Shown here piece after piece: positions 1 to 64,000 of a stretch of 64,000 bases of DNA (position 1 is the first letter of the stretch; each line of letters starts with the position of its first letter). This DNA comes from Pseudofrankia coriaricola. Its GTDB lineage: Bacteria; Actinomycetota; Actinomycetes; Frankiales; Frankiaceae. The DNA is taken from assembly GCF_001854805.1 (NCBI RefSeq), contig NZ_MBLO01000102.1, forward strand, positions 1 through 64,000, read 5' to 3'. A program made the translations under genes and the position numbers. The notes below the pieces were generated by a model that was not told the DNA's origin, made no database searches, and saw nothing but the letters and a program-made list of their open reading frames with translations.

Positions 1-4
1 CGCC

Positions 5-150
5 CTCTTGGGCTGGTTCCGGGCTGAGGCATTTGGCGGTGGCCGGGGCTGAGTTCGGGTCGGTGACGTGGTGGCGTTGGCGCAGCGCCGATGCGCTGTC
101 ACCTTCTGTGGCTCGGTTGCGTACATTGCTCGCCAGAACGACATCCGCGT
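5..150 (+). repeat. Copy of the composite intergenic element
   Basis: This gene-free stretch carries a copy of an element that recurs near 15.0, 27.7, 28.0, 40.4, 53.0 and 59.5 kb. Shared landmarks in order are a GGTTCCGGGCTG box, a GGCATTTGGCGGTGGCC box, a GTGACGTGGTGGCGTTGGC box and a GCGCCGATGCGCTGTCACC box followed by TTCTGTGGC. No coding frame here looks real. Small frames across it are artefacts of the repeat. Positions 151-239 hold nothing recognisable. Confidence 0.75.
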
Positions 151-239
151 ACGCGGATGTGGGCGCGGGACGGGCTAGGACGGCGTTGACATCTTGGTGT
201 CCGACGCCCGCCCCGATACCCCAGGTGCGCGCCGTCGGT

Positions 240-1352
240 TTAGGCGCGGCCCAGTGTGACTGTGCGGGCCAGGTCGGCCGCCCCGACGAAACCCGCGTCG
301 GGTCCCAGGTCGGCGAGGACGATCTCGGCCTCGGGGCGGTGGCCGCGGCCGGGGAGGGCGGCGCGGAACTGGGCCCTGGCCGGGCCGAGCAGGAGCTCAC
401 CGGCGTCGGAGACGCCTCCGCCGATGACGAACCTCGCCGGGTCGAGCACGGCGGTGAGGCTGGCCAGGCCCTGGCCGAGCCAGTAGCCGACCTCCTCGAA
501 GCACTTGATGGCCGCCGGGTCGCCCTCGCGGGCCGCGGTCGTGACGTCCGGGCCGGTCAACTGCCCCAGGTCGCCGCCGGCGAGCTCGAGCAGCCGCCGC
601 CCGGCCGCCGACGAGCCACCGATGATCTCCCGGGCGTGGCGGACCAGCGCCCGGCCGCTCGCGTACTGCTCCCAGCAGCCCTGGCTGCCGCAGCCACACG
701 GGAGCCCGGCCGGTACCACCTGCATGTGGCCGAACTCGGCGCCGACGCCGAACGCGCCGTGGCGCACCTTCCCCTCCACTACCAGCCCGCTGCCGATCCC
801 GGTGCCCACCGTGACGCAGACCAGTTCGGCGCAGTCGCGCCCCGCGCCGAAGCGGTACTCCGCCCACGCCATCGTGTTCGCGTCGTTGTCGACGATCACC
901 GGGCGGCCGAGCCGGTCGGAGATGATGTCCCGCAGCGGCTCGTCGCGCCAGGCGAGGTTCGGCGCGAACATCACCCGCGCCCCGTCGCGGTCGAGCCAGC
1001 CGGCGGCGCCGATGCCGATCGGCGCCTCCAGGCCGACGGCGTGGCGGGCGAGCAGCTCGCCGACGACCTCGGCGATCGTGTCCGCCACCAGCGCCGGCTC
1101 GTGCCCCGGGGTCGGGCGGCGCACCGAGCCGACGATCCGGCCGTGCTCGTCGACGACGCCCGCGGCCACCTTCGTCCCGCCGACGTCGACGCCGATCGCC
1201 AGACCCCGCGCGCCGCCGGCCGGCGCGAGCGGCGGGGGCGGCGCGCCCGGCTCGGTGCCGGGCATGCCGGACGTGCGCGAGGCCGGGGGCGCAAAGGGCG
1301 CGCCGGACGAGATGGATGTGCCGGATGTGCCGGTCGTGTGCGTGCTACTCAC
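240..1352 (-). CDS. ROK family glucokinase
   Basis: This is a cytoplasmic sugar kinase of the ROK family, most likely ATP-dependent glucokinase (glucose to glucose 6-phosphate). The phosphate-binding GVDVGGTK motif is near residue 44, the catalytic-base region reads DNDANTMAWAEYRFGAG, and the ROK zinc motif reads CGCGSQGCWEQ. I chose the GTG at 1352. It overlaps the stop of the upstream gene in GTGAGTAG and has AGAGGA 9 bases upstream, so translation is probably coupled. This gives 370 aa with a low-complexity leader of about 40 residues. An ATG at 1265 would give 341 aa, nearer the usual family length, but has no clear ribosome site. Streptomyces glkA sits in the same neighbourhood beside an ArsA-like gene. 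Confidence 0.88.
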   Translation of the reverse strand: MSSTHTTGTSGTSISSGAPFAPPASRTSGMPGTEPGAPPPPLAPAGGARGLAIGVDVGGTKVAAGVVDEHGRIVGSVRRPTPGHEPALVADTIAEVVGELLARHAVGLEAPIGIGAAGWLDRDGARVMFAPNLAWRDEPLRDIISDRLGRPVIVDNDANTMAWAEYRFGAGRDCAELVCVTVGTGIGSGLVVEGKVRHGAFGVGAEFGHMQVVPAGLPCGCGSQGCWEQYASGRALVRHAREIIGGSSAAGRRLLELAGGDLGQLTGPDVTTAAREGDPAAIKCFEEVGYWLGQGLASLTAVLDPARFVIGGGVSDAGELLLGPARAQFRAALPGRGHRPEAEIVLADLGPDAGFVGAADLARTVTLGRA

Positions 1353-2025
1353 CGATGTCGATCCTCTGTACCCGGCCGCGGGCCGGCCGGGTCTGCTGCG
1401 TCGCGGTCTGTCGTGGAGAAGCCTGCCAGCCCGGCGGGTCGTCGTGCTGGTCACCCGTGCCCTGGCCGGGGCCGCCTGCGGGCGGCCAGGCGGCGCGGGC
1501 CGCGGCGGCGAGCGAGCTCGCCGCCGCGAGCAGGTGCCCGAGGACCTCCGCGTGGCTGCCGGCGACGCTGGCGAGCAGCCTGCACAACGGGCAGCCGGTG
1601 CACAGCGTCTCGCCCGGTCCCACCGCCCAGGGCGGGCCGTGGCGTGGCCCCGGGCCGGGCGTGGGGCCGTCGCCTTGCTCCTGGTCGAACGGGTCGTCCT
1701 GGGCGACACCGGGCGGGTACGCGCCGGCCGGGTCCTGACGGGCGTCCCATTGGTCCTCCGGCCCGGAGGGGCCCCAGGCGTCCTCAGCAGTCCCGGGCCA
1801 GTCGGCGGCGGCGTCCTCCGCTTCTGGGTCATCGGCGGCGCCGGCCCGCGCGGGGGCGGGCGGGGCGCCGTGCGCCGTCAGCCATTCGCGGACCGCGGCG
1901 GTGAGCAGCGCCGCTTCCTGCGCCAGAGTGCCTGGCTCCGGCTGGGCCCGTGGCGAGGTTCCCGCCGGACCGGCGGAGCCGATCGGGGAGGTCTGCTGGG
2001 TGTTCTGCTGTGAGCTCTGGGTCAC
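1345..2025 (-). CDS. Conserved actinobacterial hypothetical protein (DUF5304-like)
   Basis: This protein of about 226 aa lies between the ArsA-like ATPase and the glucokinase, where actinobacteria usually encode a small protein of unknown role. Two conserved-looking helices flank an acidic, proline-rich middle: one near the N terminus (LAQEAALLTAAVREWL) and one near the C terminus after a cysteine motif, CTGCPLCRLLA. The cysteine pair could bind metal, but this is inference. The GTG at 2025 overlaps the ArsA stop in GTGA. A GTG at 2037 is the alternative. The N-terminal segment PIGSAGPAGTSP is encoded by a copy of the palindromic repeat (1955-1995). Function unknown. Confidence 0.7.
   Translation of the reverse strand: MTQSSQQNTQQTSPIGSAGPAGTSPRAQPEPGTLAQEAALLTAAVREWLTAHGAPPAPARAGAADDPEAEDAAADWPGTAEDAWGPSGPEDQWDARQDPAGAYPPGVAQDDPFDQEQGDGPTPGPGPRHGPPWAVGPGETLCTGCPLCRLLASVAGSHAEVLGHLLAAASSLAAAARAAWPPAGGPGQGTGDQHDDPPGWQASPRQTATQQTRPARGRVQRIDIGE
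1955..1995 (+). repeat. Palindromic element inside a coding sequence (copy A)
   Basis: The stretch starts GAGGTTCCCGCCGGACCGG and ends GATCGGGGAGGTCTGC, matching the intergenic copies near 27.6 and 40.3 kb. It lies wholly inside the small hypothetical gene and stays in frame, adding about 14 residues (TSPIGSAGPAGTSP). Confidence 0.7.
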
Positions 2026-3236
2026 GCCCGCACCCACTGGTCCGGGTCGGGTACGAACGCGACAACCAGCCGGTTGTCGCGCAGCCAGGCGGCGCGGACG
2101 TCGCAGCGGCGCAGCGCGGCGGGCAGCGGGAGCAGCCGCCGGTGTGGGCCGACGGTCACCACCAGCTCGTCGCCGAGCCGGGCGAGGTCGACCTCGCCCC
2201 GGTCGGCGAACGGCACGCCGAACGACAGCGAATAGCCCTCTTCGGTCCGCTCCACCAGCGGCGCCTCGCTGTCCGCGCCCGCTCTGGCGCCGAGCACGCC
2301 CGCCGGGTCGAGCGACCCGTAGGCGGCCGCGCCGAACGCGGCCAGCTCCTCCAGCCCCACCGGCTCGCCGCCCCGGTAGGCGGCACGCAGCACAGGAAGC
2401 GGCGCGAACGCGGCCTCGATCTCGCCGAGCTGCTCACGGTGCGACGCCGCCCAGCCGGCCCGCCAGACGTCACCGCCGCTCGGGCCGATCACCCGGTTCG
2501 CCACCAGCGCGTCCACGGGCAGGCCGTGCAGCGAGAGCGCGGTGAACACCCGCCGGGTGACCGCCACAGAGGCCGTCTCCGGGGTGAGCACGAGCCGCAC
2601 GCTGGTGCGCGCCGGGTCGTTGAGCACCTCGCGCAGCTCGGCCGCGGTCGCGCGCAGCCGGGTCAGCACGTCGTAGACCGGCTCGGCCAGGTGGCCGACC
2701 CTGGCGGCCAGCCGCGCCGAGCGGGCCAGCGACGGGCGGACCCAGCGCACGAAGCGCCCGTCCGGGGGGAGCAGCCGGCGGCAGTACCAGGACAGCGTCT
2801 CCGGGAACGCCAGGAGCCGCAGCGCGTCGGCCGCCGGGCCCGCGTCGACGACGACGAGGTCGTAGCGGCCGGAGGTGAGCTGGTCGCGCAGCTCGAGCAG
2901 CGCCAGCGTCTCGCCGACGCCGGTGAGCCCGGCCAGCTCCTCGGTCTCGATCGGGTCGAGGTCGGCGCGCGTCCAGGCGGCGTCCAGTAGCGGCCGGACG
3001 GCGTCCAGCCGCCGCTCGAACGAGTCCTGCAGGTCGACCTGCTGGCCGAACAGCCCCGGTTCGAGCTCGACCGGCTCGCCGGCCACCGGGTGGTCGAGCG
3101 TGGCCCCGAGCCCCCCGACCGGGTTGAACGAGACCAGGAGCGTCCGGTGGCCGCGCTGGGCGGCGAGCGTCGCGCTCGCCGCGGCTACCGTCGTGGTCCC
3201 TCCGCCGCCCTTACCGGTGAACAGCACACACCGCAC
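2022..3236 (-). CDS. ArsA-like ATPase with altered P-loop
   Basis: This 404 aa protein belongs to the ArsA/GET3-like branch of the SIMIBI P-loop NTPases. Orthologues sit in the same order in Streptomyces and Mycobacterium (Rv2184c region) and are not tied to arsenic export. Residues 5-16 read LFTGKGGGGTTT. The family signature lysine (K9) is present, but the P-loop lysine that normally follows GG-x-G is threonine (T14). The switch region reads DLVVVDAGPAADALRLLAFPE (positions about 2805-2865). The start is GTG at 3236, 7 bases after the SRPBCC stop, so the two genes are probably one operon. Substrate unknown. The C-terminal 80 residues resemble the HSP20-like tail of these homologues. Confidence 0.85.
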   Translation of the reverse strand: MRCVLFTGKGGGGTTTVAAASATLAAQRGHRTLLVSFNPVGGLGATLDHPVAGEPVELEPGLFGQQVDLQDSFERRLDAVRPLLDAAWTRADLDPIETEELAGLTGVGETLALLELRDQLTSGRYDLVVVDAGPAADALRLLAFPETLSWYCRRLLPPDGRFVRWVRPSLARSARLAARVGHLAEPVYDVLTRLRATAAELREVLNDPARTSVRLVLTPETASVAVTRRVFTALSLHGLPVDALVANRVIGPSGGDVWRAGWAASHREQLGEIEAAFAPLPVLRAAYRGGEPVGLEELAAFGAAAYGSLDPAGVLGARAGADSEAPLVERTEEGYSLSFGVPFADRGEVDLARLGDELVVTVGPHRRLLPLPAALRRCDVRAAWLRDNRLVVAFVPDPDQWVRA

Positions 3237-3243
3237 ACGAGCC

Positions 3244-3744
3244 TCAGCTCTCGACGTTCTTCTCGAGGTCCGAGAACTTCTCGGGGTAGGCGCCGGCGCC
3301 GAGCGCCGGCGAGGCCTCGACGTGCCGCTTGAGATCCTTGAGAGCGGCGTCGACGATGCCGCCCTGGATCTTGCGGCGCAGCAGGCCCGGAATCTTGATC
3401 TTCAGCTCGACGGTGAGGTCGTAGGTCACCTCGGTCCGGCTCTCACCGAGGTCGTGCAGCGTGTAGCTGCCGTCCTGGGCGGACATCGCCTGGCCCTCGA
3501 CGAGCGTCCAGGTGACCTTCTCGTCGTCGAACCAGGTGTACTCGGTGACGAACTCGTCCTTGGCGATGCCGGCGTTCACCCGGAAACGGGCCCGGCTCGG
3601 CCGGCCCTCCGGGCCGACTTCGAGAACCTCGGTCTGCTCCATCTGGCCGACCCACGTCGGGTAGTTCGCGATGTCGGCGATGGTGGCCATCACGGTCGCG
3701 GGCTTGGCGTTGATGACGATCGAGGCGCGTGCGTGATCGGCCAT
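3244..3744 (-). CDS. SRPBCC (polyketide cyclase/dehydrase-like) protein
   Basis: This 166 aa single-domain START/SRPBCC protein is likely to bind a hydrophobic ligand in a helix-grip fold. The usual opening is visible (SIVINAKPATVMATIADIA then YPTWVGQM), followed by alternating strands and the long C-terminal helix with LLRRKIQGGIVDAALKDLKR. It corresponds by order and length to mycobacterial TB16.3 (Rv2185c), which also lies next to an ArsA-like gene and fadD15. The ATG at 3744 was chosen because GGAGG lies 11 bases upstream. The longer frame to 3855 has no support. It heads the SRPBCC-ArsA-DUF-ROK operon. Confidence 0.9.
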   Translation of the reverse strand: MADHARASIVINAKPATVMATIADIANYPTWVGQMEQTEVLEVGPEGRPSRARFRVNAGIAKDEFVTEYTWFDDEKVTWTLVEGQAMSAQDGSYTLHDLGESRTEVTYDLTVELKIKIPGLLRRKIQGGIVDAALKDLKRHVEASPALGAGAYPEKFSDLEKNVES

Positions 3745-3885
3745 CGTTGTTAGTACCTCCAGATCCGCCTGGGGCTGACCCGGCCCCCGGCAACGACGTC
3801 CCCAACGCATCGGCCAGGTCACCTTGGCCGCGATCGGTTGAATGATCGCACCCATTCCGTGGTGTTCCCTGGGGAGGCCGCCTCA

Positions 3886-3923
3886 CATGCGACGAAATGC
3901 ATGATCGCATGCTTGGTGGCCGG
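3886..3923 (+). repeat. Hairpin repeat, diverged copy
   Basis: The core ATGCGA ... TCGCAT with a loop containing GAAATGCATGA matches the copies at 4235 and 4301. The stem is 6 bp. Confidence 0.5.
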
Positions 3924-4234
3924 CCCCCTCGCGAGCCTCCCGGCGTGCGACGCGAGCAGGGTCGCACGTCTTTCGGCTGGCCTCTGGATGCCTCCGGAGG
4001 AGGGGCGGAGTGACTCCGGCCCACGCCTCCCTCGGCTGGTGGCGGCCGCTCCGTGCCGGGGCGGGCGCGACCGTCACCGATCGATCGACGACGCTACCCG
4101 ACCGGCATCGGGGCCTCGCCGGCCGACCCGTCACTCCAGCTGCCGGCTGGCCTTCAGCCGGAAGTCGCCTGGCTCACCTCGCCGGCCGGGCGACACTGTG
4201 CCTCCTTTGGCTTGCCGCTGCACCTCTCGGCAGG

Positions 4235-4281
4235 CCGCCGGAGATGTGAGGAGAAGCATGATCGCATGTTCTTGGCCTACC
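4235..4281 (+). repeat. Hairpin repeat, tandem copy 1
   Basis: This 47 bp unit starts CCGCCGGAGATGTGAGGAG, ends TTGGCCTACC and is almost identical to the unit at 4301-4348. Its core GAAGCATGATCGCATGTTCT is shared exactly. In this copy a single base change (TGTGA for TGCGA) weakens the stem. Confidence 0.75.
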
Positions 4282-4300
4282 GCCGTGCCCCCGTGGTGGG

Positions 4301-4348
4301 CCGCCGGAGATGCGAGGAGAAGCATGATCGCATGTTCTTTGGCCTACC
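4301..4348 (+). repeat. Hairpin repeat, tandem copy 2
   Basis: This unit can fold with ATGCGA pairing to TCGCAT around a GAAG-containing loop. Its right end runs over the stop codon of the phosphoesterase gene (stop at 4344-4346), so the unit contributes the end of that gene. A related hairpin is at 11014-11046. Confidence 0.75.
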
Positions 4349-5111
4349 ACTCGAGTACGAAGGGCGTGCCGCGGGCGTTGAAATGCCCGACGTTCACGCA
4401 GCGCGTCGAGCCAATATACAAAGAGTCGACAAGCGGTTGGTGGACGTGGCCGAACAGTGCGTACTTCGGCTGCGTGGCCTGGATGGCCTCCAGCACCGCC
4501 TCGCTACCCCGCTCGAACCGGCCGGCCTCGATGTCGTACACGAGCTCCGGCACGTGCGGCGGGATGTGGCAGCACAGGACGTCGACCTCGCCGACCGCCG
4601 CCACCTTCGCGGCGAACGTCTCGTCGTCGATCTCGTAGGGCGTGTTCATCGGGGTCCGCAGGCCGCCGCCGACGAACCCGAAGCGCAGCCCGCCGATGTC
4701 GACGGTCTGGCCGTCGAGCAGCGTGACGCCGTCGCGCAGGTACTCCGGGTAGAGGTGCGGCAGGTCGACGTTGCCGTAGGTGAGGTAGGTGGGCGTCGGG
4801 AACGCCGCGAACAGCTCCGCGTACTGACGGCGGATCGCCGTCTCCATGATGGTGGCGCGGTCGCCCTCGAGGCTGGCCCACAGCCCGCGCGACCATTCCC
4901 TGGCCTCGTCGAATCGCATCTCGGTGCGCAGCTGGATCATCCGGCCGACGGCGTCGGCGCCGAACAGGCTGCCCATGATCCCGCGGCCGTGGTCGTGGTA
5001 GTCGATGAACAGGACCAGGTCGCCTAGGCAGACAAACGCGTCGGCGCCCTCCGCGGCGGCCGGGAGCGCGTCCGCCCGTCCGTGCACGTCGCTCACCACG
5101 TGGACCCGCAT
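4344..5111 (-). CDS. Calcineurin-like metallophosphoesterase
   Basis: This 255 aa cytoplasmic phosphoesterase has the full metal-site set: SDVHG at residues 7-11, CLGD near 28, YGNVD for the GN(H/D) motif, CCHIPPH, and GHVH near the C terminus. Unlike the degenerate domain in the giant gene at 30-36 kb, nothing essential appears missing. The substrate cannot be read from the sequence. The ATG at 5111 lies 6 bases downstream of a TAAGCT box, so the transcript is probably leaderless. The gene is divergent from the acyl-CoA ligase. Confidence 0.88.
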   Translation of the reverse strand: MRVHVVSDVHGRADALPAAAEGADAFVCLGDLVLFIDYHDHGRGIMGSLFGADAVGRMIQLRTEMRFDEAREWSRGLWASLEGDRATIMETAIRRQYAELFAAFPTPTYLTYGNVDLPHLYPEYLRDGVTLLDGQTVDIGGLRFGFVGGGLRTPMNTPYEIDDETFAAKVAAVGEVDVLCCHIPPHVPELVYDIEAGRFERGSEAVLEAIQATQPKYALFGHVHQPLVDSLYIGSTRCVNVGHFNARGTPFVLEW

Positions 5112-5438
5112 GTCCGAAGCTTAGAGCCCCGTGGGCCGCAAACGGATGCCCGACGGACCAGGTACGCGTCATGCTACTGAGCAGTAACCGGGGCGTCTCC
5201 TTTCCAGGAACGCCACCGTTTCGGACCGGTTTCGGATGGCTGGAACGGACGGTCGGGCGCGCCGCGCGGTTCGCCGGCACCCTCGCGCGCGGACTAACGT
5301 CTGACCTTGGCCCCGCCAACCGGGACATGCCCTGCCCGCGACCCCGCCCACCCGCGACCGCCCACCCGCGCGACCTGCCCCGTGCGCGTGCCGACGTGGC
5401 CGAGGCAACCGGCCCCGCGAAACCGAGGAGCCCTTCCG
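5112..5438. promoter_or_regulatory. Divergent promoter region
   Basis: This 327 bp spacer separates the divergent phosphoesterase and acyl-CoA ligase genes. A minus-strand TAAGCT box (plus positions 5118-5123) lies 6 bases before the phosphoesterase ATG and fits a leaderless -10 element. On the plus strand GAGGAG at 5425-5430 is the ribosome site for the ligase. A proline-rich frame across 5307-5438 looks spurious. Confidence 0.5.
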
Positions 5439-7253
5439 GTGCCCGAGTTCACCTCACCAGCCCTGGTCACGCTGCCCGACGACGTGACCCTCACCGACGG
5501 CGTCTTCGAGCTAGTCCGCGACCGTCCCGACCAGGTGGTGATCCGGCACAAGGTCGACGGCGAGTTCGTCGACATGACGTACCGGGACTTCTTCGACCGG
5601 GTCATGGCGACGGCCGGCGGTCTCGTCGCCCACGGGGTGGGGCCTGGCGACCGCGTCGCGCTGATGAGCCGGACCCGCTACGAGTGGACCGTCCTCGACT
5701 ACGCGATCTGGATGGCCGGCGCGGTGACGGTGCCGGTCTACGAGACCTCCAGCGCGGAGCAGATCGAGTGGATCGTCACCGACGCCGAGGTGACGCTCGC
5801 GGTGGTCGAGACGCCGCGGCTCGCCGAGCTGGTCGCCGAGGTCCGCGACCGGACGCCCGCGCTGCGCGAGGTCCTCGTCATCGACGACGGCGCGCTGGAG
5901 ACCCTGCGCGCTGATGGCGCCGCGGTCACCTCGGATCAGCTGGCGGCCGCGCGCGCTGGCGTGCGCAGTGACAGCCTGGCCACGATCATCTATACGTCGG
6001 GCACCACCGGCCGGCCGAAGGGCTGCGAGCTCAGCCACGGCGCGCTGTTGTTCGACGTGCTGGCGGCGGAGGCGCACCTGCCGGAGCTGTTCAGCAAGCA
6101 GAGCGACCCGTCGACGCTGCTGTTCCTCCCGCTGGCGCACGCCTTCGCCCGGCTCGTCCAGAACGTGGCGGTCCTGGTCGGCTTCCCGCTGGCCTACTCG
6201 GCGGACGTCTCCACGCTCGTCGACGACCTCGCCAAGTCCCGGCCGAGCTATCTGCTCGCCGCGCCGCGGATCTTCGAGAAGGTCCACGCGCGTGCGCGCC
6301 AGACGGCGCACGCGAGTGGTCGGGGGCGCATCTTCGACGCCGCGGAGAAGGCCGCGATCGCCTACAGCCAGGCGCTCGACACCCCGGGCGGCCCGGGTGC
6401 CGGCCTGCGGCTGCGGCACGCGCTGTTCGACCGGCTCGTCTACACGCGGCTGCGGGCCGTCCTCGGTGGGCGCGTCCGCTACGCCGTCAGCGGCAGCGCG
6501 CCGCTGTCCGAACGGCTCGGCCACTTCTTCCGCGGCCTGGGCGTGGTCGTCCTGGAGGGCTACGGCCTGACCGAGACGGCGCCCGCGCTGTCCGCCAACC
6601 AGCCAGGTCACGTGAAGATGGGCACGGTCGGCCGGCCGTTCGGCGGGGTGACGGTCCGCGTCGCCGACGACGGCGAGGTCCTCGTCCGCGGCCCGCTGCT
6701 GTTCAGCGGCTACCACGCCAACGAGACCGCCACCAAGGAGGCGCTGGACGCCGACGGCTTCTTTCGTACCGGCGACCTCGGCACCCTGGACGCGGAGGGC
6801 TTCCTGCGGATCACCGGCCGCAAGAAGGAGATCCTGGTCACCGCCGGCGGCAAGAACGTCGCCCCGGCGCCGCTGGAGCAGCGGCTGCAGACGCACCCGC
6901 TGATCAGCCAGGCGATGGTGATCGGCGACCGGCGCCCGTTCGTCGCCGCGCTGCTCACCCTCGACGAGGAGGCGCTGGAGCCCTGGCTCACCGCGCACGG
7001 CCGCCTCGCGAGCACTCCGCCGGCCGAGCTCGTCCACGACCAGGAACTGCTCGCGGACCTGCAGGGCGCGGTCGACGCGGCCAACACGTCCGTCTCGCAC
7101 GCCGAGGGGATCAAGAAGTTCGCCGTGCTGCCGGTGGACTTCACCGTCGAGAGCGGCGAGCTGACCCCGAGCCTGAAGGTCCGCCGCTCCGCCGTCATGG
7201 ACAGGTTCGCCGACACCGTCACCGACATCTACGGCGCCCCGGCCGAGAAATAG
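5439..7253 (+). CDS. Long-chain fatty acid-CoA ligase (FadD15 type)
   Basis: This 604 aa AMP-forming ligase activates long-chain fatty acids to acyl-CoA using ATP. The phosphate-binding motif YTSGTTGRPKG starts near residue 185. It is followed by GYGLTETAP, the FRTGDLG adenylate motif, and ITGRKKEILVTAGGKNVAP, which contains the hinge and the A10-side lysine region. Length and order (next to SRPBCC/ArsA and a PlsC-like gene) match mycobacterial fadD15 (Rv2187). I chose GTG at 5439 because GAGGAG lies 9 bases upstream. The longer frame from 5307 is a proline/arginine-rich artefact. Confidence 0.93.
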   Translation: MPEFTSPALVTLPDDVTLTDGVFELVRDRPDQVVIRHKVDGEFVDMTYRDFFDRVMATAGGLVAHGVGPGDRVALMSRTRYEWTVLDYAIWMAGAVTVPVYETSSAEQIEWIVTDAEVTLAVVETPRLAELVAEVRDRTPALREVLVIDDGALETLRADGAAVTSDQLAAARAGVRSDSLATIIYTSGTTGRPKGCELSHGALLFDVLAAEAHLPELFSKQSDPSTLLFLPLAHAFARLVQNVAVLVGFPLAYSADVSTLVDDLAKSRPSYLLAAPRIFEKVHARARQTAHASGRGRIFDAAEKAAIAYSQALDTPGGPGAGLRLRHALFDRLVYTRLRAVLGGRVRYAVSGSAPLSERLGHFFRGLGVVVLEGYGLTETAPALSANQPGHVKMGTVGRPFGGVTVRVADDGEVLVRGPLLFSGYHANETATKEALDADGFFRTGDLGTLDAEGFLRITGRKKEILVTAGGKNVAPAPLEQRLQTHPLISQAMVIGDRRPFVAALLTLDEEALEPWLTAHGRLASTPPAELVHDQELLADLQGAVDAANTSVSHAEGIKKFAVLPVDFTVESGELTPSLKVRRSAVMDRFADTVTDIYGAPAEK

Positions 7254-7254
7254 C

Positions 7255-7285
7255 CCGCGGCGCGCCCGGGAGAAGGGCGCCGCGG
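7255..7285. terminator. Hairpin between convergent genes
   Basis: CCGCGGCGCGCCC pairs with GGGCGCCGCGG with a small bulge around a GGGAGAA loop. It directly follows the ligase stop and lies 18 bases from the stop of the convergent GH5-like gene. It can act in both directions. There is no T-tract. Confidence 0.6.
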
Positions 7286-7302
7286 CCCGCGGCCGGTGGG
7301 CT

Positions 7303-9093
7303 CTACCGGCGGGTGGCCCGGTGCCTGCCTCCGGGGGCGTCGGGCGGCTTGGACGGCGAGTCCTCCACGGTGCCGGCGATCTCCTGCCCGGCGCGCGCCG
7401 GGTCGCCGCCGTGCCCGGCGTACGCGGTGTTGGGGTACAGCTGGTCGAGGGCATCACCACCGGGCGCGCCTGAACCCGGGACACCTGGACCGTGGGTGTC
7501 TGAAACGTAGGTGTCCGAAATGGGGGCGCCTGGGCCGTCGGCGTCGGTGCCGTAGGTGGCCGCGCCATGGTCCGGCACCGCGCGGCCGGCGGCGCCGTGG
7601 CCGGCGCTGGTCACGGCATGACCGTCGTCGGCGTAAGTGTCGTCGACATAGCCGTCGCCGACGGCGGCGTGACTGTCGTTGGCGTCGCCGTGGCCGGCCG
7701 CCACGCGGGTTCGGGAACCGGCGCGCAGCCGGCGAAGCTTCAGGAACGGGACGCCGAGCAGCGCGCCCATGCCGACCGCGCCCAGCAGCGGCAGCGCCCA
7801 CAGCAGCGGGCCGTCGTAGCTCGCGGACTTCGCCTCGCCGCCGCCACCCGAGGGAGCCGCGGCCGGTGTCCCGGTGGTGGGGGCGGCGGCTACGGCCGGG
7901 CACGCCGCCGCGCTCGCCGCCGGCGGCGGGGCCGGCGCCTGGCCGGACGGGGCGCGGGTGACCGTGAGCGAGACCGCCGTGGCGCCGGGCTCGGCAGCCA
8001 GGCACAGCAGCGCCGAGCCGGCCCTGGAGAGCACCTTCGCGCCGGTCACCTGGACCTGGTAGCCCGTCGGGTAGGCGGTCGCCGGCAGGCTGACGGCGGT
8101 GAGCAGCCCGTCCGGCGCCGGCTTGCCGACAGGCAGCGTCGTGTCGTAGCGCAGGGTGAACGTGCCGGCGCCGTCGACGCCGAACTCGGACAGGTCACCC
8201 GCGACCGCGATCGGGTAGGGGCGGGCGAGCGCCGCGGGGAAGGCGGCGGCACCGGGGGAGCCGCCGGCCCCGGCGGGGTAGAGCCAGCCGATCTGGTTGC
8301 CGTCGGCGGCGGCGGTGAACGCGGCGACGGCGCCGTCCCCGGTGCCGGCCCAGCCGGTCAGGTAGCCGGCCGGGTCGTTGACCGCGACCGTCGCCGTCCG
8401 GTCGAACGGTGCCGGTCGTTCGCGCCAGAGCAGGTGGAACGGGTCGGCGGTGACGACGGCGGCCGCCGCGCCGGGGGCACGCGCGGCCTCGGTGGCCGTG
8501 AGTTCGTAGCCGACCAGCCCGCCGGTGCCGCGAAACGCCGTGGCCAGGCGGCCGACCGCCGCCGTCAGCGCCGCCGCGGGCGCGACCCCGCCACCGGGCG
8601 CGGGCGCCACCCGCAGCACGACCCGGAAGCCCCGGTCGGTCAGCGTGCGGACGACCGCCGCCGCCTGCGTGAGGCCGGGGTCGCCCGCGATGGAGGAGCT
8701 GGCACCGGGGCGCGGGTCGGGAAAGCCGCCGGCGGCGGTCAGGAGAACCGTCACCCCGACCGTGCTGAAACCGGCGCCGACCCAGGCATCCAGGTCGGTG
8801 TCGCCGGGGGTCGCCCCGGCGGGCAGCGTCGGGCCGTGCACCACCAGCACCCGGCCCTGGGCGTCGGTCAGGTACTCGTTGGTCCGGGTGACCGTCCCGG
8901 GCGGCGCCTGCGCCGTCGGCGCGGTGGGGGACCGCGTAGGCGTCCCGGCGGCGAGCGCCCCCGCCGCCGGCAGCACCGGCGACGCCGGAGCCAGCGCGAA
9001 CAGGACGCCGGCCAGGACGGCGCCGACGGCGAGCCGGCGGGCGCCTCGCCCCGCCGCCCGGCTTGGCCAGGAATGTGCCCCCACGTCCCCCAT
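7303..9093 (-). CDS. Secreted, membrane-anchored GH5-like protein, probably not catalytic
   Basis: This 596 aa protein resembles actinobacterial endoglycosylceramidase-like GH5 enzymes but looks degenerate. A signal peptide lies at about 17-50. Residues 70-280 follow the GH5 plan (YLTDAQGRVLVVHG opening). The C-terminal beta domain is at about 290-385 (RPYPIAVAGD ... FTLRYDT ... YPTGYQVQVTGAKVLS). The acid/base position, where relatives read GY-x-x-x-NEP, reads GYELTATEA. The nucleophile stretch reads QIGWLYPAG with no glutamate. A transmembrane helix is at about 427-450. After it comes a 140-residue tail rich in D, H and G with repeats such as SDTYVSDTHGPG. The ATG at 9093 was taken because the signal peptide follows it; the frame stays open far upstream only through the acyltransferase gene. 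Confidence 0.7.
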   Translation of the reverse strand: MGDVGAHSWPSRAAGRGARRLAVGAVLAGVLFALAPASPVLPAAGALAAGTPTRSPTAPTAQAPPGTVTRTNEYLTDAQGRVLVVHGPTLPAGATPGDTDLDAWVGAGFSTVGVTVLLTAAGGFPDPRPGASSSIAGDPGLTQAAAVVRTLTDRGFRVVLRVAPAPGGGVAPAAALTAAVGRLATAFRGTGGLVGYELTATEAARAPGAAAAVVTADPFHLLWRERPAPFDRTATVAVNDPAGYLTGWAGTGDGAVAAFTAAADGNQIGWLYPAGAGGSPGAAAFPAALARPYPIAVAGDLSEFGVDGAGTFTLRYDTTLPVGKPAPDGLLTAVSLPATAYPTGYQVQVTGAKVLSRAGSALLCLAAEPGATAVSLTVTRAPSGQAPAPPPAASAAACPAVAAAPTTGTPAAAPSGGGGEAKSASYDGPLLWALPLLGAVGMGALLGVPFLKLRRLRAGSRTRVAAGHGDANDSHAAVGDGYVDDTYADDGHAVTSAGHGAAGRAVPDHGAATYGTDADGPGAPISDTYVSDTHGPGVPGSGAPGGDALDQLYPNTAYAGHGGDPARAGQEIAGTVEDSPSKPPDAPGGRHRATRR

Positions 9094-9296
9094 CCTGCCG
9101 TGTTCACCGTCTCGCGGGTCGGTGGGTCGACACCGCCCGGCAGCCGCCTGGGCGCACCGGGCGCCAGGGCTCACAGGGGTTGCCGGGGCGGTCACGTCTG
9201 CGCGCCGGCTACCCGGTGCCGCGGCCCGGGCGAGGGCATTTCCGTCGGCCCGCCGGAGAATGCGCCAAGGCTCGGGCACGAGGACTGTCGCGATGC

Positions 9297-10409
9297 TCAG
9301 CGCTGGAGCGGGTCGGGAGGCAGGTCGACGGCGGCCTCCGGCGCCTGCGGGCGCGGCGGCGGGACATCCGTCGCGGGGTGCTCGGCGGCCGAGGCGCCGG
9401 CCCGCGCCGTTGCGGTGGCCGGGGGCGCCCCCGTCGCCCTGGCGAGCGGATTCGGGAACTTGCCCGGCTTGGCGAATGTGGCGGGCCTGGCCGGCGGCTT
9501 GCCCGGCTTGGCCGGCTTGGCTGGCTTCGGTGGTTTGGGTGTGCCGGCCGGCTTGGCTGGTTTGGCTGGCTTGGCCGGACCAGCGGGCGATGCCTCGGCG
9601 GCGCTGGCGCCGGCGCTCACGACCTCCCGGCCCGGCTTCCCGACCTCCCCGATCTGCTTCGCAGATCGGGCAGGAACCCCGGACCCGGCAGGAACCCCGG
9701 CCTCGGCCGCGGCGGCCGTCGCGGCCGCGCGGGCCGTGGCCAGGTCGTCCTTGGCCTTCTGGGCATACATGTCGACGTACTCCTGGCCGGACAGCTGCAT
9801 GAGCTCGTACATGATCTCGTCGGTGATCGAGCGCAGCACGAACCGGTCGTCGGCCATGTCCTCGTAGCGGCTGAAGTCCAACGGGCGGCCGATGCGCATG
9901 CCGACCTTGCGGATCCGCGGGATCGTGCGGCCCTGCGGCTGGACCTCGAACGTCCCGAACATCGCGACGGGAATGACGGGCACCTTCGCTTCCAGGGCCA
10001 TCCTGGCGACGCCGATCTTGCCGCGGTAGAGCCGGCCATCCGGCGAGCGGGTGCCTTCGGGGTAGATGCCGAGCAGCTTGCCCTGGCTCAGGACGCGCAC
10101 CCCGGAACGCAGCGCGGCGTCGCTGGCCTTGCCACCACTGCGGTCGATCGGCAGCTGCCCGACGCCGCTGAAGAACATCCGCTTCGCCCGGCCCTTCAGC
10201 CCGCTGCCGGTGAAGTAGTCGATCTTGGCGAGGAACGTCACCCGCCGCGGGACCATCAGCGGCAGGAAGATCGAGTCGAGGAAGGACAGGTGGTTGCTGG
10301 CCAGGATCGCCGGCCCTTCCGCGGGCACGTTCTCCGGCCCCTCGATCCAGGGCCGCCAGAACGTGCGCAGGAACGGGGACAGGACCACCTTGAGCATCCA
10401 GTAGAACAC
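9297..10409 (-). CDS. 1-acyl-sn-glycerol-3-phosphate acyltransferase (PlsC family)
   Basis: This is a membrane-associated acyltransferase of phospholipid synthesis, moving an acyl group to lysophosphatidate or a related acceptor. NHLSFLD gives the catalytic NHxxxxD motif and EGTRSPDG the acceptor-binding motif. The catalytic domain ends near residue 215. The remaining 155 residues are low complexity, with many PAKPAKP repeats that make a basic tail absent from most homologues. The start was set at GTG 10409 because AGGGAG lies 7 bases upstream and relatives begin with the same FYWMLK segment. An ATG at 10565 would add a repetitive, unsupported leader. A palindromic repeat (9640-9700) is embedded in the tail. 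It corresponds in order to mycobacterial Rv2182c. Confidence 0.88.
   Translation of the reverse strand: MFYWMLKVVLSPFLRTFWRPWIEGPENVPAEGPAILASNHLSFLDSIFLPLMVPRRVTFLAKIDYFTGSGLKGRAKRMFFSGVGQLPIDRSGGKASDAALRSGVRVLSQGKLLGIYPEGTRSPDGRLYRGKIGVARMALEAKVPVIPVAMFGTFEVQPQGRTIPRIRKVGMRIGRPLDFSRYEDMADDRFVLRSITDEIMYELMQLSGQEYVDMYAQKAKDDLATARAAATAAAAEAGVPAGSGVPARSAKQIGEVGKPGREVVSAGASAAEASPAGPAKPAKPAKPAGTPKPPKPAKPAKPGKPPARPATFAKPGKFPNPLARATGAPPATATARAGASAAEHPATDVPPPRPQAPEAAVDLPPDPLQR
9640..9700 (-). repeat. Palindromic element inside a coding sequence (copy B)
   Basis: Read on the minus strand, the motif GGGGTTCCTGCC occurs twice and is followed by the palindrome CGATCTGCGAAGCAGATCG and GGGAGGTCGGG. It is in frame with the acyltransferase and encodes GVPAGSGVPARSAKQIGEVG (20 residues). 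Relative to its host gene it has the opposite orientation to copies A, F and G. Confidence 0.75.
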
Positions 10410-10501
10410 GCCAGCTCCCTGCTCGGCCGCGCCGCGGCCACCCGCCCTCCCGGCGCCCGGACCCTGTGCCACGGTCCGTCCGCACCGTGATTCCTTGACG
10501 T

Positions 10502-10546
10502 CCGGTTCCCCAGCATCCGGTTCCCCAACGTCCGGCTCCCCACCAT
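10502..10546 (+). repeat. Three 15 bp tandem repeats
   Basis: Units CCGGTTCCCCAGCAT, CCGGTTCCCCAACGT and CCGGCTCCCCACCAT lie head to tail, about 95 bases upstream of the acyltransferase start. On the minus strand they translate as GEPD(V/A) repeats, but that reading is upstream of the likely start. Confidence 0.7.
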
Positions 10547-11013
10547 CGTGGGTCCCCGGCATCACGGTGCCATCGTCGCGCCGTGGCCGCGCCCGATGGT
10601 CGAAACGACCCTAGCCTTCCGAGGGGGCGCCCGGGAGCAATCCCCGCCGCCGGAGTCCGCGCACCCGGCCTCGTCACCATCGGTCCACCGCCAGGCCACT
10701 CCCGCGACCCAACCAGGCGGTCGTCGTCGCCCGCGCCGGCACCAGTTGACGTCCTTTGCCGCCCGAACAACGGCTCGTTGCCCCACGGTCCGGTATTCCG
10801 CGAATACCCAACCAAGATCCTATCCCGAGCTGGGGTCAATCCCGGTCATATCCAGTGACCTGAGCCAGTGACCTGGAAACCGCGCCGTCGGGCCCGCCGG
10901 CGCCTCACCATGGGCGTGCGGCGCCCATGGTGGCCGTGGTCTGGCCGGCGGCGCCGTGCGAGCATTCCGGTACCGGGGTGTTCCTGCCCGTGCTTCTGGG
11001 GACAGGAGCCTCC

Positions 11014-11046
11014 GGAGGTGCGAAAGAAGATCATTTTCGCACCTCC
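11014..11046 (+). repeat. 12 bp hairpin upstream of the esterase
   Basis: GGAGGTGCGAAA pairs perfectly with TTTCGCACCTCC around the 9-base loop GAAGATCAT, followed by TTTGGC. The stem and the trailing CTTTGGC resemble the units at 4235-4348. It ends 45 bases before the esterase ATG, so it may be a regulatory stem or a terminator relic. Confidence 0.7.
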
Positions 11047-11091
11047 TTTGGCTCTCGGCGGACGACGCGTTGACGTGGGAAGGCGGATCAG

Positions 11092-11955
11092 ATGGCTGGT
11101 GCCGGACGTACCACGGCGGCATCCGCTGGCGCGGCGGCGAGCTTCGGCCCGGTGCTGCCGGGCGCGGAGCCCTTCGAGCTGGGCGGCGCGGACAGCACTG
11201 GCGTGCTGCTGGTGCACGGGTTCACCGGCTCGCCTCAGAGCTTGCGGTCGTGGGGGGAGTTCCTCGCGGCCGCCGGGCTCACGGTGCGCTGCCCGCTGCT
11301 GCCCGGGCATGGCACCCGTTGGCAGGACCTCGCCGCGACCGGTTGGCGCGACTGGTACGGCGCGGTCGACGAGGCCTTCGGTGACCTGCGCGCCCGCTGT
11401 TCCCAGGTCTTCGTGATGGGCCTGTCGATGGGCGGCACGCTGACGCTGCGGCTCGCCGAGGAACGCGGCGCCGAGGTGGCCGGCGCCGTGACCGTCAACC
11501 CGAGCCTCGGCACCGACCGCTGGGACGCGAAGATCGCCCCATTGCTGTCCAAGATCCGGCGGTCGGTCCCTGGGATAGCCAGTGACATCAAGGCCGGTGG
11601 GGTCGCCGAGATCGGCTACGACCGGGTCCCGGTGCGCGCCTTCGTGTCGCTCCAGGAGCTGTGGAAGATCACCGTTCCGGACCTGCGGCGGATCGAGAGT
11701 CCTGTGCTGACGTTCCGCAGTGTTGTCGATCATGTCGTCGAGCCCAGCTCGGGACGCCGCCTGCTCGCCGGGGTGACGTCCGCGCCGGTGACCGAGCGGC
11801 TGCTGCCCGACAGCTACCACGTCGCCACGCTCGACAACGACAAGGAGACGATCTTCCAGGGCAGCCTGGACTTCGTCCGCCAGCACGCCCCCGCGCCCGT
11901 CCAGAGCACAGGCGACGCGGCCAGACCGCCCGCCCTGGCCGAGGGCGACGGCTGA
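11092..11955 (+). CDS. Alpha/beta hydrolase (carboxylesterase/monoacylglycerol lipase-like)
   Basis: This 287 aa cytoplasmic serine hydrolase resembles the Est30-type carboxylesterases. LLVHGFTGSPQSL carries the oxyanion-hole HG, and GLSMGG holds the nucleophile serine. A late aspartate lies in SVVDHVV and the catalytic histidine in DSYHVATLDND, so the triad looks complete. The likely substrates are short- or medium-chain esters or monoacylglycerols. The next gene starts 5 bases after its stop, so the two are an operon. ATG at 11092 follows GGGAAGGCGGATCAG, a moderate ribosome site. Confidence 0.88.
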   Translation: MAGAGRTTAASAGAAASFGPVLPGAEPFELGGADSTGVLLVHGFTGSPQSLRSWGEFLAAAGLTVRCPLLPGHGTRWQDLAATGWRDWYGAVDEAFGDLRARCSQVFVMGLSMGGTLTLRLAEERGAEVAGAVTVNPSLGTDRWDAKIAPLLSKIRRSVPGIASDIKAGGVAEIGYDRVPVRAFVSLQELWKITVPDLRRIESPVLTFRSVVDHVVEPSSGRRLLAGVTSAPVTERLLPDSYHVATLDNDKETIFQGSLDFVRQHAPAPVQSTGDAARPPALAEGDG

Positions 11956-11960
11956 CGACC

Positions 11961-12656
11961 ATGGCGGACAACCCCGACCCGCGGCCGGCCGACGGCGGCG
12001 CCGACCAGCCGGCCGACGACGACGTCTTCGCGGAGCTGGTGGCCCGCTTCGACGACGAGCCGGCGGAGCACACGTGGCCGGAGGCGGAGGACGTCACCCC
12101 CGGGTCGGGCGCGGCGGGGGAGGCAGGGCTGCCGGCGACGTCCGCCCGGACGGGCGGCGACGCCGGCGACGGTGATGACGACGAGCCGGCCGGCCCGACA
12201 GACGCGGCCCCGCCCGCGTCGGGCCTTGCCGACGGCGCCGGCAGGTGGCCGGGCGGCCGAAGCGGCCGCGACCTGCTCGACGACGCGGTCGGCCGTGGCC
12301 TGGTCGACGGCTCCGGCTGGCGGCGCCCGGGCGACACCGCGCCGGGCGCCCCCGCGCCGGGCGCCCCCGCGCCGGGCGCCGACGACGGGGACGAGCTGGA
12401 CGAGGACGAGCACTACCTCCCGCCGCCACCGCCGAAGGCGGGCCGGGTCAGGCCCGCCACCGGGATCGCGATCGGCGCGATCATGCTCGGCGTGCTGATT
12501 CTCGTCATCCCCACTCTGGTGAGCCAGGTGACGAGCGGCGTGGGCGACATCACCGGTGTGGTGCTCATCCTGGGCGGCGTTGGAGGGCTGGTCGCGCGGC
12601 TGAGTGAGCGTCCTCCCACCGATGACGACGGGCCGGACAACGGCGCCGTCCTCTGA
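11961..12656 (+). CDS. Conserved actinobacterial membrane protein of unknown function
   Basis: This 231 aa protein has a long acidic, low-complexity cytoplasmic region (about 1-150) with APGAPAPGAP repeats. A conserved-looking EDEHYLPPPPPKAGRV box follows. Two predicted transmembrane segments come next (IAIGAIMLGVLILVIPTL and GDITGVVLILGGVGGLVARL). The DEEHY/PPPPP box before two membrane helices is seen in Streptomyces proteins encoded beside similar hydrolases. Function unknown. ATG at 11961 lies 5 bases after the esterase stop, so the genes are probably cotranscribed. The frame upstream of this ATG is a shadow of the esterase. Confidence 0.72.
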   Translation: MADNPDPRPADGGADQPADDDVFAELVARFDDEPAEHTWPEAEDVTPGSGAAGEAGLPATSARTGGDAGDGDDDEPAGPTDAAPPASGLADGAGRWPGGRSGRDLLDDAVGRGLVDGSGWRRPGDTAPGAPAPGAPAPGADDGDELDEDEHYLPPPPPKAGRVRPATGIAIGAIMLGVLILVIPTLVSQVTSGVGDITGVVLILGGVGGLVARLSERPPTDDDGPDNGAVL

Positions 12657-13057
12657 TTGGTCGAAACTCGAACGACGGGGCGCGCAGACGCCCCCGGCGC
12701 CCAGCGCCTAAGCGTGGCGCGTCGACCCGAGGTGCGTCACGCTGGGTGGATACCGCCGCACGGGCCGGGCGCCGCCGCCCACTGGACGGACCACGGGCAG
12801 GGCCGGGAGACAGCCGCCGCCTGGGGAAGAACCTCGCCTGGCGGGATGGCGCACATGGCTCGGTACCGGCATGATCGTCCGAACACGGCCGGCCGGCTGA
12901 CCGGCCACTGGGGTGATCGGGCGATCGAGGGTCGGCTGCCTGGCTGGACGACCGGATGGGCGGGCGGCGGCCGGTGGGCGGGTGTTCGGGGCGGGCAGTG
13001 AGACGGGCGGTCCAGGGCCGAGGCCGCCCGCGAACCGGACAGGGAAGGGACGGCGGC
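12657..13057. other. 400 bp intergenic region
   Basis: I see no gene here. The notable point is the AGGGAAGGGA ribosome site at 13041-13050 for the next gene. Several short inverted GGCCGG segments near 12888-12910 could fold. Confidence 0.4.
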
Positions 13058-14335
13058 GTGCGTTTCTACGAGAAGGTCGAGGTTCACGGGCACCTGATGG
13101 ATACGGGCGTGCTCGCCCGCGTGCTCGACGACGTGCTCGACTATGGCGGTGACTACGGGGTCGACCGGATCGACCTGGGAAAGACGCACGACGACGAGTC
13201 CCACGCGGTGATCACTGTCGGGGCGGACACCGAGGACCTGCTCATGCGGATCCTCATGCGCATCCAGGTTCACGGCGTCAACCGCGTCGACCCGGGCGAG
13301 GCCCTGCTGCGCCCGGCCGACCGCGACGGCGTGTTCCCCTCCGACTTCTACGCCACCACCAACCTGGAGACCGTCGTCCACCTCGACGGCCAGTGGGTGC
13401 CGGTCGAGCAGCCCGAGATGGACTGTGGCCTGGTCGTGTCCGGCGGCCGGGTGCGAACGGTGCCGGTCGCCGAGGTACGCGCCGGCGACATGATCGTCTG
13501 TGGCTCGTCCGGGGTGAAGGTCGTGCTGCCGATGACCGACCACTCCACCCATTCGGCCCGCTCCTACGGCACCTTCGGCGCGATGTCGGTGCCACCGGTG
13601 GGGTCGACCCAGCCGCAGGCGATGCTCGTCAGCGCGATCGCCCGCCAGATCCGCGAGGTCAAGGCCGAGGGCCAGCAGGTGCTGTGGGTACTCGGGCAGA
13701 CGGCGATCAGCACCGGGGCTGGCGGCGCGCTGGTCGCCCTCGTCGAAGCCGGCCACGTCGACGTGCTGTTCGCCGGCAACGCGCTGGCGACCCTCGACAT
13801 CGAGCAGGCGCTCTACGGCCACCCGATCGGCATCGGCCCGCTGCGCAGCAAGCGGGTGCAGCGCGGCAACGAGCAGCACATCCGCGCGATCAACACGATC
13901 CGCCGGGCCGGCTCGGTGCGCGCCGCCGTCGAACAGGGCGTGCTCGCCCAGGGCGTCATGCACGCGATGGTCAAAGCCAACAAGACGTTCGTGCTCGTCG
14001 GCTCTGTGCGTGACGACGGCCCGCTGCCAGACGTGCACACCGACGTTCTCGCCGGCCAGCGCGCGATGCGGGCCGCCCTGCGCCGCGTCGGCTTCACCAT
14101 CATGATCGCGACCGCGCTGCACTCGGTCGCGACCGGGAACATCCTGCCGGCGTCGGTGCCGCTGGCCGCCGTCGACATGAACCCGGCGACCGTCGCCACG
14201 CTGACCGACCGGGCCGCCTCGCAGGGGCTGGGCGTCGTCGCCGATACCGGCCTGTTCCTGGAGCACCTGGCCAAGGAGCTCGTCCCCGACTACCACTCAC
14301 CCGAGCCATCGGCGACCTTCACCGACGGTCGCTAA
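13058..14335 (+). CDS. Ornithine cyclodeaminase-type LOR/SDH domain protein (TIGR00300-like)
   Basis: This 425 aa protein matches the stand-alone family related to the C-terminal domain of cyanobacterial ArgZ/AgrE and to archaeal ornithine cyclodeaminase (ornithine to proline plus ammonia). Typical features are the opening VEVHGHLMDTGVLARVLD, a GLVVSGGRV segment, and a Rossmann-like half with QVLWVLGQTAISTGAG and VDVLFAGNALATLDIEQAL. Reaction assignment rests on the family; older names for the region are LOR/SDH bifunctional conserved region. GTG at 13058 has AGGGA 7 bases upstream. It stands alone without the arginine dihydrolase domain. No arginine or proline genes flank it. Confidence 0.8.
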   Translation: MRFYEKVEVHGHLMDTGVLARVLDDVLDYGGDYGVDRIDLGKTHDDESHAVITVGADTEDLLMRILMRIQVHGVNRVDPGEALLRPADRDGVFPSDFYATTNLETVVHLDGQWVPVEQPEMDCGLVVSGGRVRTVPVAEVRAGDMIVCGSSGVKVVLPMTDHSTHSARSYGTFGAMSVPPVGSTQPQAMLVSAIARQIREVKAEGQQVLWVLGQTAISTGAGGALVALVEAGHVDVLFAGNALATLDIEQALYGHPIGIGPLRSKRVQRGNEQHIRAINTIRRAGSVRAAVEQGVLAQGVMHAMVKANKTFVLVGSVRDDGPLPDVHTDVLAGQRAMRAALRRVGFTIMIATALHSVATGNILPASVPLAAVDMNPATVATLTDRAASQGLGVVADTGLFLEHLAKELVPDYHSPEPSATFTDGR

Positions 14336-14376
14336 TAGTGATCGTTCTGGCGAGGTGGTGACCCTCGTCGTCGTGG

Positions 14377-14925
14377 GTGAAGGGGGACGGGTTCACTGGG
14401 GGAGTGGGCGGCGAGCGGTATTTCTACGACACCGAGTTCATCGAGCGGCTGGACGGCGGCCACTTCTGGCTCGACCTGGTCAGCATCGGCGCGGTGAGCG
14501 AGGACGGGGAACGCGAGTTCTACGCGGTCTCCACCGAGTTCGATCCGACGAGGGCGGGGCCATGGGTCCGGCGCAACGTCCTCGACCAGCTCCCGTCGCC
14601 GTCGGCGTCGGTGTGGCGCTCGCGTGCCCAGATCCGCGACGAGCTGCTCGCCTTCCTCACCGCCGACGGCGAGCCGGAGTTGTGGGCCTGGTACGGCGCG
14701 TACGACCACGTCGTGTTGTGCCAGCTGTTCGGGATGATGCCGGCCCTGCCGCAGGCGCTGCCGCGGTTCACCCGTGACCTGCGCCAGCTGTGGGAGGAGA
14801 CCGGCCGGCCGCGGCTGCCCTCGCCACCGCCCACCGCCCACGACGCCCTGGTCGACGCCCGCCACAACCTGGCCCGCTGGCGAGTATTGGCCCCCCTGCG
14901 CCCGCAGCGAGCTACCACTCCGTAG
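14377..14925 (+). CDS. 3'-5' exoribonuclease (Rv2179c-like, DEDDh)
   Basis: This protein of about 182 aa matches the small actinobacterial RNase T-like exonucleases typified by Rv2179c. The first metal-binding pair is in RYFYDTEFIE. The middle aspartate is in WAWYGAYDHVVLCQLFG, and the final histidine/aspartate pair in TAHDALVDARHNL. Conserved linking segments (YAVSTEFDP, PRFTRDLRQLWEETGRP) also match. It probably degrades RNA 3' ends or acts on oligoribonucleotides. GTG at 14377 gives a 12-residue leader; GTG at 14404 is closer to the domain but its GGGGGA is directly adjacent. Position upstream of DAHP synthase and pknL mirrors mycobacteria. Confidence 0.85.
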   Translation: MKGDGFTGGVGGERYFYDTEFIERLDGGHFWLDLVSIGAVSEDGEREFYAVSTEFDPTRAGPWVRRNVLDQLPSPSASVWRSRAQIRDELLAFLTADGEPELWAWYGAYDHVVLCQLFGMMPALPQALPRFTRDLRQLWEETGRPRLPSPPPTAHDALVDARHNLARWRVLAPLRPQRATTP

Positions 14926-14992
14926 CGCACTGCGCGAAGGTCGCGCTGCCACCACGCAGCCCAAGCTACGCGGTGAGGAGCCAGCACTACCC

Positions 14993-15160
14993 AGCCACAA
15001 GAGGCGACGGCGCCTCAGCGCAGCGCCAACCTAGCCATGTCGTCAGCCCGGCACCAGGACAGCCACCGCCATATGCACCCGCCCGGATCCAGGCCGGGAG
15101 GGCGCTCAGCGCCCGACACGTGGGCGCGGAGCGTCCACGACATGTGGGTGCTAGGGGCGT
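14993..15160 (-). repeat. Composite intergenic element, inverted copy
   Basis: Read on the minus strand this copy contains GGACGCTCCGCGCCC, GGGCGCTGAGCGCCC, GCATATGGCGGTGGC, GCCGGGCTGACGACATGGC and GCGCTGAGGCGCCGTCGCC in the same order as the other copies. It lies between the exoribonuclease and phosphofructokinase genes. The rest of 14926-15307 holds further GC-rich inverted segments (15165-15220, GCGCAGCGCCCGCGGC units) and no gene. Confidence 0.8.
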
Positions 15161-15307
15161 TCCGCGGCGCGCAGCGCCCGCGGCGGGCGCGCAGCGCCCG
15201 CGGCGCCACGAGCACCCACGCCACGAGCGGCAGCGCTTGTGATGGCTGTCACGCGGTCTTACGCTCCGTCATCGATCGGCTTCGTCAACCGTTGGAGGAC
15301 TTGGGCT

Positions 15308-16336
15308 GTGAAGATCGGTGTGCTGACGGGGGGCGGCGACTGCCCCGGGCTCAACGCGGTGATCCGCGCGATCGTGCGCAAGGGCATCGGGGTCTACGGA
15401 CACCACTTTGTCGGGTTCCGCGACGGGTGGCGCGGGCCGCTGGAGAACGACACCTGCGCGCTCGACATCCAGGCGGTGCGCGGGATCCTGCCGCGCGGCG
15501 GCACGATCCTTGGCTCCAGCCGGACCAACCCGTACAAGATCGCGGGAGGATCCGGCCGGATCAAGGAGAACCTCGCGGAGCTGGGCGTCGACGCGCTCAT
15601 CGCGATCGGCGGCGAGGACACCCTCGGAGTCGCGAGCCGCCTGTACGACGATGCCGGCGTGCCGGTCGTGGGCGTGCCCAAGACGATCGACAACGATCTG
15701 GCCGCCACCGATTACACCTTCGGCTTCGACACCGCCGTCAACATCGCGATGGAGGCGATCGACCGGCTGCACACCACGGCCGAGAGCCACCACCGGGTGC
15801 TCATCGTCGAGGTGATGGGCCGGCACGCGGGCTGGATCGCGCTGCACAGCGGCATGGCCGGCGGCGCGAACGTCATCCTCATTCCCGAGCGGCCGTTCGA
15901 CATCGACAAGGTCTGCTCTCTCGTCGAGAGCCGGTTCGCGACCCACTACGCGCCGATCATCGTCGTCGCCGAGGGCGCCACGCCGCTGGCGGGGACGATG
16001 GTGGTCAAGGAGGGCGAACAGGACTCCTTCGGCCACGTCCGGCTGCAGGGCATCTCCGGGCTGCTGGAGGCGGAGATCAGGGCGAGAACCGGCCGCGAGT
16101 CCCGCGCGACCGTGCTCGGCCACGTCCAACGCGGCGGCACCCCGACGGCGTTCGACCGGTGGCTGGCGACCCGCTTCGGCCTGCACGCGATCGACGCGGT
16201 CCATGACGGCGAGTTCGGCGTGATGACCGCGCTGCGCGGTACCCGCATCGAGCGCGTCCCGCTGCGCGACGCCGTCGCAGAGCTGAAGCTCGTTCCCGAG
16301 GACCTCTACGCCGAGTCCGAGGTCTTCTTCGGCTGA
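15308..16336 (+). CDS. 6-phosphofructokinase, group III, probably PPi-type
   Basis: This 342 aa glycolytic enzyme phosphorylates fructose 6-phosphate. It opens with KIGVLTGGGDCPGLNAVIR, has the catalytic PKTIDNDL segment, and MGRHAGWIALHSG for substrate binding. At the phosphoryl-donor site it reads GGEDTLG and PKTIDND. In the E. coli ATP enzyme these are GGDGS and PGTIDND. The Asp and Lys at these two places are those linked to pyrophosphate use in Amycolatopsis-type enzymes, so PPi dependence is inferred. GTG at 15308 has GGAGGA 9 bases upstream. The frame from 15239 is an unsupported extension into repeat DNA. Confidence 0.9.
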   Translation: MKIGVLTGGGDCPGLNAVIRAIVRKGIGVYGHHFVGFRDGWRGPLENDTCALDIQAVRGILPRGGTILGSSRTNPYKIAGGSGRIKENLAELGVDALIAIGGEDTLGVASRLYDDAGVPVVGVPKTIDNDLAATDYTFGFDTAVNIAMEAIDRLHTTAESHHRVLIVEVMGRHAGWIALHSGMAGGANVILIPERPFDIDKVCSLVESRFATHYAPIIVVAEGATPLAGTMVVKEGEQDSFGHVRLQGISGLLEAEIRARTGRESRATVLGHVQRGGTPTAFDRWLATRFGLHAIDAVHDGEFGVMTALRGTRIERVPLRDAVAELKLVPEDLYAESEVFFG

Positions 16337-16422
16337 CAGGGGCGGGTCGGCGGGGTCTGTCACTGTGCGCCACCGCACGATAGGGGCGCGGAAACTGGCG
16401 TGAAACGTTCGGTCGGTGCCCG

Positions 16423-16428
16423 TACCCT
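16423..16428 (+). promoter_or_regulatory. -10 box of a leaderless promoter
   Basis: TACCCT ends 6 bases before the GTG of the DAHP synthase and there is no ribosome-binding sequence upstream. This spacing fits transcription starting at or next to the start codon. Confidence 0.55.
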
Positions 16429-16434
16429 GGTTGG

Positions 16435-17823
16435 GTGATGGACCTCGGACCTGATGGCGGGCAGACAGAACTCGAGCGGCCGCGGCCTGAACTGGACTTC
16501 TGGCGCACGCTCGCTGCCAGTCAGCAGCCCTCCTGGCCGGACCAGGACGCGCTGCGAGCCGCCTATGCCGAGCTTGCCACGCTGCCACCGCTGGTGACGG
16601 CCCCCGAGGTCCGCTCGCTCACCGAGCGGCTCGCGGACGTCGCCCGCGGCGAGGCGTTTCTGCTCCAGGGCGGCGACTGCGCGGAGACGTTCGCCGCGAA
16701 CACCGCCAACAAGATCCGCGACAAGGTGAAGACACTGCTGCAGATGGCGGTAGTGCTCACCTACGGCGCCAGCACCCCTGTGGTGAAGGTCGCCAGGATC
16801 GCCGGCCAGTACGCCAAGCCGCGCTCGGCGGACATCGAGCCGTCCACCGGCCTGCCGTCCTACCGGGGCGACGCGGTGAACGGCATCGAGTCGACGCCCG
16901 AGTCGCGCCGGCCGGATCCGGCCCGGATGGTCTCCGCCTACCACCACAGCGCCGCCGCGCTGAACCTGATCCGCGCGTTCGCGACCGGCGGGTTCTCGAG
17001 CCTGTCCCAGGTCCACGAGTGGAACAAGGCGTTCGTGCGCGACTCGGCCGCCGGCCGCCGCTACGAGCTGATGGCCACCGACATCGAGCGGGCGCTCGCG
17101 TTCATGCACGCCTGCGGCATCGATCTCGACCGTACGGCCGAGCTCGGCGGCGTCGAGCTGTACACCAGCCACGAGGGTCTGCTGCTGGAGTACGAGCGGG
17201 CGCTGACGCGGGTCGAGGAGGCGACGGACGCGGTCTACGACCTGTCCGCCCACATGATCTGGATCGGCGAGCGCACCCGCGACCTCGACGGCGCGCACAT
17301 GGACTTCCTGTCGCGGGTTGGCAACCCGATCGGATGCAAGGTCGGCCCCAAGGCGAGCCCTGACGAGGTCCTCGCGATCGTCGAGCGGCTCAACCCCGAC
17401 CACATCCCCGGCCGTCTCATCCTGATCTCCCGGATGGGCACCGGCAAGATCCGCGACGCGCTGCCGCCGATCATCGAGAAGGTCAACGGCGCCGGCCACC
17501 CGGTGGTCTGGGCCTGCGACCCGATGCACGGCAACACGCGCGACGTGAGTGGCGTGAAGACCCGGCACTTCGACGACGTGCTCGACGAGGTGCTCGGCTT
17601 CTTCGAGGTCCACCAGCAGCTCGGCACCCACCCCGGCGGCCTGCACATCGAGCTGACCGGCGACAACGTCACCGAGTGCCTCGGGGGCGGCCAGAAGATC
17701 GGTGAGGCCGACCTGGGCGGCCGCTACGAGACGGCCTGCGACCCGCGCCTGAACACCAGCCAGGCCCTCGAGCTCGCCTTCCTCGTCGCCGAGATGCTCC
17801 AGGCCACCCGCTCCCGCCGCTGA
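16435..17823 (+). CDS. aroG: Class II 3-deoxy-7-phosphoheptulonate synthase
   Basis: This 462 aa enzyme makes DAHP from phosphoenolpyruvate and erythrose 4-phosphate, the first step to aromatic amino acids. It is the plant/actinobacterial class II type: RGEAFLLQGGDCAETF (metal cysteine), ARIAGQYAKPRS, PSYRGDAVNG, KVGPKASP, ISRMGTGKIRDALPP, WACDPMHGNT and HIELTGDNVTECLGG are all present. Mycobacterial aroG (Rv2178c) lies in the same setting, next to Rv2179c and near pknL. The start GTG at 16435 is followed at once by ATG at 16438. Either would suit a leaderless transcript from the TACCCT box. Confidence 0.95.
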   Translation: MMDLGPDGGQTELERPRPELDFWRTLAASQQPSWPDQDALRAAYAELATLPPLVTAPEVRSLTERLADVARGEAFLLQGGDCAETFAANTANKIRDKVKTLLQMAVVLTYGASTPVVKVARIAGQYAKPRSADIEPSTGLPSYRGDAVNGIESTPESRRPDPARMVSAYHHSAAALNLIRAFATGGFSSLSQVHEWNKAFVRDSAAGRRYELMATDIERALAFMHACGIDLDRTAELGGVELYTSHEGLLLEYERALTRVEEATDAVYDLSAHMIWIGERTRDLDGAHMDFLSRVGNPIGCKVGPKASPDEVLAIVERLNPDHIPGRLILISRMGTGKIRDALPPIIEKVNGAGHPVVWACDPMHGNTRDVSGVKTRHFDDVLDEVLGFFEVHQQLGTHPGGLHIELTGDNVTECLGGGQKIGEADLGGRYETACDPRLNTSQALELAFLVAEMLQATRSRR

Positions 17824-17825
17824 GT

Positions 17826-18605
17826 TAGCTGGTTCGCTCCGTGCGGGCACGGCGCTCCGGCCCCGTACTCGCTTCGCTCCCACGGGACCTCCGCGCCGTG
17901 TCCTCCTCCGCTCACGGGCGCTACGGCGACCTCCGCTGCGGCCCGACCACGTTCGCTTCGCTCCGTGGTCGGGCCTCCGCGGAGGTGCGCCTCCGCGCCA
18001 GCTCAGTTGCGTCACGCTGTACGTCGCCAACCCGAAGCCGCCGTCTCGGGGGGCTACGTCGCTTCGCTTGTAGGAGGGCCTCCGCGGAGGCCCGTCTCCG
18101 CGCCCAGCATGGTCGCCTCTCGTTTGAACGGCACCGATCCAAGACCGGCCCCGATCCACATTCAGACCCTGCGGAGCCACGTCGCTTCGCTCGTGGAACG
18201 TCTGGACTGGTGCTGGTCGCGTTCCGTGCCGATCAGCCGCGAAGGCCACCCACGAGCGAAGCGACGTGGCCCTCGCAGAAGCCGGCCATGGTCGATCCGT
18301 TCAAGCGTCACGCAACCGAGCTGGCGCGGAGGCGCGCCTCCGCGGAGGCCGCCCGGCCACGAGCGAAGCGACGTGGCCCCGCGCAGGGTTCGTCGTGGTC
18401 TCGCAACGTTCAAGCGTGTCGTAACCGAGCTGGGCGCGGAGGCGCGCCTCGCGGAGGCCCGGCCACGGAGCGAAGCGACCGTGGCCGGGCCGCAGCGAGG
18501 TCGCCGTAGCGCCCGTGAGCGCAGGAGGACGGCGCGCGGAGGTCCCGTGGGAGCGAAGCGAGTACGGGGCCGGAGCGCGCCGCCCGGACGGAGCGAACCA
18601 TCAAC
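17826..18605. repeat. 780 bp inverted-repeat cluster between convergent genes
   Basis: The whole space between the aroG stop and the kinase stop is repetitive. The left arm (about 17832-17990) and right arm (about 18440-18600) are inverted copies of one another at roughly 90 percent by eye. Both contain GGTTCGCTCCGT, GCGCTCCGGCCCCGTACTCG, CTTCGCTCCCACGGGACCTC and CTCACGGGCGCTACGGCGAC. Inside are shorter palindromes: GGCCACGAGCGAAGCG with GACGTGGCC at 18355-18380, CCTCCGCGGAGG at 17972 and 18078, and GACCACGTTCGCTTCGCTCC with GTGGTCGGGCC near 17945. All frames here are artefacts. It resembles clustered REP/BIME-type repeats and could stop transcription from both sides. Confidence 0.85.
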
Positions 18606-18610
18606 ACAGT

Positions 18611-20638
18611 TCAGCCCATCGTGACGTGGATGGTCGTGCCACGCTCGACGGACGTGCCGGCCGGCGGGTTGGTCGACCTGACCTTCCGCCCGAAGAACCA
18701 GTTCTGGATGTCGGCCTCGAGCCCGGCGTTCTGGAGGATCGACTGCGCCTGCTCGGTCGACTTGCCCTTCAGGTTCGGCACCGTGACCATGACGCCGGAG
18801 CCGTCACCGCCTCCGGCGACGACCGAGACGAACAGCGTCACGGTGCCGCCGGGGTTGAGCTGCTGGCCCGGGTCGGGTGAGGTGCGCACGACCTTGTCCT
18901 TGGCGAACGCGCCGCTGGTGTCGATGTCCCGTTGGACCGTGAACCCGAGCTCCTCCAGCTCGGCCTTCGCGTCGTCGTAGGTCTTGCCGACGAGGTCCTC
19001 CGGGACGGTCCTGGCGGCCGGACCACTGCTGACCAGCAGCGTGACCTGGGTGCCTGGGTCGACCTTGGTGCCCGCCTGCGGGTCGGTCCCGATGATCTTG
19101 TCTTTCTCGACGTCGTCGCTGGGCTGCTGCCGCAGGCCAGCGAACCCCAGGTTCATCGACTGGAGCTTGGCCTGCGCGGCCGCCTGCGACTGGCCCTTCA
19201 GGTTAGGGATGGCGACCTGCTCTGGCCCGAGCGACAGGATGATCGTGACGGTGTCGCCGGGGTTGACCTTCGTGCTGCCGCTGGGCGAGTAGTCGGCGAC
19301 CTTGTCCTTGGGCACGGTCGAGCTGTGGACGGGCGTGCCGTACGTCCACTTCAGGCCGCCCGACCTCAGCTCGGCCTCGGCGTCCGTCTTGGTCAGTCCC
19401 GTCAGCAGCGGCACCTCGGCGCCGCCACCGCCACCCAGCATCGCCTTCGCCCCGACGATCAGGAGGATCAGCACGACTACCACGGCAAGCACCGCATATG
19501 CCCACGCCGGCGGGCGGAAGCCGCCGATACCGCCACCACGGTGGCCGGATGCCTGGTTTCCGTAGGCCGGCGCCCCGCCCCGGCCGCCGGCGGCGGCGCG
19601 GTGACCGCCGCCGCGCCCGGCCGGCGCGGGGGTGAAGCCCGGCGTGTCGAGGTAGCCGTCCATCTCGTCCTCGCCGGGACGGGGCTCGATGCGGGTGGGC
19701 GGGTAACGGTCCGCCAGCCCGGCGGCGGGCGGGTAGTCAGCCTGGTAGGGAGCCGCCGCCCCGGCGGGGCCGGGGTCCGTGATGAAGGGCAGCACGCGGC
19801 GTACCTCGTCGAGCAGCGCGACGCCGTCAGACGGGCGCTGGTCGGGCTGGCGGGCGGTGGACCGCAGCACCAGGTCGTCAAGCTCGGGCTCGACGCCGCC
19901 GACGATCGTCGACGGCGCCGGGATCTCGCTGTGGACCGACTGGTAGGCCACTGACATCGGGGTGGCGCCGGTGTGCGGAAGCTGGCCGGTCAGCATCTCG
20001 AACAGCACGACGCCGGCCGCGTACACGTCGCTGCGGTAGTCCGCGACGCCGTGGGTGACCTGCTCGGGCGCGAGATACCCGACGGTCCCCATCACCACGC
20101 CCTGGGTCAACGCGGCCGTCGGCTGGGTGATCGGGCGGGCGAGGCCGAAGTCGGCCACCTTCACCTGGCCGTCGTCCCCGAGCAGGATGTTCTCCGGCTT
20201 GATGTCGCGGTGGATGATGCCGGCCAGGTGCGCGGCGGCCAGCGCCTCGGCGACGGCTTCCATGATGTCTATCGCCTCGTAGGGCGCGAGCCGCCCTTGC
20301 GCACCTAGATGCTGGCGCAACGACCGGCCGCGTACCAGCTCCATGACGAGGTAGTTCAGGACGCCGACCGGAGTCTGGGCCGCGCCCTGGTCCATGACCT
20401 GTACGACCCGCGGGGAGTTCAGCCGGGCGACGGCCCGGGCCTCCCGGTGGAACCGGGCGACAAAGTCCGGTTCGTGCATGAGGTTCGGATGCATCACCTT
20501 CAGGGCGACCATCCGGTCCAGCCGGTTGTCGTGCGCGATGTAGACGCTCGCCATGCCGCCGACGGCCAGCCGCTCCTGCGCCGTGTACCGGCCGTCCAGC
20601 AGGCGACCGATGACGGGGTCCGCGACCGTGGCATCCAC
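18611..20638 (-). CDS. PASTA-domain serine/threonine protein kinase (PknL/PknB type)
   Basis: This 675 aa membrane kinase probably senses cell-wall fragments. The cytoplasmic kinase domain (about 15-275) has the glycine loop AVGGMASVY, K47 in VALK, HRDIKPEN at 143-150, DFG at 163-165 and the APEQ region, so it looks active. A proline/glycine-rich juxtamembrane linker follows (about 285-377), then one transmembrane helix (about 378-401) and four extracellular PASTA repeats to the C terminus. By context (aroG, exoribonuclease, Rv2175c-like gene) it is the PknL counterpart. The GTG at 20638 lies 7 bases after a minus-strand TAAACT box, so it is likely leaderless. Confidence 0.93.
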   Translation of the reverse strand: MDATVADPVIGRLLDGRYTAQERLAVGGMASVYIAHDNRLDRMVALKVMHPNLMHEPDFVARFHREARAVARLNSPRVVQVMDQGAAQTPVGVLNYLVMELVRGRSLRQHLGAQGRLAPYEAIDIMEAVAEALAAAHLAGIIHRDIKPENILLGDDGQVKVADFGLARPITQPTAALTQGVVMGTVGYLAPEQVTHGVADYRSDVYAAGVVLFEMLTGQLPHTGATPMSVAYQSVHSEIPAPSTIVGGVEPELDDLVLRSTARQPDQRPSDGVALLDEVRRVLPFITDPGPAGAAAPYQADYPPAAGLADRYPPTRIEPRPGEDEMDGYLDTPGFTPAPAGRGGGHRAAAGGRGGAPAYGNQASGHRGGGIGGFRPPAWAYAVLAVVVVLILLIVGAKAMLGGGGGAEVPLLTGLTKTDAEAELRSGGLKWTYGTPVHSSTVPKDKVADYSPSGSTKVNPGDTVTIILSLGPEQVAIPNLKGQSQAAAQAKLQSMNLGFAGLRQQPSDDVEKDKIIGTDPQAGTKVDPGTQVTLLVSSGPAARTVPEDLVGKTYDDAKAELEELGFTVQRDIDTSGAFAKDKVVRTSPDPGQQLNPGGTVTLFVSVVAGGGDGSGVMVTVPNLKGKSTEQAQSILQNAGLEADIQNWFFGRKVRSTNPPAGTSVERGTTIHVTMG

Positions 20639-20644
20639 GCCGCC

Positions 20645-20650
20645 AGTTTA
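20645..20650 (-). promoter_or_regulatory. -10 box of the kinase gene
   Basis: Minus-strand TAAACT ends 6 bases before the kinase GTG. No Shine-Dalgarno sequence is visible, consistent with a leaderless message. Confidence 0.5.
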
Positions 20651-20653
20651 CGA

Positions 20654-21886
20654 TTAAGGGGCTTCGGCGAAGTGCGCCCGTCTCGCGATCACCTTACCGA
20701 CATACTCCTGGGTATCCGGAAAGAAACCGTACCGTCGCACCGAGTCAAGACCTTGGTAGTAGCTGCCGACCGCCGTCGGGACATCCCCCGACGTCTCTAC
20801 CAGCAGGAACCGCAGGAACCCCACCCCGCCCGCGATGTTGTCGGCCGGGTCCGACCGGTCGACCGGCCGGTCGAGCACGGTGGCGATCCAGTGCGCGGTG
20901 CGCGGCATCAGCTGCATGACGCCGACCGCCCCGACCTGGCTGACCGCCGTCGGGTCGAACCCGCTCTCGACGGAGGCGACCGCGAGCGCGAGCGCCGGGT
21001 CGACGCCCTGGCGGGCCGCCTCCGTCCGGATCACCTGCTGGGTCTGGTCCATGGCGGAGGCGGCCGGCTGCGCGTCGTCCGGCGCACTCCAGCCGGTCTC
21101 GGCCGACGTGGCCGCTGAGCTCGTCGAGGCCGTCGAACTCGTCGTGACCGTTGAATTCGTCGTGACTGTTGAGTTCGTCGTGACTGTCGAATTGGTCGTG
21201 ACTGTTGAGCTCGTCGTGACTGCCGAGTCTGTCGTGACCGTCGAGCTCGACGTCGCCGCGGACGGCGCGACGCCACCACCCGGCGCGACGGGCGCGGGGG
21301 TGCTGGCGGAGAGGGCGACGGCCGGCGCGCCGGCCTGGCCCGGGTCCGGAATGACCAGCAGGATCTGGCCGATCCGCAGGCCGTCGTCGGGGCCGAGCCC
21401 GTTGCGGGCCGCGAGGTCGGCGACGCTGGTGCCCGCCCGGGCGGCCAGCGCCGACAGCGACTCACCCGGCTGGACGACGTAGCCGCCGGGGGGCCGAAAC
21501 GGCTGGCATGCCTCCGCGGGCAAACTGGGCGCACAGTCCGTGGCCACCTCCGGCTGGGCCACCGCCGCGGCCCCGGCCGCCCCCACCGCCTCGGAGTGGG
21601 AGCCCGGCAGGTAGAGCAGTTCGCCCGCCCGTAGCTCGTCGTCCGACAGGCCGTTCATCGTCCTGATCCGCTCGACGGTCGTCCCGTGCCGCGCGGCCAG
21701 CGACCACAGCGAGTCGCCGGGGCTGACCTCGTACGGCCCCCACCCGCCGGCCGCCGCACCGCAGGCGGCAGCGACGACGAGTGCGCTGGCCAGCATTCCG
21801 GCTCCCCGGACCGTGGCCCGGCTCGGCCGTGGGACCCGGGCTGGGAAGGCGGCGCGCGCCAGGATGGTCGGGCGTCGTGCTGGCAT
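20654..21886 (-). CDS. LysM-containing lytic transglycosylase
   Basis: This secreted cell-wall hydrolase of about 410 aa has a signal peptide (hydrophobic core MLASALVVAAACGAAAGG). Two LysM peptidoglycan-binding domains follow (YEVSPGDSLWSLAARHGTTV and YVVQPGESLSALAARAGTSV). A Thr/Ser-rich repetitive linker leads to a C-terminal SLT domain. The catalytic glutamate is in VASVESGFDPTAVS, and GVMQLMPRTA is typical of the fold. It should cleave glycan strands between MurNAc and GlcNAc. GGAGGA abuts an ATG at 21892 and lies 6 bases before a second ATG at 21886. I prefer 21886 for spacing. It is divergent from the thiamine riboswitch. Confidence 0.9.
   Translation of the reverse strand: MPARRPTILARAAFPARVPRPSRATVRGAGMLASALVVAAACGAAAGGWGPYEVSPGDSLWSLAARHGTTVERIRTMNGLSDDELRAGELLYLPGSHSEAVGAAGAAAVAQPEVATDCAPSLPAEACQPFRPPGGYVVQPGESLSALAARAGTSVADLAARNGLGPDDGLRIGQILLVIPDPGQAGAPAVALSASTPAPVAPGGGVAPSAATSSSTVTTDSAVTTSSTVTTNSTVTTNSTVTTNSTVTTSSTASTSSAATSAETGWSAPDDAQPAASAMDQTQQVIRTEAARQGVDPALALAVASVESGFDPTAVSQVGAVGVMQLMPRTAHWIATVLDRPVDRSDPADNIAGGVGFLRFLLVETSGDVPTAVGSYYQGLDSVRRYGFFPDTQEYVGKVIARRAHFAEAP
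21141..21248 (-). repeat. Six 18 bp tandem repeats in the transglycosylase linker
   Basis: Units of GTCGTGACTGTTGAGTTC type run head to tail and encode repeated STVTTN on the minus strand. The repeats lengthen the linker between the second LysM and the SLT domain. Such in-frame tandem repeats often vary in number. Confidence 0.85.
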
Positions 21887-22036
21887 CCGCATTCCTCCGG
21901 TGTCGGTCGACAAGGACCGACAGTGACGGAGTGGACGCACAACAGCAAGATCATCCTTGTCTGGGTGCGGGGTCCACGCGGTGCACCGCTTCGCTCGGCG
22001 CGAGCCTGCTGGCGAATGTGGGACATACAATCCGTG

Positions 22037-22130
22037 CGGACCCGGGGAGCCCGCATAAGGCGGGCTGAGAGGCCGACCAGCAACCGTCGGCGACCCGTCG
22101 ACCCGATCGCGGTCATGCGCGCGTGGGGAG
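22037..22130 (+). promoter_or_regulatory. TPP riboswitch (THI element)
   Basis: This leader has the thiamine pyrophosphate aptamer signatures in order: CGGGGAGCCC, GGGCTGAGAGG, CGACCCGTCGACCCGATC, GGTCATGC and GCGTGGGGAGG. The last helix runs directly into the ribosome site GGAGGG, 4 bases before the thiG GTG. That layout favours control at translation start: binding of TPP would hide the ribosome site. Confidence 0.92.
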
Positions 22131-22136
22131 GGAAAA

Positions 22137-22982
22137 GTGGTGGCAGCACCTGGGACGGCGCCGGTCAGGCTCACTGAGCTCGAGGACGAGCCGCTGCGGA
22201 TCGACGGGCGGGCGTTCACCAGCCGGCTCATGGTCGGCACGGGGAAGTTTGGCAGTCACACGCTGATGCGGGACAGCCTCATCGCCAGCGGGGCCGAGAT
22301 CGTCACGGTCGCGCTGCGCCGGGTGGATCTCGCCCGGGCCGGCGAGGGCGACGTGCTCGACTTCGTCCCGCCGGGGGTGACGCTGCTGCCGAACACCTCC
22401 GGCGCCGTCACCGCCGAGGAGGCGTACCGGCTCGCCCGGCTCGGCCGGGCCGCGACCGGCAGCCCGCTCGTCAAGCTCGAGGTCACCCCCGACCCGCGCA
22501 CGCTCGCGCCGGACCCGGTGGAGACGCTGCGCGCCGCCGAGCTGCTGGTCGCCGATGGGTTCACCGTGCTGCCGTACTGCCCGGCCGACCCGGTGCTCGC
22601 CCGCCGGCTGGAGGAGGCTGGCTGCGCGACGGTCATGCCGCTCGGCAGCTGGATCGGCTCCAACCGCGGCCTGCGCACCCGGGACGCCCTGGAAGTGATC
22701 ATCGAGGCGGCCGGCGTGCCGGTCGTCGTCGACGCAGGCCTGGGCGTCCCCTCCGACGCCGCCGAGGCGATGGAGATCGGCGCGTCCGCCGTCCTCGTCA
22801 ACACCGCGATCGCGGTCGCGAGCAACCCGGTGACGATGGCCCGCGCGTTCGCGCTCGCGACCGTCGCCGGCCGGCTCGGCTACCTCGCCGGCCGCGGCGC
22901 CGTCAGCGCGCCGACCAGGGCCGAGGCGTCCTCACCGCTCACGGGCTTCCTCGGCGCGCGGCCCGGGGGCGTCGCCTCGTGA
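22137..22982 (+). CDS. thiG: Thiazole synthase ThiG
   Basis: This 281 aa TIM-barrel enzyme forms the thiazole phosphate of thiamine from deoxyxylulose 5-phosphate, dehydroglycine and ThiS thiocarboxylate. Family features are the opening [10 protein letters not shown], the [21 protein letters not shown] segment and VKLEVTPDP, whose Lys forms the imine. Further on are [31 protein letters not shown] (family usually GSPIGSGRG) and [19 protein letters not shown]. It is preceded by a TPP riboswitch. Its last bases overlap the thiH start in GTGA. Confidence 0.95.
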
Positions 22983-24121
22983 GCGCCCCGCCGGGGGAGT
23001 TCGCGGCGGTCCTCGTCGGCCTTGACCTGCCGGGGCTCGCCGCCACCGGGCTGCTCGCCGACGACGCCGCCGTGACCCGTGTGCTCGCGACCGCCCGCGC
23101 CGGCGGCCGGCTCGGCCTCGCCGACCTCGCCGTCCTGCTCTCCCCGGCCGCGACCGGCCGGATCGAGGAGCTGGCGCACGCCGCCCGCGAGGCGACGCTG
23201 CGCCGCTTCGGCCGCGCCGTGCGGCTGTTCGCGCCGCTGTACGTCTCGAACGCCTGCCTGTCGTCCTGCACGTACTGCGGCTTCTCCAAGGGGCTGCCGG
23301 TCGTGCGCCGGACGCTGTCCGTCGACGAGACCGCGGCCGAGGCGCGCCTGCTGGCCGAGCGCGGCTTCCGCCACCTGCTGCTGGTCTCCGGCGAGCACCG
23401 GGTCGAGGTCTCCGCCGACTATCTCGTCGCCGTCGTCGAACGGCTCGCCCCGCTGTTCCCGGCGATCTCGATCGAGACCCAGACCTGGTCGGACGACACC
23501 TACGCCCGGCTCGTCGCGGCCGGGCTCGTCGGGGCGGTCCACTACCAGGAGACCTACGACCGGTCCCGGTACCGCGAGGTGCACGTCGCCGGCTGGAAGC
23601 GGGACTTCGACCGCCGGCTGTCGTCGTTCGAGCGCGCCGGCGCCGCCGGCGTGCGCCGCCTGGGCCTCGGCGTACTGCTCGGCCTCGCCGTCGACTGGCG
23701 GGCCGACGTGCTCGCGCTCGCCGCGCACGCGACGTTCCTGTCCCGCCGGTTCTGGCGCACGGAGATCACGGCGGCGCTGCCGCGGATCCGGCCGAACGCG
23801 GCCGGCTTCCCGCCCGTAGTCGTCGTCGGTGATGCCGAGTTCGTGCAGGCGCACGCCGCGCTGCGGCTCTACGAGCCTGACCTGGACCTGTCGCTGTCCA
23901 CCCGCGAGCCGGTGGCGATGCGCGACGGGCTGGTCCACATCGCGGTGACCACGATGAGCGCGGGCTCGTCCACCGAGCCAGGCGGTTACGGGACGCCCGG
24001 CAGTGCGCAGGAACAGTTCTCGATCAGTGACGAACGCCCCCCGGACGCTGTCGCGGCCATGCTCGTCGACGCCGGCTACGACCCGGTCTGGAAGGACGCC
24101 TTCCCGCTCGTCGCAACCTGA
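22979..24121 (+). CDS. thiH: ThiH, radical SAM tyrosine lyase (dehydroglycine synthase)
   Basis: This 380 aa radical SAM enzyme cleaves tyrosine to give dehydroglycine and p-cresol for the thiazole ring. The cluster-binding cysteines are in CLSSCTYC near residue 95, preceded by [28 protein letters not shown] and [19 protein letters not shown] are typical ThiH segments. The GTG start overlaps the thiG stop by 4 bases. ThiH is oxygen-sensitive. Many aerobic actinobacteria use the flavoenzyme ThiO instead, and no thiO is visible here. Confidence 0.93.
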
Positions 24122-24220
24122 CCAGCAAGGTCACCACACGACGGCGCGCGGACGCCGCCGAGTGTGATCTGGTGAATCTGGTAGGGGCTTCAAAGCGTGG
24201 TGCTCCGATAGCCTGCGGCC

Positions 24221-25537
24221 ATGGAACATGTTGTGGTGGTGGGCGCCGGGCTGGCCGGCGGCCGGACCGTCGTCGAGCTGCGCGAGCAGGGGTACACCGG
24301 CCGGATCACCCTGATCGGGGCGGAGGAGCACCCGCCCTACGACCGTCCGCCGCTGTCGAAGGCCGTGCTGACCGGCCGCACCGACAGCACCCACCTGCCA
24401 TACGGGCTGCACGACCTGGACGGCGTCGAGCTGCTGCTCGGCCGGCAGGCGACCGGCCTGGAGCCCGGTGTGGTCCATACGGACGCGGGCCCCGTCGGCT
24501 ACGACGGCCTGGTGATCGCCAGCGGCTCGGCGCCGATCCGGCTGCCTGGCGCGCCCAGCCAGCGGGTGCTGCGCACCATCGACGACTCGCTCTCGTTGCG
24601 CAAGGCGCTGCGTCCCGGGCTGCGGCTCGTCATCGTCGGCGCCGGCTGGATCGGCGCCGAGGTCGCGACGGTCGCCGCCAAGCAGGGCGCCGAGGTGACC
24701 GTCGTCGAGGGCGGCGGCTTCCCGCTCGCGCCACTCGGCGTCGAGGTCGGCGGCCACGCCGTCCACTGGTACGAGGAGGCCGGCGTCACGCTCCGCGTCG
24801 ACGCCATGGTCGACAAGATCGGTGATGCCGGGCTGCTGCTCGTGGGCGGCGAGTTCATCCCGGCCGACGAGATCGTCGTCGGCGTCGGTGTGCGGCCCGA
24901 CGTCGCCTGGCTGGGCGGGTCGCTGGCCGTCGAGCGGGGGATCGTCACCGACGAGCACCTGCTGGCCACCTGGGCGAAGAAGGCGCCACAATCGTCTTCC
25001 GTTGCGTCTTCGGAGCCCCTTCAGCCGACATCGGCCCCCGGCGTGGCCGGGGTGCAGGGCGCCGCGCCGGTGATCGCCGTCGGTGACTGCGCTGCCTGGT
25101 GGTCGCTGCGCTACGGCACGCGGATGCACGTCGAGCACTGGGACAGCGCCCAGGGCGCGCCCGCCGTCGCCGCCAGCACCCTGCTCGGCCTCGCCGCCGG
25201 CCAGGCCGTCGCGGACCTGCCCGTCTACAACCCGGTGCCGTACTTCTGGTCGGAGCAGTTTGGCCGGATGGTGCAGTTCGCCGGCCTGCCGGCGGACGAC
25301 GCCCACCTGGTGTTCCGTGGCGACCCGGCCGCGCGCAGGGCGCCGGACGCGAAGAAGGCGCCCGGCTGGTCGGCCGGCTGGTTCGCCCCGGACGGCACGC
25401 TCACCGCGCTGGTGACGGTGGCGCGCCCGATCGACATGGTCGCCGGCCGCCGCCTGCTGACCGCCGCCGCCCGCCCCGACCAGGCCCAGTTCGCTGACCC
25501 CGCCGTCCCCCTGAAGTCCTTCGTGGCCGATTCCTGA
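24221..25537 (+). CDS. FAD-dependent NAD(P)H oxidoreductase (ferredoxin reductase-like)
   Basis: This 438 aa pyridine nucleotide-disulfide family flavoprotein carries an FAD-binding GAGLAGGRTVVELRE motif at residue 8 and the ferredoxin-reductase-like YDRPPLSKAVL. The second Rossmann motif, GAGWIGAEVATVAAKQGAEV, is for NAD(P)H. A late FAD contact lies in VIAVGDCAAW. An insert of about 25 residues rich in Ser/Pro sits near residue 265. It probably feeds electrons to a ferredoxin or oxygenase; the partner is not nearby. It is not ThiO. ATG at 24221 lies 6 bases after TAGCCT, so it is probably leaderless and separate from thiGH. Confidence 0.85.
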   Translation: MEHVVVVGAGLAGGRTVVELREQGYTGRITLIGAEEHPPYDRPPLSKAVLTGRTDSTHLPYGLHDLDGVELLLGRQATGLEPGVVHTDAGPVGYDGLVIASGSAPIRLPGAPSQRVLRTIDDSLSLRKALRPGLRLVIVGAGWIGAEVATVAAKQGAEVTVVEGGGFPLAPLGVEVGGHAVHWYEEAGVTLRVDAMVDKIGDAGLLLVGGEFIPADEIVVGVGVRPDVAWLGGSLAVERGIVTDEHLLATWAKKAPQSSSVASSEPLQPTSAPGVAGVQGAAPVIAVGDCAAWWSLRYGTRMHVEHWDSAQGAPAVAASTLLGLAAGQAVADLPVYNPVPYFWSEQFGRMVQFAGLPADDAHLVFRGDPAARRAPDAKKAPGWSAGWFAPDGTLTALVTVARPIDMVAGRRLLTAAARPDQAQFADPAVPLKSFVADS

Positions 25538-25902
25538 AGTCCGTCGTGGCCGAATCGATCGGTGGCCCAGCCGGGGACCGCCTGGCACCCGGCCGATCGT
25601 CTCCTGTCCGAGGCTGTCCGGGGTTCGGTGGTGCCCCTGCCGCAAATCGGTTCATGACCAGATCTCATGGCGCGCGACGGCCGTCGCGGCGCGTGCCAGC
25701 CGCGATGGTCCGCCGGCGGGACCGTCCTGTCACTGGCCGTCGTGACGGTGCGTGGTGGCGGTGGCAATTCGTCGCTGGTCGTGGGCTTGCCGGTGCCGGT
25801 GGTCAGGTAGTGGGTCGGGTCGACTAGCTGGACGTTCGGGTCGATCGGCCGTATAGCACCCGTTGGCGGGCGGATGGGGTCCTGTCACTAGAGTCTGGCG
25901 CT
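25538..25902. other. 365 bp intergenic region
   Basis: No gene is apparent. TAGAGT at 25889-25894 ends 8 bases before the next start and may be its -10 box. A small frame at 25546-25827 has no family features. Confidence 0.4.
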
Positions 25903-27555
25903 GTGCCGCGCATTCACCTGGTCTCCAACCTGCCCGGGGTGAGCGCCCTCGGTGATCACCTCCGGGCCGCCGGGCTCGGGCCCACCTCGGCCCGCTCCGC
26001 CGATGCCCTGCTGGTCCTCATCGACCGGCCGCTGGACTCCGTCGAGCAGGAGCTCCTCGACCGTGCGCGGCAGTCGGTGCCGGTGCTGCTCGCGGGACCG
26101 ACCGTGCGCGCGCTGCCATCCGACAGCCCGCTGGTCGAGGCCTCCGGGCTCATCCCCGGCCACACCACGCCCACGCATGAGCTGCGGGTGACGGTCGGGC
26201 CGAACGGCGCGGAGGTCGCCGCCCGGATGGACGACTTCCGGCCGGTGGACAGCTGGGTCGTCCCCGACAAGATCGCCGACGACGTCGAACGACTGCTGCT
26301 CGTCCAGCAGGGGACGGCCGAGTTCCCGGTCTGCACCTGGCGGCCGTCGACCGGCCTGGGGATGTTCACCCTCGGCTCGACCGCGAGCACGCTCGCCGAC
26401 CCCGTCTACCATCGGCTGGTCGGCCGCTGGCTGCGCCACACCCTCGGCGTCCGCGACGCGGCACCCATCGGTGTCGGACTGCTCGGCGAGCCGGGGATGC
26501 CGGCCGCCCACCAGACGGCCGTCGAGGCCACCGAGGGCCTGAACCTGGTCGCGGTGAGCGGCACCGGCCGCGCCGGCGGCGGTCGGTCCGGCGAGAGCCA
26601 GGCACGCTCCTACGACGAGCCCGACAGCCTGATCGCCGACGCCGACGTCCGCCTCGTCGTCATCGGGACCCCGAACAACACCCGCGCGCAGTGGGCCTCC
26701 CGGGCGCTGGAGGCCGGCAAGGACGTGGTCATCCCGTCCCCGTTCGCGCTGTCCACCCAGGAAGCCGACGACCTGGCGCTGCTCGCCGCCGCCCGCTCGT
26801 CGCTGCTCGCGATGTACTCGGAGCGCCGCGAGGACCCGGCGTACCAGAGCCTGCGCGCGGCCGTGCGCCGCGGCGCCATCGGCGACATCCTTTCGGTCGA
26901 GGTCATCCACGGCGCGTACAACAGGCCGCCCGGTGGCTGGCACGACGACGAGCGCGCCAGCGGCGGCCTCATCCACGACCGCGCCGCCGCCCACCTCGAC
27001 TGGGTGCTCGACCTGGTCGACGAGCCGGTCGAGTGGGTCACCGCCACCGCCCACAAGCGGGTCTGGCACCACGTGACCAACGCCGACCACGCCCGCGTCC
27101 TGCTGCGCTTCGCCAACGGCGCCGAGGCGCAGGTGACGGTCTCCGACCTGCTCGCGGTGCCCACCACCCGGCTGCACGTGCTCGGCTCCACCGGTTCCGT
27201 GTTCGGCGACGACCTGGCGACGGCCGCCCTCGCTACGGGCGGCGCCGCCGAGACGGCGCCGGCGGACGGGTGGGCACGGGCCGGCGGCCGGCACGCGGGC
27301 CGGACCGGCGAGAGGGCCCCGTCCGCCGCGCTGTCGGCTGGACCGCTCACGGTGGTATCCCACGACGGCACCAGAACCCGCCTTCCACTCCCGGCGGGCG
27401 CCCCTTACCCGTTCTACCGGGACCTCGCAGACGCGCTCCTGTCCGGCTGGCCACTCGCCTCCTACCGGGTGGAGACCGCCCGCAAGGTCGTCGCCGTCGC
27501 GGAGGCCGCCACCCGCTCCGCGGGCGGAGGCGGCGTCCAGATCGGCCCCGCCTAA
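25903..27555 (+). CDS. Gfo/Idh/MocA-type oxidoreductase with an N-terminal extension
   Basis: This 550 aa protein has a typical NAD(P)-binding/dehydrogenase part from about residue 190. It contains IGVGLLGEPGMPAAHQTAVE, VRLVVIGTPNNTRAQWASRALEAGKDV for the nucleotide fold, and the alpha/beta domain with GDILSVEVIHG and GGLIHDRAAAHLDWVLDLV. Residues 1-185 form an extra domain I do not recognise, opening with PRIHLVSNLPGVSALGDHLRAAG. The substrate is unknown; it could be a sugar or inositol derivative. GTG at 25903 follows a TAGAGT box by 8 bases and lacks a ribosome site. Its stop is followed by GGCGG and a palindromic repeat. Confidence 0.78.
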   Translation: MPRIHLVSNLPGVSALGDHLRAAGLGPTSARSADALLVLIDRPLDSVEQELLDRARQSVPVLLAGPTVRALPSDSPLVEASGLIPGHTTPTHELRVTVGPNGAEVAARMDDFRPVDSWVVPDKIADDVERLLLVQQGTAEFPVCTWRPSTGLGMFTLGSTASTLADPVYHRLVGRWLRHTLGVRDAAPIGVGLLGEPGMPAAHQTAVEATEGLNLVAVSGTGRAGGGRSGESQARSYDEPDSLIADADVRLVVIGTPNNTRAQWASRALEAGKDVVIPSPFALSTQEADDLALLAAARSSLLAMYSERREDPAYQSLRAAVRRGAIGDILSVEVIHGAYNRPPGGWHDDERASGGLIHDRAAAHLDWVLDLVDEPVEWVTATAHKRVWHHVTNADHARVLLRFANGAEAQVTVSDLLAVPTTRLHVLGSTGSVFGDDLATAALATGGAAETAPADGWARAGGRHAGRTGERAPSAALSAGPLTVVSHDGTRTRLPLPAGAPYPFYRDLADALLSGWPLASYRVETARKVVAVAEAATRSAGGGGVQIGPA

Positions 27556-27570
27556 GGCGGCGTTCGGGCC

Positions 27571-27620
27571 GGGGTTCCTGCCGGATCGGTGGAGCTTGCG
27601 GAGCCGATCTGGGAGGTCCG
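27571..27620 (+). repeat. Palindromic element, intergenic copy C
   Basis: This 50 bp copy starts GGGGTTCCTGCCGGATCGG, has the GAGCTTGCGGAGCCGATC core and ends GGGAGGTCCG. It begins 15 bases after the preceding stop codon. It agrees with copy E at 40342 at all but two or three positions. Confidence 0.85.
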
Positions 27621-27660
27621 GGACGCGCCGCCCGCCTCGGGCGCCTAGGGGCGCCCTCCC

Positions 27661-27850
27661 CGCCTGGTTCCGGGGTTGGTGCGTATGGCGGTGGTGGGCC
27701 TGGTTCCGGGCGGAGGATGTGGCTGGCAGACCTCCCAGATCGGCTCCGCCGATCCGGCAGGGACCCCGGGCGCTGCGCTGAAGGCGCCGTCACCTGCTCT
27801 TGCTGAGGCGCGCTGAACTGGCCTGTGGCTGGGTCTGCGCTGAGGCGCCG
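27661..27850 (+). repeat. Composite intergenic element, interrupted copy
   Basis: GGTTCCGGGGTTGGTGCG, TATGGCGGTGG and CTGGTTCCGGGCGGAGGATG match the first half of the element. The run then breaks into palindromic element D (27727-27768). A GCTGAGGCGCCGTCACG box resumes at about 27838. This suggests element D inserted into, or recombined with, the composite element. Confidence 0.65.
27727..27768 (-). repeat. Palindromic element, intergenic copy D
   Basis: Read on the minus strand: GGGGTCCCTGCCGGATCGGC, GGAGCCGATC, TGGGAGGTCTGCC. It lacks the 9-base CTTGCGGAG spacer of copies C and E. With C it forms an inverted pair 107 bases apart. Confidence 0.8.
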
Positions 27851-27949
27851 TCACGTCTCGGGGCTGGTTTGCGCGCGTCGCTTACCAGGATGGCATCGCT
27901 CACCAGGTGGCGTGACGTCGGAGCTCATGGGATTGGCCCTGAGGTCGGG

Positions 27950-28080
27950 CGCGGAACGTCCTCCCGTCGTGGTTCTGGGCACAGGCGTGTGACGGTGGCT
28001 GGTGTGATTTCGCGCTGATGACGTGGCTGAGTTGGCGCCGTGCTGATGTGCCGTCGCTGGCTGTGGCTGGGGCGCGTGGA
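27950..28080 (+). repeat. Composite intergenic element, another copy
   Basis: GTGTGACGGTGGCTGG, CGCTGATGACGTGGCTGAG and GTTGGCGCCGTGCTGATG followed by GCCGTCGC are in the usual order. The region 27556-28164 contains no convincing gene. Confidence 0.65.
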
Positions 28081-28129
28081 CAGATCGTCAGCCGCTTCCG
28101 CCTGCCTGACTCCGGGCGCGAGGTCAGTC

Positions 28130-28159
28130 TTGAGGACACCTCCCGGTCGTGTTTACTTT
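28130..28159 (+). promoter_or_regulatory. Sigma70-type promoter of the Rv2175c-like gene
   Basis: TTGAGG at 28130-28135 and TACTTT at 28154-28159 are 18 bases apart, near-consensus for a vegetative promoter. The ATG is only 5 bases after the -10 box, so the message should start at the codon itself. Confidence 0.7.
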
Positions 28160-28164
28160 CGACC

Positions 28165-28494
28165 ATGGACAACTGGTTGCCGCTGCCCGATGTCGCCGAG
28201 GCGATGGGGGTCCCGATCACGCGGGTGCGCCAGCTCGTGCGGGAGGGCAGCCTGCTCGCCCGCCGCCAGGAGGACGGCATACTGCGGGTCCCAGCCGGCT
28301 TCATCCAGGACGGCCAGGTCACGAAGGGCCTGCCCGGCACGCTGACGCTGCTCGCCGACGCCGGCTACTCGCAGGAGGAGGCCATCGACTGGCTGCTGCG
28401 CGAGGACCCGAGCCTTCCCGGCACCCCGCTGGACGCGCTTCGCGAGAACCGAGGCAGGGAGGTCAAGCGCCGCGCCCAGGCCCTCGGCTTCTGA
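28165..28494 (+). CDS. Rv2175c-like DNA-binding protein (PknL substrate family)
   Basis: This 110 aa winged-helix protein opens with LPLPDVAEAMGVPITRVRQ and LVREGSLLARRQEDGILRVP. Its C-terminal half reads LTLLADAGYSQEEAIDWLLR and LPGTPLDALRENRGREVKRR. The whole chain matches the Rv2175c family, a small DNA-binding protein phosphorylated by PknL in mycobacteria. There the two genes are adjacent; here the kinase is 7.5 kb upstream with thiamine genes between. The ATG at 28165 is set by a good promoter immediately upstream and no ribosome site. Confidence 0.9.
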   Translation: MDNWLPLPDVAEAMGVPITRVRQLVREGSLLARRQEDGILRVPAGFIQDGQVTKGLPGTLTLLADAGYSQEEAIDWLLREDPSLPGTPLDALRENRGREVKRRAQALGF

Positions 28495-28544
28495 CGCGGC
28501 GGGCAGGAGACGGCCGTGCGGATGCAGCGCGTAGGGTCCAGGGT

Positions 28545-28769
28545 GTGGTTGATCCGTCTGTGGCCGCGGTGGCCGTCGTCGTGAACGGCCAGGAGCGGCA
28601 GGTGCCGGCGGGGCAGCCGCTCGCCGAGCTGCTCGCCGACCTGGGCCTGCGGGCCGGGTCGGTGGTGGTCGAGTACAACGGCGAGGCGCTCACCGCCGCG
28701 CAGCGCCGGGACGTGCGGCTGCGCGCCGGCGACCGGCTCGAGCTCGTCCGGGCGGTCGCCGGTGGATGA
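28545..28769 (+). CDS. thiS: ThiS sulfur carrier protein
   Basis: This 74 aa ubiquitin-like sulfur carrier for thiazole synthesis opens with VVVNGQERQVPAGQPLAELL and has VVVEYNGEALTAAQRRDVRL in the middle. It ends in the required Gly-Gly (RAVAGG), which is adenylated and turned into a thiocarboxylate. The chosen GTG at 28545 follows a TAGGGT box by 7 bases. It overlaps thiE by 8 bases, so the two are translationally coupled. Confidence 0.92.
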   Translation: MVDPSVAAVAVVVNGQERQVPAGQPLAELLADLGLRAGSVVVEYNGEALTAAQRRDVRLRAGDRLELVRAVAGG

Positions 28770-29472
28770 CACGGCGGTGCGGGTGGCGCGGCTGGCGCGG
28801 CTGGCGGATGCCCGGCTCTACCTGTGCACACCCCGCCAGCCTGACTTCGATGCCTTCCTCGACGGTGTGCTCGCCCCGCCCGGCGCCAGCACCGGCTCTG
28901 GCGGCGCGGCCGCGCCGGGCGTCGACCTGATCCAGCTCCGGGAGAAGGGTCTGGAGTGGCGGGAGGAGGCCGCGGCGCTGGAGCGCATGCTCGCCGCCGG
29001 CCGCCGCCACGGCGCGCTGGTCAGCGGAAACGACCGGGCCGACCTGGCCTCGGTGCTCGGCGTCGACATCCTGCACGTCGGCCAGGACGACATCCCACCG
29101 GCCGTCGCGCGCCGCCTCCTCGGCCCCGACGTGATCCTTGGCTTGTCGACGCATGACGAACGGCAGCTCGAGGCCGCGCTCGCCGACCAGGATGTCGACT
29201 ACTTCTGCGTCGGCCCGGTCTGGCCGACACCGACGAAGGAGGGCCGTCCCGGGGTGGGCCTGCGGCTCCTGGCCGCGGCCGTCGCCGCCGCCCCGCCGTT
29301 CGCGCCCGGTTCGAAGCCGTGGTTCGCGATCGGCGGGATCGACGAGGAACGCCTCGACGCGGTGCTCGACGTTGGCGCGCGCCGCGCCGTCGTCGTCCGC
29401 GCCATCACCGGCGCCCCCGACCCGGCCGCCGCGTCCGCTGCCCTCGCCGCCCGCCTGCGCGCCGCCGGCTAG
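28762..29472 (+). CDS. thiE: Thiamine-phosphate synthase ThiE
   Basis: This 236 aa TIM-barrel enzyme joins the pyrimidine pyrophosphate and thiazole phosphate to thiamine phosphate. Family motifs: VDLIQLREKGLEWRE, GALVSGNDRADLASVLG, DILHVGQDDIPPAVARRLLG, LGLSTHDERQLEAAL, DYFCVGPVWPTPTKEGRPGV and FAIGGIDEERLDAVLDVGAR. Residues 38-52 form a small Gly/Ala-rich insert. The GTG start lies inside the thiS 3' end. The gene for the pyrimidine branch (thiC) is not in the window. Confidence 0.93.
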   Translation: MDDTAVRVARLARLADARLYLCTPRQPDFDAFLDGVLAPPGASTGSGGAAAPGVDLIQLREKGLEWREEAAALERMLAAGRRHGALVSGNDRADLASVLGVDILHVGQDDIPPAVARRLLGPDVILGLSTHDERQLEAALADQDVDYFCVGPVWPTPTKEGRPGVGLRLLAAAVAAAPPFAPGSKPWFAIGGIDEERLDAVLDVGARRAVVVRAITGAPDPAAASAALAARLRAAG

Positions 29473-29512
29473 CCCGGCGCCCGCCCAGCCTCGCAGCGTC
29501 CGGTCGGTTCTG

Positions 29513-30082
29513 GTGCGCCACCTCGGCTACCTCGCGGTCCTCGCGGCCTGCCTGCTCGGAACCGCGCCGCTGGAGGTGTTCCTGCGCACCCGGGTCTACG
29601 CCCGGTGGCGCCGGCTGGTGCGCACCCTCGTCCCGGTGCTGGTCGTCTTCGTCGGCTGGGACCTGTACGCGATCGCGCGCGGCCAGTGGACGTTCGACGC
29701 GCGCGGCATCACCGGGGTGCGGCTGCCGGGCGGGATCCCGCTGGAGGAGGTGCTGTTCTTCGTCGTCGTGCCGATCTGCGCGGTCCTCACCCTGGAGGCC
29801 GTCCGCGCCCGCCGCCGTGACTGGTCCGTCGGCGACGAGCCCCCGCCGCCCGAACCCGGCCCCCCCAGCCCACCCGGGCTACCCGGGCCACCCGGGCCAC
29901 CCGAGTCAGCCGTCGCGCCGCGGCCGCCATCGCATGATCGGCGGGTCTGTACCGGAATCCGAACAGACCGGGAGTCGGAGCTCGGATCCGGGTACACATC
30001 CGGTGATCATGCGACGGGACGTGATCGTGATCGGTGGAGCCGTGGCGGGCGCTGGCGAGGACGGGAACCGGGGGCCGGATGA
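29513..30082 (+). CDS. Lycopene cyclase subunit, CrtYc type
   Basis: This is one half of a heterodimeric membrane lycopene cyclase that closes ionone-type rings. The N-terminal 105 residues hold three membrane segments and the family motif PLEEVLFFVVVP, preceded by WDLYAIARGQWTFDARGITG. After residue 105 comes a proline-rich, then charged tail of about 85 residues that typical subunits of about 110 aa lack. GTG at 29513 is 40 bases after thiE. Its stop overlaps the next start in ATGA. No other carotenoid gene is in the window. Confidence 0.85.
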   Translation: MRHLGYLAVLAACLLGTAPLEVFLRTRVYARWRRLVRTLVPVLVVFVGWDLYAIARGQWTFDARGITGVRLPGGIPLEEVLFFVVVPICAVLTLEAVRARRRDWSVGDEPPPPEPGPPSPPGLPGPPGPPESAVAPRPPSHDRRVCTGIRTDRESELGSGYTSGDHATGRDRDRWSRGGRWRGREPGAG

Positions 30083-30477
30083 GCTACACGGCGCTCGCGT
30101 GCACCGGTGTGCTGGCCGCCGTGCTGGCGGACGCGCTCGTGTTCCGGGTGCGGCTGGTGCGGCGGCGGGCGTTCTGGGTCGCCTACGCGATCATCGTTGT
30201 CTGCCAGCTGGTGACGAACGGGATCCTCACCGGGTTCGGCATCGTGCGCTACGACTCCGCCACGATCCTCGGCCCGCGGGTCGTGTGCGCTCCCGTCGAG
30301 GACCTGCTGTTCGGCTTCGCCCTCGTCCTGTGGACCCTCGACTGGTGGGTCTGGTGGGGCCGCCGCGACCGCCATCGCCGCGTCAGGGCGCCGGGGGAAT
30401 CGGCGCGTCGAGAGGGAGCCGGCGGATCCACGGCAGATATGGGGTCAGCTCGTCCGGGTCGAAACGGCAGAGCCTGA
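30079..30477 (+). CDS. Lycopene cyclase subunit, CrtYd type
   Basis: This 132 aa partner subunit has the matching motif PVEDLLFGFALVLWTLDWW after ILGPRVVCAPVED, and three membrane helices. It starts with ATG overlapping the previous stop (ATGA), as expected for equal production of the two halves. The family domain ends near residue 100. The last 30 or so residues are encoded within the 95 bp where this gene overlaps, tail to tail, the 3' end of the giant TIR-NACHT-WD40 gene. Confidence 0.85.
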   Translation: MSYTALACTGVLAAVLADALVFRVRLVRRRAFWVAYAIIVVCQLVTNGILTGFGIVRYDSATILGPRVVCAPVEDLLFGFALVLWTLDWWVWWGRRDRHRRVRAPGESARREGAGGSTADMGSARPGRNGRA

Positions 30478-33400
30478 TCGACCACGAGAATCCGCTCCCA
30501 CCCTCGGCGGTCCGTTCCTCGGAGCTCTTGTACGCGCCGTCGGGGAACAACGCCGCCCAGTGGGCGCCCGACAGCCCGAGGAGCGTGGCCATCTCACGCC
30601 CGGCCGCGACGTCCCACAGCCGCGTGGTGCCATCGCCGCCGCCGGATACCAGCATGTCCCCCGCACTGGCCTCGGGGCCTGGGGGACCGTTCGCCACGGG
30701 ACGCTCCGCCATGGCCGCGCGGCCCGGGGCGAACGCCAGCGACCGGATCACCTCGGTATGCCCGGCCAGCCGGCGGGTCTCAGCGCCAGAATCGGTGTCC
30801 CAGACGCGGATGATGCCGTCCTCGCCGCCAGACGCGACCAGCCGGCCGTCGGGCGAGAAGGCGACCGTCCTGACCCGACCGGTGTGGCCCACCAGCCGAT
30901 GGCGCAGCTCGCCGCTCGCCGCGTCCCAGATCCGGACCGTGCCCGATCCGAACGCGCTCGCCAGAAGCTGGCCGTCGGGTGAGAACGCCACCGCGTTCAC
31001 CTGGTCGGCGCGGTTGCCAAGCCGGCGCGCGGCGGGAGCGGTCCCCGACCCGCCCGACGGGCCAGGATCCGGTATCGCGTCCCAGAGGTGGACGGTGCCG
31101 GCGTCGGTGCCGGCCGCGAGTCGCTCGCCATCCGGCGAGAACGCCACCGAGAGCACCCGCAGGCCGTCGGCTCGCAACGTGGCGGTCGGCCGGCCGGTCC
31201 AGGGGTTCCACAGGCCGACCGTGCCGTCTGGATGCCCCACGGCGAGCAGTGTGGTGTCCGGGGAGAAAGCGACCGCGTTCGCCGGGGCTCGCCTCGTGTT
31301 CAGTTTGCGTGCCGGAGTGTCCAGGTCCGGCGGGCCGTCGCCCGACCGGGCGGCGGCGAGGTCGAAGATCCGGACCAGGCCGTCCTCGCCGCTGGCGGCC
31401 AGCAGCGTCGCGTCATCGGTCACGTCCATGCCATAGGTCCAGGCGCGCTCACCCGAGCCGACGTGGACCTGCCGTGCGGTCCGGGTGTCCCAGAGCCGCA
31501 GGGAACCGTCCTCGTTGGCCGAGGCGACCAGCGGCTGGTCCGGTACGAACACGGTCGAGACCACGTCGGTGGTGTGGCTGGCCAGCAACGTCCGGCCCGG
31601 CGGGGATCCGTCGGCGACCTTCCACAGCCGAACCGTTCCGTCCGCGCTGCCGGCGATCAGCGTCTCGCCGTCGGCGTCGACGAAATCCAGCGCGGCCAGC
31701 CAGCCGGTGCGTTCCCGCAGCGTCGCGCGCAGGCCACCTGTACGCGGGTCCCACACGCGGATCGTTCCGTCGGCGGCGCCGACCGCGAGCAGGGAGCTGG
31801 TCGCGTTGAACGCCAGGGTGCGGGCGAGGTGAGTGTCGCCGGGCAGCCGGGCCAGCTCACCGCCGGTAGCGAGGCTCCAGACCCGCGTCGTGTTCTCGCC
31901 GTCGTCGATCCAGGCCAGAAGCCGGCCGTCGGGCGAGAACCGCGATGCCCGGGCGCGCTGGTCCGGTGCGCCGAGCGCACCGGCGTCGCGGCGGGCACGC
32001 ACGTCCCACAGGTGGACCTGGTCGCCGTAGGCCAACAGGGTCCCGTCCGGCGAGAAGCAGAGCGCCTTGACCCGATCCCGAGACCGGCGCAACGTCGCGA
32101 TCCTCTCCCGGACGGTGAGGTCCCAGACGTACACCTCGCCGTCCCAGCAGCCGGCGGCCAGCAGCCGTCCCTCCGGGGAGAAAGCGAGCGACCGCACCCG
32201 GGAGGCGAGCCCGTCGAAGGTGGCGAGTTCCTCGGCCCCGGTGACGTCCCAGATCCGAACGCTGCCCGCGATGTCTCCGGCCGCGAGCAGGGAGCCGTCG
32301 GCGGAGAAGGCGACCGAGCGGATCCACTCGCCATGACCCCGCAGTACGGCGAGCGGCCGGCCGTCGGCGAGGTCCGAGAGGGCGACATGATGGCCGCTTC
32401 CATAGGCGATCAGGTCGTGCGCCGGCGAGATCGCCAGCGTCAGCCGGACGCCCGCGTCGATGATGACGTCGACGGGGTCACGGCCGGGCACGGCGGCGGC
32501 GGCGAGCTCGGGGTCCGCCCGCGACCGGTCCGGCGGGGTGGCGCCGAGCAGCGCGGCGCGTGCCCAGCGGCTGCCGGTGAGGACGGTGTCGGTCAGGTCG
32601 GTGTCGGCGAGGCGGGCCCGGCTCAGGTCGGCGTCGGTGAGGTTCGCGCCCGTCAGCCGCAGGCCGCGGGCGCGGACGCCGGTCAACCGTGCGTGGGTGA
32701 GGTCCGCGCCGTCGAGGGCGGTGTCGTCGAGGTTCGCGTCGGTGAGGTTGGCGCCCCTCAGGTCCGCGCCGGTCAGGTCGAGGCCGGCCAGGTCGGCACC
32801 CTCCAGATGGGCTCCGGCGAGCCGCGCGCCGCGGGCCACCGTCGGGTCGGCCCGCCGCGCGATCGTGAGGGCGTTCGCCCTGGCCGCCTGCCCGGAGTCC
32901 GGGTCGGCGAGCACGCGGCGCGCCCAGGCCGCCACCGCGTCGTCGCCGGAGACGCCGCGGACGAAATCGACCATGAGCGGGGACATCGCCCGCGCGGCCA
33001 GCACGTCCTCGCCGCCGGTCGGGTCGGGAGCGGTCCCGGCGGTCAGGCCGCCCGCGGCGGCGGCGGCGACCAGGTACTCCATCACCGACTGATGGATGAA
33101 GGTGAAGCCACCGTCCTCGGCGCGCACCAGGAGGCTGCCCGAGCCGACCATGTGCGCGGCCTGCCCGGAATCGAGCTGGCCGGCGTCGGCCCGGTCCGTC
33201 ATCGCGTCGAGGGTCGCGCTGGTCGTCGCGGCCAGCTCCGAGAGGTTGATCATCTGATCGGTGGTGCGCCACAGCCGCAGCGCGAGCGCGGTGACGGCCT
33301 CCCGGCGCTCGTCCGCCGTGAGCGTCGGCCCGGCGCCCGGCGGGCGGGCCCGCTGTTCCTCGTGGCGGAGCCACTCGCCGATCAGCTCGCCGTACAGGTC

Positions 33401-36400
33401 CGCCGAACTGATCATTCCGGTCCTGGCCTGGACGGCGCGCAGCCGGTCGGTGTCCAGCGACGCGATGAAGCCCAGCATGCGCGGGTTGTGCGACAGCCCG
33501 AGCAGGTCGCGGATGTCGTGGATCAGCTTGAGGCGCTCACGGGCCCGCGCCGCGTCGCCGTGGTGCAGCCGGACGAGGAACTCCTCGATCTGCTGCTCGG
33601 TGAAGTCGCCCACCTCGGCGATCCGGCTCGCGGGCAGCAGCTCGACCCGGGCGCCGAGCGCGCCGCGGACCTGCCCGTGGGAGAGGAAGTGCTGGGTCCG
33701 GCTGGACACGACGATCTTCGCCTGGCCCTCGACGGCGTCGAGCAGCCGGCTGAGGTGCTCGGCCGCGGTCTCGTAGGTGACCCGCAACGCGAGTTCGTCG
33801 AACCCGTCGAACAGCAGTACCAGCCGGCCGCGGCGCAGCATGTACCGGAGCACCGACACGTCGACCCGCTGCTCGCCCGAGGCGACCAGATGGGCCGCGA
33901 CCAGCTCGTCCACACTGTGCGCCTTCTCCATCGTGCGCAGGTCGATCAGCAGCGGGATCAGGTGCGGCCTGACCTGGGGGAGGGTGCGGGCCAGTTCGTG
34001 CAGGCAGAACGTCTTGCCCCGGCCGAAGTCACCCAGGATCAGCACGAACCGCGCCGAGTCCGCCGTCAGCCAGTCGACGATCTGCCCGAGCAGGTCCCCG
34101 CCGTCGTGGCCGGCCGGGCCGCGGCGCGGCGTCCCGCCGGACATCGTGCCATCCGCCGTGCCCGGGTCGGGGCTGCCTGGGCCGCCTTCGATCAGGCGGA
34201 ACCGCTGCGGCAGGTAGAGCGCGGGCGGGTAGAGCCGGTCGGCCGCCAGCCGTTCGCTCTGGCGGCGCAGGTAGCCGCGCAGGTCCAGCAGGCCCTGGTA
34301 CTCGACGAAGCTGCGCAGCCGCACGCCGCGTACGGCGGCATGGCGGACCAGCTCGTCCGGCGCCGGCAGCGGGCCCCCGTAGACGAGGTCCGAGGTCAGC
34401 TGCGGGTCGGTCGCCGCGTACTGGTGGTGCACGTGCTCGACGAACCGGTCGACGGCGCCCTCGTCGACGCCCTCCTCGGCGATCCCGACCGGCCGCTGCT
34501 CGAACACCGGCCCGTGCGGCACGGTGACCCGCAGGTACTCGGGCGTGACGCCGACGGGTGAGATGCGGGTGACCGTCGCGCCGGGGGACGAGAGCTCGGC
34601 GATCTCCGCGACTCGGTCGGCGAACGTCTCGCCGCGCCGGGTGCCGCGCGCGTCTTCGTTGGTAGGCGGGCCACCCACCCCGCGTTCACCGGTGCTTCGG
34701 CGGCCGCCGCCCGGCGGGTGACCGGAGGAGATTTCGCCGTCGGCGGCCGGTTGCCGCCGAGTCGGGCGGGGGAACGTCGCCGCGGCGTGTTCCCAGCGGG
34801 TCCGATAGGTGACTGTTCCTCCGGGGCCGACCTCGTCGGCGGGCCGCCAGGCGCCGGCGCGGCGGGAGAAGCGGCGGTCCAGCCTGGTCACCTCGCTGCG
34901 GCTGACCCGGACGAGCTGGTAGCGGACGGCGGCCTCGGCGGTCGGCACGGGGTGCGGCGGGTGCGCGCTGATCAGTGCTGTTCCGGAGCGCGGCAGCCGG
35001 GCCGGCGCCGCTGGCAACGGCCTGTTCGGCGCCGGCGCGCCATGCCCGTGCGCGGCGAGCAGGACGTTGAGATGGCCGCCGAGGATCAGGTCGGCGCCGT
35101 CGGCGTCCGCCGCCTTCGCCGAGTGCACCCGGTCGGCCGCGAGCGGCGGGTGGTGGCCGATGGCGACCCGGAACCAGCCGGCGCGTTCGTAGCCGGCGAG
35201 CCGGTCGGCGAACCAGCGAGCCTGCGCCTGGCCGACCTCGCCCCGGTCGTCCGCCGACCGGTGGCTCATCGTCATCGTCGAGTTCAGCCCCACGACGACG
35301 AGCCGCAGGTCCGGCATCGGGTAGAGGGTCCACTCCTGCCCTACGGCGAACGTCCGGTCGTCCAGCTCGCGGTAGAAGCCCGCGTGGAAGTCGACGAAGT
35401 GCCGCCACTTGCGCCAGTACGGCGGCGTCGGCTCGATCTCCTCGTCCTCGCAGGCGGCGAAGTAGGCGCGGGCCGCGGCGGCGCTCACGTCGCCGCGGCC
35501 GGGCACCAGGGCGATCCGGTGAACGGGCAGGCCCAGCCGCTCGGCCAGTCCCGCGAGCCGTGGCCCCGCCTGCTCGTATTCTCCGCGTCGACCTTCCACC
35601 GCGACCCCGGTGACGACCACCAGGTCCGGAGTGATCCCGGGGTTGGCGGCGAGCGCCGCGAGATCGTCAAGGAGCGCCGCGCCGTACGGGTCCTGGCCGG
35701 TGTCCGGCGCGTGGCCGGGACGTGGCGGCACGGCCAGGGCGGGCAGGTGCAGGAGCGTGATCGACGCCCGCTCGCCGCCGCGCGCCTCCGTGTGCTCGGC
35801 CGGCCCGGAGGCCGCCGGCGAGGTGGCGGGCCCGCCGACGGTGGAGCGTGACGGCGGTGGGCGGGTCCAGGCCGCGGGCGCGGCGGGCGCGGCCGGTGGC
35901 CGCTGGGACGACGGCGCCGGCGCCGGCCCCGGCCCCACGGTTGTCCGCCGCGCGAGCGCGGGCGGCATCGACGCCCGCGGGGCGGGCGGCAACGACGGTC
36001 GCGGCAGGCCCGGCGGCGCCGGTGGTGGGAGAGGCGGACCGGCTGGCCCTGGCAGAGACACGACGCCGTCGTCCGTGAGGAGCGCCAGATCGGGGCGGTC
36101 CGGCGCCGGGGTGCCGGATGTCGGCGACGGCCCCGGCGCCGGGGCTGGGAGGGCCATGGCGGCGCCGGTGGCCGGGAGCCTCAGCGTCGGAGCGGGCGGG
36201 GCGAGGTCGTAGCCGGGGAAGGGCGGTTCGTGACCCGGCTCGGGCGGGCCGGTATGCGGCTCCAGCAGCCCCCGCAGCACCGCCTGCGCGGCCGCGGCCT
36301 GGTCAAGACCGGCCAGCACGATCATGTTGATCGTGCCGAGAAGCGGCGGAAGTTCGCACGGCTCCACGAGCACCGGCAGGAGGAAACCGTCCCGGTCGTG

Positions 36401-36682
36401 CGCGATCCGCATCCCGGCCTGCCACTCCTCCCGCACCCAGGACGAGCGGTCGAGGTAGGACGGCGAGATCACCGCGATCATTCGGTCGGCGCGGGCGAGC
36501 GCGGCGTTTATCTGGTCGACGAAGTTCGCCCCGAGCGGGAACGAGCGCCGGTAGAAGGCGACCTCGTGGCCGGCGCTGCGCAGCACGTGGTCCAGCCACC
36601 TGCCCCACCGTTCGTCCGGCCCCGCCACGCTGAGAAAGATCCGCGCCGGGTCACCCGTTGGCGGACCAGTCTCTCCCCACAC
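30383..36682 (-). CDS. TIR - degenerate phosphoesterase - NACHT - pentapeptide - WD40 STAND protein
   Basis: This 2,099 aa protein has at least five parts. TIR domain (about 13-145): SPSYLDRSSWVREEW carries the glutamate (E86) used by NAD-cleaving TIRs. A proline-rich linker follows (150-300). Next is a calcineurin-like phosphoesterase fold (306-545) with most metal ligands replaced. The NACHT NTPase (about 875-1210) has Walker A GDFGRGKT (884-891), Walker B LVLLFDGFDEL (954-964) and a VVSSRTQHF sensor. Pentapeptide repeats run from 1286 to 1370 (ADLTGADLRGANLTDANL type). About 14 WD40 repeats run from 1410 to 2030, enough for two propellers, and a unique tail ends at 2099. The layout is that of STAND immune sensors: WD40 senses, NACHT oligomerises, TIR consumes NAD. 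Role in phage defence is inferred. Start is GTG at 36682 with only a weak AGGA. It may instead serve in signalling or development. Confidence 0.88.
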   Translation of the reverse strand: MWGETGPPTGDPARIFLSVAGPDERWGRWLDHVLRSAGHEVAFYRRSFPLGANFVDQINAALARADRMIAVISPSYLDRSSWVREEWQAGMRIAHDRDGFLLPVLVEPCELPPLLGTINMIVLAGLDQAAAAQAVLRGLLEPHTGPPEPGHEPPFPGYDLAPPAPTLRLPATGAAMALPAPAPGPSPTSGTPAPDRPDLALLTDDGVVSLPGPAGPPLPPPAPPGLPRPSLPPAPRASMPPALARRTTVGPGPAPAPSSQRPPAAPAAPAAWTRPPPSRSTVGGPATSPAASGPAEHTEARGGERASITLLHLPALAVPPRPGHAPDTGQDPYGAALLDDLAALAANPGITPDLVVVTGVAVEGRRGEYEQAGPRLAGLAERLGLPVHRIALVPGRGDVSAAAARAYFAACEDEEIEPTPPYWRKWRHFVDFHAGFYRELDDRTFAVGQEWTLYPMPDLRLVVVGLNSTMTMSHRSADDRGEVGQAQARWFADRLAGYERAGWFRVAIGHHPPLAADRVHSAKAADADGADLILGGHLNVLLAAHGHGAPAPNRPLPAAPARLPRSGTALISAHPPHPVPTAEAAVRYQLVRVSRSEVTRLDRRFSRRAGAWRPADEVGPGGTVTYRTRWEHAAATFPRPTRRQPAADGEISSGHPPGGGRRSTGERGVGGPPTNEDARGTRRGETFADRVAEIAELSSPGATVTRISPVGVTPEYLRVTVPHGPVFEQRPVGIAEEGVDEGAVDRFVEHVHHQYAATDPQLTSDLVYGGPLPAPDELVRHAAVRGVRLRSFVEYQGLLDLRGYLRRQSERLAADRLYPPALYLPQRFRLIEGGPGSPDPGTADGTMSGGTPRRGPAGHDGGDLLGQIVDWLTADSARFVLILGDFGRGKTFCLHELARTLPQVRPHLIPLLIDLRTMEKAHSVDELVAAHLVASGEQRVDVSVLRYMLRRGRLVLLFDGFDELALRVTYETAAEHLSRLLDAVEGQAKIVVSSRTQHFLSHGQVRGALGARVELLPASRIAEVGDFTEQQIEEFLVRLHHGDAARARERLKLIHDIRDLLGLSHNPRMLGFIASLDTDRLRAVQARTGMISSADLYGELIGEWLRHEEQRARPPGAGPTLTADERREAVTALALRLWRTTDQMINLSELAATTSATLDAMTDRADAGQLDSGQAAHMVGSGSLLVRAEDGGFTFIHQSVMEYLVAAAAAGGLTAGTAPDPTGGEDVLAARAMSPLMVDFVRGVSGDDAVAAWARRVLADPDSGQAARANALTIARRADPTVARGARLAGAHLEGADLAGLDLTGADLRGANLTDANLDDTALDGADLTHARLTGVRARGLRLTGANLTDADLSRARLADTDLTDTVLTGSRWARAALLGATPPDRSRADPELAAAAVPGRDPVDVIIDAGVRLTLAISPAHDLIAYGSGHHVALSDLADGRPLAVLRGHGEWIRSVAFSADGSLLAAGDIAGSVRIWDVTGAEELATFDGLASRVRSLAFSPEGRLLAAGCWDGEVYVWDLTVRERIATLRRSRDRVKALCFSPDGTLLAYGDQVHLWDVRARRDAGALGAPDQRARASRFSPDGRLLAWIDDGENTTRVWSLATGGELARLPGDTHLARTLAFNATSSLLAVGAADGTIRVWDPRTGGLRATLRERTGWLAALDFVDADGETLIAGSADGTVRLWKVADGSPPGRTLLASHTTDVVSTVFVPDQPLVASANEDGSLRLWDTRTARQVHVGSGERAWTYGMDVTDDATLLAASGEDGLVRIFDLAAARSGDGPPDLDTPARKLNTRRAPANAVAFSPDTTLLAVGHPDGTVGLWNPWTGRPTATLRADGLRVLSVAFSPDGERLAAGTDAGTVHLWDAIPDPGPSGGSGTAPAARRLGNRADQVNAVAFSPDGQLLASAFGSGTVRIWDAASGELRHRLVGHTGRVRTVAFSPDGRLVASGGEDGIIRVWDTDSGAETRRLAGHTEVIRSLAFAPGRAAMAERPVANGPPGPEASAGDMLVSGGGDGTTRLWDVAAGREMATLLGLSGAHWAALFPDGAYKSSEERTAEGGSGFSWSIRLCRFDPDELTPYLPWIRRLPLDAPIPPAP

Positions 36683-36839
36683 GTCCTGATGGTCCCAGAA
36701 CCGGGTGCCCCGCAGAAGAAAACGGCGAATACACTCCCTCTTGACCGGTTGAGGCGATCGACAAGAATGGGACTCTCGCCCGATTGTCGGCGAAATGCGG
36801 TAGATGTGCGGGCGCTCCCGGTCGAGCCCGGGTTTACCG
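36683..36839. other. Upstream region of the giant gene
   Basis: This spacer is less GC-rich than its surroundings (AAGAAAACGGCGAATACAC at 36715-36733). It should hold the promoter of the giant gene. It joins directly to the transporter remnant, so it may be the junction of an insertion. Confidence 0.4.
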
Positions 36840-37018
36840 AGTCAGCCGGCGCGCCGGGGCCGCTCGGGGCGCTGCTGGCGGTTCCGATGACTCTGCTGGC
36901 CAAGGCCCTGCTCGTCGACGCCGACCCCGCGGCCCGGTGGCTGCGTCCGCTACCGGGCGACACGGCAGCCGAGGGCCTGACGGCTGACGTTGTGACATCC
37001 GCCCGCCCAGGAAGGTAG
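36840..37018 (+). pseudogene. 3' remnant of an AI-2E family transporter gene
   Basis: The plus-strand frame here reads GPLGALLAVPMTLLAKALLV then DADPAARWLRPLPGD, the characteristic last membrane helix and tail of AI-2E/PerM-type transporters. Everything upstream, roughly 300 residues, is missing and replaced by the giant gene's upstream region. It therefore looks like a truncated leftover. 37019-37131 holds nothing recognisable. Confidence 0.7.
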
Positions 37019-37131
37019 CCACCAGCCTGTCCGGCTGAGCCGGCCCGTCTGCGGCGAGACGGGCCAGCGGGTTGCCGTCTCCGGGTGGCCCCGAAGGCCG
37101 TGGTGATCTCCGGGGCGGTCTCACGGATAGG

Positions 37132-37362
37132 TCAGCTCGGGTCGAACTCGCCCCCGCGGACGCCGGTGAGGAACGCGTCCCATTCGGAGTTGCTGAAGGC
37201 GAGGACCGGGCCCTTCGGGTCGGTGGAGTCGCGCAGCAGCATGCCGCCGTGGACGGGGGCCGCCTCGACGCAGTCGACGCGATAGGGGCTGGCGGAACTC
37301 TTGTGCCAGGCGAGCTGGTCCTGGTCGACGGTCGCGAGCGTGGATCGCATGTCTCGGCTCAT
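37132..37362 (-). CDS. DUF397 domain protein
   Basis: This 76 aa protein matches the DUF397 family throughout: WHKSSASPYRVDCVEAAP, LLRDSTDPKGPVLAFSNSEW, AFLTGVRGGEFD. These small proteins abound in actinobacteria and usually sit beside an XRE-type helix-turn-helix regulator; no such partner is here. ATG at 37362 has AGGAGGA upstream with good spacing. Function is unknown, possibly a regulator's partner. Confidence 0.92.
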   Translation of the reverse strand: MSRDMRSTLATVDQDQLAWHKSSASPYRVDCVEAAPVHGGMLLRDSTDPKGPVLAFSNSEWDAFLTGVRGGEFDPS

Positions 37363-37620
37363 GGCTGTCCTCCTGAGTGTGGATGGACCTGGCGTACGGC
37401 TCGGGGTGGAGTCGCACTGATCCAGTGTGAAATGCCATCAGTCGTGATCGCAATCCGTGCTTGCCATGACACGGTAGGTGAGATCGGGCTGGCGCTGTGC
37501 CGGATGACGTGGATGACCTGGAGGGGCGCGGGTGTCGCCCACTGCTCAGCGCCGGCCGGCCGGCTGAGCCCGGCCGGCCGCCGATCCGGGCGTGCCTCCC
37601 GCGCCCCGAGGCTCCGGGCG
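37363..37620. other. Intergenic region between DUF397 and SDR genes
   Basis: No coding frame is supported. GTGTGGATGGACC and GATCCAGTGTGAAATGCC near 37378-37436 are relatively AT-rich and may hold the DUF397 promoter. Confidence 0.35.
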
Positions 37621-38562
37621 TCAGGCGGACGGCCGGTTGCCCAGCATGTCGGCGTTCGCGGCGGCCTTCGCGACCAGGTCGGGGATGACCTCGCCCAGCT
37701 CGCCCGGCTCCCACTTGCCCTCGCGGTTCACCGACGGGCCGTTCACCCAGCCTTCGGTGACGCTGATGAAGCCGCCGGCGACGGAGAACACCCGGCCGGT
37801 GACGCCGTTCGACTGCGGCGAGCCAAGCCAGACGACCAGCGGGGAGATGTTCTCCGGTCCCAGCGGGTTCCAGTCGGCCTCCGCCTGGGACTGCTCCTTG
37901 AGGTCCTCTTCCTGCTTCTTGACGAAGCCGAGGTCCTCGGTCATCCGGGTGAGCGCGGTCGGGGCGATCGCGTTGACGGTGACCCCGTAGCGGCCCAGCT
38001 CCGTAGCGGCGATGACGGTGAACGCGGCGATGCCGGCCTTCGCGGCGCCGTAGTTCGTCTGGCCGACGTTGCCGAAGATGCCCGACGGCGACGAGGTGTT
38101 GATGATGCGGGCGTCGTTGGTCTCGCCGGCCTTGGACCGGTCCCGCCAGTAGGCGGCGGCGTGGTGCGCCACGCCGAAGGTGCCCTTCAGGTGCACCTTG
38201 ATGACCGCGTCCCACTCGGCCTCGGTCATGTTCACCAGCATCCGGTCGCGCAGGATGCCGGCGTTGTTCACGACGACGTCCAGCCGGCCGAAGGTGTCGA
38301 TGGCCTGGTCGACGAGGCTCTTGGAGCCGTCCCAGGTCGAGATGTCCTCGGTGTTCGCGACCGCCTCGCCGCCCCCCGCGACGATCTCGGCGGCGACGGA
38401 CTGCGCCGGGCCGGCCGAGGCACCGGTGCCGTCCCGGGCGCCGCCGAGGTCGTTGACGACGACCTTCGCGCCCTCGGCGGCGAACGCGAGCGCGTGCTCC
38501 CGGCCGATGCCGCCACCCGCGCCGGTGATGACGACGACGCGCCCCTCGCAGATCCCGCTCAT
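37621..38562 (-). CDS. Short-chain dehydrogenase (3-hydroxyacyl-CoA dehydrogenase-like)
   Basis: This 313 aa NAD(P)-dependent SDR has the cofactor motif TGAGGGIGREHALAFAAEG, VVNDLGG and NNAGILRDRML. The active site lies in IINTSSPSGIFGNVGQTNYG then AAKAGI (Ser, Tyr, Lys). Length and the VNDLGGARDGTG stretch resemble the dehydrogenase part of peroxisomal-type multifunctional enzyme 2, so a role in beta-oxidation is likely. The C-terminal extension from about residue 240 is typical. ATG at 38562 has GAGGAG 7 bases upstream. It is divergent from an acyl-CoA dehydrogenase. Confidence 0.88.
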   Translation of the reverse strand: MSGICEGRVVVITGAGGGIGREHALAFAAEGAKVVVNDLGGARDGTGASAGPAQSVAAEIVAGGGEAVANTEDISTWDGSKSLVDQAIDTFGRLDVVVNNAGILRDRMLVNMTEAEWDAVIKVHLKGTFGVAHHAAAYWRDRSKAGETNDARIINTSSPSGIFGNVGQTNYGAAKAGIAAFTVIAATELGRYGVTVNAIAPTALTRMTEDLGFVKKQEEDLKEQSQAEADWNPLGPENISPLVVWLGSPQSNGVTGRVFSVAGGFISVTEGWVNGPSVNREGKWEPGELGEVIPDLVAKAAANADMLGNRPSA

Positions 38563-39106
38563 GCCCGGACTCCTCTTGTCACGTGTCGAGTTCCGTTCTG
38601 TGCTGCTCTGTCGATCTCGTCTGTGCGCGGGACGAACCACGCCCGTCTGACTTCCTATACGCCCAACGGCCGAGGAGGTCAGGTACCGCCAGACCTCGCC
38701 CACCCAACCGCTACCCGCGCACCGGCGAGCCCGCCGGCCCGCCGGCCCGCCGGCCGGGCCACCGTGCCAGCCCCGCCAGCCGCGGCGCGGAACGGCGCGG
38801 CCAGCCCGACTCCAGAGCCGTTCTCCCGCGTCGAGCGGCGCGCGCCGTCCCCGCCGACCTTGCGCCGCCGAAGCCGGGTGGGGAGCCGGACGTCATCGTG
38901 TCGCGCCTGCCCGTCACGAGCCAGCGAACGGGCGGTGAGCTCCGTCGTCCGGTCCCGTCCGGTGTGCGCCAAGGCGTCCGGGTGGGCAGGATGGATGACG
39001 GCGCGTGCCGTGGCCCCAACCGGCGGTGCTCTTGGTTCGCCCCAGAGCGCGGGGTCCCGCCGATTCTTGCGCCAGCAGGGATCGACGGGGGAGCAGTGCC
39101 GTACCG
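38563..39106. other. 544 bp divergent intergenic region
   Basis: It separates the SDR and acyl-CoA dehydrogenase genes and should hold both promoters. GCCCGCCG repeats lie near 38730-38756. Frames crossing it have skewed Arg/Pro content and no family match. I see no gene. Confidence 0.4.
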
Positions 39107-40294
39107 ATGCTGGACCGCGAGCAGATACGGACGGGTGCCGTGCAGGAGAGTGACTTCACCGAGGTACTGGCCTCGGTGCGACGGTTCGTTCGCGAACGGG
39201 TCGTGCCGCTGGAGCAGGAGATAGAGGAGACCGACGAGATACCGGCGGCGCTGCGGGCCGAGGCCGCCGAGATGGGACTGTTCGGGTTCGCGATTCCGGA
39301 GCTCTACGGCGGGCTCGGTCTGTCGATGAGCGAGGAGGCCCGGCTTGTCTCCGAGCTCGGCTACACGACGCCGGCGTTCCGGTCGATGTTCGGGACGAAC
39401 AACGGGATCGCCGGTCATGTGCTGCTCGAGGGCGCGACCGAGGAGCAGAAAAAGACCTGGCTGCCGAAGATCGCCTCGGGGGAGTGGACCGCGTCGTTCG
39501 CGCTGACCGAGCAGGGCGCCGGCTCCGACCCGTCCGGCCTGGCCACCACCGCCGTCCGCGACGGCGACGACTGGGTGATCAACGGGTCCAAGCGGTTCAT
39601 CACCAACGCGCCGCTCGCCGACGTCTTCATGGTCTTCGCCCGCACCGACCCGCACGCCTCGTCCAGCCGGGGCATCACCACGTTCATGGTCGAGAAGGAC
39701 ACCGCCGGCCTGTCCGTCGGCCCGCGCGACCACAAGATGGGCCAGGCGGGTGCCTGGACCGCCGACGTCTACCTCGACAACGTGCGGGTGCGGCCGTCGG
39801 CGCTCATCGGCGGGGAGGACGGCGTCGGGCGGGGCTACGCGACCGCGATGCGCTGCCTCGCGCACGGCCGGATCCACATCGCCGCGCTGTGCGTCGGCAT
39901 GTCCCAGCGGCTGGTCGACGAGTCCGTCTCGTACGCGGCCAGCCGGGAGCAGGGCGGCGCGGTGATCGGCACCTACCAGCTGATCCAGGGCCTGATCGCC
40001 GACTCGGCGACCGACCTCTACGCCGCCCGCGCGCTGGTCGCCGACGTCGCCGCCAAGTTCGACGACGGCAGCGACAAGCGGATCGGACCGTCCTGCGCCA
40101 AGTACTTCGCCTCAGAGGCGGTCGGGCGGATCGCCGATCGGGCGGTGCAGATCCACGGCGGTTCCGGCTACATCCGCGGCGTCCCGGTGGAGCGTTTCTA
40201 CCGCGACGCCCGGCTGTTCCGGATTTATGAGGGCACCAGCCAGATCCAGCAGATCGTCATCGCCCGAGGCCTGCTGGCCCAGGCCGGCTCCTGA
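39107..40294 (+). CDS. Acyl-CoA dehydrogenase
   Basis: This 395 aa FAD enzyme introduces the alpha-beta double bond in acyl-CoA. Seen are FALTEQGAGSDPSGLATTA (FAD and substrate binding), WVINGSKRFITNAPLADVFM, GVGRGYATAMRCLAHGRIHI, the FAD-contact QIHGGSGYIRGVPVER, and RIYEGTSQIQQIVIAR, whose glutamate is the catalytic base. ATG at 39107 is preceded by GGGGGAG about 15 bases upstream, so the start is not certain. With the SDR and the dehydratase pair it forms a lipid-oxidation cluster. The stop is followed directly by a conserved hairpin. Confidence 0.92.
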   Translation: MLDREQIRTGAVQESDFTEVLASVRRFVRERVVPLEQEIEETDEIPAALRAEAAEMGLFGFAIPELYGGLGLSMSEEARLVSELGYTTPAFRSMFGTNNGIAGHVLLEGATEEQKKTWLPKIASGEWTASFALTEQGAGSDPSGLATTAVRDGDDWVINGSKRFITNAPLADVFMVFARTDPHASSSRGITTFMVEKDTAGLSVGPRDHKMGQAGAWTADVYLDNVRVRPSALIGGEDGVGRGYATAMRCLAHGRIHIAALCVGMSQRLVDESVSYAASREQGGAVIGTYQLIQGLIADSATDLYAARALVADVAAKFDDGSDKRIGPSCAKYFASEAVGRIADRAVQIHGGSGYIRGVPVERFYRDARLFRIYEGTSQIQQIVIARGLLAQAGS

Positions 40295-40339
40295 GGCGGT
40301 CCGGCGGCGGACGCTCCGCGCCCGCCGCCGGGCGCCGCC
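40295..40339 (+). terminator. Conserved post-stop hairpin, copy 1
   Basis: Directly after the stop, GGCGG pairs with CCGCC outside and CCGGCGGCGG pairs with CCGCCGCCGG inside, around ACGCTCCGCGC. The same layout follows terD at 52921 with a different but equally paired inner stem. It has no T-tract; its position suggests a 3' end or stability hairpin. Confidence 0.7.
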
Positions 40340-40341
40340 TC

Positions 40342-40391
40342 GGGGTCCCTGCCGGATCGGCGGAGCTTGCGGAGCCGATCTGGGAGGTCCG
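40342..40391 (+). repeat. Palindromic element, intergenic copy E
   Basis: Starts GGGGTCCCTGCCGGATCGGC, has GGAGCTTGCGGAGCCGATC and ends TGGGAGGTCCG. GATCGGC and GCCGATC form the main inverted arms. Confidence 0.85.
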
Positions 40392-40505
40392 GGACGCTCC
40401 GCGCCCGACGGGCTGGTTACGGGCCGGGGTGTGTGGCGGTGGCTCAGGTGGTTCGGGGCCGGTCGGGTGGGTGCGTTGACAGCAGCGCCGATGCGCGGTC
40501 ACTAG
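40392..40505 (+). repeat. Composite intergenic element, diverged copy
   Basis: GGACGCTCCGCGCCCGAC, GGGCTGGTTACGGGCC, GTGTGGCGGTGGCTCAGG and GCGCCGATGCGCGGTCAC keep the usual order. No gene lies in 40295-40574. Confidence 0.6.
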
Positions 40506-40574
40506 CCGCGGACGGGATCTCCGGGAGGCTGGCGTGCGCTGGTCTCCCGGAGATCCCGTGGCAGCGGGACCGGA

Positions 40575-41048
40575 TCAGTGCGGGACGACGAAGGTGGCCT
40601 GGCCTTTGATGTGGGTGCCGCCGGTCTGGCGGGTGACGAGCAGGTCCAGGTCGACGAGGCGCTGGCCGGCCTCCTCGCGCAACCCGGTCACGGTGGCGCG
40701 GTAGGTGAGCACGTCGCCCGGCCAGGCCTGCTCGCGGAACTGGACGCCGTACCGGCGAAGGTTCGCCGCGCCGAAGCAGTCCGTCACGTAGGTGCCCAGC
40801 ACGCCGGCCTGCAGCATCCCGACGGCGAACACGGTCGGGAACCCGGCCGCCTGTGCGAACTCCTCGTCGTGGTGGATGGGGTTCATGTCGCCGGACGCGC
40901 CCTGGTAGCGGACGAAGTCCGTGCGGGTGAGCGGCTGGTCGATGAGCGGCGCGGGGCCGAGGCCCACCGCCAGGTCCTCCCAGGCCGGTCTCGGGCCGAG
41001 CACCGGAGCGCTGGCCTCACCGGTGCCGAGGTCGACGGTCGTGGTCAT
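40575..41048 (-). CDS. MaoC-like (R)-specific dehydratase subunit (HadB-like)
   Basis: This 157 aa single hot-dog protein has the hydratase 2 active-site segment YQGASGDMNPIHHDEEFAQ (catalytic Asp and His) followed by AAGFPTVFAVGMLQAG. It should dehydrate 3-hydroxyacyl thioesters or hydrate enoyl thioesters, working with the neighbouring subunit as in mycobacterial HadA/HadB. ATG at 41048 overlaps the upstream stop in ATGA, so the two are coupled. Confidence 0.9.
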   Translation of the reverse strand: MTTTVDLGTGEASAPVLGPRPAWEDLAVGLGPAPLIDQPLTRTDFVRYQGASGDMNPIHHDEEFAQAAGFPTVFAVGMLQAGVLGTYVTDCFGAANLRRYGVQFREQAWPGDVLTYRATVTGLREEAGQRLVDLDLLVTRQTGGTHIKGQATFVVPH

Positions 41049-41512
41049 CGGACGTCGTCCTTCCCGCCGTCGGCCGCGCTGGCCGCCTTCGGCGCCTGAC
41101 TCGTGACGATCACAGTGTTCTTCGCCTCGGCGACCAGGCGGCCATCGGGCGTGCGGAACTCGTTGACGACCTCGATGAACCGCATCGTGCCGCCACGGCG
41201 GCCCTCCTTGACATAGTCGGCGGCGATCTTGGCCCGGCCGACCAGCCGGATACCCGCGCGCGGCGGTTCGCCGTGGAAGACGAACTCCTGGCCGCCGTGC
41301 AGCACGCGCCCCAGGTCGATCTCCTCGTACCCTTCGACGTCGTCCCATGGCACACCGGCGCCGTCGGACCAGAACGCGGAGGTCATCAGGAAGGTGGCCG
41401 GCGAGACCGGCCGCTCGGCCGTCAGGTAGTCGGGGTTGCGCGACTTGGTCGCCCTGGCGAACTCGCGGATCTTGCCGAGTTCGACCTCCATCGTGTAGCC
41501 CGGTGCGGGCAT
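41045..41512 (-). CDS. FAS1-like dehydratase domain protein (HadA-like)
   Basis: This 155 aa N-terminal-type MaoC subunit has the opening GYTMEVELGKIREFARATKS, YLTAERPVSPATFLMTSAFW and GQEFVFHGEPPRAGIRLVGR. Such subunits lack the catalytic pair and complete the substrate tunnel of the partner encoded next. ATG at 41512 has AAGGAG 4-5 bases upstream. In mycobacteria the equivalent genes lie near rpmG and secE; this pair is instead by an acyl-CoA dehydrogenase. Confidence 0.87.
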   Translation of the reverse strand: MPAPGYTMEVELGKIREFARATKSRNPDYLTAERPVSPATFLMTSAFWSDGAGVPWDDVEGYEEIDLGRVLHGGQEFVFHGEPPRAGIRLVGRAKIAADYVKEGRRGGTMRFIEVVNEFRTPDGRLVAEAKNTVIVTSQAPKAASAADGGKDDVR

Positions 41513-41931
41513 GGGGCTCCTTCCCTCGCGACGCGGCTCCGGGCCGCCGGGTCGCGACGGACGCGGGCGGGCACGCGCGGCGATGCGCTGGGCCGACGGA
41601 GGTGGGCGAGCCTCGTGCCTCCGGGGGTCACCAGATCCTGTCCCGATCGATCGATATCGGGTCTTGCAAGGCTGCCACGGACTTGCCCCGGATGCACCTA
41701 GATCGCCCGCGGGGCGAGAACTCTCGTGCTCCGGCCCTGCTCGCGATCTCTGTCTCCGAGTGCCGGACACGCCGGCGCGTCGGCCGGCAGGCGCCCCGTG
41801 CCCGGCTGTCGGCCGCGGCGGACGGTCGCCGTCTGGGCGGTCGCCATCCGGTTCGTCATCATGTGGACGGTCGTCACGGAAACGAGCAAACCGTCCACGG
41901 ATATCTGCTCTCAGCCCTAGGCTCGGCGGAG
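41513..41931. promoter_or_regulatory. Divergent intergenic region
   Basis: It lies between the dehydratase operon (minus) and the anchored protein gene (plus). CCCGATCGATCGATATCGGG at 41641-41660 is nearly a perfect palindrome and could bind a regulator. TAGGCT at 41918-41923 ends 8 bases before the plus-strand ATG. No gene seen. Confidence 0.45.
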
Positions 41932-43080
41932 ATGGAGCAACGTGCGGCGGAGGAGCGGCAACGCGGCGAGAGTCTCAGCCGGCGCGGCAATGCCGAGGGA
42001 AGCCGCGCCCCCGACGCCTACGCGCGGCGGGCGCCGCGCCCTGAGGAGCCGCCCCCGTCGGCGCCGGCCGGGCGGCACCGATCTCCGTGGGGCCGGTCGG
42101 GGCGGATCCTGCCGATCCGGTGGGGCCGGATCGCGGCCGGCTCCGTCGTCGCCCTCGCGGTGGTCGGCGTCCTCATTGGCTACGCGCTGCTCAGCGGCAG
42201 CGGTCCGAAGATGGCCGGTACCTCGAGCGGTGGCTCGGCGCCTGCCAGCCGGCCGACGGATGACACCAACCGTGTCACGGTCGCCGGCCCTTCGCCGACG
42301 GGCGCTGGGGCGGGGCCGAACAGCGTGAGCGCCAGCCCCGCGCCGGGCACGGTCCTCGGGCTGCTGCCCACCGGGCCCCCGGTCCCGCCGCCACCCACGG
42401 CCTCGCGCCCGGCGTCGACGCTTGTCGCCACCCCCGCCGGGCCCCGGAGCACCGGTCCCGTGCTCACCCTGGGGCGGACGTCCGTCAGCCTCGGACAGGT
42501 CGACTCCACCGACACCGTCGACCTCACCAACACGGGTACCGAGGCCTTCACGATCCGGACCGGCGGCGCGCCGTCCTACCTGGACGCGACACCGCGTGCG
42601 ACCCGCCTCGACCCGGGCTACCGCACCCAGCTGGTCATCAGCCTGGACCGTTCGGCCGCGCCGGTCGGCCAGCTCGACATCCCGATCACCGTCGCCCCGG
42701 TCTCGGGGACCGGCGGCGGGACGATCCACGTGACGGCCGTCGTCACCGCCGGGCCGAGGATTCTTTCCGCCGCCGCGCCGTCGTCGCTGCGCGCCCAGGC
42801 CTGTGTCACCGACCAGGCCCCGGCGACCGGCACCCTGACCGTCGAGGTCCAGGACCCGGTCGGCATGTCCGGCGGCACCGTCGCGACAACCGCCCCGAAC
42901 GGCGCCACCGCGACGGTCGCCCTCCAGCTCGGCTCCACCACCGACGACAGGTCCACCTGGACCGCCCAGCTGGGCCCCTCCGCGACCGCCGGCACCCTCG
43001 CCTACACGGTGACCGTCAAGGACCTCAACAACCGCGTGGCCACCAAGCAGGGCTCCCTGACCGTCGCCGAGTGCTCCTAG
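41932..43080 (+). CDS. Membrane-anchored extracellular protein of unknown function
   Basis: This 382 aa protein has a charged N-terminal cytoplasmic part (1-65) and one transmembrane helix (AAGSVVALAVVGVLIGYALL). An extracellular Ser/Pro/Thr-rich stretch follows, then two beta-rich domains. The first (about 180-280) reads LTLGRTSVSLGQVDSTDTVD and LTNTGTEAFTIRT, a pattern seen in Ig-like/BACON-type domains. The second ends with TVKDLNNRVATKQGSLTV. A single cysteine pair (CVT... and the final ECS) may form a disulfide. ATG at 41932 is probably leaderless after TAGGCT. I do not recognise a specific function. Confidence 0.7.
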   Translation: MEQRAAEERQRGESLSRRGNAEGSRAPDAYARRAPRPEEPPPSAPAGRHRSPWGRSGRILPIRWGRIAAGSVVALAVVGVLIGYALLSGSGPKMAGTSSGGSAPASRPTDDTNRVTVAGPSPTGAGAGPNSVSASPAPGTVLGLLPTGPPVPPPPTASRPASTLVATPAGPRSTGPVLTLGRTSVSLGQVDSTDTVDLTNTGTEAFTIRTGGAPSYLDATPRATRLDPGYRTQLVISLDRSAAPVGQLDIPITVAPVSGTGGGTIHVTAVVTAGPRILSAAAPSSLRAQACVTDQAPATGTLTVEVQDPVGMSGGTVATTAPNGATATVALQLGSTTDDRSTWTAQLGPSATAGTLAYTVTVKDLNNRVATKQGSLTVAECS

Positions 43081-43559
43081 CGCCGCGCCCGGTGCCGCCC
43101 GCCAACGTTCGCCCGCCAGTACACGACTGATAGATCATCGCCACCGTGTCGTCGTAGTCGTGGGTCGGGCCAGATCGCGACGGTGACAACACGGCCGCGG
43201 CGATCATGAATGATCGTGGATGGGGTAGACCCTTGCTGCCGCGGCGCTGGCACCGCACGCTCCCGGCACGGCACGTTCCCAGCATCGCGGGATCCGGGCA
43301 CCGTACGCCGCTCGTTGCCCGGGCGTCGCGCGGGTGGCGGGTGCGTAACCGCGGGCGGCCTCGCGACAGCGTGCCAGCGCCTGTGACGTTCAAGAAGCGT
43401 ATTCGTTACCCGGAACGGCGCGATGGGGCGGCGGAATGCACCTGGGCATCGACTTCGGGTGCCGAACGGTGACCGGTCCCAAGCGTGACGTCAAAGCGGA
43501 GCCGACGGCGTTCGGATTCCGCTCCCAACCTGAGGCGCGCTGTTGTGTACCCTTCCGCC
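43081..43559. other. Gene-free first half of a 1 kb gap
   Basis: No coding frame has family features. Two short AT-richer stretches occur (GATCATGAATGATCGTGG at 43201-43218 and GTATTCGTTACCCGG at 43399-43413). TACCCT at 43548-43553 could be the -10 box for the candidate RNA that follows. Confidence 0.4.
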
Positions 43560-43951
43560 CGAGAGTTAAACCGGCACTCGCGTTGTAATGCTGAACTTGC
43601 GCCACGCCCAAGAGTGACCGCGACCCGACGTCACTGAAGGTGGTGAGCCAAGAAGTTGTGAACGCAACTTCGCCAACGCCGTCGGCGGCTACAAACAAGT
43701 GGAACGACGCCGCGGTCAAGCGACGAGAAACGGGAGAGGCCGACGTCGCCGCCCAGCGGCGATGAAAAGGCTGCGCGCCACGTCATCGTGAGGCGACAAC
43801 GAGCCGAAGGGGGCCGGAGCCTCGTCTGCGCCGGGACTCCGGGGGCAGCCCCGGAACGACATTGCGGGCTGCGGACTGTCGGCCGAAAGGGCCGGCGAGT
43901 AGGGCAAGTTTGCGTACCGCCCGGCTCGGGGGGTACCGGGCGGTACTTTTT
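43560..43951 (+). ncRNA. Candidate structured noncoding RNA
   Basis: About 390 bases of gene-free, less GC-rich sequence are packed with short hairpins: GAAGTTG/CAACTTC (43640-43660 area), CGCCGC/GCGGCG (43747-43762), GCAGCCC/GGGCTGC (43842-43873) and GGCC-GAAAG-GGCC (43880-43894). It ends in a strong terminator at 43914-43951 that reads only in the plus direction. The nearest upstream gene ends 830 bases before the terminator. It does not look like RNase P RNA, tmRNA or 6S RNA by their conserved segments. The 5' end is a guess from the TACCCT box. Confidence 0.45.
43914..43951 (+). terminator. Strong intrinsic terminator
   Basis: GTACCGCCCGG pairs perfectly with CCGGGCGGTAC (11 bp) around an 11-base loop, followed by five T. 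This is the only canonical U-tract terminator seen in the window. Confidence 0.88.
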
Positions 43952-44083
43952 CGATAGTGGCATCTACCGGTGGGTTGCACAAGACACCAACTCAACAAAT
44001 CCATGTTGGCGTCTGGACGCGAGCGTTGATCGGGCCTGTATCCAGACCACGCCGGGCCAACCGTGGAAGTCCACTCGACGTGG

Positions 44084-47000
44084 TCAGGCGGGGCGGCGGT
44101 AGACACGGGTCGCGGTGAGGACGCCGGTGGCGGCATCCGGGCGGCCGCCGGCGGCCGGCAGGCCGCGGCGCAGATGTTCCTCGACGCGGAGGTATTTCAG
44201 CCCGGCGCGCAGGTCGGCATCGTTCCGTAGCCTGATCACCAGCGGGAAGGCGGCCAGGGCGGCCGTGTCGAACAGGCCGGTGGTGTAGACGAGCTGGACA
44301 CCGAGCCGGTCGGCGACGGCAAGCTGCAGGTCGAGCAGGTAGCCGGCGGAGGCGCGGCCGATCGGGTTGTCGAGGAACAGCACGCCGGCGTGCGGGGTGC
44401 GCAGCTGGCCCCTGTCGTTGGCGCGCAGCGCCGCCATCGTGCAGTAAAGGATGATGGCCGCGGTGAGCTGCTGGCCGCCGGAGAACACGTCGCCAAGCTC
44501 GGACACCCGGACCCGCTCGGTGCGCAGCACCGCGTCCGGCTTGAGCACCTCGACCCGCACGCCGCGCGGGAGGGCGGCGCGCACCCCGCGCAGGAGCAGC
44601 GCCATCCCGTCCAGCCGTGCCATCGGCGCCCGGCCGCCACCGGCGGCGGCGCCTGCGCCGGCCGCCTGGCCTCCCGGCACCGCCGCCGCGGGCCCACCTT
44701 GCCCGGCCGCCGCGGGCCGGCCCTGCGCGGCCGCGGCGTCGACGACGTCGCCGAGCGCGTCGGCGAGCGTCGCCGCCTCGGGATCCGCGAACGAGATCCG
44801 CAGAAACTCCTGGCCGGACCAGTCGCCGAGCTGGTCGGGCAGCCGGGACAGCCGCTGCGCGGCGCGCAGCGTGCCGAGCGCGGCACGGACCATGCCCTCC
44901 AGCCGGGCCACGATCGCCGCCCGGTTGCGGCCGATGTGCGCGAGGTCGTCGTCGAGGCTGCGCAGCCGGGGTGCCAGCGCGTCGGCCCAGGCGACGGCGT
45001 TCGCCGCGACCGCCTCGCGCCCGGCGCGGACCATCTGGCGGCGGGCGGGCGCCCGGACGCCCTCGAACCGATCCTGCCCGGCCCAGGCGGCGACGGCGTC
45101 CGCCGCGGCGCGCACGGCGGCGGCGGCCGTCGCGAGCCGCGCGGTCGCCGCCCGCCAGCTGTCGCGGGCCGACCGCGCCGCGGAACGGGCCTCCTCGGGA
45201 CCACCTCCGAACGTGGCGGCCCCGGCCGGCCCGCCGGCGCCCGTACCACCGGCCGCCGCGCCGCCCGCGGTCGCGACGTCGTCGCCGGGGTTCTCGCCAG
45301 ACCGGCGAATCCGAGCTGGCTGATCCGCCGGGAGGTCCGCCGGCCGGTCCGGGGCGTTCGCGGTGTCGGCGATCGCCTCGGTGAGCGTGTCGGCGACGGC
45401 GCGGAACGCGGCGAGCGTGCCGTCGTGCTGACTGGCGAGCACCCCGAGCCGCTCACGCCCCGCCCTGGCGCGCCCGAGCTCCGTCTCGGCGGCGCGGACG
45501 GCGGCGAACGCCCGTCCCAGCAGTTCCTCGGCGTGCCGTGCGTCGGCGGGCACCTGGTCGCCGGTCAGCGGGCCAGCGCGTCGGCGACGCGCCTCCTCAC
45601 TGGTGGCGCGGACCTCCTCGCGCAGGCCGCCGACCCGCTCCCGCATCTCGTCCAGCTCGGCGGTCAGTGCCTCGGCGCGCCGCCCGGCCGTGGCGGCGGC
45701 CGCGGCGCGCGAGGCCGCGTCGGCGCCGTCGGGCCCGTCCAGCAGCTCGCGCGCGGCCCGCCGGACCTCGGGCGTGAGCGCATCCAGAGCGGCCCGGGCC
45801 GCGGCCTCCTCCCGGCGGGCCAGCTCCAGCGCGGCGGTCAGGTCGGCGCCGACGGCGACCTGCTGGTACGTCCGGGTCGCCGCCTCGTAGCGGGCCCGCA
45901 GCACCGCCACCGCGACCCGCGGCGCCTCGTCACCTCCGCCTGCGCCCGGCACGCCACCATGGCCTTGACCGCCGCCGGCTCCCGGGCCGCTCCCGGTCTC
46001 GGAGGCACTGTCGACCTCCGCGCCCGCGCCGATGACCTCGGCGGCCTCGGCTCGGGCCGCGTCCGCGGTGCGGCGGGCGCCGTCCGCCTCGCGGCGCGCC
46101 TCGGCGCCGGCGCGGCGGGCGGTGGTGGCGGCGGCGCGGTGCGCCTCGGCCGCCGCGGCCAGCCGCGCGGCGGTCGCGGCCAGCTCGTCCGCGTGGGCGA
46201 GGTCCTCGACCGGGCTGCCGATCGCGCGGGCCAGCCGGTCGAGCTCGCCGGCCCTGGCCACGGCGCGCTGCTCGGCCGCGCGCAGCGACTCGACGGCGGC
46301 GAACGCCCCGTCCGCCGCGGCCCGGGCCTCCTCGGCCCGCGCCGTCGTCCCGGCGAGCGCGCTCGCGGCGTCGGCCGCGGCGTCCCGGGCGGCGGCGAGC
46401 TTCGCGGCCAGCGCCGCGACCCGGCCCGGTGGGCAGGTGCGCCGCCAGCCCATGAGCGCGGCCGTCAATGCCCTGTCCGCCTCGACCCTCGCGGAGAGCT
46501 CGGCCGTGAGCCGGGCCCGGTCGTCCTGGCGCCGCTGGGTCGCGGACCGCTCTGTGGCGGCCGCGTCCGTGTCGTACAGTGCCGGGTTCGGCGGCACGAC
46601 GAACACCAGCCCGTCAGACGCCGGTCCGTCGCTGGCGCGGCTCACGCGCTCCGCGCCCTCGGCGGGGCCGGCCACGTCGTCAGGGCCGGCCGCGGTACCA
46701 AGACCAGCCGCGGTGCCAAGGCCGGCCGCGCCGCGGGCGGCGGCCGCGCCGCGGGGAGCGGCGAACGCGGCCGGCGTGGCGACGGTGACGGCCGCGTTGG
46801 GGAGAAGGCGGGCGGCGAGGAGGACCTCGCGGGCGCGCGCGAGCGTGGCGCCCGCGCCGTCCGGGTCCCGCGCGGTGACGACTACCCCGTCGGCGACGTC
46901 GGGACGCCCGCGCCACACGGCCTCGCGGTCGGCGACGGGCACCGCGCGCGCCAGGTACGCCCAGCCGGGCTCGGCCGCGATCCCGGCCCCGGTCAGCGCC

Positions 47001-49333
47001 GCGCACACCGCGAGCACCTCGGGCCGGGCCGGGCGAAGGTCGTCGTCGCCGAGCGCGGCGAGCACCCGACGGTCCGCGTCGGACTCGACGGTCAGCTCCA
47101 GCCTGCGCCGCTCGCCCGCCGCCACGGCGGCCCGCAGCGCCGCGAGGGCCTCCTCGGCCACCCTGTCCAGTCCCGCCGCGGCGGCGGGGGCCGCCGCCGC
47201 GAGGCCGAGCAGGGCGGCGATCCTGCCGTCGGCGGTGACGGCCGCGGCGTCGTCGTCGGCAGCCGCGACCTGGTCGGTGAGCGCCGCGGCCCTCGCCTGG
47301 GCGGCGTCGCCGGCCCGCTCGGCCCGCCGGCTCGCCTCGGCCGTCGCGGTGCGCTCCCGGTCCAGCCGGCCGACCTCCGCGAGCGCCTCCTGGATCGCCG
47401 TTGCCGCGGCGCGAGCCGCGTCGGCCGCGTCCGCCGCGGCCTCGCCCAACGATGCGTGGCCGATGGCCGTGTCCCCGGACACGCCGAGCGACCACGGTCG
47501 GTCCGGCAGAGACGAAGCGTGGTCGGCTGTCGTGTCTGGAGGGTCGCCCACCGACCACGATCCGGCGCCGGCGCCGCTGCCGCTGCCTGCGCTGTCGACG
47601 TCGGCAGCGGTCCTGGCGGTGCCGGGGAGCAGGCCGCCGGCGGCCGCGGCGGCCAGCGCGGTCGCGGCCGCCTCGACCCGGTCCCGGGCCGCGCGTTCGC
47701 CGGCGCGGGCGGTGGCGGCCTCGTCGAGGGCGCGGCGCTCGGCCTCGGCCGCCGTCTCGGCATCCTGGTCCTGCCCGGTCGCGCGCCGCTCGGCCTCGTC
47801 GGCGGCGGCGCGGGCGCGAGCCGCGGCCGCCAGCAGCCCGGCGACCAGCGCGCGGGCGGCGGCGTCCCGGTCGGCCAGCGCCGGCGCGGCGGTGTCACGG
47901 GCCTCGGTGACCAGCGTTGTCAGCCGGGCCGCCTCGGCGCTCGCCGCCGCGAGCCGCAGCGTGTCCGCGCTCGCCCGCCAGCCCTCGACCACCGTCGCCG
48001 TCGCCTTCGCCGCGGTGACCAGCTCGTCGCGGGCCGCCTGAGCGTCGGCGAGGCGCAGCTCGGCGAGCCGGCGGCGCAGCGCGGCCACCAGGTCGCCGGC
48101 GTGCGCCCGGCCCCCTTCGGCGGTGGCCTCCGCGTCGCCGGCCGCCGCGAGCTGGGCCGTGAGCCCCGCGCGGTCGGCCTCACCGGCCCGCAGCCGTCCG
48201 TCCACTCCCGCGGCGAGCCGGGCGATCTCGACGCGGGCGGCGTCCAGCCCCACCTGGGCCACGTCCCGGTCGCGCAGGGTGTCGACGAGGACGGACAGCC
48301 GGTCCAGCGCGCCCGCGACGAAGTCGCGCTCGGCGGCGAGCGCCGCCCGCTCGGCGAGCTTGGCCGCGTAGCCGTCGACGACCTCGGCCACGCCGGCGGG
48401 GTCCTCCGGTGGTGTCACCGCGCGCAGCAGGAAGTCGACGAACCCCTCGTCGGTGGTGAACGCGAACGCCTCCGCCGCCTCACCCTCGCCGGCGTTCATG
48501 GCGCGCTGGTAGCGGAACAGCTCCGGGTCGAGGCCAAGGGCGTCCAGGTGCTCCAGCCAGGCGCCCTGATGAGTCTCCCAGGTCAGGTCGAGCGCCGGGT
48601 CGGCGGCGTGCGCGTGGGTCATCGCCTCGCGGAACCCGGCGAGCGTCACCAGCCGGCCGTCGCGGCGTAGTGGGAGGGTCGTGAGGTCTGTGCCACCAGG
48701 GCCGCCGGACGGGCGGAACGAATACCAGGCGTCGGCGAGCCGGCCGCCGTCGGCCGGGCCACGCCCGCGCCACTCGCTCACCTTGCCGGTCACGACCCGC
48801 TCGCCGGTCACCGCGTGCTGCCACTCGCAGATCACCTGGCCGCAGTCCCTGGGCAGCACGAAGTTGTCCAGCACCCGTCCGTTGGACGTGCCGACGACGT
48901 GCCGGCGCCCCGGCAGCACGACGGAGAAGATCAGCTTCATCAGCACGCTCTTGCCGCCGCCGTTCTCCAGGAACAGCACGGTGGCCGGCGACGCCCGCCG
49001 CCGCACCGGCGGCTCCCCGCCCAGCTGCCACCCGGCCGGCGCCGCGTCAGCCGACGGGCCGCTACCTGGTGCGCCGGCCGTCAGACCCGTGGTGGCGGCG
49101 GAGCTGGCCCCCGCACCGGTCTCCGTGCCGGCGTCCGGGCCCGTGCCTCCCGGATCACCGGCACCGCCTGCCGCTGGCGGCGGCGCCGGCTGGGCGGAGA
49201 CGAGGTCGAACATCGAGTCCTGACGCGGCCCCGCCACCGGCCCGCCGACGCCGGAGAAGTCGAGCAGCACGTCGCCGAAGCGGGCACCCCGAGGCCCGAT
49301 CGAGTGCAACCGCACCCGTGCCAGCTCATACAT
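44084..49333 (-). CDS. MukB/JetC-like SMC ATPase
   Basis: This 1,749 aa protein has the SMC plan. The N-terminal ATPase half carries Walker A FLENGGGKSVLMKLI (G-loop 123-129). A very long Ala/Arg/Glu-rich coiled-coil region (about 300-1580) follows. The C-terminal half has signature DVFSGGQQLTAAIILY (about 1617) and Walker B GVLFLDNPIGRASAGYLL. The residue after the Walker B aspartate is asparagine (about 1656), where SMC and MukB enzymes have the catalytic glutamate. A low-complexity insert of about 60 residues precedes Walker A. The ATG at 49333 overlaps the upstream gene by 8 bases. With the two upstream genes it forms a condensin-like complex of the MukBEF/MksBEF/Wadjet kind. A palindromic repeat lies within the coiled coil. 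Confidence 0.82.
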   Translation of the reverse strand: MYELARVRLHSIGPRGARFGDVLLDFSGVGGPVAGPRQDSMFDLVSAQPAPPPAAGGAGDPGGTGPDAGTETGAGASSAATTGLTAGAPGSGPSADAAPAGWQLGGEPPVRRRASPATVLFLENGGGKSVLMKLIFSVVLPGRRHVVGTSNGRVLDNFVLPRDCGQVICEWQHAVTGERVVTGKVSEWRGRGPADGGRLADAWYSFRPSGGPGGTDLTTLPLRRDGRLVTLAGFREAMTHAHAADPALDLTWETHQGAWLEHLDALGLDPELFRYQRAMNAGEGEAAEAFAFTTDEGFVDFLLRAVTPPEDPAGVAEVVDGYAAKLAERAALAAERDFVAGALDRLSVLVDTLRDRDVAQVGLDAARVEIARLAAGVDGRLRAGEADRAGLTAQLAAAGDAEATAEGGRAHAGDLVAALRRRLAELRLADAQAARDELVTAAKATATVVEGWRASADTLRLAAASAEAARLTTLVTEARDTAAPALADRDAAARALVAGLLAAAARARAAADEAERRATGQDQDAETAAEAERRALDEAATARAGERAARDRVEAAATALAAAAAGGLLPGTARTAADVDSAGSGSGAGAGSWSVGDPPDTTADHASSLPDRPWSLGVSGDTAIGHASLGEAAADAADAARAAATAIQEALAEVGRLDRERTATAEASRRAERAGDAAQARAAALTDQVAAADDDAAAVTADGRIAALLGLAAAAPAAAAGLDRVAEEALAALRAAVAAGERRRLELTVESDADRRVLAALGDDDLRPARPEVLAVCAALTGAGIAAEPGWAYLARAVPVADREAVWRGRPDVADGVVVTARDPDGAGATLARAREVLLAARLLPNAAVTVATPAAFAAPRGAAAARGAAGLGTAAGLGTAAGPDDVAGPAEGAERVSRASDGPASDGLVFVVPPNPALYDTDAAATERSATQRRQDDRARLTAELSARVEADRALTAALMGWRRTCPPGRVAALAAKLAAARDAAADAASALAGTTARAEEARAAADGAFAAVESLRAAEQRAVARAGELDRLARAIGSPVEDLAHADELAATAARLAAAAEAHRAAATTARRAGAEARREADGARRTADAARAEAAEVIGAGAEVDSASETGSGPGAGGGQGHGGVPGAGGGDEAPRVAVAVLRARYEAATRTYQQVAVGADLTAALELARREEAAARAALDALTPEVRRAARELLDGPDGADAASRAAAAATAGRRAEALTAELDEMRERVGGLREEVRATSEEARRRRAGPLTGDQVPADARHAEELLGRAFAAVRAAETELGRARAGRERLGVLASQHDGTLAAFRAVADTLTEAIADTANAPDRPADLPADQPARIRRSGENPGDDVATAGGAAAGGTGAGGPAGAATFGGGPEEARSAARSARDSWRAATARLATAAAAVRAAADAVAAWAGQDRFEGVRAPARRQMVRAGREAVAANAVAWADALAPRLRSLDDDLAHIGRNRAAIVARLEGMVRAALGTLRAAQRLSRLPDQLGDWSGQEFLRISFADPEAATLADALGDVVDAAAAQGRPAAAGQGGPAAAVPGGQAAGAGAAAGGGRAPMARLDGMALLLRGVRAALPRGVRVEVLKPDAVLRTERVRVSELGDVFSGGQQLTAAIILYCTMAALRANDRGQLRTPHAGVLFLDNPIGRASAGYLLDLQLAVADRLGVQLVYTTGLFDTAALAAFPLVIRLRNDADLRAGLKYLRVEEHLRRGLPAAGGRPDAATGVLTATRVYRRPA
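45287..45339 (+). repeat. Palindromic element inside the SMC gene (copy F, diverged)
   Basis: The ends GGGGTTCTCGCCAGACCGGC and GATCCGCCGGGAGGTCCG match the intergenic copies; the centre has diverged. On the minus strand it encodes LPADQPARIRRSGENPG, near residues 1332-1349, interrupting the alanine-rich coiled coil with Pro, Gly and Arg. Confidence 0.6.
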
Positions 49334-50264
49334 CGGCGCGCCCCTCGGCCGGGGTTCCCGCCGGATCCGCGGAGGTCGCGGGCGCGCCGGCGTCGAGGAG
49401 GTCGGGAGCGGACGGGACGACACGCAGGCCGCCGTCGGGGGTGGCGACGGTGACGACGCCGAGCGCGAGCAGCTCCTCCATCGCCGCGTCGGCGGCCAGC
49501 TCGCGGACCTGCACCTGGTAGCGCGGGGTGGTGCGGAACGTGCCGCCGCCCTCCTCGCCGACCTGGACCAGACAGCCCGACTCGACGAGGAACCCCATGG
49601 CCCGGGCGATGATCCCGGTCGTCGACCCGGAGAGCCTGCGCGAGTCCCTGGTCGTCCCGGTCGCCGGCCTGCGGGCGTAGAGCCGCCAGGCCGCCTCCAG
49701 TCGTGGTTCATCCTCCGGCGGCGGGTCGCCGGGGCCGGGGACGGCGGAGCCGCTGGCCCCGGCCTCGAGCAGCCGGGCGGCCTCCCGGACGAACGCGTCC
49801 ACCCCGTCGACGCTGACCCGCCCGACATAGGAGTCGTCGGTGAGGTCGGCCGGGCGGGGAAACGCGAGCGCGGCGATCGCGAGCTGCGCCAGCGCGTGCA
49901 GCATCCGGTCGGCGGCGCGGTGCTCGCCGCCGGCGCGCCGGGCGTAGTCGCTGATCCGCACGGTGAAGGCCGAATCCGCGGTGCCGCCGGCGACCAGCCC
50001 CGCCCGGTCGGAGACATCCAGGACGACGATGCCCAGCCCGTCCGCGACCGCGTGCGTCAGCGCCGCGAAGCCGGGCTCGTGCACGTAGCGGCGGACCAGT
50101 TCGCGGTAGCGCGCGTCCCGCGCCGGCACCAGCCGGGGCCGCAGCCCGAACGCCACCAGCTCCGCCGCGTCCCGCGCCACCGCCTCGACCGGCGGGCCTC
50201 CGCCCCGCCAGGACGGTGTGGCCGTGCCGGCGTCATCCTCGGCCGCCTCGACGGGCAGGTTCAC
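49326..50264 (-). CDS. MukE/JetB-like (kite) subunit, putative
   Basis: This 312 aa protein sits between the kleisin-like and SMC-like genes, the usual place of the winged-helix kite subunit. Its last part reads as winged-helix-like: IIARAMGFLVESGCLVQVGE followed by FRTTPRYQVQVRELAADAAM. Assignment is mainly by position and size. GTG at 50264 overlaps the upstream stop in GTGA. The C terminus (ATSADPAGTPAEGRADV) is formed partly by a truncated palindromic repeat at 49351-49379. Confidence 0.65.
   Translation of the reverse strand: MNLPVEAAEDDAGTATPSWRGGGPPVEAVARDAAELVAFGLRPRLVPARDARYRELVRRYVHEPGFAALTHAVADGLGIVVLDVSDRAGLVAGGTADSAFTVRISDYARRAGGEHRAADRMLHALAQLAIAALAFPRPADLTDDSYVGRVSVDGVDAFVREAARLLEAGASGSAVPGPGDPPPEDEPRLEAAWRLYARRPATGTTRDSRRLSGSTTGIIARAMGFLVESGCLVQVGEEGGGTFRTTPRYQVQVRELAADAAMEELLALGVVTVATPDGGLRVVPSAPDLLDAGAPATSADPAGTPAEGRADV
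49351..49379 (+). repeat. Palindromic element, partial copy G, at a gene end
   Basis: GGGGTTCCCGCCGGATCCGC and GGAGGTCG match both ends of the element with the centre missing. It lies in the last 20 codons of the kite-like gene, in the same orientation and frame as copy A. Confidence 0.55.
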
Positions 50265-52135
50265 CGCGCACCCACCAGGTCGGTCGTGGTGGGGGTGGGC
50301 GCGGCCCGTCCGCCCTCGCCGGTCCTGGTCTCCGGCTCGGTGCCGGCGTCGGTAGCCCTGGTCCCAGCGGATTCGGTCCCGGTGGCCTTGGTCTCGGCAA
50401 CGTCGGACTCGGCGGCTTCGGTCTCAGCGGCCTCGGCCTCGGCCTCGGTTGGGCCGGGGCGGTCGGTGACCGTGACGCGGCCGACGAGCAGGTCGGCGCC
50501 GGCGAACTCGGGGTCGTCCAGCGGCGTGCCGTCGTCGACCGCGAGCAGCGGCCGCTCGCCGGCCGCCGCCTCGGCGCCGTCAGCCGGACCCGGGTGGCTG
50601 GCCGTGGCGTCGCCGACGCGTCCGGGTTTCCCGCCGAGCCGGTGTGGCTGGCCAGGCAGGTCCGCGACCGCGGCGAGCCGTGGGCTCACGGCGTGCAGCG
50701 TGAGCAGGGCGAGCAGCTGGGCCACCTCGAGGGCGACGGCCTCGCTGCCCGCCCGGGCCCTGGCCTCGGCGAGCAGGCCGGACAGCCGCCGCGGCGCGTC
50801 CGGGTCGATCTCGTCGAGCAGCTCGAGCGCGAGCCCCCACGCGTCGTCGCCGAACCGGGGCGGCTCCTCCCAGGCGACCAGCTCGGCCTCCGGGACCGGC
50901 GCGCCCAGGGTGTCGCGCTCGGCCGGCGGGCGCAGCAACGCGTCGACCAGGTCGGCCAGGCGCGGCGCGCGCGGCGGACGGACCCCGGCGGCACCGGGGA
51001 AGAAGGCCGCGGCCACCTGGCTCGCCTCGCTGAGCGGGCGGGCGAGCGTCGGCGCGAGCAGCTGGGTGTACAGGTCGACACCGGTCCCGCCGCCAGCCGC
51101 CGGAGCCGCGAACTGCTGGCGGTCCTGCTCCGCCCGGAACACCGCGAACGCCTCCTGCAGGCGGGCCTGCAGCTGGGTGTGCCGGCGCACGCAGTCCGCG
51201 ACGATGGTGACGAGGTCGGCCGCGGCCCGCTTGTGCGCCGGGTCCTCGGCCGAGTCGCGGTAGCGGCGGATGTGGGTGAGGATCGCGTTCTCGTGCCGGT
51301 ACCGGGCCTCGACGTGGCCGAGCGCCTCGTCGACCAGCGCCGGCAGCGTGTGCAGCCAGTCGACGGACAGCACGTCGCGCCGGGTGCCTTCCAGGCTCCG
51401 GCGCAGCTGCTCGGCGTACTGCACGGTCCGGTAGCGGGCCGCCTCGGCGGCCGTGCGCGCGTCGGAGAGCCGGCCACGGCGGATCAGGTTGTCCAGCGTC
51501 ACCTCGGCGGCGACCTGGGCGGACGTGACGTCGGTGTCCAGCGCCCCGACGAGCACGGTGACGGCCTCGTCCGTGGCGCGCAGGTAGATCTCGCCGGCAG
51601 GGTCGGCGAGCTCGACGAGCAGCTTGAAGTCGAACCTGCGCCGCTCGTAGCGGCCGTCCGGGTGGTACGTGCCGTAGACCGTGTCGAAGCCGCGGTCGAC
51701 GCTGCCCACGTTGATCAGGTTGTCGAGCACCCAGCGGGCGGCCCGCTCGTGCTCGGCCGCGGGCCGCCGCGGTGCCTGCGCGGCGGCGAGCGGGGTGAGG
51801 CGGCGAAGCACCTGGTCGTGGCTGGCGCCCCGGTCGAAGTCCATCGCGACCGTCACCAGGTCGATGGCGTGCAGCGCCAGCTCCGCCATCGCGTAGACGG
51901 CGAAGTCGGCGCCGTCGAGCAGGCGCTTGCGCGCGTCCAGGTCATGCAGCGGCGCCGTCAGCGCCAGCGCCTTCAACCGGCGGGCCATCCCGTCGTCGGC
52001 CGCGCCCGGCGCCGTGCCCCGGGCGACCGCCGAGCCGTCCCGGCCGCCGGCCGGCCCGGCCGCGCCGAGGACGCGGGCCGCGCCGCCGGGATAGGGCGGT
52101 GCGTCCGGGGGCTCGGTCGGGATCGGCGGGCACAT
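50261..52135 (-). CDS. MukF/JetA-like (kleisin) subunit, putative
   Basis: This is the first gene of the SMC operon, 624 aa. It is helical and rich in Ala/Arg/Leu, with conserved-looking stretches DARKRLLDGADFAVYAMAEL, ERAARWVLDNLINVGSVDRG and LRRSLEGTRRDVLSVDWLHT. These fit a kleisin with a winged helix and a helical middle. The last 110 residues are acidic low complexity (ETEAAESDVAETKATG). Identification is by operon order and size, so the exact family is uncertain. The ATG at 52135 lies 7 bases after minus-strand TAACCT; the frame upstream has no support. Divergent from terD. Confidence 0.65.
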   Translation of the reverse strand: MCPPIPTEPPDAPPYPGGAARVLGAAGPAGGRDGSAVARGTAPGAADDGMARRLKALALTAPLHDLDARKRLLDGADFAVYAMAELALHAIDLVTVAMDFDRGASHDQVLRRLTPLAAAQAPRRPAAEHERAARWVLDNLINVGSVDRGFDTVYGTYHPDGRYERRRFDFKLLVELADPAGEIYLRATDEAVTVLVGALDTDVTSAQVAAEVTLDNLIRRGRLSDARTAAEAARYRTVQYAEQLRRSLEGTRRDVLSVDWLHTLPALVDEALGHVEARYRHENAILTHIRRYRDSAEDPAHKRAAADLVTIVADCVRRHTQLQARLQEAFAVFRAEQDRQQFAAPAAGGGTGVDLYTQLLAPTLARPLSEASQVAAAFFPGAAGVRPPRAPRLADLVDALLRPPAERDTLGAPVPEAELVAWEEPPRFGDDAWGLALELLDEIDPDAPRRLSGLLAEARARAGSEAVALEVAQLLALLTLHAVSPRLAAVADLPGQPHRLGGKPGRVGDATASHPGPADGAEAAAGERPLLAVDDGTPLDDPEFAGADLLVGRVTVTDRPGPTEAEAEAAETEAAESDVAETKATGTESAGTRATDAGTEPETRTGEGGRAAPTPTTTDLVGAR

Positions 52136-52338
52136 CGGACGAAGGTTACCGGCGACGCGGCCGAGGCCGGCCGGCCACGAGCGCCAGCCGCCGCGCTGAG
52201 TCATCGAATCGACACGGAGGTGGAGGAAGCAGGGCTCACCGGCACGGTCAACGGGGGCGTGGCAACGGGTGTCCGGCGTCTGCCAGCGGACAAGATTCAG
52301 TCTTCCGATTTGTATGGGCAGTACTAGGCTTTGTGGCC
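52136..52338. promoter_or_regulatory. Divergent promoters of the SMC operon and terD
   Basis: Minus-strand TAACCT (plus 52143-52148) and plus-strand TAGGCT (52325-52330) lie 7 and 8 bases before their respective ATG codons. Both genes therefore seem leaderless and are controlled from this 203 bp spacer. Confidence 0.6.
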
Positions 52339-52920
52339 ATGGCCTCCGTGTCCCTGTCAAAGGGTGGAAACGTCTCCCTCAGCAAGGCCGCCCCGAACCT
52401 GACCACGGTCACCGTCGGTCTCGGCTGGCAGGTCCGGCAGACCTCCGGCGCGCCGTACGACCTCGATGCGTCCGCGATCGTCGTGGACGACCGGGGCCGT
52501 GTGCTGTCCGACAGCTACTTCATCTTCTTCAACAACCTGACGAGCCCGGACGGCAGCGTGCAGCACCTGGGCGACAACCTCGTCGGCGGTGGCGGTGGCG
52601 ACGACGAGCAGATCATGGTCGACCTGCGCGGGCTCACCGCGCAGGCGGCGAAGGTCGTGTTCGCGGTCTCGATCTACGACGCGGAGGTGCGGCGGCAGAC
52701 GTTCGGCCAGGTCCGCGACGCGTTCATCCGCGTGGCCGACGCGAACACGGGCATCGAGATCGCCCGCTACGACCTCACCGAGGACGCGTCGACGGAGACC
52801 GCGATGCTGTTCGGCGAGCTTTACCGGTACGGCGGCGAGTGGAAGTTCCGCGCCGTCGGCCAGGGCTACGCCACCGGCCTGCGCGGCATCGCCGTCGACT
52901 TCGGCGTCAACGTCGTCTAA
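52339..52920 (+). CDS. TerD family protein
   Basis: This 193 aa cytoplasmic protein belongs to the TerD/stress family found in tellurite-resistance and stress clusters. Typical features are the opening VSLSKGGNVSLSK, GLGWQVRQTSGAPYDLDASA, DSYFIFFNNLTSPDGSVQHL, GDN and GGGGDDEQIMVDLRGL; the acidic residues bind calcium in the family. It ends with RYGGEWKFRAVGQGYATGL. No other ter gene is nearby. Its stop is followed directly by a conserved hairpin. Confidence 0.93.
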   Translation: MASVSLSKGGNVSLSKAAPNLTTVTVGLGWQVRQTSGAPYDLDASAIVVDDRGRVLSDSYFIFFNNLTSPDGSVQHLGDNLVGGGGGDDEQIMVDLRGLTAQAAKVVFAVSIYDAEVRRQTFGQVRDAFIRVADANTGIEIARYDLTEDASTETAMLFGELYRYGGEWKFRAVGQGYATGLRGIAVDFGVNVV

Positions 52921-52965
52921 GGCGGTCCGGTGCCGGACGCTCCGCGCCCGGCACCGGGCGCCGCC
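52921..52965 (+). terminator. Conserved post-stop hairpin, copy 2
   Basis: GGCGG/CCGCC outside and CCGGTGCCGG/CCGGCACCGG inside pair around ACGCTCCGCGC. Compared with 40295-40339 the inner stem differs at several positions on both arms and pairing is kept. Confidence 0.72.
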
Positions 52966-53130
52966 TTCGGGCGCTGAGCGCCCTCGCACCTGGTTCCGGG
53001 TCCAAGGCATATGACGGTGGCCGACCTAGTTCCGGACTGACGACGTGGCTGCGTTGGCACTGCGCTGATGCGCCGTCGTCTTCTGTGGCCGGGTTGAGTG
53101 CCTCGCCCACCAGAACAACCTCACGCCAAC
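52966..53130 (+). repeat. Composite intergenic element, full copy
   Basis: GGGCGCTGAGCGCCC hairpin, CTGGTTCCGGG, GGCATATGACGGTGGCC, GTTCCGGACTGACGACGTGG and GCGCTGATGCGCCGTCG are all present, then TTCTGTGGCCGGGTTG and CTCGCCCACCAGAACAACC. It agrees with copy 1 at the window start through to the end. Confidence 0.85.
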
Positions 53131-53228
53131 ACGGTTGACGCTGAATCGATGGATTGTCCCAGGGCTGTCCGCCGGGCGAGCGTTCGTGGCTGTCGCGCGG
53201 CCATGGCAGAAGGTGCTTGAGGGACGAC

Positions 53229-53588
53229 TTAGCGGAAGCGGTCGACGAAGGGGATGCGGGGGCCCGGGTCGGCGAGGCGGCGGACGACGCGGGGGCGGTG
53301 GCCGACGACCATGACGCGGATGGTGCGGGTGTTCGCGTCGACGCGGTAGAGGACCCGCCACGAGTGCTCGGACGCCTCGAGCATCGTCGCCGACGGCGTC
53401 GCACCCTCCCGTCCGGCGGACCGGGTCTCGTTCGCGTCCTGCGCGCCGAGGGGCTTGCCGGCCTTGTACGGCTCCTTCAGGAGCGGGCCGTTGAGGAACC
53501 GCTTCACGTCGACCGCGATGAGCTCCGGCAGCCGCTCAAGGTCCCGCTCGGCCGATGGCGCCAGAACCAGCCGGTACTTCTCGCTCAC
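53229..53588 (-). CDS. RelE/ParE-like toxin
   Basis: This 119 aa protein opens EKYRLVLAPSAERDLERLP and has a GPLLKEPYKAGKPLG segment. It ends with the RelE core SWRVLYRVDANTRTIRVMVVGHR, as in mRNA-cleaving RelE/ParE toxins. Between KPLG and SWRVLY it carries about 15 extra residues (ETRSAGREGATPSATM area) compared with the usual short loop. No antitoxin frame of typical type lies directly upstream (53589-53752) or downstream, so it is solitary here. ATG at 53588 is assumed. Confidence 0.75.
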   Translation of the reverse strand: MSEKYRLVLAPSAERDLERLPELIAVDVKRFLNGPLLKEPYKAGKPLGAQDANETRSAGREGATPSATMLEASEHSWRVLYRVDANTRTIRVMVVGHRPRVVRRLADPGPRIPFVDRFR

Positions 53589-53752
53589 CGGTCACCCGCC
53601 CGGGGCGCCAGGAGCGGGCAGGCGGCACCAGTGGATGGCTTCGACACCAGCCGATCATAGGTGGAATCGGCTCACCGAATGGGGCATTGACGTCGGTCCG
53701 CGGCCGCGTCGGAACACGGCCGCCCGTGGCCCGTGCGCCCGCACCGGGCGGT

Positions 53753-54481
53753 TCAGGCGGGCGCGTAGGCGGTTCGGACCGTCTCCAGGGTGAGGTCACC
53801 GATGTGGCCCAGCCGGGCGGCGGCCAGGGCGACCGCCTCCGAGGACGGCGGGAAGTGCGGGTTCGGCACGACGATCACCCGCATTCCCGCCGCCACGGCG
53901 GCGCGCACCCCGTTCGTCGAGTCCTCTACCGCGACACAGTGCGCCGCCGGGACGCCGAGCCGTCGCGCGGCTTCCAGATAGACGTCCGGCGCCGGCTTGC
54001 CCCGGCCAGCCTCTTCCGACGAGACGAACGTCCGGAACTCGCCGTCGAGACCCGCCGAGCGCAGCACCAGCTCGATGACCGGGCGGGGCGACGAGGAGGC
54101 GACCGCGAGCGGCAACCCGGCCGCCGCCAGCGCCCGGACCGCGCCCACCGCGCCGTCGATCAGCGGCGGCGCGTCGCCGTAGCGTTCGCCGAGCCGGCGC
54201 AGCACCTCGTCGACCGCATCGTCCGCCGTCATCCCGATGCCGAGGCTCACCAGGTAGGCGGCCCACTCGGGCGTCGACATGCCCATCATGACCCGGGTGC
54301 TGTCCGGCGCCCACCGCCCGCCGCGCTCGGCGACCAGCTCCCGCCGAACCGCGTCCCACACCTGCTCGGAGTCGATCAGGACCCCGTCCATGTCGAAAAC
54401 CACCGCCCGCGGCCCACCGCCGTCGGCCGTCCCAGGCGTTCCCGTCGCGCCGCCGTCCGCCGCCTGCCGCTCCGCCGTCAT
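53753..54481 (-). CDS. HAD family hydrolase (beta-phosphoglucomutase-like)
   Basis: This 242 aa HAD phosphatase or mutase has motif I DMDGVLIDSE (both aspartates), a helical cap, motif II SSSP, and the motif III lysine in GRGKPAPDVYLEAARRLG. Motif IV lies in VEDSTNGVRAAVAAGM. The subfamily includes beta-phosphoglucomutases and sugar-phosphate phosphatases; the substrate is not evident. Start ATG at 54481 sits after GATGGGGG. The divergent CoA-binding gene begins 20 bases away, so the promoters overlap the starts. Confidence 0.9.
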   Translation of the reverse strand: MTAERQAADGGATGTPGTADGGGPRAVVFDMDGVLIDSEQVWDAVRRELVAERGGRWAPDSTRVMMGMSTPEWAAYLVSLGIGMTADDAVDEVLRRLGERYGDAPPLIDGAVGAVRALAAAGLPLAVASSSPRPVIELVLRSAGLDGEFRTFVSSEEAGRGKPAPDVYLEAARRLGVPAAHCVAVEDSTNGVRAAVAAGMRVIVVPNPHFPPSSEAVALAAARLGHIGDLTLETVRTAYAPA

Positions 54482-54501
54482 GCCCCCATCGTCGCGCGGG
54501 G

Positions 54502-54945
54502 ATGACCGGGGCGCGGATGGTGGTTGCGATCGGTGTGCGGTACGGAGATGACGAGACGGTCCGGGCCCTCCTGGTCGAGACGGAGACCTGGGCGGTGGTC
54601 GGGCTGTCGGACAACAGGGCACGGACGGCCTACCAGATCGCCCACTACCTGCGCGAGCACGGCAAGCGGGTGATCCCGGTGCACCCGTCGAAGGCGGAGT
54701 TCGAGGGCGAGCCGGGCTATGCCCAGGTGACCGACATCCCGTTCAAGGTCGACGTCGTGGACGTGTTCGTCCGCTCGGAGCTCGCGGGCCCGGTGGTCGA
54801 CGACGCGATCGCCGCCGGCGCGGGCGCGCTGTGGCTGCAGCTCGGCGTGCGTGACGAGGCGGCCGCGGCGCGCGCCGAGGAGGCCGGCCTGCGGGTCGTG
54901 ATGGACACCTGCCCCAAGATCGAGGCCCCTTTGGCCGGCTGGTAG
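54502..54945 (+). CDS. CoA-binding (YccU-like) protein
   Basis: This 147 aa single Rossmann-like domain of the CoA-binding family shows TWAVVGLSDNRARTAYQIAH, KRVIPVHPSKAEFEGEPGY, VDVVDVFVRSELAGPVVDDA and GALWLQLGVRDEAAAARAEE. The closing VMDTCPKIE is characteristic. The function of the single-domain proteins is not established. ATG at 54502 is assumed; homologues usually begin nearer YGDDETV, where a GTG at 54535 is available. Confidence 0.88.
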   Translation: MTGARMVVAIGVRYGDDETVRALLVETETWAVVGLSDNRARTAYQIAHYLREHGKRVIPVHPSKAEFEGEPGYAQVTDIPFKVDVVDVFVRSELAGPVVDDAIAAGAGALWLQLGVRDEAAAARAEEAGLRVVMDTCPKIEAPLAGW

Positions 54946-54976
54946 GCGGCGAGCGCTGAACGCGCCGTTGTGACGG

Positions 54977-56719
54977 TCAGCGGTGGGGGGCGAGGTGGAA
55001 CTGGCGGACCGCGAGGGCGGCGGCGGGCGGGAAGAGGACCAGCACCGGGAGTATGTAGCGGTAGTCGAAGCAGACCGTCGCGGCCGGGACGACCAGGACC
55101 GCGAGGCCGAGCGCGGTGAGCAGCGCGCAGTCGGCGCCGATCCGGCGGCGCTCGCCGGTCACGGGGTCGACACCGGGCCGGGCCGGCCGCCGGCGGGCAC
55201 GTTCCAGCAGCCGGCGCCACGCGGGTGCGTCCCCGCCCGCCACGGCGGCACCGACGCCCGTCTCGTTGGCGCCCGCCGTCCCGCTGGTGCCCGCCGGGTC
55301 GGCGGAGCCGGTGGTCTCGCCGGCCGTCGTGTCGCCACCGGGTGGCCCGAGGACGCCGTCGGCCTGGCCATGCCGAGGCCTCCCGGGGAGCCGCGGCCGG
55401 GGGAGGCCGAGCCCGGTCGCGATGAGCGCGAGAACGACGAGGACCGCCAGCAACGGCCCAGGGGTGTAGGCGAAGTGCTGGTAGCCGCGCAGCAGGCCGG
55501 CGGCCCACTCGTGGACGACCCGGGGCGGGTGGCGCTCGTCGAAGTCGAGCAGCGGCTCGCTGACGTGGAAGTAGCGCGGGGTGTGGGCGTCCGGGAAGCG
55601 CCAGGCACCGTCCGGCCAGTCCCGGTAGCCGGTGTAGTGGCCGGGCGCGAAGTAGTGGCCGACCTCGGCGGCCACCATCCGGGCGTAGTCGGCCGGCTGG
55701 CGGCGGATCACCTCGTGGGCGAAGCCGCCGAGCACCTGGTTCTTGTGCTCGTCGGTCCCGGTGAGCTGGAACCGCGGGCTGGTGTCGGCCCAGACGTAGT
55801 AGTTCGGGCCAGGCCGGTCGGCCGGTGGGTAGGGCGAGCAGAGGACGAGCTGCTCGGGGCTCAGCCGCAGCCGGCCGCAGTCGGCGATCGGGGCGACCCG
55901 GCCGTACAGCCAGGCGTCGTCTCCGCCGGAGAGCGCGTACGTCCCGTGGTACGAGTGGTACCAGGTCGCGTATCCGGCCAGCGGCGCGGCGAAGACCACG
56001 GCGAACGCGGCCAGCCGCAGCCAGCCGAGGCGGCGGACGACGACGTAGGCGAGCGCGAGCACGCCTAGCGCGACGCCCAGGGTGCGCGTGAGCCCCGCCG
56101 CGGCCAGCAGCCCGCCGGCCAGGGCGCAGGCGGCGATCGACGGCCTTGGTGACCACAGCAGCGCCATCAGCGCGCCGACCAGCAGCGCGAGGAACAGCGT
56201 CTCCGCCATGACGAAGTGCTCGATGTCGAGCTGGTAGGCGTCGAGCAGCACTGGCGCGGCAGCGAGCGCCGACCCGACCGGCCCGATCCCGCGGCGCAGC
56301 AGAAACGCATACAGCGCGAGGCCGATCGCGAGCCCGGCGGCGTGTTGGACGGCGGGCACGACGGCGAGCCGATGGGTGTGGGCGAGCACGCTCAGCAGCA
56401 CCGGGTAGCCGGCGGGCCGCATCGGGTCCGGCTGGTGGAGTCTGGCGAGAGTCAGGTAGGCGTACGAGTCGCCGGAGAACTCGAAGGCCGGCCGGTAGGC
56501 GTACATCGCGAGCAGCCGCAGCCCTGTTCCGGCCACCAGGAACACGGCGAACAGCCAGTGCCGCCGCCCTGCCCCCGGCCTCCATGCCGCCAGCCGCCGA
56601 CGGGGGTGATGACCGCGGGGGAGGGCCTCGCCGGCCAGGTCTCCGGTCGCGCGCGTCCCCGCCGTCCGCTCGTCGGCGCCGACACCGTCGGGCCCGGTCG
56701 CCACGGAGGCGGCCGTCAT
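54977..56719 (-). CDS. Polytopic membrane protein, GT-C glycosyltransferase-like
   Basis: This 580 aa protein has about ten hydrophobic segments. An early motif FSGDSYAYLTLARL resembles the acidic loop of GT-C enzymes such as arabinosyl/mannosyl transferases. It is followed by RPAGYPVLLSVLAHT and the extracellular DDAWLYGRVAPIADC loop. A Gly/Thr-rich insert (about 475-510) contains GSADPAGTSG, similar to the palindromic-element peptides. It starts with ATG overlapping the upstream GT2 gene in ATGA, suggesting it uses the polyprenyl-phosphate sugar made by that enzyme. The acceptor is unknown. Confidence 0.75.
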   Translation of the reverse strand: MTAASVATGPDGVGADERTAGTRATGDLAGEALPRGHHPRRRLAAWRPGAGRRHWLFAVFLVAGTGLRLLAMYAYRPAFEFSGDSYAYLTLARLHQPDPMRPAGYPVLLSVLAHTHRLAVVPAVQHAAGLAIGLALYAFLLRRGIGPVGSALAAAPVLLDAYQLDIEHFVMAETLFLALLVGALMALLWSPRPSIAACALAGGLLAAAGLTRTLGVALGVLALAYVVVRRLGWLRLAAFAVVFAAPLAGYATWYHSYHGTYALSGGDDAWLYGRVAPIADCGRLRLSPEQLVLCSPYPPADRPGPNYYVWADTSPRFQLTGTDEHKNQVLGGFAHEVIRRQPADYARMVAAEVGHYFAPGHYTGYRDWPDGAWRFPDAHTPRYFHVSEPLLDFDERHPPRVVHEWAAGLLRGYQHFAYTPGPLLAVLVVLALIATGLGLPRPRLPGRPRHGQADGVLGPPGGDTTAGETTGSADPAGTSGTAGANETGVGAAVAGGDAPAWRRLLERARRRPARPGVDPVTGERRRIGADCALLTALGLAVLVVPAATVCFDYRYILPVLVLFPPAAALAVRQFHLAPHR

Positions 56720-58344
56720 CGCGCGGCCGCGCCGGTCGCCGTCGCCACCAGGCGCAGGTAGAACGTGCCGAGCATGCCCTGCAGGCCGAGGGCCGCCGCC
56801 GTCAGCGCCAGCCCGGCCGCCGGCAGCGCGGCGGGCGCGCCGAGGCGCGGCGACCAGCCCGGCCACGGCGCCGTCACCCGCGCCATCCCGGTGGCGTCGT
56901 GGCCAGTCGTCGCCGTCACGACCAGGACGCCCAGCACGAGCGCGGCCAGCAGGCCGGTGGCGAACAGCGTGCTCCCCAGGTACCCGCCCCGCCCGGGGGC
57001 GAGTGGCCAGCGGACCAGCCGGGGCGGGCGCTGGCCCGGCATGCGCCAGCCGACCCGGCCGTGGTGCGCGTCGGCGAACGCGCCGAGCAGCACGAGCTGC
57101 CCGCCGACCAGCGCGGCGAGCACGCAGAGCAGCGTCCCGTACCAGCCGTACGGCTCCCACGCCCCGTGGACGCCTGGCCCGCCAGTCACGCGCGCCGGGT
57201 CGGTCACGGCGGCGACCAGCAACGACGCCTGCCCGAGCAGGCCCAGCCCCAACAGCAGCAGGCCGGGCAGGACGAACAGGTGGCGCGGCGCGAGCAGCAG
57301 CATGAAGCGCAGGTGCCGCCAGCCGTCGCGGACGGAGTCCAGCTTGGAGGCGCCCACCCGGGGGTGATAGGTGATCGGGATCTCCAGGCAGCGCAGCTCG
57401 GCGCGGGCCGCCGCCACCACGATCTCGGAGGCGAGCTCCATCCCCTCGCTACGCAGCGCCATCCGGGCGTAGGCGTCGCGGGTGAAGGCCCGCATGCCGG
57501 AATGGGCGTCGGAGGCCCGCACCCCGAACAGCCGGTTGAGGATCGCGGTGAGCACCGGGTTGCCGACGTAGCGGTGCAGCCAGGGCATTGCGCCCGGCAG
57601 GATCTGCCCGCCCAGCCGGGAGCCGAGCACGTAGTCCGCCTCGCCGCGCAGCAGCGGGGTCACCAGGGCGTCGATGGCGGTGAAGTCGTAGGAACTGTCC
57701 GCGTCGCCCATGACGATGAGCCGGCCGCGGGCGGCCGCGAAGCCCGTGAGGTAGGCGTTGCCGTAGCCACGGCGCCGCTCGGCCACGACCCGGGCGCCGG
57801 CCGCGGCGGCGCGCGCGGCGGAGGAGTCGGTCGAGCCGTTGTCGACGACGACCACCTCCCCGGGCAGGCCGAGCCGCGAAAGCCCCGCCCGCGCCGCCCG
57901 CACGCAGTCGCCGACCGATTCCTCCTCGTTCAGGCAGGGCATCACGACCGACACCTCGACCCGGGTCGAGGTGTCGCGCGCGGCGCCGCGGCCGTGCCGG
58001 GAGGAGCCGGCCCGGGAGGGGTGGCCGTTGCCGGAGGCGTGACCGCCGGGGGAGCCGGGATGGCCCGCGGCCGCCCGCCGGTCGGCGACGGCCGTGATGG
58101 TGGCGTGACCGCCGGCCGCGAGACCCGGGCCGACCTGGCTGGCGACTGCCTGGCTGGCGGCTACCGGGCCGACGGCCGTCGAGCTGGCGGCTGCCGAGGA
58201 GGCGGGCGCCGGGCCGCCGGCCGCCGTGCTCTCGGCGGCGCCGCCGGGCGGCGGGGCGTCGGCCCAGTCGAGGCCGCTCGCCGCCGCGGCATCCTGGCTG
58301 GGGGTGGCGGGCGGGCGGGCGGCATCCACGGGTTCGTCCTCCAC
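56716..58344 (-). CDS. GT2 glycosyltransferase (polyprenyl-phosphate mannosyl/glucosyltransferase-like)
   Basis: This protein of about 542 aa has a GT2 domain: VSVVMPCLNEEESVGDCVRA, VVVDNGSTDSSAARAAAAGA, IVMGDADSSYDFTAI (DXD-type), SRLGGQILPGAMPWLHRYVG and DAHSGMRAFTRDAY. Four C-terminal membrane helices follow. It probably loads a sugar on polyprenyl phosphate for the coupled GT-C-like protein. Residues 1-145 are Ala/Gly/Ser-rich low complexity. I chose GTG at 58344 because GGGAGAGGGA precedes it with good spacing. ATG at 58482 would add 46 unsupported residues. Confidence 0.85.
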   Translation of the reverse strand: MEDEPVDAARPPATPSQDAAAASGLDWADAPPPGGAAESTAAGGPAPASSAAASSTAVGPVAASQAVASQVGPGLAAGGHATITAVADRRAAAGHPGSPGGHASGNGHPSRAGSSRHGRGAARDTSTRVEVSVVMPCLNEEESVGDCVRAARAGLSRLGLPGEVVVVDNGSTDSSAARAAAAGARVVAERRRGYGNAYLTGFAAARGRLIVMGDADSSYDFTAIDALVTPLLRGEADYVLGSRLGGQILPGAMPWLHRYVGNPVLTAILNRLFGVRASDAHSGMRAFTRDAYARMALRSEGMELASEIVVAAARAELRCLEIPITYHPRVGASKLDSVRDGWRHLRFMLLLAPRHLFVLPGLLLLGLGLLGQASLLVAAVTDPARVTGGPGVHGAWEPYGWYGTLLCVLAALVGGQLVLLGAFADAHHGRVGWRMPGQRPPRLVRWPLAPGRGGYLGSTLFATGLLAALVLGVLVVTATTGHDATGMARVTAPWPGWSPRLGAPAALPAAGLALTAAALGLQGMLGTFYLRLVATATGAAAR

Positions 58345-58945
58345 CGTCCCTCTCCCTGCCGAGGACGAAGCGCCCCAGGCCGACGCTCGCGGCGACGTGC
58401 GCCGCATATCGAGAGCATCCCCCGTGACGCGCCCCACCTCGGCCTGCGCCCCATTCTCGCCGGGTGCCCGAAGGTCCCGCATGGCGGCAGGTCAGTAACC
58501 TACCGTTTGTGTGTGCCGCGTCCGGGACCGGCGTCCCGCCCGCCCGGTGGCGGGGTGCTGGAGGCCGGACCGGTCGGCGGCCGCGCCGACGCCGCGCCCA
58601 GACCGACGGCCGGGGGCCGAGGCCTCTTCGAAGCCGCTTCGAGGGCCGGTCGGTGGAAGCTCGCGGCGGCCGCCGGTGAGCCCGCGGCGGGTGTCTGGTT
58701 GGCGACGCCGCGGGCCTGGTATGTGGCCTTTGCGGTGAAGGCGGGAAGTTCCCAGGTTCGTGCCGATGTGGTCCCCGTGTTAGCTACTCTCGGTGAAGAA
58801 TCCAGGGGTCGGTGCGCCCGTTCGGATACCCTCCGCGACCATCCGGGGTCCTGTTTGGGGCCGGTTTGGAACCTGCCATGTAAACACGCCGAGGCCGTAG
58901 TCAGCAGGTCGTTGTGACTGCTGTAACCGGTAGGCGTAACGTCTG
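58345..58945. other. 600 bp gene-poor region
   Basis: It lies between the divergent GT2 and DUF5999 genes. A plus-strand frame ending at 58917 closes with NLPCKHAEAVV, faintly like the end of a SWIM zinc finger, but the rest has no family features. I treat it as non-coding. TAGGCGTAACGT at 58931-58942 may be the promoter of the next gene. Confidence 0.35.
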
Positions 58946-59350
58946 GTGCCCGTGCAGGCGAGTTCTTTTCAGCAGGCGGCGCGGGCGGGCGCCGCCGGGT
59001 CCGACGGCATCGTCGGACCAGCCTCTGCCCTCGGTTCCGAACCCATACCAGGCGACGGCACCGAGAGCGGCGCCCACAGCGACCCTCTTCAAACGAGCCG
59101 CTGTTGCCAGCACCAGCCGATCTGTCCGAACGCGGACGCCGCCGACCGGGACGCGGCGCGGGTGGTACGTACCCACCCCGACCAGGGCTGGAGCCTTCTC
59201 TGCAACGGGGTGATCCTCTTTGAGGACACCGGCGAGATCCTCCCCACCGGCCGCACGGTGGAACCCCGCCGTGGCCCGGTGAGGTACGGCGCCGCGCGTG
59301 TCCCGCGGCCGGCGGCCCCGCGCCGCGGTGGCATCCCGGCCGGGGTCTGA
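58946..59350 (+). CDS. DUF5999 family protein
   Basis: This 134 aa protein has a core (about 52-105) that matches the small actinobacterial DUF5999 family closely: CCQHQPICPNADAADRDAAR, THPDQGWSLLCNGVILFEDT, GEILPTGRTVEP. The Cys/His cluster near the start of the core could bind metal. Homologues usually begin at the CQHQP segment and are about 65-70 aa; here there are about 50 extra residues before it and a basic tail after it. GTG at 58946 is the first in-frame start. Function unknown. Confidence 0.82.
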   Translation: MPVQASSFQQAARAGAAGSDGIVGPASALGSEPIPGDGTESGAHSDPLQTSRCCQHQPICPNADAADRDAARVVRTHPDQGWSLLCNGVILFEDTGEILPTGRTVEPRRGPVRYGAARVPRPAAPRRGGIPAGV

Positions 59351-59454
59351 CCCGCGTGCCGCCGCGGCGCCTTGGTGTGGCGTCGCGAGCGGATGCGCGA
59401 GCCGGCGGCCCGGCGCCCGGCGCGGCCTGTCGGGGCGAGGCGCTCGGCGCGCTC

Positions 59455-59610
59455 GCCCCGTGTCGGGCGCTGGGCGCCCTCCTCGGGTGGTGCCGGGCCC
59501 TGGCATATGGCGGTGGTAGGGCTTGGACCGGGCTGACGACGTGGCCGGGATGGCGCCGCGCCGATGCGCCGTCACCAGTTGCGGGTGAGTTGCGCTTGCT
59601 GGTCGCTGGG
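59455..59610 (+). repeat. Composite intergenic element, copy after DUF5999
   Basis: GTCGGGCGCTGGGCGCCCTC, GGTGCCGGGCCCTGGCATAT, GGCGGTGGTAGGG, ACCGGGCTGACGACGTGGC and GCGCCGATGCGCCGTCACC are in order. 59351-59454 is GC-rich with GGCGCTCGGCGCGCTCGCC inverted segments. 59611-59727 precedes the next gene and holds its promoter. Confidence 0.8.
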
Positions 59611-59727
59611 ACAGCGTCGCGGCCCGCCGCGGGCGATGCTCCGTTCACGATCTTTGCTGGACCCACATCCGAGTAGAACGTGCCTGTGGGCTAGGTGCTT
59701 GCGGACGTCCCCGGTTAGCCTGCGGAC

Positions 59728-61470
59728 GTGGCGGAGAGTCGATGGGCGCGGCAGGTGGCCATCCGTGTGGGTAATGCCGCGCGGGGAGCGAATCCGGTGC
59801 CGGCGTCCCAGCGGAGACGCCCGGTGCGAGGCGTGGCGTCGCGCGTCGGCGCCGCCGACCGCGCGTTGTTCGGGGCCATCGCCGCAGCTCGCCCCATCGC
59901 CGACCCACTGCTCCCTCGGCTGTCCCACGCGGCCGACCATGGCCTGCTGTGGTGGGGTGTCGCCGGCGCCCTCGGAATGACCCGGGGCCGGCGTCGCCGG
60001 GCGGCCGGGCGCGGCCTGGTCGCGCTCGGGCTCGCGAGCGCCGTCACCAACGGCCCCGCAAAAATGATCTTTCGACGTGGCCGCCCCGTCAACCACGCGG
60101 TCCCGCTCGTCCGCCGGCCGCACCGCCAGCACCTGTCGTTCTCGTTCCCGTCCGGGCATTCCGCGTCCGCGGCCGCGTTCGCCACCGCCGTCGCGCTCGA
60201 CGCCCCGAAGGTCGCCGCCCCGGTCGGCGCGCTCGCGGGCCTGGTGGCCTTCTCCCGGGTCTACATCGGGGTGCACTACCCGAGCGACGTCGTCGCCGGC
60301 GCGGCCCTCGGCGCCGCCTGCGCGCTGGCGACGACGAAGGTGATGCCCCGACGGTCCTGGGAGCCCGCGCGGGGCCGGCCGGCGTCGGCCTCGGTGCCGG
60401 CCCTGCCGGACGGCGAGGGCCTGACGGTGGTCGTGAACGCCAGCTCGGGGACGGGTGGGTGGCTTGGCCAGGCGCCCGACGTCGCCGGGCAGTTACGAGC
60501 CGAGCTGCCACTCGCCAAGGTCGTCGAGGTCGGTCCGCACGATGACCTCGAGGAGGCGCTCGACGAGGCCGCCGCCTCCTGCCTGGTGCTCGGCGTCGCG
60601 GGCGGTGACGGCACGGTCAGCGCGGCCGCCGCCAGGGCGCTCGCCCACGGCCTGCCGCTCGCCGTGTTCCCGGTCGGCACGCTGAACCACTTCGCGGCGG
60701 ATCTGGGCCTCGCGACCGGCATCGCCGACACGGCGCGCGCCATCCGCGAGGGCTGCGCCGTCGCCGTCGACGTCGGCCGTCTCGAGGGGGTCGACGCGGC
60801 CGGCGAGCGGTTCGACGGGGTGTTCCTCAACACCGCCAGCCTGGGTGGCTACGCCCACATGGTCGCGATCCGGGAACGGCTCGAGAAGCGGTTCGGGAAA
60901 TGGCCCGCGATGGTCGTCGCGCTGGCCTGGGTGTTGCGCAACGACCCCCCGATCGAGGTGGACATCACCGTTTTTGACCCCACTGGCCCGACGCGTACAC
61001 GCGCCGCCCGCCGCGGCGTGAAGGACGCCCCGCTGGGCGTGGGGTGGCCGATGACCGCCTCGGTGCCGGCCGGCCTGGAGCGGCGCCGGCTGTGGCTGCT
61101 CTTCGTCGGCAACGGGAACTACCGCCCGCCCGGGTTCGCCCCGACCTACCGGTCGCGGCTCGACGAGGGCCTTCTCGACCTGCGCCTCGTCGACGGCGCC
61201 AGCCCGTTCTCCAGGGCGCGGCTCGTCGTCGCCGTGCTCACCGGCCAGCTGCGGCGCAGCCGGGTCTACGAGAGGCGGACGGCCGTCCGGATCCAGGTCT
61301 CCGCCGTCCGGCCGGCGGGCCGGTGGGGCCGGGCGCCCCGCCGGGACGCGGACGCGACCGAGCCCGCGGGGCCGCTCCCGTTTGCCCGCGACGGCGAGGT
61401 CACGGACGGTGTGCAAAGCATCACCATCACGCCCAACGGTGCCCGTCTCATCGTCTACCGCCCGGACTAG
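59728..61470 (+). CDS. PAP2 phosphatase - diacylglycerol kinase fusion
   Basis: This 580 aa protein joins two lipid-phosphate enzymes. Residues 40-210 form a membrane PAP2 phosphatase with the three motifs KMIFRRGRP, FPSGHSAS and SRVYIGVHYPSD. Residues 225-580 form a diacylglycerol kinase-type domain with VVVNASSGTGG, GVAGGDGTVSAAAARAL, PVGTLNHFAADLGL and FLNTASLGGYAHMV. It could dephosphorylate and rephosphorylate lipids such as phosphatidate or polyprenyl phosphates. The same fusion is known in other actinobacteria. GTG at 59728 follows TAGCCT by 6 bases and has no ribosome site, so it is likely leaderless. Confidence 0.92.
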   Translation: MAESRWARQVAIRVGNAARGANPVPASQRRRPVRGVASRVGAADRALFGAIAAARPIADPLLPRLSHAADHGLLWWGVAGALGMTRGRRRRAAGRGLVALGLASAVTNGPAKMIFRRGRPVNHAVPLVRRPHRQHLSFSFPSGHSASAAAFATAVALDAPKVAAPVGALAGLVAFSRVYIGVHYPSDVVAGAALGAACALATTKVMPRRSWEPARGRPASASVPALPDGEGLTVVVNASSGTGGWLGQAPDVAGQLRAELPLAKVVEVGPHDDLEEALDEAAASCLVLGVAGGDGTVSAAAARALAHGLPLAVFPVGTLNHFAADLGLATGIADTARAIREGCAVAVDVGRLEGVDAAGERFDGVFLNTASLGGYAHMVAIRERLEKRFGKWPAMVVALAWVLRNDPPIEVDITVFDPTGPTRTRAARRGVKDAPLGVGWPMTASVPAGLERRRLWLLFVGNGNYRPPGFAPTYRSRLDEGLLDLRLVDGASPFSRARLVVAVLTGQLRRSRVYERRTAVRIQVSAVRPAGRWGRAPRRDADATEPAGPLPFARDGEVTDGVQSITITPNGARLIVYRPD

Positions 61471-61509
61471 GCCGCCCGGCGGCGGCTCCTATGCGGCGCC
61501 GGCGCAGGC

Positions 61510-61549
61510 CGGAACCGTCCGGTCAGAGCCCGGAACCGCCCGGTCAGTG
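61510..61549 (+). repeat. Short direct repeat at a gene end
   Basis: CCGGAACCGTCCGGTCAG and CCGGAACCGCCCGGTCAG occur 22 bases apart between two convergent genes. The second copy covers the stop codon of the minus-strand gene. Confidence 0.55.
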
Positions 61550-62389
61550 GACCGAGTGGTCCTGCAGGGGGATGAGGGCGGTGAGGGGAGTCGTCAGGCG
61601 GGCGCACAGGACCGGGTCGAGAAGGTCCTCGACCAGCAGCGCGCAGGCCAGGTCGGCGCAGAGCTCCATGACGCGCGCCTCCGTCGACGGGTCCTGGGCG
61701 AGCAGCGCGCCGTTGCCGCGGCAGTCCTGGCAGGGGCGCCAGAACCCCTCGGCGGCGCTGCGGCGGACCAGCGTCCACACCCGGCGCCGGCCGGTGAGCA
61801 CGGCGGTGCCGAAGGCGGCGTCCATCGCCTCCTGATGGTCGGACTCGTCACGGGTCAGCGCCGTCACCAGCAGGCCCTCGAAGACCTCGGAACTGCGTGG
61901 GTCGTGGCAGCGCACCGCGAGCCTCGGCAGCGCGGCGAGCACCCGTTTGACATCCGCGGCGGACGGGCCCAGATCGGGTTCGTGCGAGCGGACCCGTGGG
62001 TAGACCATGCGCCATGGGCGCATCAGGCCGGCGTACTCCGAGCGCGACAGGATCGGACGGGCATACGCGGCGGCGAGCGCGTCGCGCATCGAGCGCAGCG
62101 CGGTCGCGGTGACCGACGGGTCGACCGTGACGTACTCGGCGCCGGAGAGGTCATCGGCGTAGATGGCCGAGAGGGCGTCGAACGCGGCCAGCACCTCGAC
62201 GACCAGGGGTGACTCGGGCGAGAGCGCCCGGTCTCTGGCGACGGCGAGCGCCGGGGAGTTGCGCCACTCGACGGCCAGCTGGGCCAGCTCGCCGTCGGAG
62301 GTGTGGACCAGCTGGGCGAGGATGCCCAGGATGCCACGCAGGTTCGGGTGTTCCTCGAGCCGTTCGATGCGGCGGGCGCGAAGGATCAT
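61544..62389 (-). CDS. Conserved-looking hypothetical protein
   Basis: This protein of about 281 aa starts MILRARRIERLEEHPNLRG. It is mostly helical, with segments SPLVVEVLAAFDALSAIYAD, YAGLMRPWRMVYPRVRSHEP and VFEGLLVTALTRDESDHQEA, plus a possible metal-binding CQDCRGNG near residue 215. I do not recognise the family. Codon pattern and the lack of low complexity support a real gene. ATG at 62389 has AGGATC nearby but no strong ribosome site. It lies between the PAP2 fusion (convergent) and aceE (same strand, upstream). Confidence 0.65.
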   Translation of the reverse strand: MILRARRIERLEEHPNLRGILGILAQLVHTSDGELAQLAVEWRNSPALAVARDRALSPESPLVVEVLAAFDALSAIYADDLSGAEYVTVDPSVTATALRSMRDALAAAYARPILSRSEYAGLMRPWRMVYPRVRSHEPDLGPSAADVKRVLAALPRLAVRCHDPRSSEVFEGLLVTALTRDESDHQEAMDAAFGTAVLTGRRRVWTLVRRSAAEGFWRPCQDCRGNGALLAQDPSTEARVMELCADLACALLVEDLLDPVLCARLTTPLTALIPLQDHSVH

Positions 62390-62492
62390 GCGGCCGCTCC
62401 GGTGGCCGTACGGGCGGCGCCTGGCGCGGCCCTTCCCACTCCCCTGTGGTCCAGGACACAGTGGTGCTCCTGGCCAACCCAGGGCGCGGGAC

Positions 62493-62528
62493 CCCCGTTG
62501 ATTTTTGCTGGCGCAAAAATCAACGGGG
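62493..62528. repeat. Perfect 16 bp inverted repeat
   Basis: CCCCGTTGATTTTTGC and GCAAAAATCAACGGGG are perfect inverted arms around the loop TGGC. The AT-rich core is striking in this GC-rich DNA. It lies 104 bases upstream of the hypothetical gene's ATG and could be an operator, an attenuator hairpin or a small mobile-element relic. Confidence 0.85.
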
Positions 62529-62533
62529 AAGCG

Positions 62534-63249
62534 TGCGTCACGCCAGCCTTCACGTGGTCCTCCTCGCCATAGGCGCTTCCCCGTCGAGCGCTTTCGCCGC
62601 GGATACATACAACCTCACCGCCGGGCACGCGGGCACGCACCGACGGCCCGGTGGGGACGCGACCATACCTGCCGGCTGGTGGCCGGCCAGGCCGCGTCGC
62701 TGACGCCCGCCGCCCCAGTGTCCGCCGGGCGTTCTCACCCCAGGGCGGGCACTGGGCTGAGTTTCCCAGTGCGACCAGGGGCTGCGCGGCCAGTGAACAC
62801 TGAGCGTCAGACCCGTCAGCGTAGTGCCGCGTCGATGTCATCGCACCCAAACAGGCGGACTGCCTCGTCTCTGGACCATCCAGGCCTACCGGAGCGGATG
62901 AACTAGGGCGTCCCACTGCCCGACGGATACTCATAGTAGCCAATGCCGACGGGGGTGGGTTGGAGTCGACCAGTGGCACTGGTAATGAATACTGTCGGCG
63001 TATGTCCAGGGACCCTTCGTGGGCAGGGCTTCCGGCCATGGTGACGATCTATGCCGCCCTGGCCACCGTGGGCCGCGGGCGCACGGCGGGTCCATCACCG
63101 AGTGTCGCCCGTGGTGCCCGTGGTGCCCGGGATACCGGGGTTCCGGGACACCGGGGTGTCTGGGATACCGGTGCGCCGGGGTGGCCCGAGCCGGCTGGGG
63201 CGCGCGCGTCGCCGCCAGCCGGCCCGGGCCGGGCGTCGCGACTCCCGCG
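62534..63249. other. 700 bp gene-free region downstream of aceE
   Basis: No coding frame is supported. GTGGTGCCC and GGGATACCGGG-type imperfect tandem repeats lie at about 63107-63190. CCCAGTGTCCGCCGGGCG ... GGGCACTGGG near 62713-62758 and CAGTGAACACTGAG near 62791 are short inverted segments. The aceE terminator should lie in 63190-63249. Confidence 0.4.
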
Positions 63250-64000
63250 TCAGCCGGAGATGGGGCGCTCGTCGGCCTCGCCGGCCGGGGTGCCGGCGAT
63301 GGTGGAGGAACTGCGCAGGTCGTAGCGGGCGATCGCCTCCTCGACGACGCTCGCCTTGATCTCACCGGTGCGCACCAGCGACTCCAGCGTCGCCACCACG
63401 ACCGACTCGGCATCGACGTTGAAGTGCCGGCGCAGCGCCGCGCGGGTGTCCGAACGGCCGAAGCCGTCCGTACCCAGCGAGGTGTAGGGCTGCGGCACCC
63501 AGCGGGCGATCTGGTCCGGCACCGCCCGCATCCAGTCGCTCACCGCGACCACCGGGCCGGGCGCGCCGGCCAGCATCCGGGCGACGAACGGCACGCTCTC
63601 CGGCTGCTCCGGGTTGAGCAGGTTCGCGCGCTCCGACTGCAGCGCGTCGCGGCGCAGCTCGTTCCACGAGGTCACCGACCACACGTCGGCGGCCACGCCG
63701 TAGTCGGCGGCGAGCATCTCCTGGGCCGTCAGCGCCCAGCGCATCGCCACACCGCTGGCGAGCACCTGCGCCCGGGGCGCCGTCGCCCCGTCGCCGCCCT
63801 GGGTGGCCGGGGGCGGTGCGGCCGGGGACGGGAGCGGGAGCTCCTCGGCGGCCCGGAACCGGTACATACCCGCGATCACCTGCGCCGGGTCGATCCCGGC
63901 CGGCTCGGCCGGCTGCGGGTACGGCTCGTTGTAGACCGACAGGTAGTAGAAGACGTTCTCGTCGCGCTCGCCGTACATCCGGTCCAGCGCGTCCCGGGTG
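63250..64000 (-). CDS. aceE: Pyruvate dehydrogenase E1 component, 3' part
   Basis: This is the C-terminal 250 residues of the homodimeric E1 of pyruvate dehydrogenase, which decarboxylates pyruvate with thiamine diphosphate. The frame runs off the window end, where the coding continues (RDALDRMYGERDENVFYYLS). Recognisable segments are SVYNEPYPQPAEP, GVAADVWSVTSWNELRRDAL, GPVVAVSDWMRAVPDQIARW, PYTSLGTDGFGRSDTRAALR and FNVDAESVVVATLESL. A Pro/Gly insert lies near LPLPSPAAPPPATQGG. Confidence 0.95.
   Translation of the reverse strand, partial: TRDALDRMYGERDENVFYYLSVYNEPYPQPAEPAGIDPAQVIAGMYRFRAAEELPLPSPAAPPPATQGGDGATAPRAQVLASGVAMRWALTAQEMLAADYGVAADVWSVTSWNELRRDALQSERANLLNPEQPESVPFVARMLAGAPGPVVAVSDWMRAVPDQIARWVPQPYTSLGTDGFGRSDTRAALRRHFNVDAESVVVATLESLVRTGEIKASVVEEAIARYDLRSSSTIAGTPAGEADERPISG

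What the first reader, a model, noticed from the sequence alone, without database searches (positions are those of the whole stretch)
30383..36682. Giant five-module STAND protein: TIR - phosphoesterase fold - NACHT - pentapeptide - WD40
Seen in the sequence: one uninterrupted 2,099-codon frame with an N-terminal TIR (putative catalytic E86), an NTPase with intact Walker A GDFGRGKT and Walker B LLFDGFDEL, a pentapeptide-repeat spacer and about 14 WD40 repeats. Known: TIR and NACHT/STAND proteins act in bacterial immunity, with the sensor triggering oligomerisation and NAD loss. Inferred: this is an abortive-infection-type sensor. The central phosphoesterase-like and pentapeptide modules between TIR and WD40 are an arrangement I do not recognise as described.
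Basis: partly seen in the sequence, partly recalled or inferred. Interest (0 to 1): 0.93.

Follow-up and report, generated by a model that had tools for sequence, protein, structure and literature searches.

The report
Bacterial NLR-like sensor with dead phosphatase
A giant single protein from a soil actinobacterium is built like an animal or plant immune receptor (alarm enzyme, ATP switch, sensor wheel), and it keeps inside it a well-preserved but apparently dead copy of an enzyme that other bacteria use against viruses, so it is a new variant of a known kind of immune protein.

Summary
In detail: one uninterrupted 2,099-codon frame, on the minus strand, with a TIR domain (E86), an intact NACHT switch (K890, DGFDEL), pentapeptide repeats and 14 WD40 blades. 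The 'phosphoesterase fold' is real and belongs with the metallophosphatase of the published anti-phage systems DS-8 and DS-9 (NCBIfam NF053862 matches 36 of 36 family members tested). In this protein it has lost four of seven predicted metal ligands, yet it evolves under constraint similar to the NACHT's (dN/dS about 0.21 against 0.15-0.21). So it looks like a retained pseudoenzyme. The same six modules occur in 29 of 59 NA-iREase3 frames examined, in Frankiaceae and three other actinobacterial families. Only four of 36 readable copies keep a near-complete metal site (6 of 7 ligands), all in the window's family. Best reading: a STAND/NLR-type immune sensor that kills or arrests the cell through TIR NAD+ cleavage, with the dead metallophosphatase as a regulatory or ligand-binding module. 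Immune function is inferred, not shown. The gene lies between metabolic genes, though Wadjet-like jetA/jetC genes lie 7.4 kb away. New variant of a known kind.

The parts
30383..36682 (-). whole gene, 2,099 aa, GTG start at 36682, stop at 30383-30385
   Evidence: codon-position GC
36293..36640 (-). TIR domain, residues 15-130; catalytic-type Glu86 at 36425-36427
   Evidence: Pfam TIR_2 9.7e-26; E in 44 of 50 aligned TIR domains
35783..36262 (-). Pro/Ala-rich linker, residues 141-300
   Evidence: sequence; fast-evolving, dN/dS 0.48-0.62
34763..35776 (-). degenerate calcineurin-like metallophosphatase (MPE) module, residues 303-640; lost metal ligands map to A315, A317, the missing Asp after G359, and R396; kept are a motif-IV His (H511) and H545/H547
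34280..34630 (-). NA-iREase3 (NACHT-associated inactive restriction endonuclease), residues 685-801
   Evidence: Pfam PF22739 9.8e-38
33560..34051 (-). NACHT NTPase, residues 878-1041; Walker A K890 at 34013-34015; Walker B DGFDEL
   Evidence: Pfam NACHT 7.8e-12; conservation
32549..32827 (-). pentapeptide-repeat segment, residues 1286-1378, about 18 repeats
   Evidence: Pfam Pentapeptide 1.9e-27; register
30572..32440 (-). 14 WD40 blades, residues 1415-2037, probably two seven-bladed propellers
   Evidence: model mean pLDDT 72.7, pTM 0.58; Foldseek hits include full-length Apaf-1 and a double seven-bladed propeller at modest TM-scores
30386..30562 (-). short C-terminal tail, residues 2041-2099, recognisable in the Nonomuraea relative
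   Evidence: alignment

Best explanation
It is a single-protein STAND (NLR-like) sensor. The 14-blade WD40 region recognises an unknown trigger; the NACHT domain (intact Walker A and B) exchanges nucleotide and oligomerises; the clustered TIR domains then cleave NAD+ and arrest or kill the cell. Between effector and switch lie two enzyme folds without evident catalysis: a metallophosphatase of the DS-8/DS-9A kind that has lost most of its metal site, and NA-iREase3. I propose that they act as regulatory or ligand-binding modules, most likely reading a nucleotide or holding the TIR in the off state. Shown here: anatomy, conservation, loss of predicted metal ligands, constraint on the degenerate domain, recurrence. 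Inferred: immunity, trigger, oligomerisation, NADase activity, role of the dead domain.
For: Frame and modules. TIR Glu in 44 of 50, Walker K in 55 of 56 (1 gap), D959/D962/E963/R995 in 56 of 56. All six modules in 29 of 59 NA-iREase3 frames; the order of whichever of TIR, MPE, iREase3 and NACHT are present is the same in 59 of 59. Metallophosphatase module: NF053862 'anti-phage phosphoesterase' in 36 of 36 members tested, best 1.3e-30; family profile hits the solved phosphodiesterase Rv0805 at 3.9e-11. In DS-8 (metallophosphatase + NACHT) mutation of predicted metallophosphatase residues or of a NACHT residue ablated phage defence, and in DS-9A metallophosphatase mutation caused a loss of defence (passages of PMC13092281). 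Degeneration: window 3 of 7 ligands; four paralogues in the same family keep 6 of 7. Constraint: MPE dN/dS 0.205-0.218, NACHT region 0.150-0.209, linkers 0.43-0.92, WD40 0.27-0.39 in three pairwise comparisons. Wadjet-like jetC/jetA 7.4 kb upstream. Inactive REases paired with NTPases are said in print often to act as nucleotide sensors (passage of PMC12839542).
Against: No activity or phenotype known to me for any member. Immediate neighbours are thiamine-synthesis, SDR and acyl-CoA dehydrogenase genes, syntenic in P. asymbiotica, and no relative was found in the phage and viral collections searched, so it behaves like a resident chromosomal gene. In 6 of 50 TIR domains the Glu is lost. PADLOC has no matching STAND model. 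The window-clade profile of the metallophosphatase alone found no solved structure at E 0.1. The metallophosphatase/iREase segment could not be modelled (mean pLDDT 33.4), so a 'regulatory pocket' is untested.
Confidence: 0.6

Rival explanations
1. The dead metallophosphatase is only a relic or folded spacer: an ancestral DS-8-like effector was superseded by the TIR and what remains is kept for folding and length.
For: 15 further family members with TIR and NACHT lack the module altogether, with 34-106 residues between TIR and iREase3, so the architecture can do without it. Decay is scattered: the four 6-of-7 copies and three decayed copies share one supported 7-row group, while the window's decayed clade lies elsewhere in the tree.
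Against: Constraint similar to that on the NACHT region (dN/dS 0.21), and invariant stretches shared with the Nonomuraea relative from another family, such as YW.KWRHF and GLNSTM.MSH.
Confidence: 0.15
2. Not anti-phage: a cell-death or stress switch in mycelial life (development, self-recognition, plasmid or toxin stress) built from the same parts.
For: Metabolic neighbourhood conserved between the window and P. asymbiotica; no match in the phage and viral collections searched; in a sister clade 17 of 19 members lie beside a CitMHS/ArsB-type permease gene (one permease tested in Pfam), and other neighbours there are core genes such as coaE and an S1-domain gene.
Against: The nearest characterised homologue of the middle module is an anti-phage protein; jetA/jetC nearby; the WD40 region evolves faster than TIR and NACHT.
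Confidence: 0.18
3. The metallophosphatase module is still catalytic, using the three remaining His ligands in an unusual one-metal site.
For: H511, H545 and H547 are kept in the window and its four nearest relatives.
Against: Both motif-I ligands, the bridging Asp of motif II and the motif-III Asn are gone in the window and its five nearest relatives, and the most distant of these (L041) has also lost the motif-V histidines.
Confidence: 0.07

Closest known systems
DS-8 (metallophosphatase-NACHT anti-phage protein, DefensePredictor, PMC13092281; passages read)
   Same: one protein with a metallophosphatase homologous to this module and a NACHT switch
   Different: in DS-8 the metallophosphatase residues are essential; here most of the metal site is lost, a TIR stands N-terminal to it, and iREase3, pentapeptide and WD40 modules are present (TIR and WD40 do not occur as terms in the DS-8 paper); the model NF053861 does not match the full protein at E 0.01
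DS-9A (taken to be NCBIfam NF053862 'DS9_1', by name)
   Same: closest named family for the metallophosphatase module, 36 of 36 members tested match
   Different: DS-9 is a two-gene system with a HAD phosphatase; the window scores 30.4 bits against a cut-off of 420
NLR/Apaf-1-type STAND receptors
   Same: N-terminal effector, NTPase switch, C-terminal double WD40 propeller; Apaf-1 is among the top fold hits
   Different: TIR effector instead of CARD; extra dead-enzyme modules; NACHT, not NB-ARC, is the best Pfam match
TEP1/NWD1/NWD2 and Swarozyc (TIR-like DUF4062 NADases, PMC13174449; passages read)
   Same: TIR-like NADase + NACHT + WD40 logic proposed for TEP1
   Different: DUF4062 is a different TIR-like family; the terms metallophos and phosphoesterase do not occur in that paper
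Multi-domain conflict systems of multicellular prokaryotes (PMC7159879, PMC8195603; passages read)
   Same: an overlapping parts list: TIR, calcineurin-like phosphoesterase, REase, NACHT, pentapeptide, WD40
   Different: those passages describe vWA/MoxR ternary, GTPase-centred and TRADD-N systems; this order in one chain is not in the passages read
Rv0805-type class III cyclic-nucleotide phosphodiesterases
   Same: best solved homologue of the metallophosphatase family profile
   Different: window lacks four of the seven metal ligands (ligand positions recalled, counted)

Membership tests
STAND/NACHT NLR-like sensors | NTPase with Walker A and Walker B | tested here: met
   K in 55 of 56 (1 gap), D/D/E in 56 of 56
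STAND/NACHT NLR-like sensors | N-terminal effector and C-terminal repeat sensor on the same chain | tested here: met
   TIR 15-130, WD40 1415-2037
STAND/NACHT NLR-like sensors | ligand-triggered oligomerisation | not testable with these tools
   needs purified protein
TIR NADase | TIR fold with catalytic Glu | tested here: met
   TIR_2 9.7e-26; E86 conserved in 44 of 50; by sequence the only solved hits at E 0.001 are human TLR1 TIR chains, 4.9e-5 ('human' recalled)
TIR NADase | NAD+ cleavage | not testable with these tools
   biochemical assay needed
DS-8 (NF053861) | curated model cut-off 790 bits | tested here: not met
   not listed for the whole protein at E up to 0.01; 9 of 36 isolated modules match weakly, best 8.2e-10
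DS-8 (NF053861) | intact catalytic metallophosphatase residues (essential in DS-8) | tested here: not met
   3 of 7 predicted metal ligands left
DS-9A (NF053862) | curated model cut-off 420 bits | tested here: not met
   30.4 bits, E 1.8e-7, residues 350-523: homologous domain, not the equivalog
Calcineurin-like / class III cNMP phosphodiesterase | fold homology | tested here: met
   36-row family profile against Rv0805 3.9e-11; Metallophos in 16 of 36 members at E 0.01. Against: the six-row window-clade profile alone found nothing at E 0.1
Calcineurin-like / class III cNMP phosphodiesterase | two-metal site | tested here: not met
PADLOC-listed STAND defence systems | match to a listed model over the protein | tested here: not met
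   four partial hits: three over the TIR region (two short-pAgo TIR models, PDC-S66) and one weak hit over the NACHT P-loop (mad8, E 0.0013)
vWA/MoxR ternary conflict systems | adjacent MoxR AAA and vWA genes | tested here: not met
   no such domain among the 20 flanking frames scanned; small frames were not scanned

The most novel reading that the evidence does not exclude
The dead metallophosphatase is an integrated decoy or signal receptor: a retired immune phosphodiesterase built into an NLR-like protein as a trap that senses either phage phosphoesterases (or whatever blocks the active DS-8/DS-9-type enzyme) or the cyclic nucleotide that the enzyme once cleaved, releasing the neighbouring TIR. 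That would be a bacterial counterpart of the integrated decoy domains of plant NLRs, with possibly active dual-effector relatives still present in Frankiaceae.
Probability: 0.14. Interest if true: 0.85.

Novelty: new variant of a known kind. Interest (0 to 1): 0.52.

Why it matters
DS-8 and DS-9 showed that a metallophosphatase can be essential in an anti-phage system. This family appears to show what can happen next: a TIR stands in front, and the metallophosphatase loses its metal site but is kept under selection, with decay traceable across paralogues and families. That gives a natural series (6 of 7 ligands, partial, degenerate, absent) in which to ask whether immune receptors recycle retired effectors as sensors or regulators. 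It also adds a set of actinobacterial TIR-NACHT-WD40 receptors, with an Apaf-1-like layout, to compare with eukaryotic NLRs.

Tried and rejected
Structure of the middle: AlphaFold2 on residues 301-830 with three sequences gave mean pLDDT 33.4 and was not used. A six-row window-clade profile of the metallophosphatase found no solved structure at E 0.1; only the 36-row family profile did. The NACHT region alone found only three chance-level DNA polymerase lambda sequences at E 0.04-0.06. Phage records and IMG/VR contigs: no relative (the second scan works from short patterns). Plasmid collection: 17 records, of which only the Nonomuraea record (a chromosome-size entry) reached the metallophosphatase region.

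Considered and rejected: (1) that a separate phosphatase gene beside MPE-less members (L029, L050, L052, L084) shows functional linkage: it does not match the MPE profile at E 0.01, looks exported to me, and all four loci are from one genus. (2) That all 18 'none' rows of the tree lack MPE: three (L045, L056, L083) are broken or partly unread frames, and the MPE of L045 is in the next frame, so the count used is 15 and the 'changes' figure is overstated. (3) That the 'no TIR' label of L048 is real: Pfam finds a TIR there; L047 has its TIR in another frame. L085 does appear TIR-less with a 6-of-7 metal site. (4) 'No defence genes near', my first reading: corrected when PADLOC found JetC and JetA.

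Rows dropped: L040 (no hit to my NA-iREase3 model) from all counts, leaving 59 of 60 loci; a second short frame of L037; L047 and L049 (cut modules) from the 36-member alignment; rows without a NACHT hit (3) from the 56-row tree. One sub-cut-off place was not fetched. The WD40 and pentapeptide tallies rest on simple models and undercount weak blades.
Full report
What is there. The finding's interval is one open frame on the minus strand, 2,099 residues from a GTG at 36682 to a stop at 30383, with the codon-position GC bias of a real gene (0.76/0.57/0.91). It is more than chance: an orthologue of 2,139 aa with 85% identity exists in Pseudofrankia asymbiotica. Module order, with residues: TIR 15-130; Pro/Ala linker; metallophosphatase-like (MPE) 303-640; NA-iREase3 685-801; NACHT 878-1041; pentapeptide repeats 1286-1378; 14 WD40 blades 1415-2037; short tail. 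The NA-iREase3 module, which Pfam describes as a NACHT-associated inactive restriction endonuclease, was missed.

Who has it. NA-iREase3 was found in 20 of 41 genomes (the window's own and 40 relatives), in 36 of 393 genomes drawn from the class (24 of the 35 listed genomes of the window's family, plus families f17: 8, f18: 3, f37: 1) and in 2 of 396 genomes drawn across the phylum, one of them the window's own and the other below the cut-off. It rang in 0 of 14 control genomes. Other phyla were not tested. The window's genome has one copy. I examined 60 loci; 59 carried the domain by my own model. Of these, 29 have TIR, MPE, iREase3, NACHT, pentapeptide and WD40 modules, 26 of them with both ends inside the locus; the order of the first four is the same wherever they occur, and the positions are. 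A second form lacks the MPE, with TIR and iREase3 34-106 residues apart (15 members). One member, L085, has the MPE but no TIR. In Frankia sp. AgB1.9 the frame ends at the start of the pentapeptide region and no WD40 part was found in the stretch held. A Nonomuraea gerenzanensis protein of 1,850 aa has all six modules, at 37% identity over the BLASTP-aligned part.

What the 'phosphoesterase' is. Alone, the window region is sub-threshold in Pfam (Metallophos, 17.4 bits against 21.5), and a profile of the window clade alone found no solved structure. With 36 family members the identity is clear: Metallophos in 16 of 36; NCBIfam NF053862 'anti-phage phosphoesterase' (DS9_1) in 36 of 36, best 1.3e-30, DS8 in 9 and a 3',5'-cyclic-AMP phosphodiesterase model in 5; the family profile hits the solved phosphodiesterase Rv0805 (from Mycobacterium tuberculosis, recalled) at 3.9e-11. 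The DefensePredictor paper (PMC13092281; passages read) reports DS-8 as one protein with a metallophosphatase and a NACHT domain, and DS-9A as a homologous metallophosphatase; changing predicted metallophosphatase residues ablated defence by DS-8 and caused a loss of defence in DS-9, and a NACHT change ablated DS-8. That NF053861 and NF053862 stand for DS-8 and DS-9A is taken from their names. Mapping seven metal ligands (positions recalled for the Rv0805 type; alignment, counted): the window and its four nearest relatives keep 3 of 7 (motif-IV His and the two motif-V His) and have lost both motif-I ligands, the bridging Asp and the Asn. Four paralogues of the same family (L031, L032, L053, L085) keep 6 of 7, with Gln for the motif-I His. 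So the window's module is a pseudoenzyme by sequence.

It is not drifting freely. In three pairwise comparisons (window against L002, L042, L043) dN/dS was 0.205-0.218 for this module, 0.150-0.209 for NACHT and the region after it, 0.132-0.250 for TIR, 0.107-0.234 for iREase3, 0.307-0.632 for the pentapeptide segment, 0.274-0.392 for WD40, and 0.43-0.92 for the two linkers (Nei-Gojobori, related pairs, so not independent). The tree of 56 iREase3-NACHT segments puts the window in a supported clade of six decayed copies (100/99); the four 6-of-7 copies sit in another supported group of seven (100/100) that also holds three decayed copies. If complete metal sites are not regained, decay happened at least twice. 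The tree is rooted at the midpoint only, and three 'none' labels in it are artefacts of broken or unread frames.

Active parts. E86 is kept in 44 of 50 aligned TIR domains; the six exceptions are L027, L034, L035, L036, L092 and L093. K890 is kept in 55 of 56 (one gap), and D959, D962, E963 and R995 in 56 of 56. The WD40 region modelled at mean pLDDT 72.7; fold hits include a double seven-bladed propeller and full-length Apaf-1, with TM-scores (query-normalised) of 0.53 and 0.38. The highest ungapped identity among 13 roughly placed blades is 55%, so there is no sign of recent blade amplification.

Surroundings. Downstream lie a thiamine-phosphate-synthase-type gene, an Rv2175c-type gene, and further on thiG; upstream a DUF397 gene, an SDR and an acyl-CoA dehydrogenase. 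Of 12 flanking frames tested, 9 were found beside the gene in P. asymbiotica, the eight nearer ones at 88-98% identity and JetC in pieces at 82-98%; the other three (thiG and two beyond it) would lie past the end of the stretch held. PADLOC identifies JetC3 at 44084-50017 and JetA3 at 50261-52360, a Wadjet-like operon whose near end lies 7.4 kb upstream of the gene. JetC was found in the P. asymbiotica locus and in none of the other loci searched, but most of those stretches are too short to reach as far. A 312-aa frame between them (49326-50264) sits where jetB should be but matched no Pfam model; I saw no jetD. In a sister clade of 19, 17 members have a CitMHS/ArsB-type permease gene beside them, divergent upstream in 11 and downstream on the same strand in 6; the window gene does not.

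Mechanism. Established knowledge of STAND receptors and TIR NADases (recalled; the Apaf-1 and TEP1 model is in the passages) gives the main path: WD40 trigger, NACHT assembly, TIR NAD+ cleavage. The two dead-enzyme modules between effector and switch are the open point. A recent paper states that inactive REases paired with NTPases often act as nucleotide sensors in immune systems (PMC12839542, passage). I take a regulatory or ligand-binding role as most likely for both, with a mere spacer and an integrated decoy as rivals. For the decoy idea I saw only abstracts and outlines of two papers: a phage metallophosphoesterase that counters host defence (PMC12287305) and Panoptes, which guards a nucleotide pool (PMC12657218).

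Novelty. My literature searches (open-licence PMC full text only, returning no paper) listed no paper whose listing or passages that I read describe these six modules in one chain, nor a dead DS-8/DS-9-type metallophosphatase in an NLR-like protein. The parts and the metallophosphatase-NACHT pairing are known. I therefore file it as a new variant of a known kind.

Noticed in passing
window 44084-52360, minus strand: Wadjet/JET-like operon: JetC3 (frame 44084-50017; likely true start at an internal ATG near 49336), a 312-aa frame in the jetB place (49326-50264) and JetA3 (50261-52360). No jetD seen.
   Followed up: partly
L003 7221-8465 and 16 other loci (L025 L026 L030 L044 L051 L054 L072-L079 L082 L087): A CitMHS/ArsB-type permease gene lies beside the TIR-MPE-NACHT-WD40 gene in 17 of 19 members of the sister clade, on either side of it depending on lineage. 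Suggests a functional partner; only one was tested in Pfam.
   Followed up: partly
L031, L032, L053, L085: Paralogues in the window's family keep 6 of 7 metal ligands in the metallophosphatase; three of them also carry a TIR with its Glu (possible dual-effector receptors), while L085 has no TIR (closer to DS-8).
   Followed up: partly
window 37132-37362, minus strand: 76-aa DUF397 gene between the SDR gene and the giant gene, same strand.
   Followed up: no
L001 3554-7354: In Frankia sp. AgB1.9 the orthologue ends at the start of the pentapeptide region and no WD40 part was found in the stretch held, although the G001 and G002 relatives (L042, L043) are full length.
   Followed up: no
L003 13991-19086: Next to the Nonomuraea gene, on the other strand, lie a KAP-NTPase gene and a 1,226-aa protein with a weak NACHT match (20.4 bits, cut-off 26.7), possibly further conflict genes.
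   Followed up: no
L024 1-2850: An nSTAND1-WD40 gene (950 aa held, cut at the locus end) lies next to an MPE-less TIR-iREase3-NACHT-WD40 gene.
   Followed up: no
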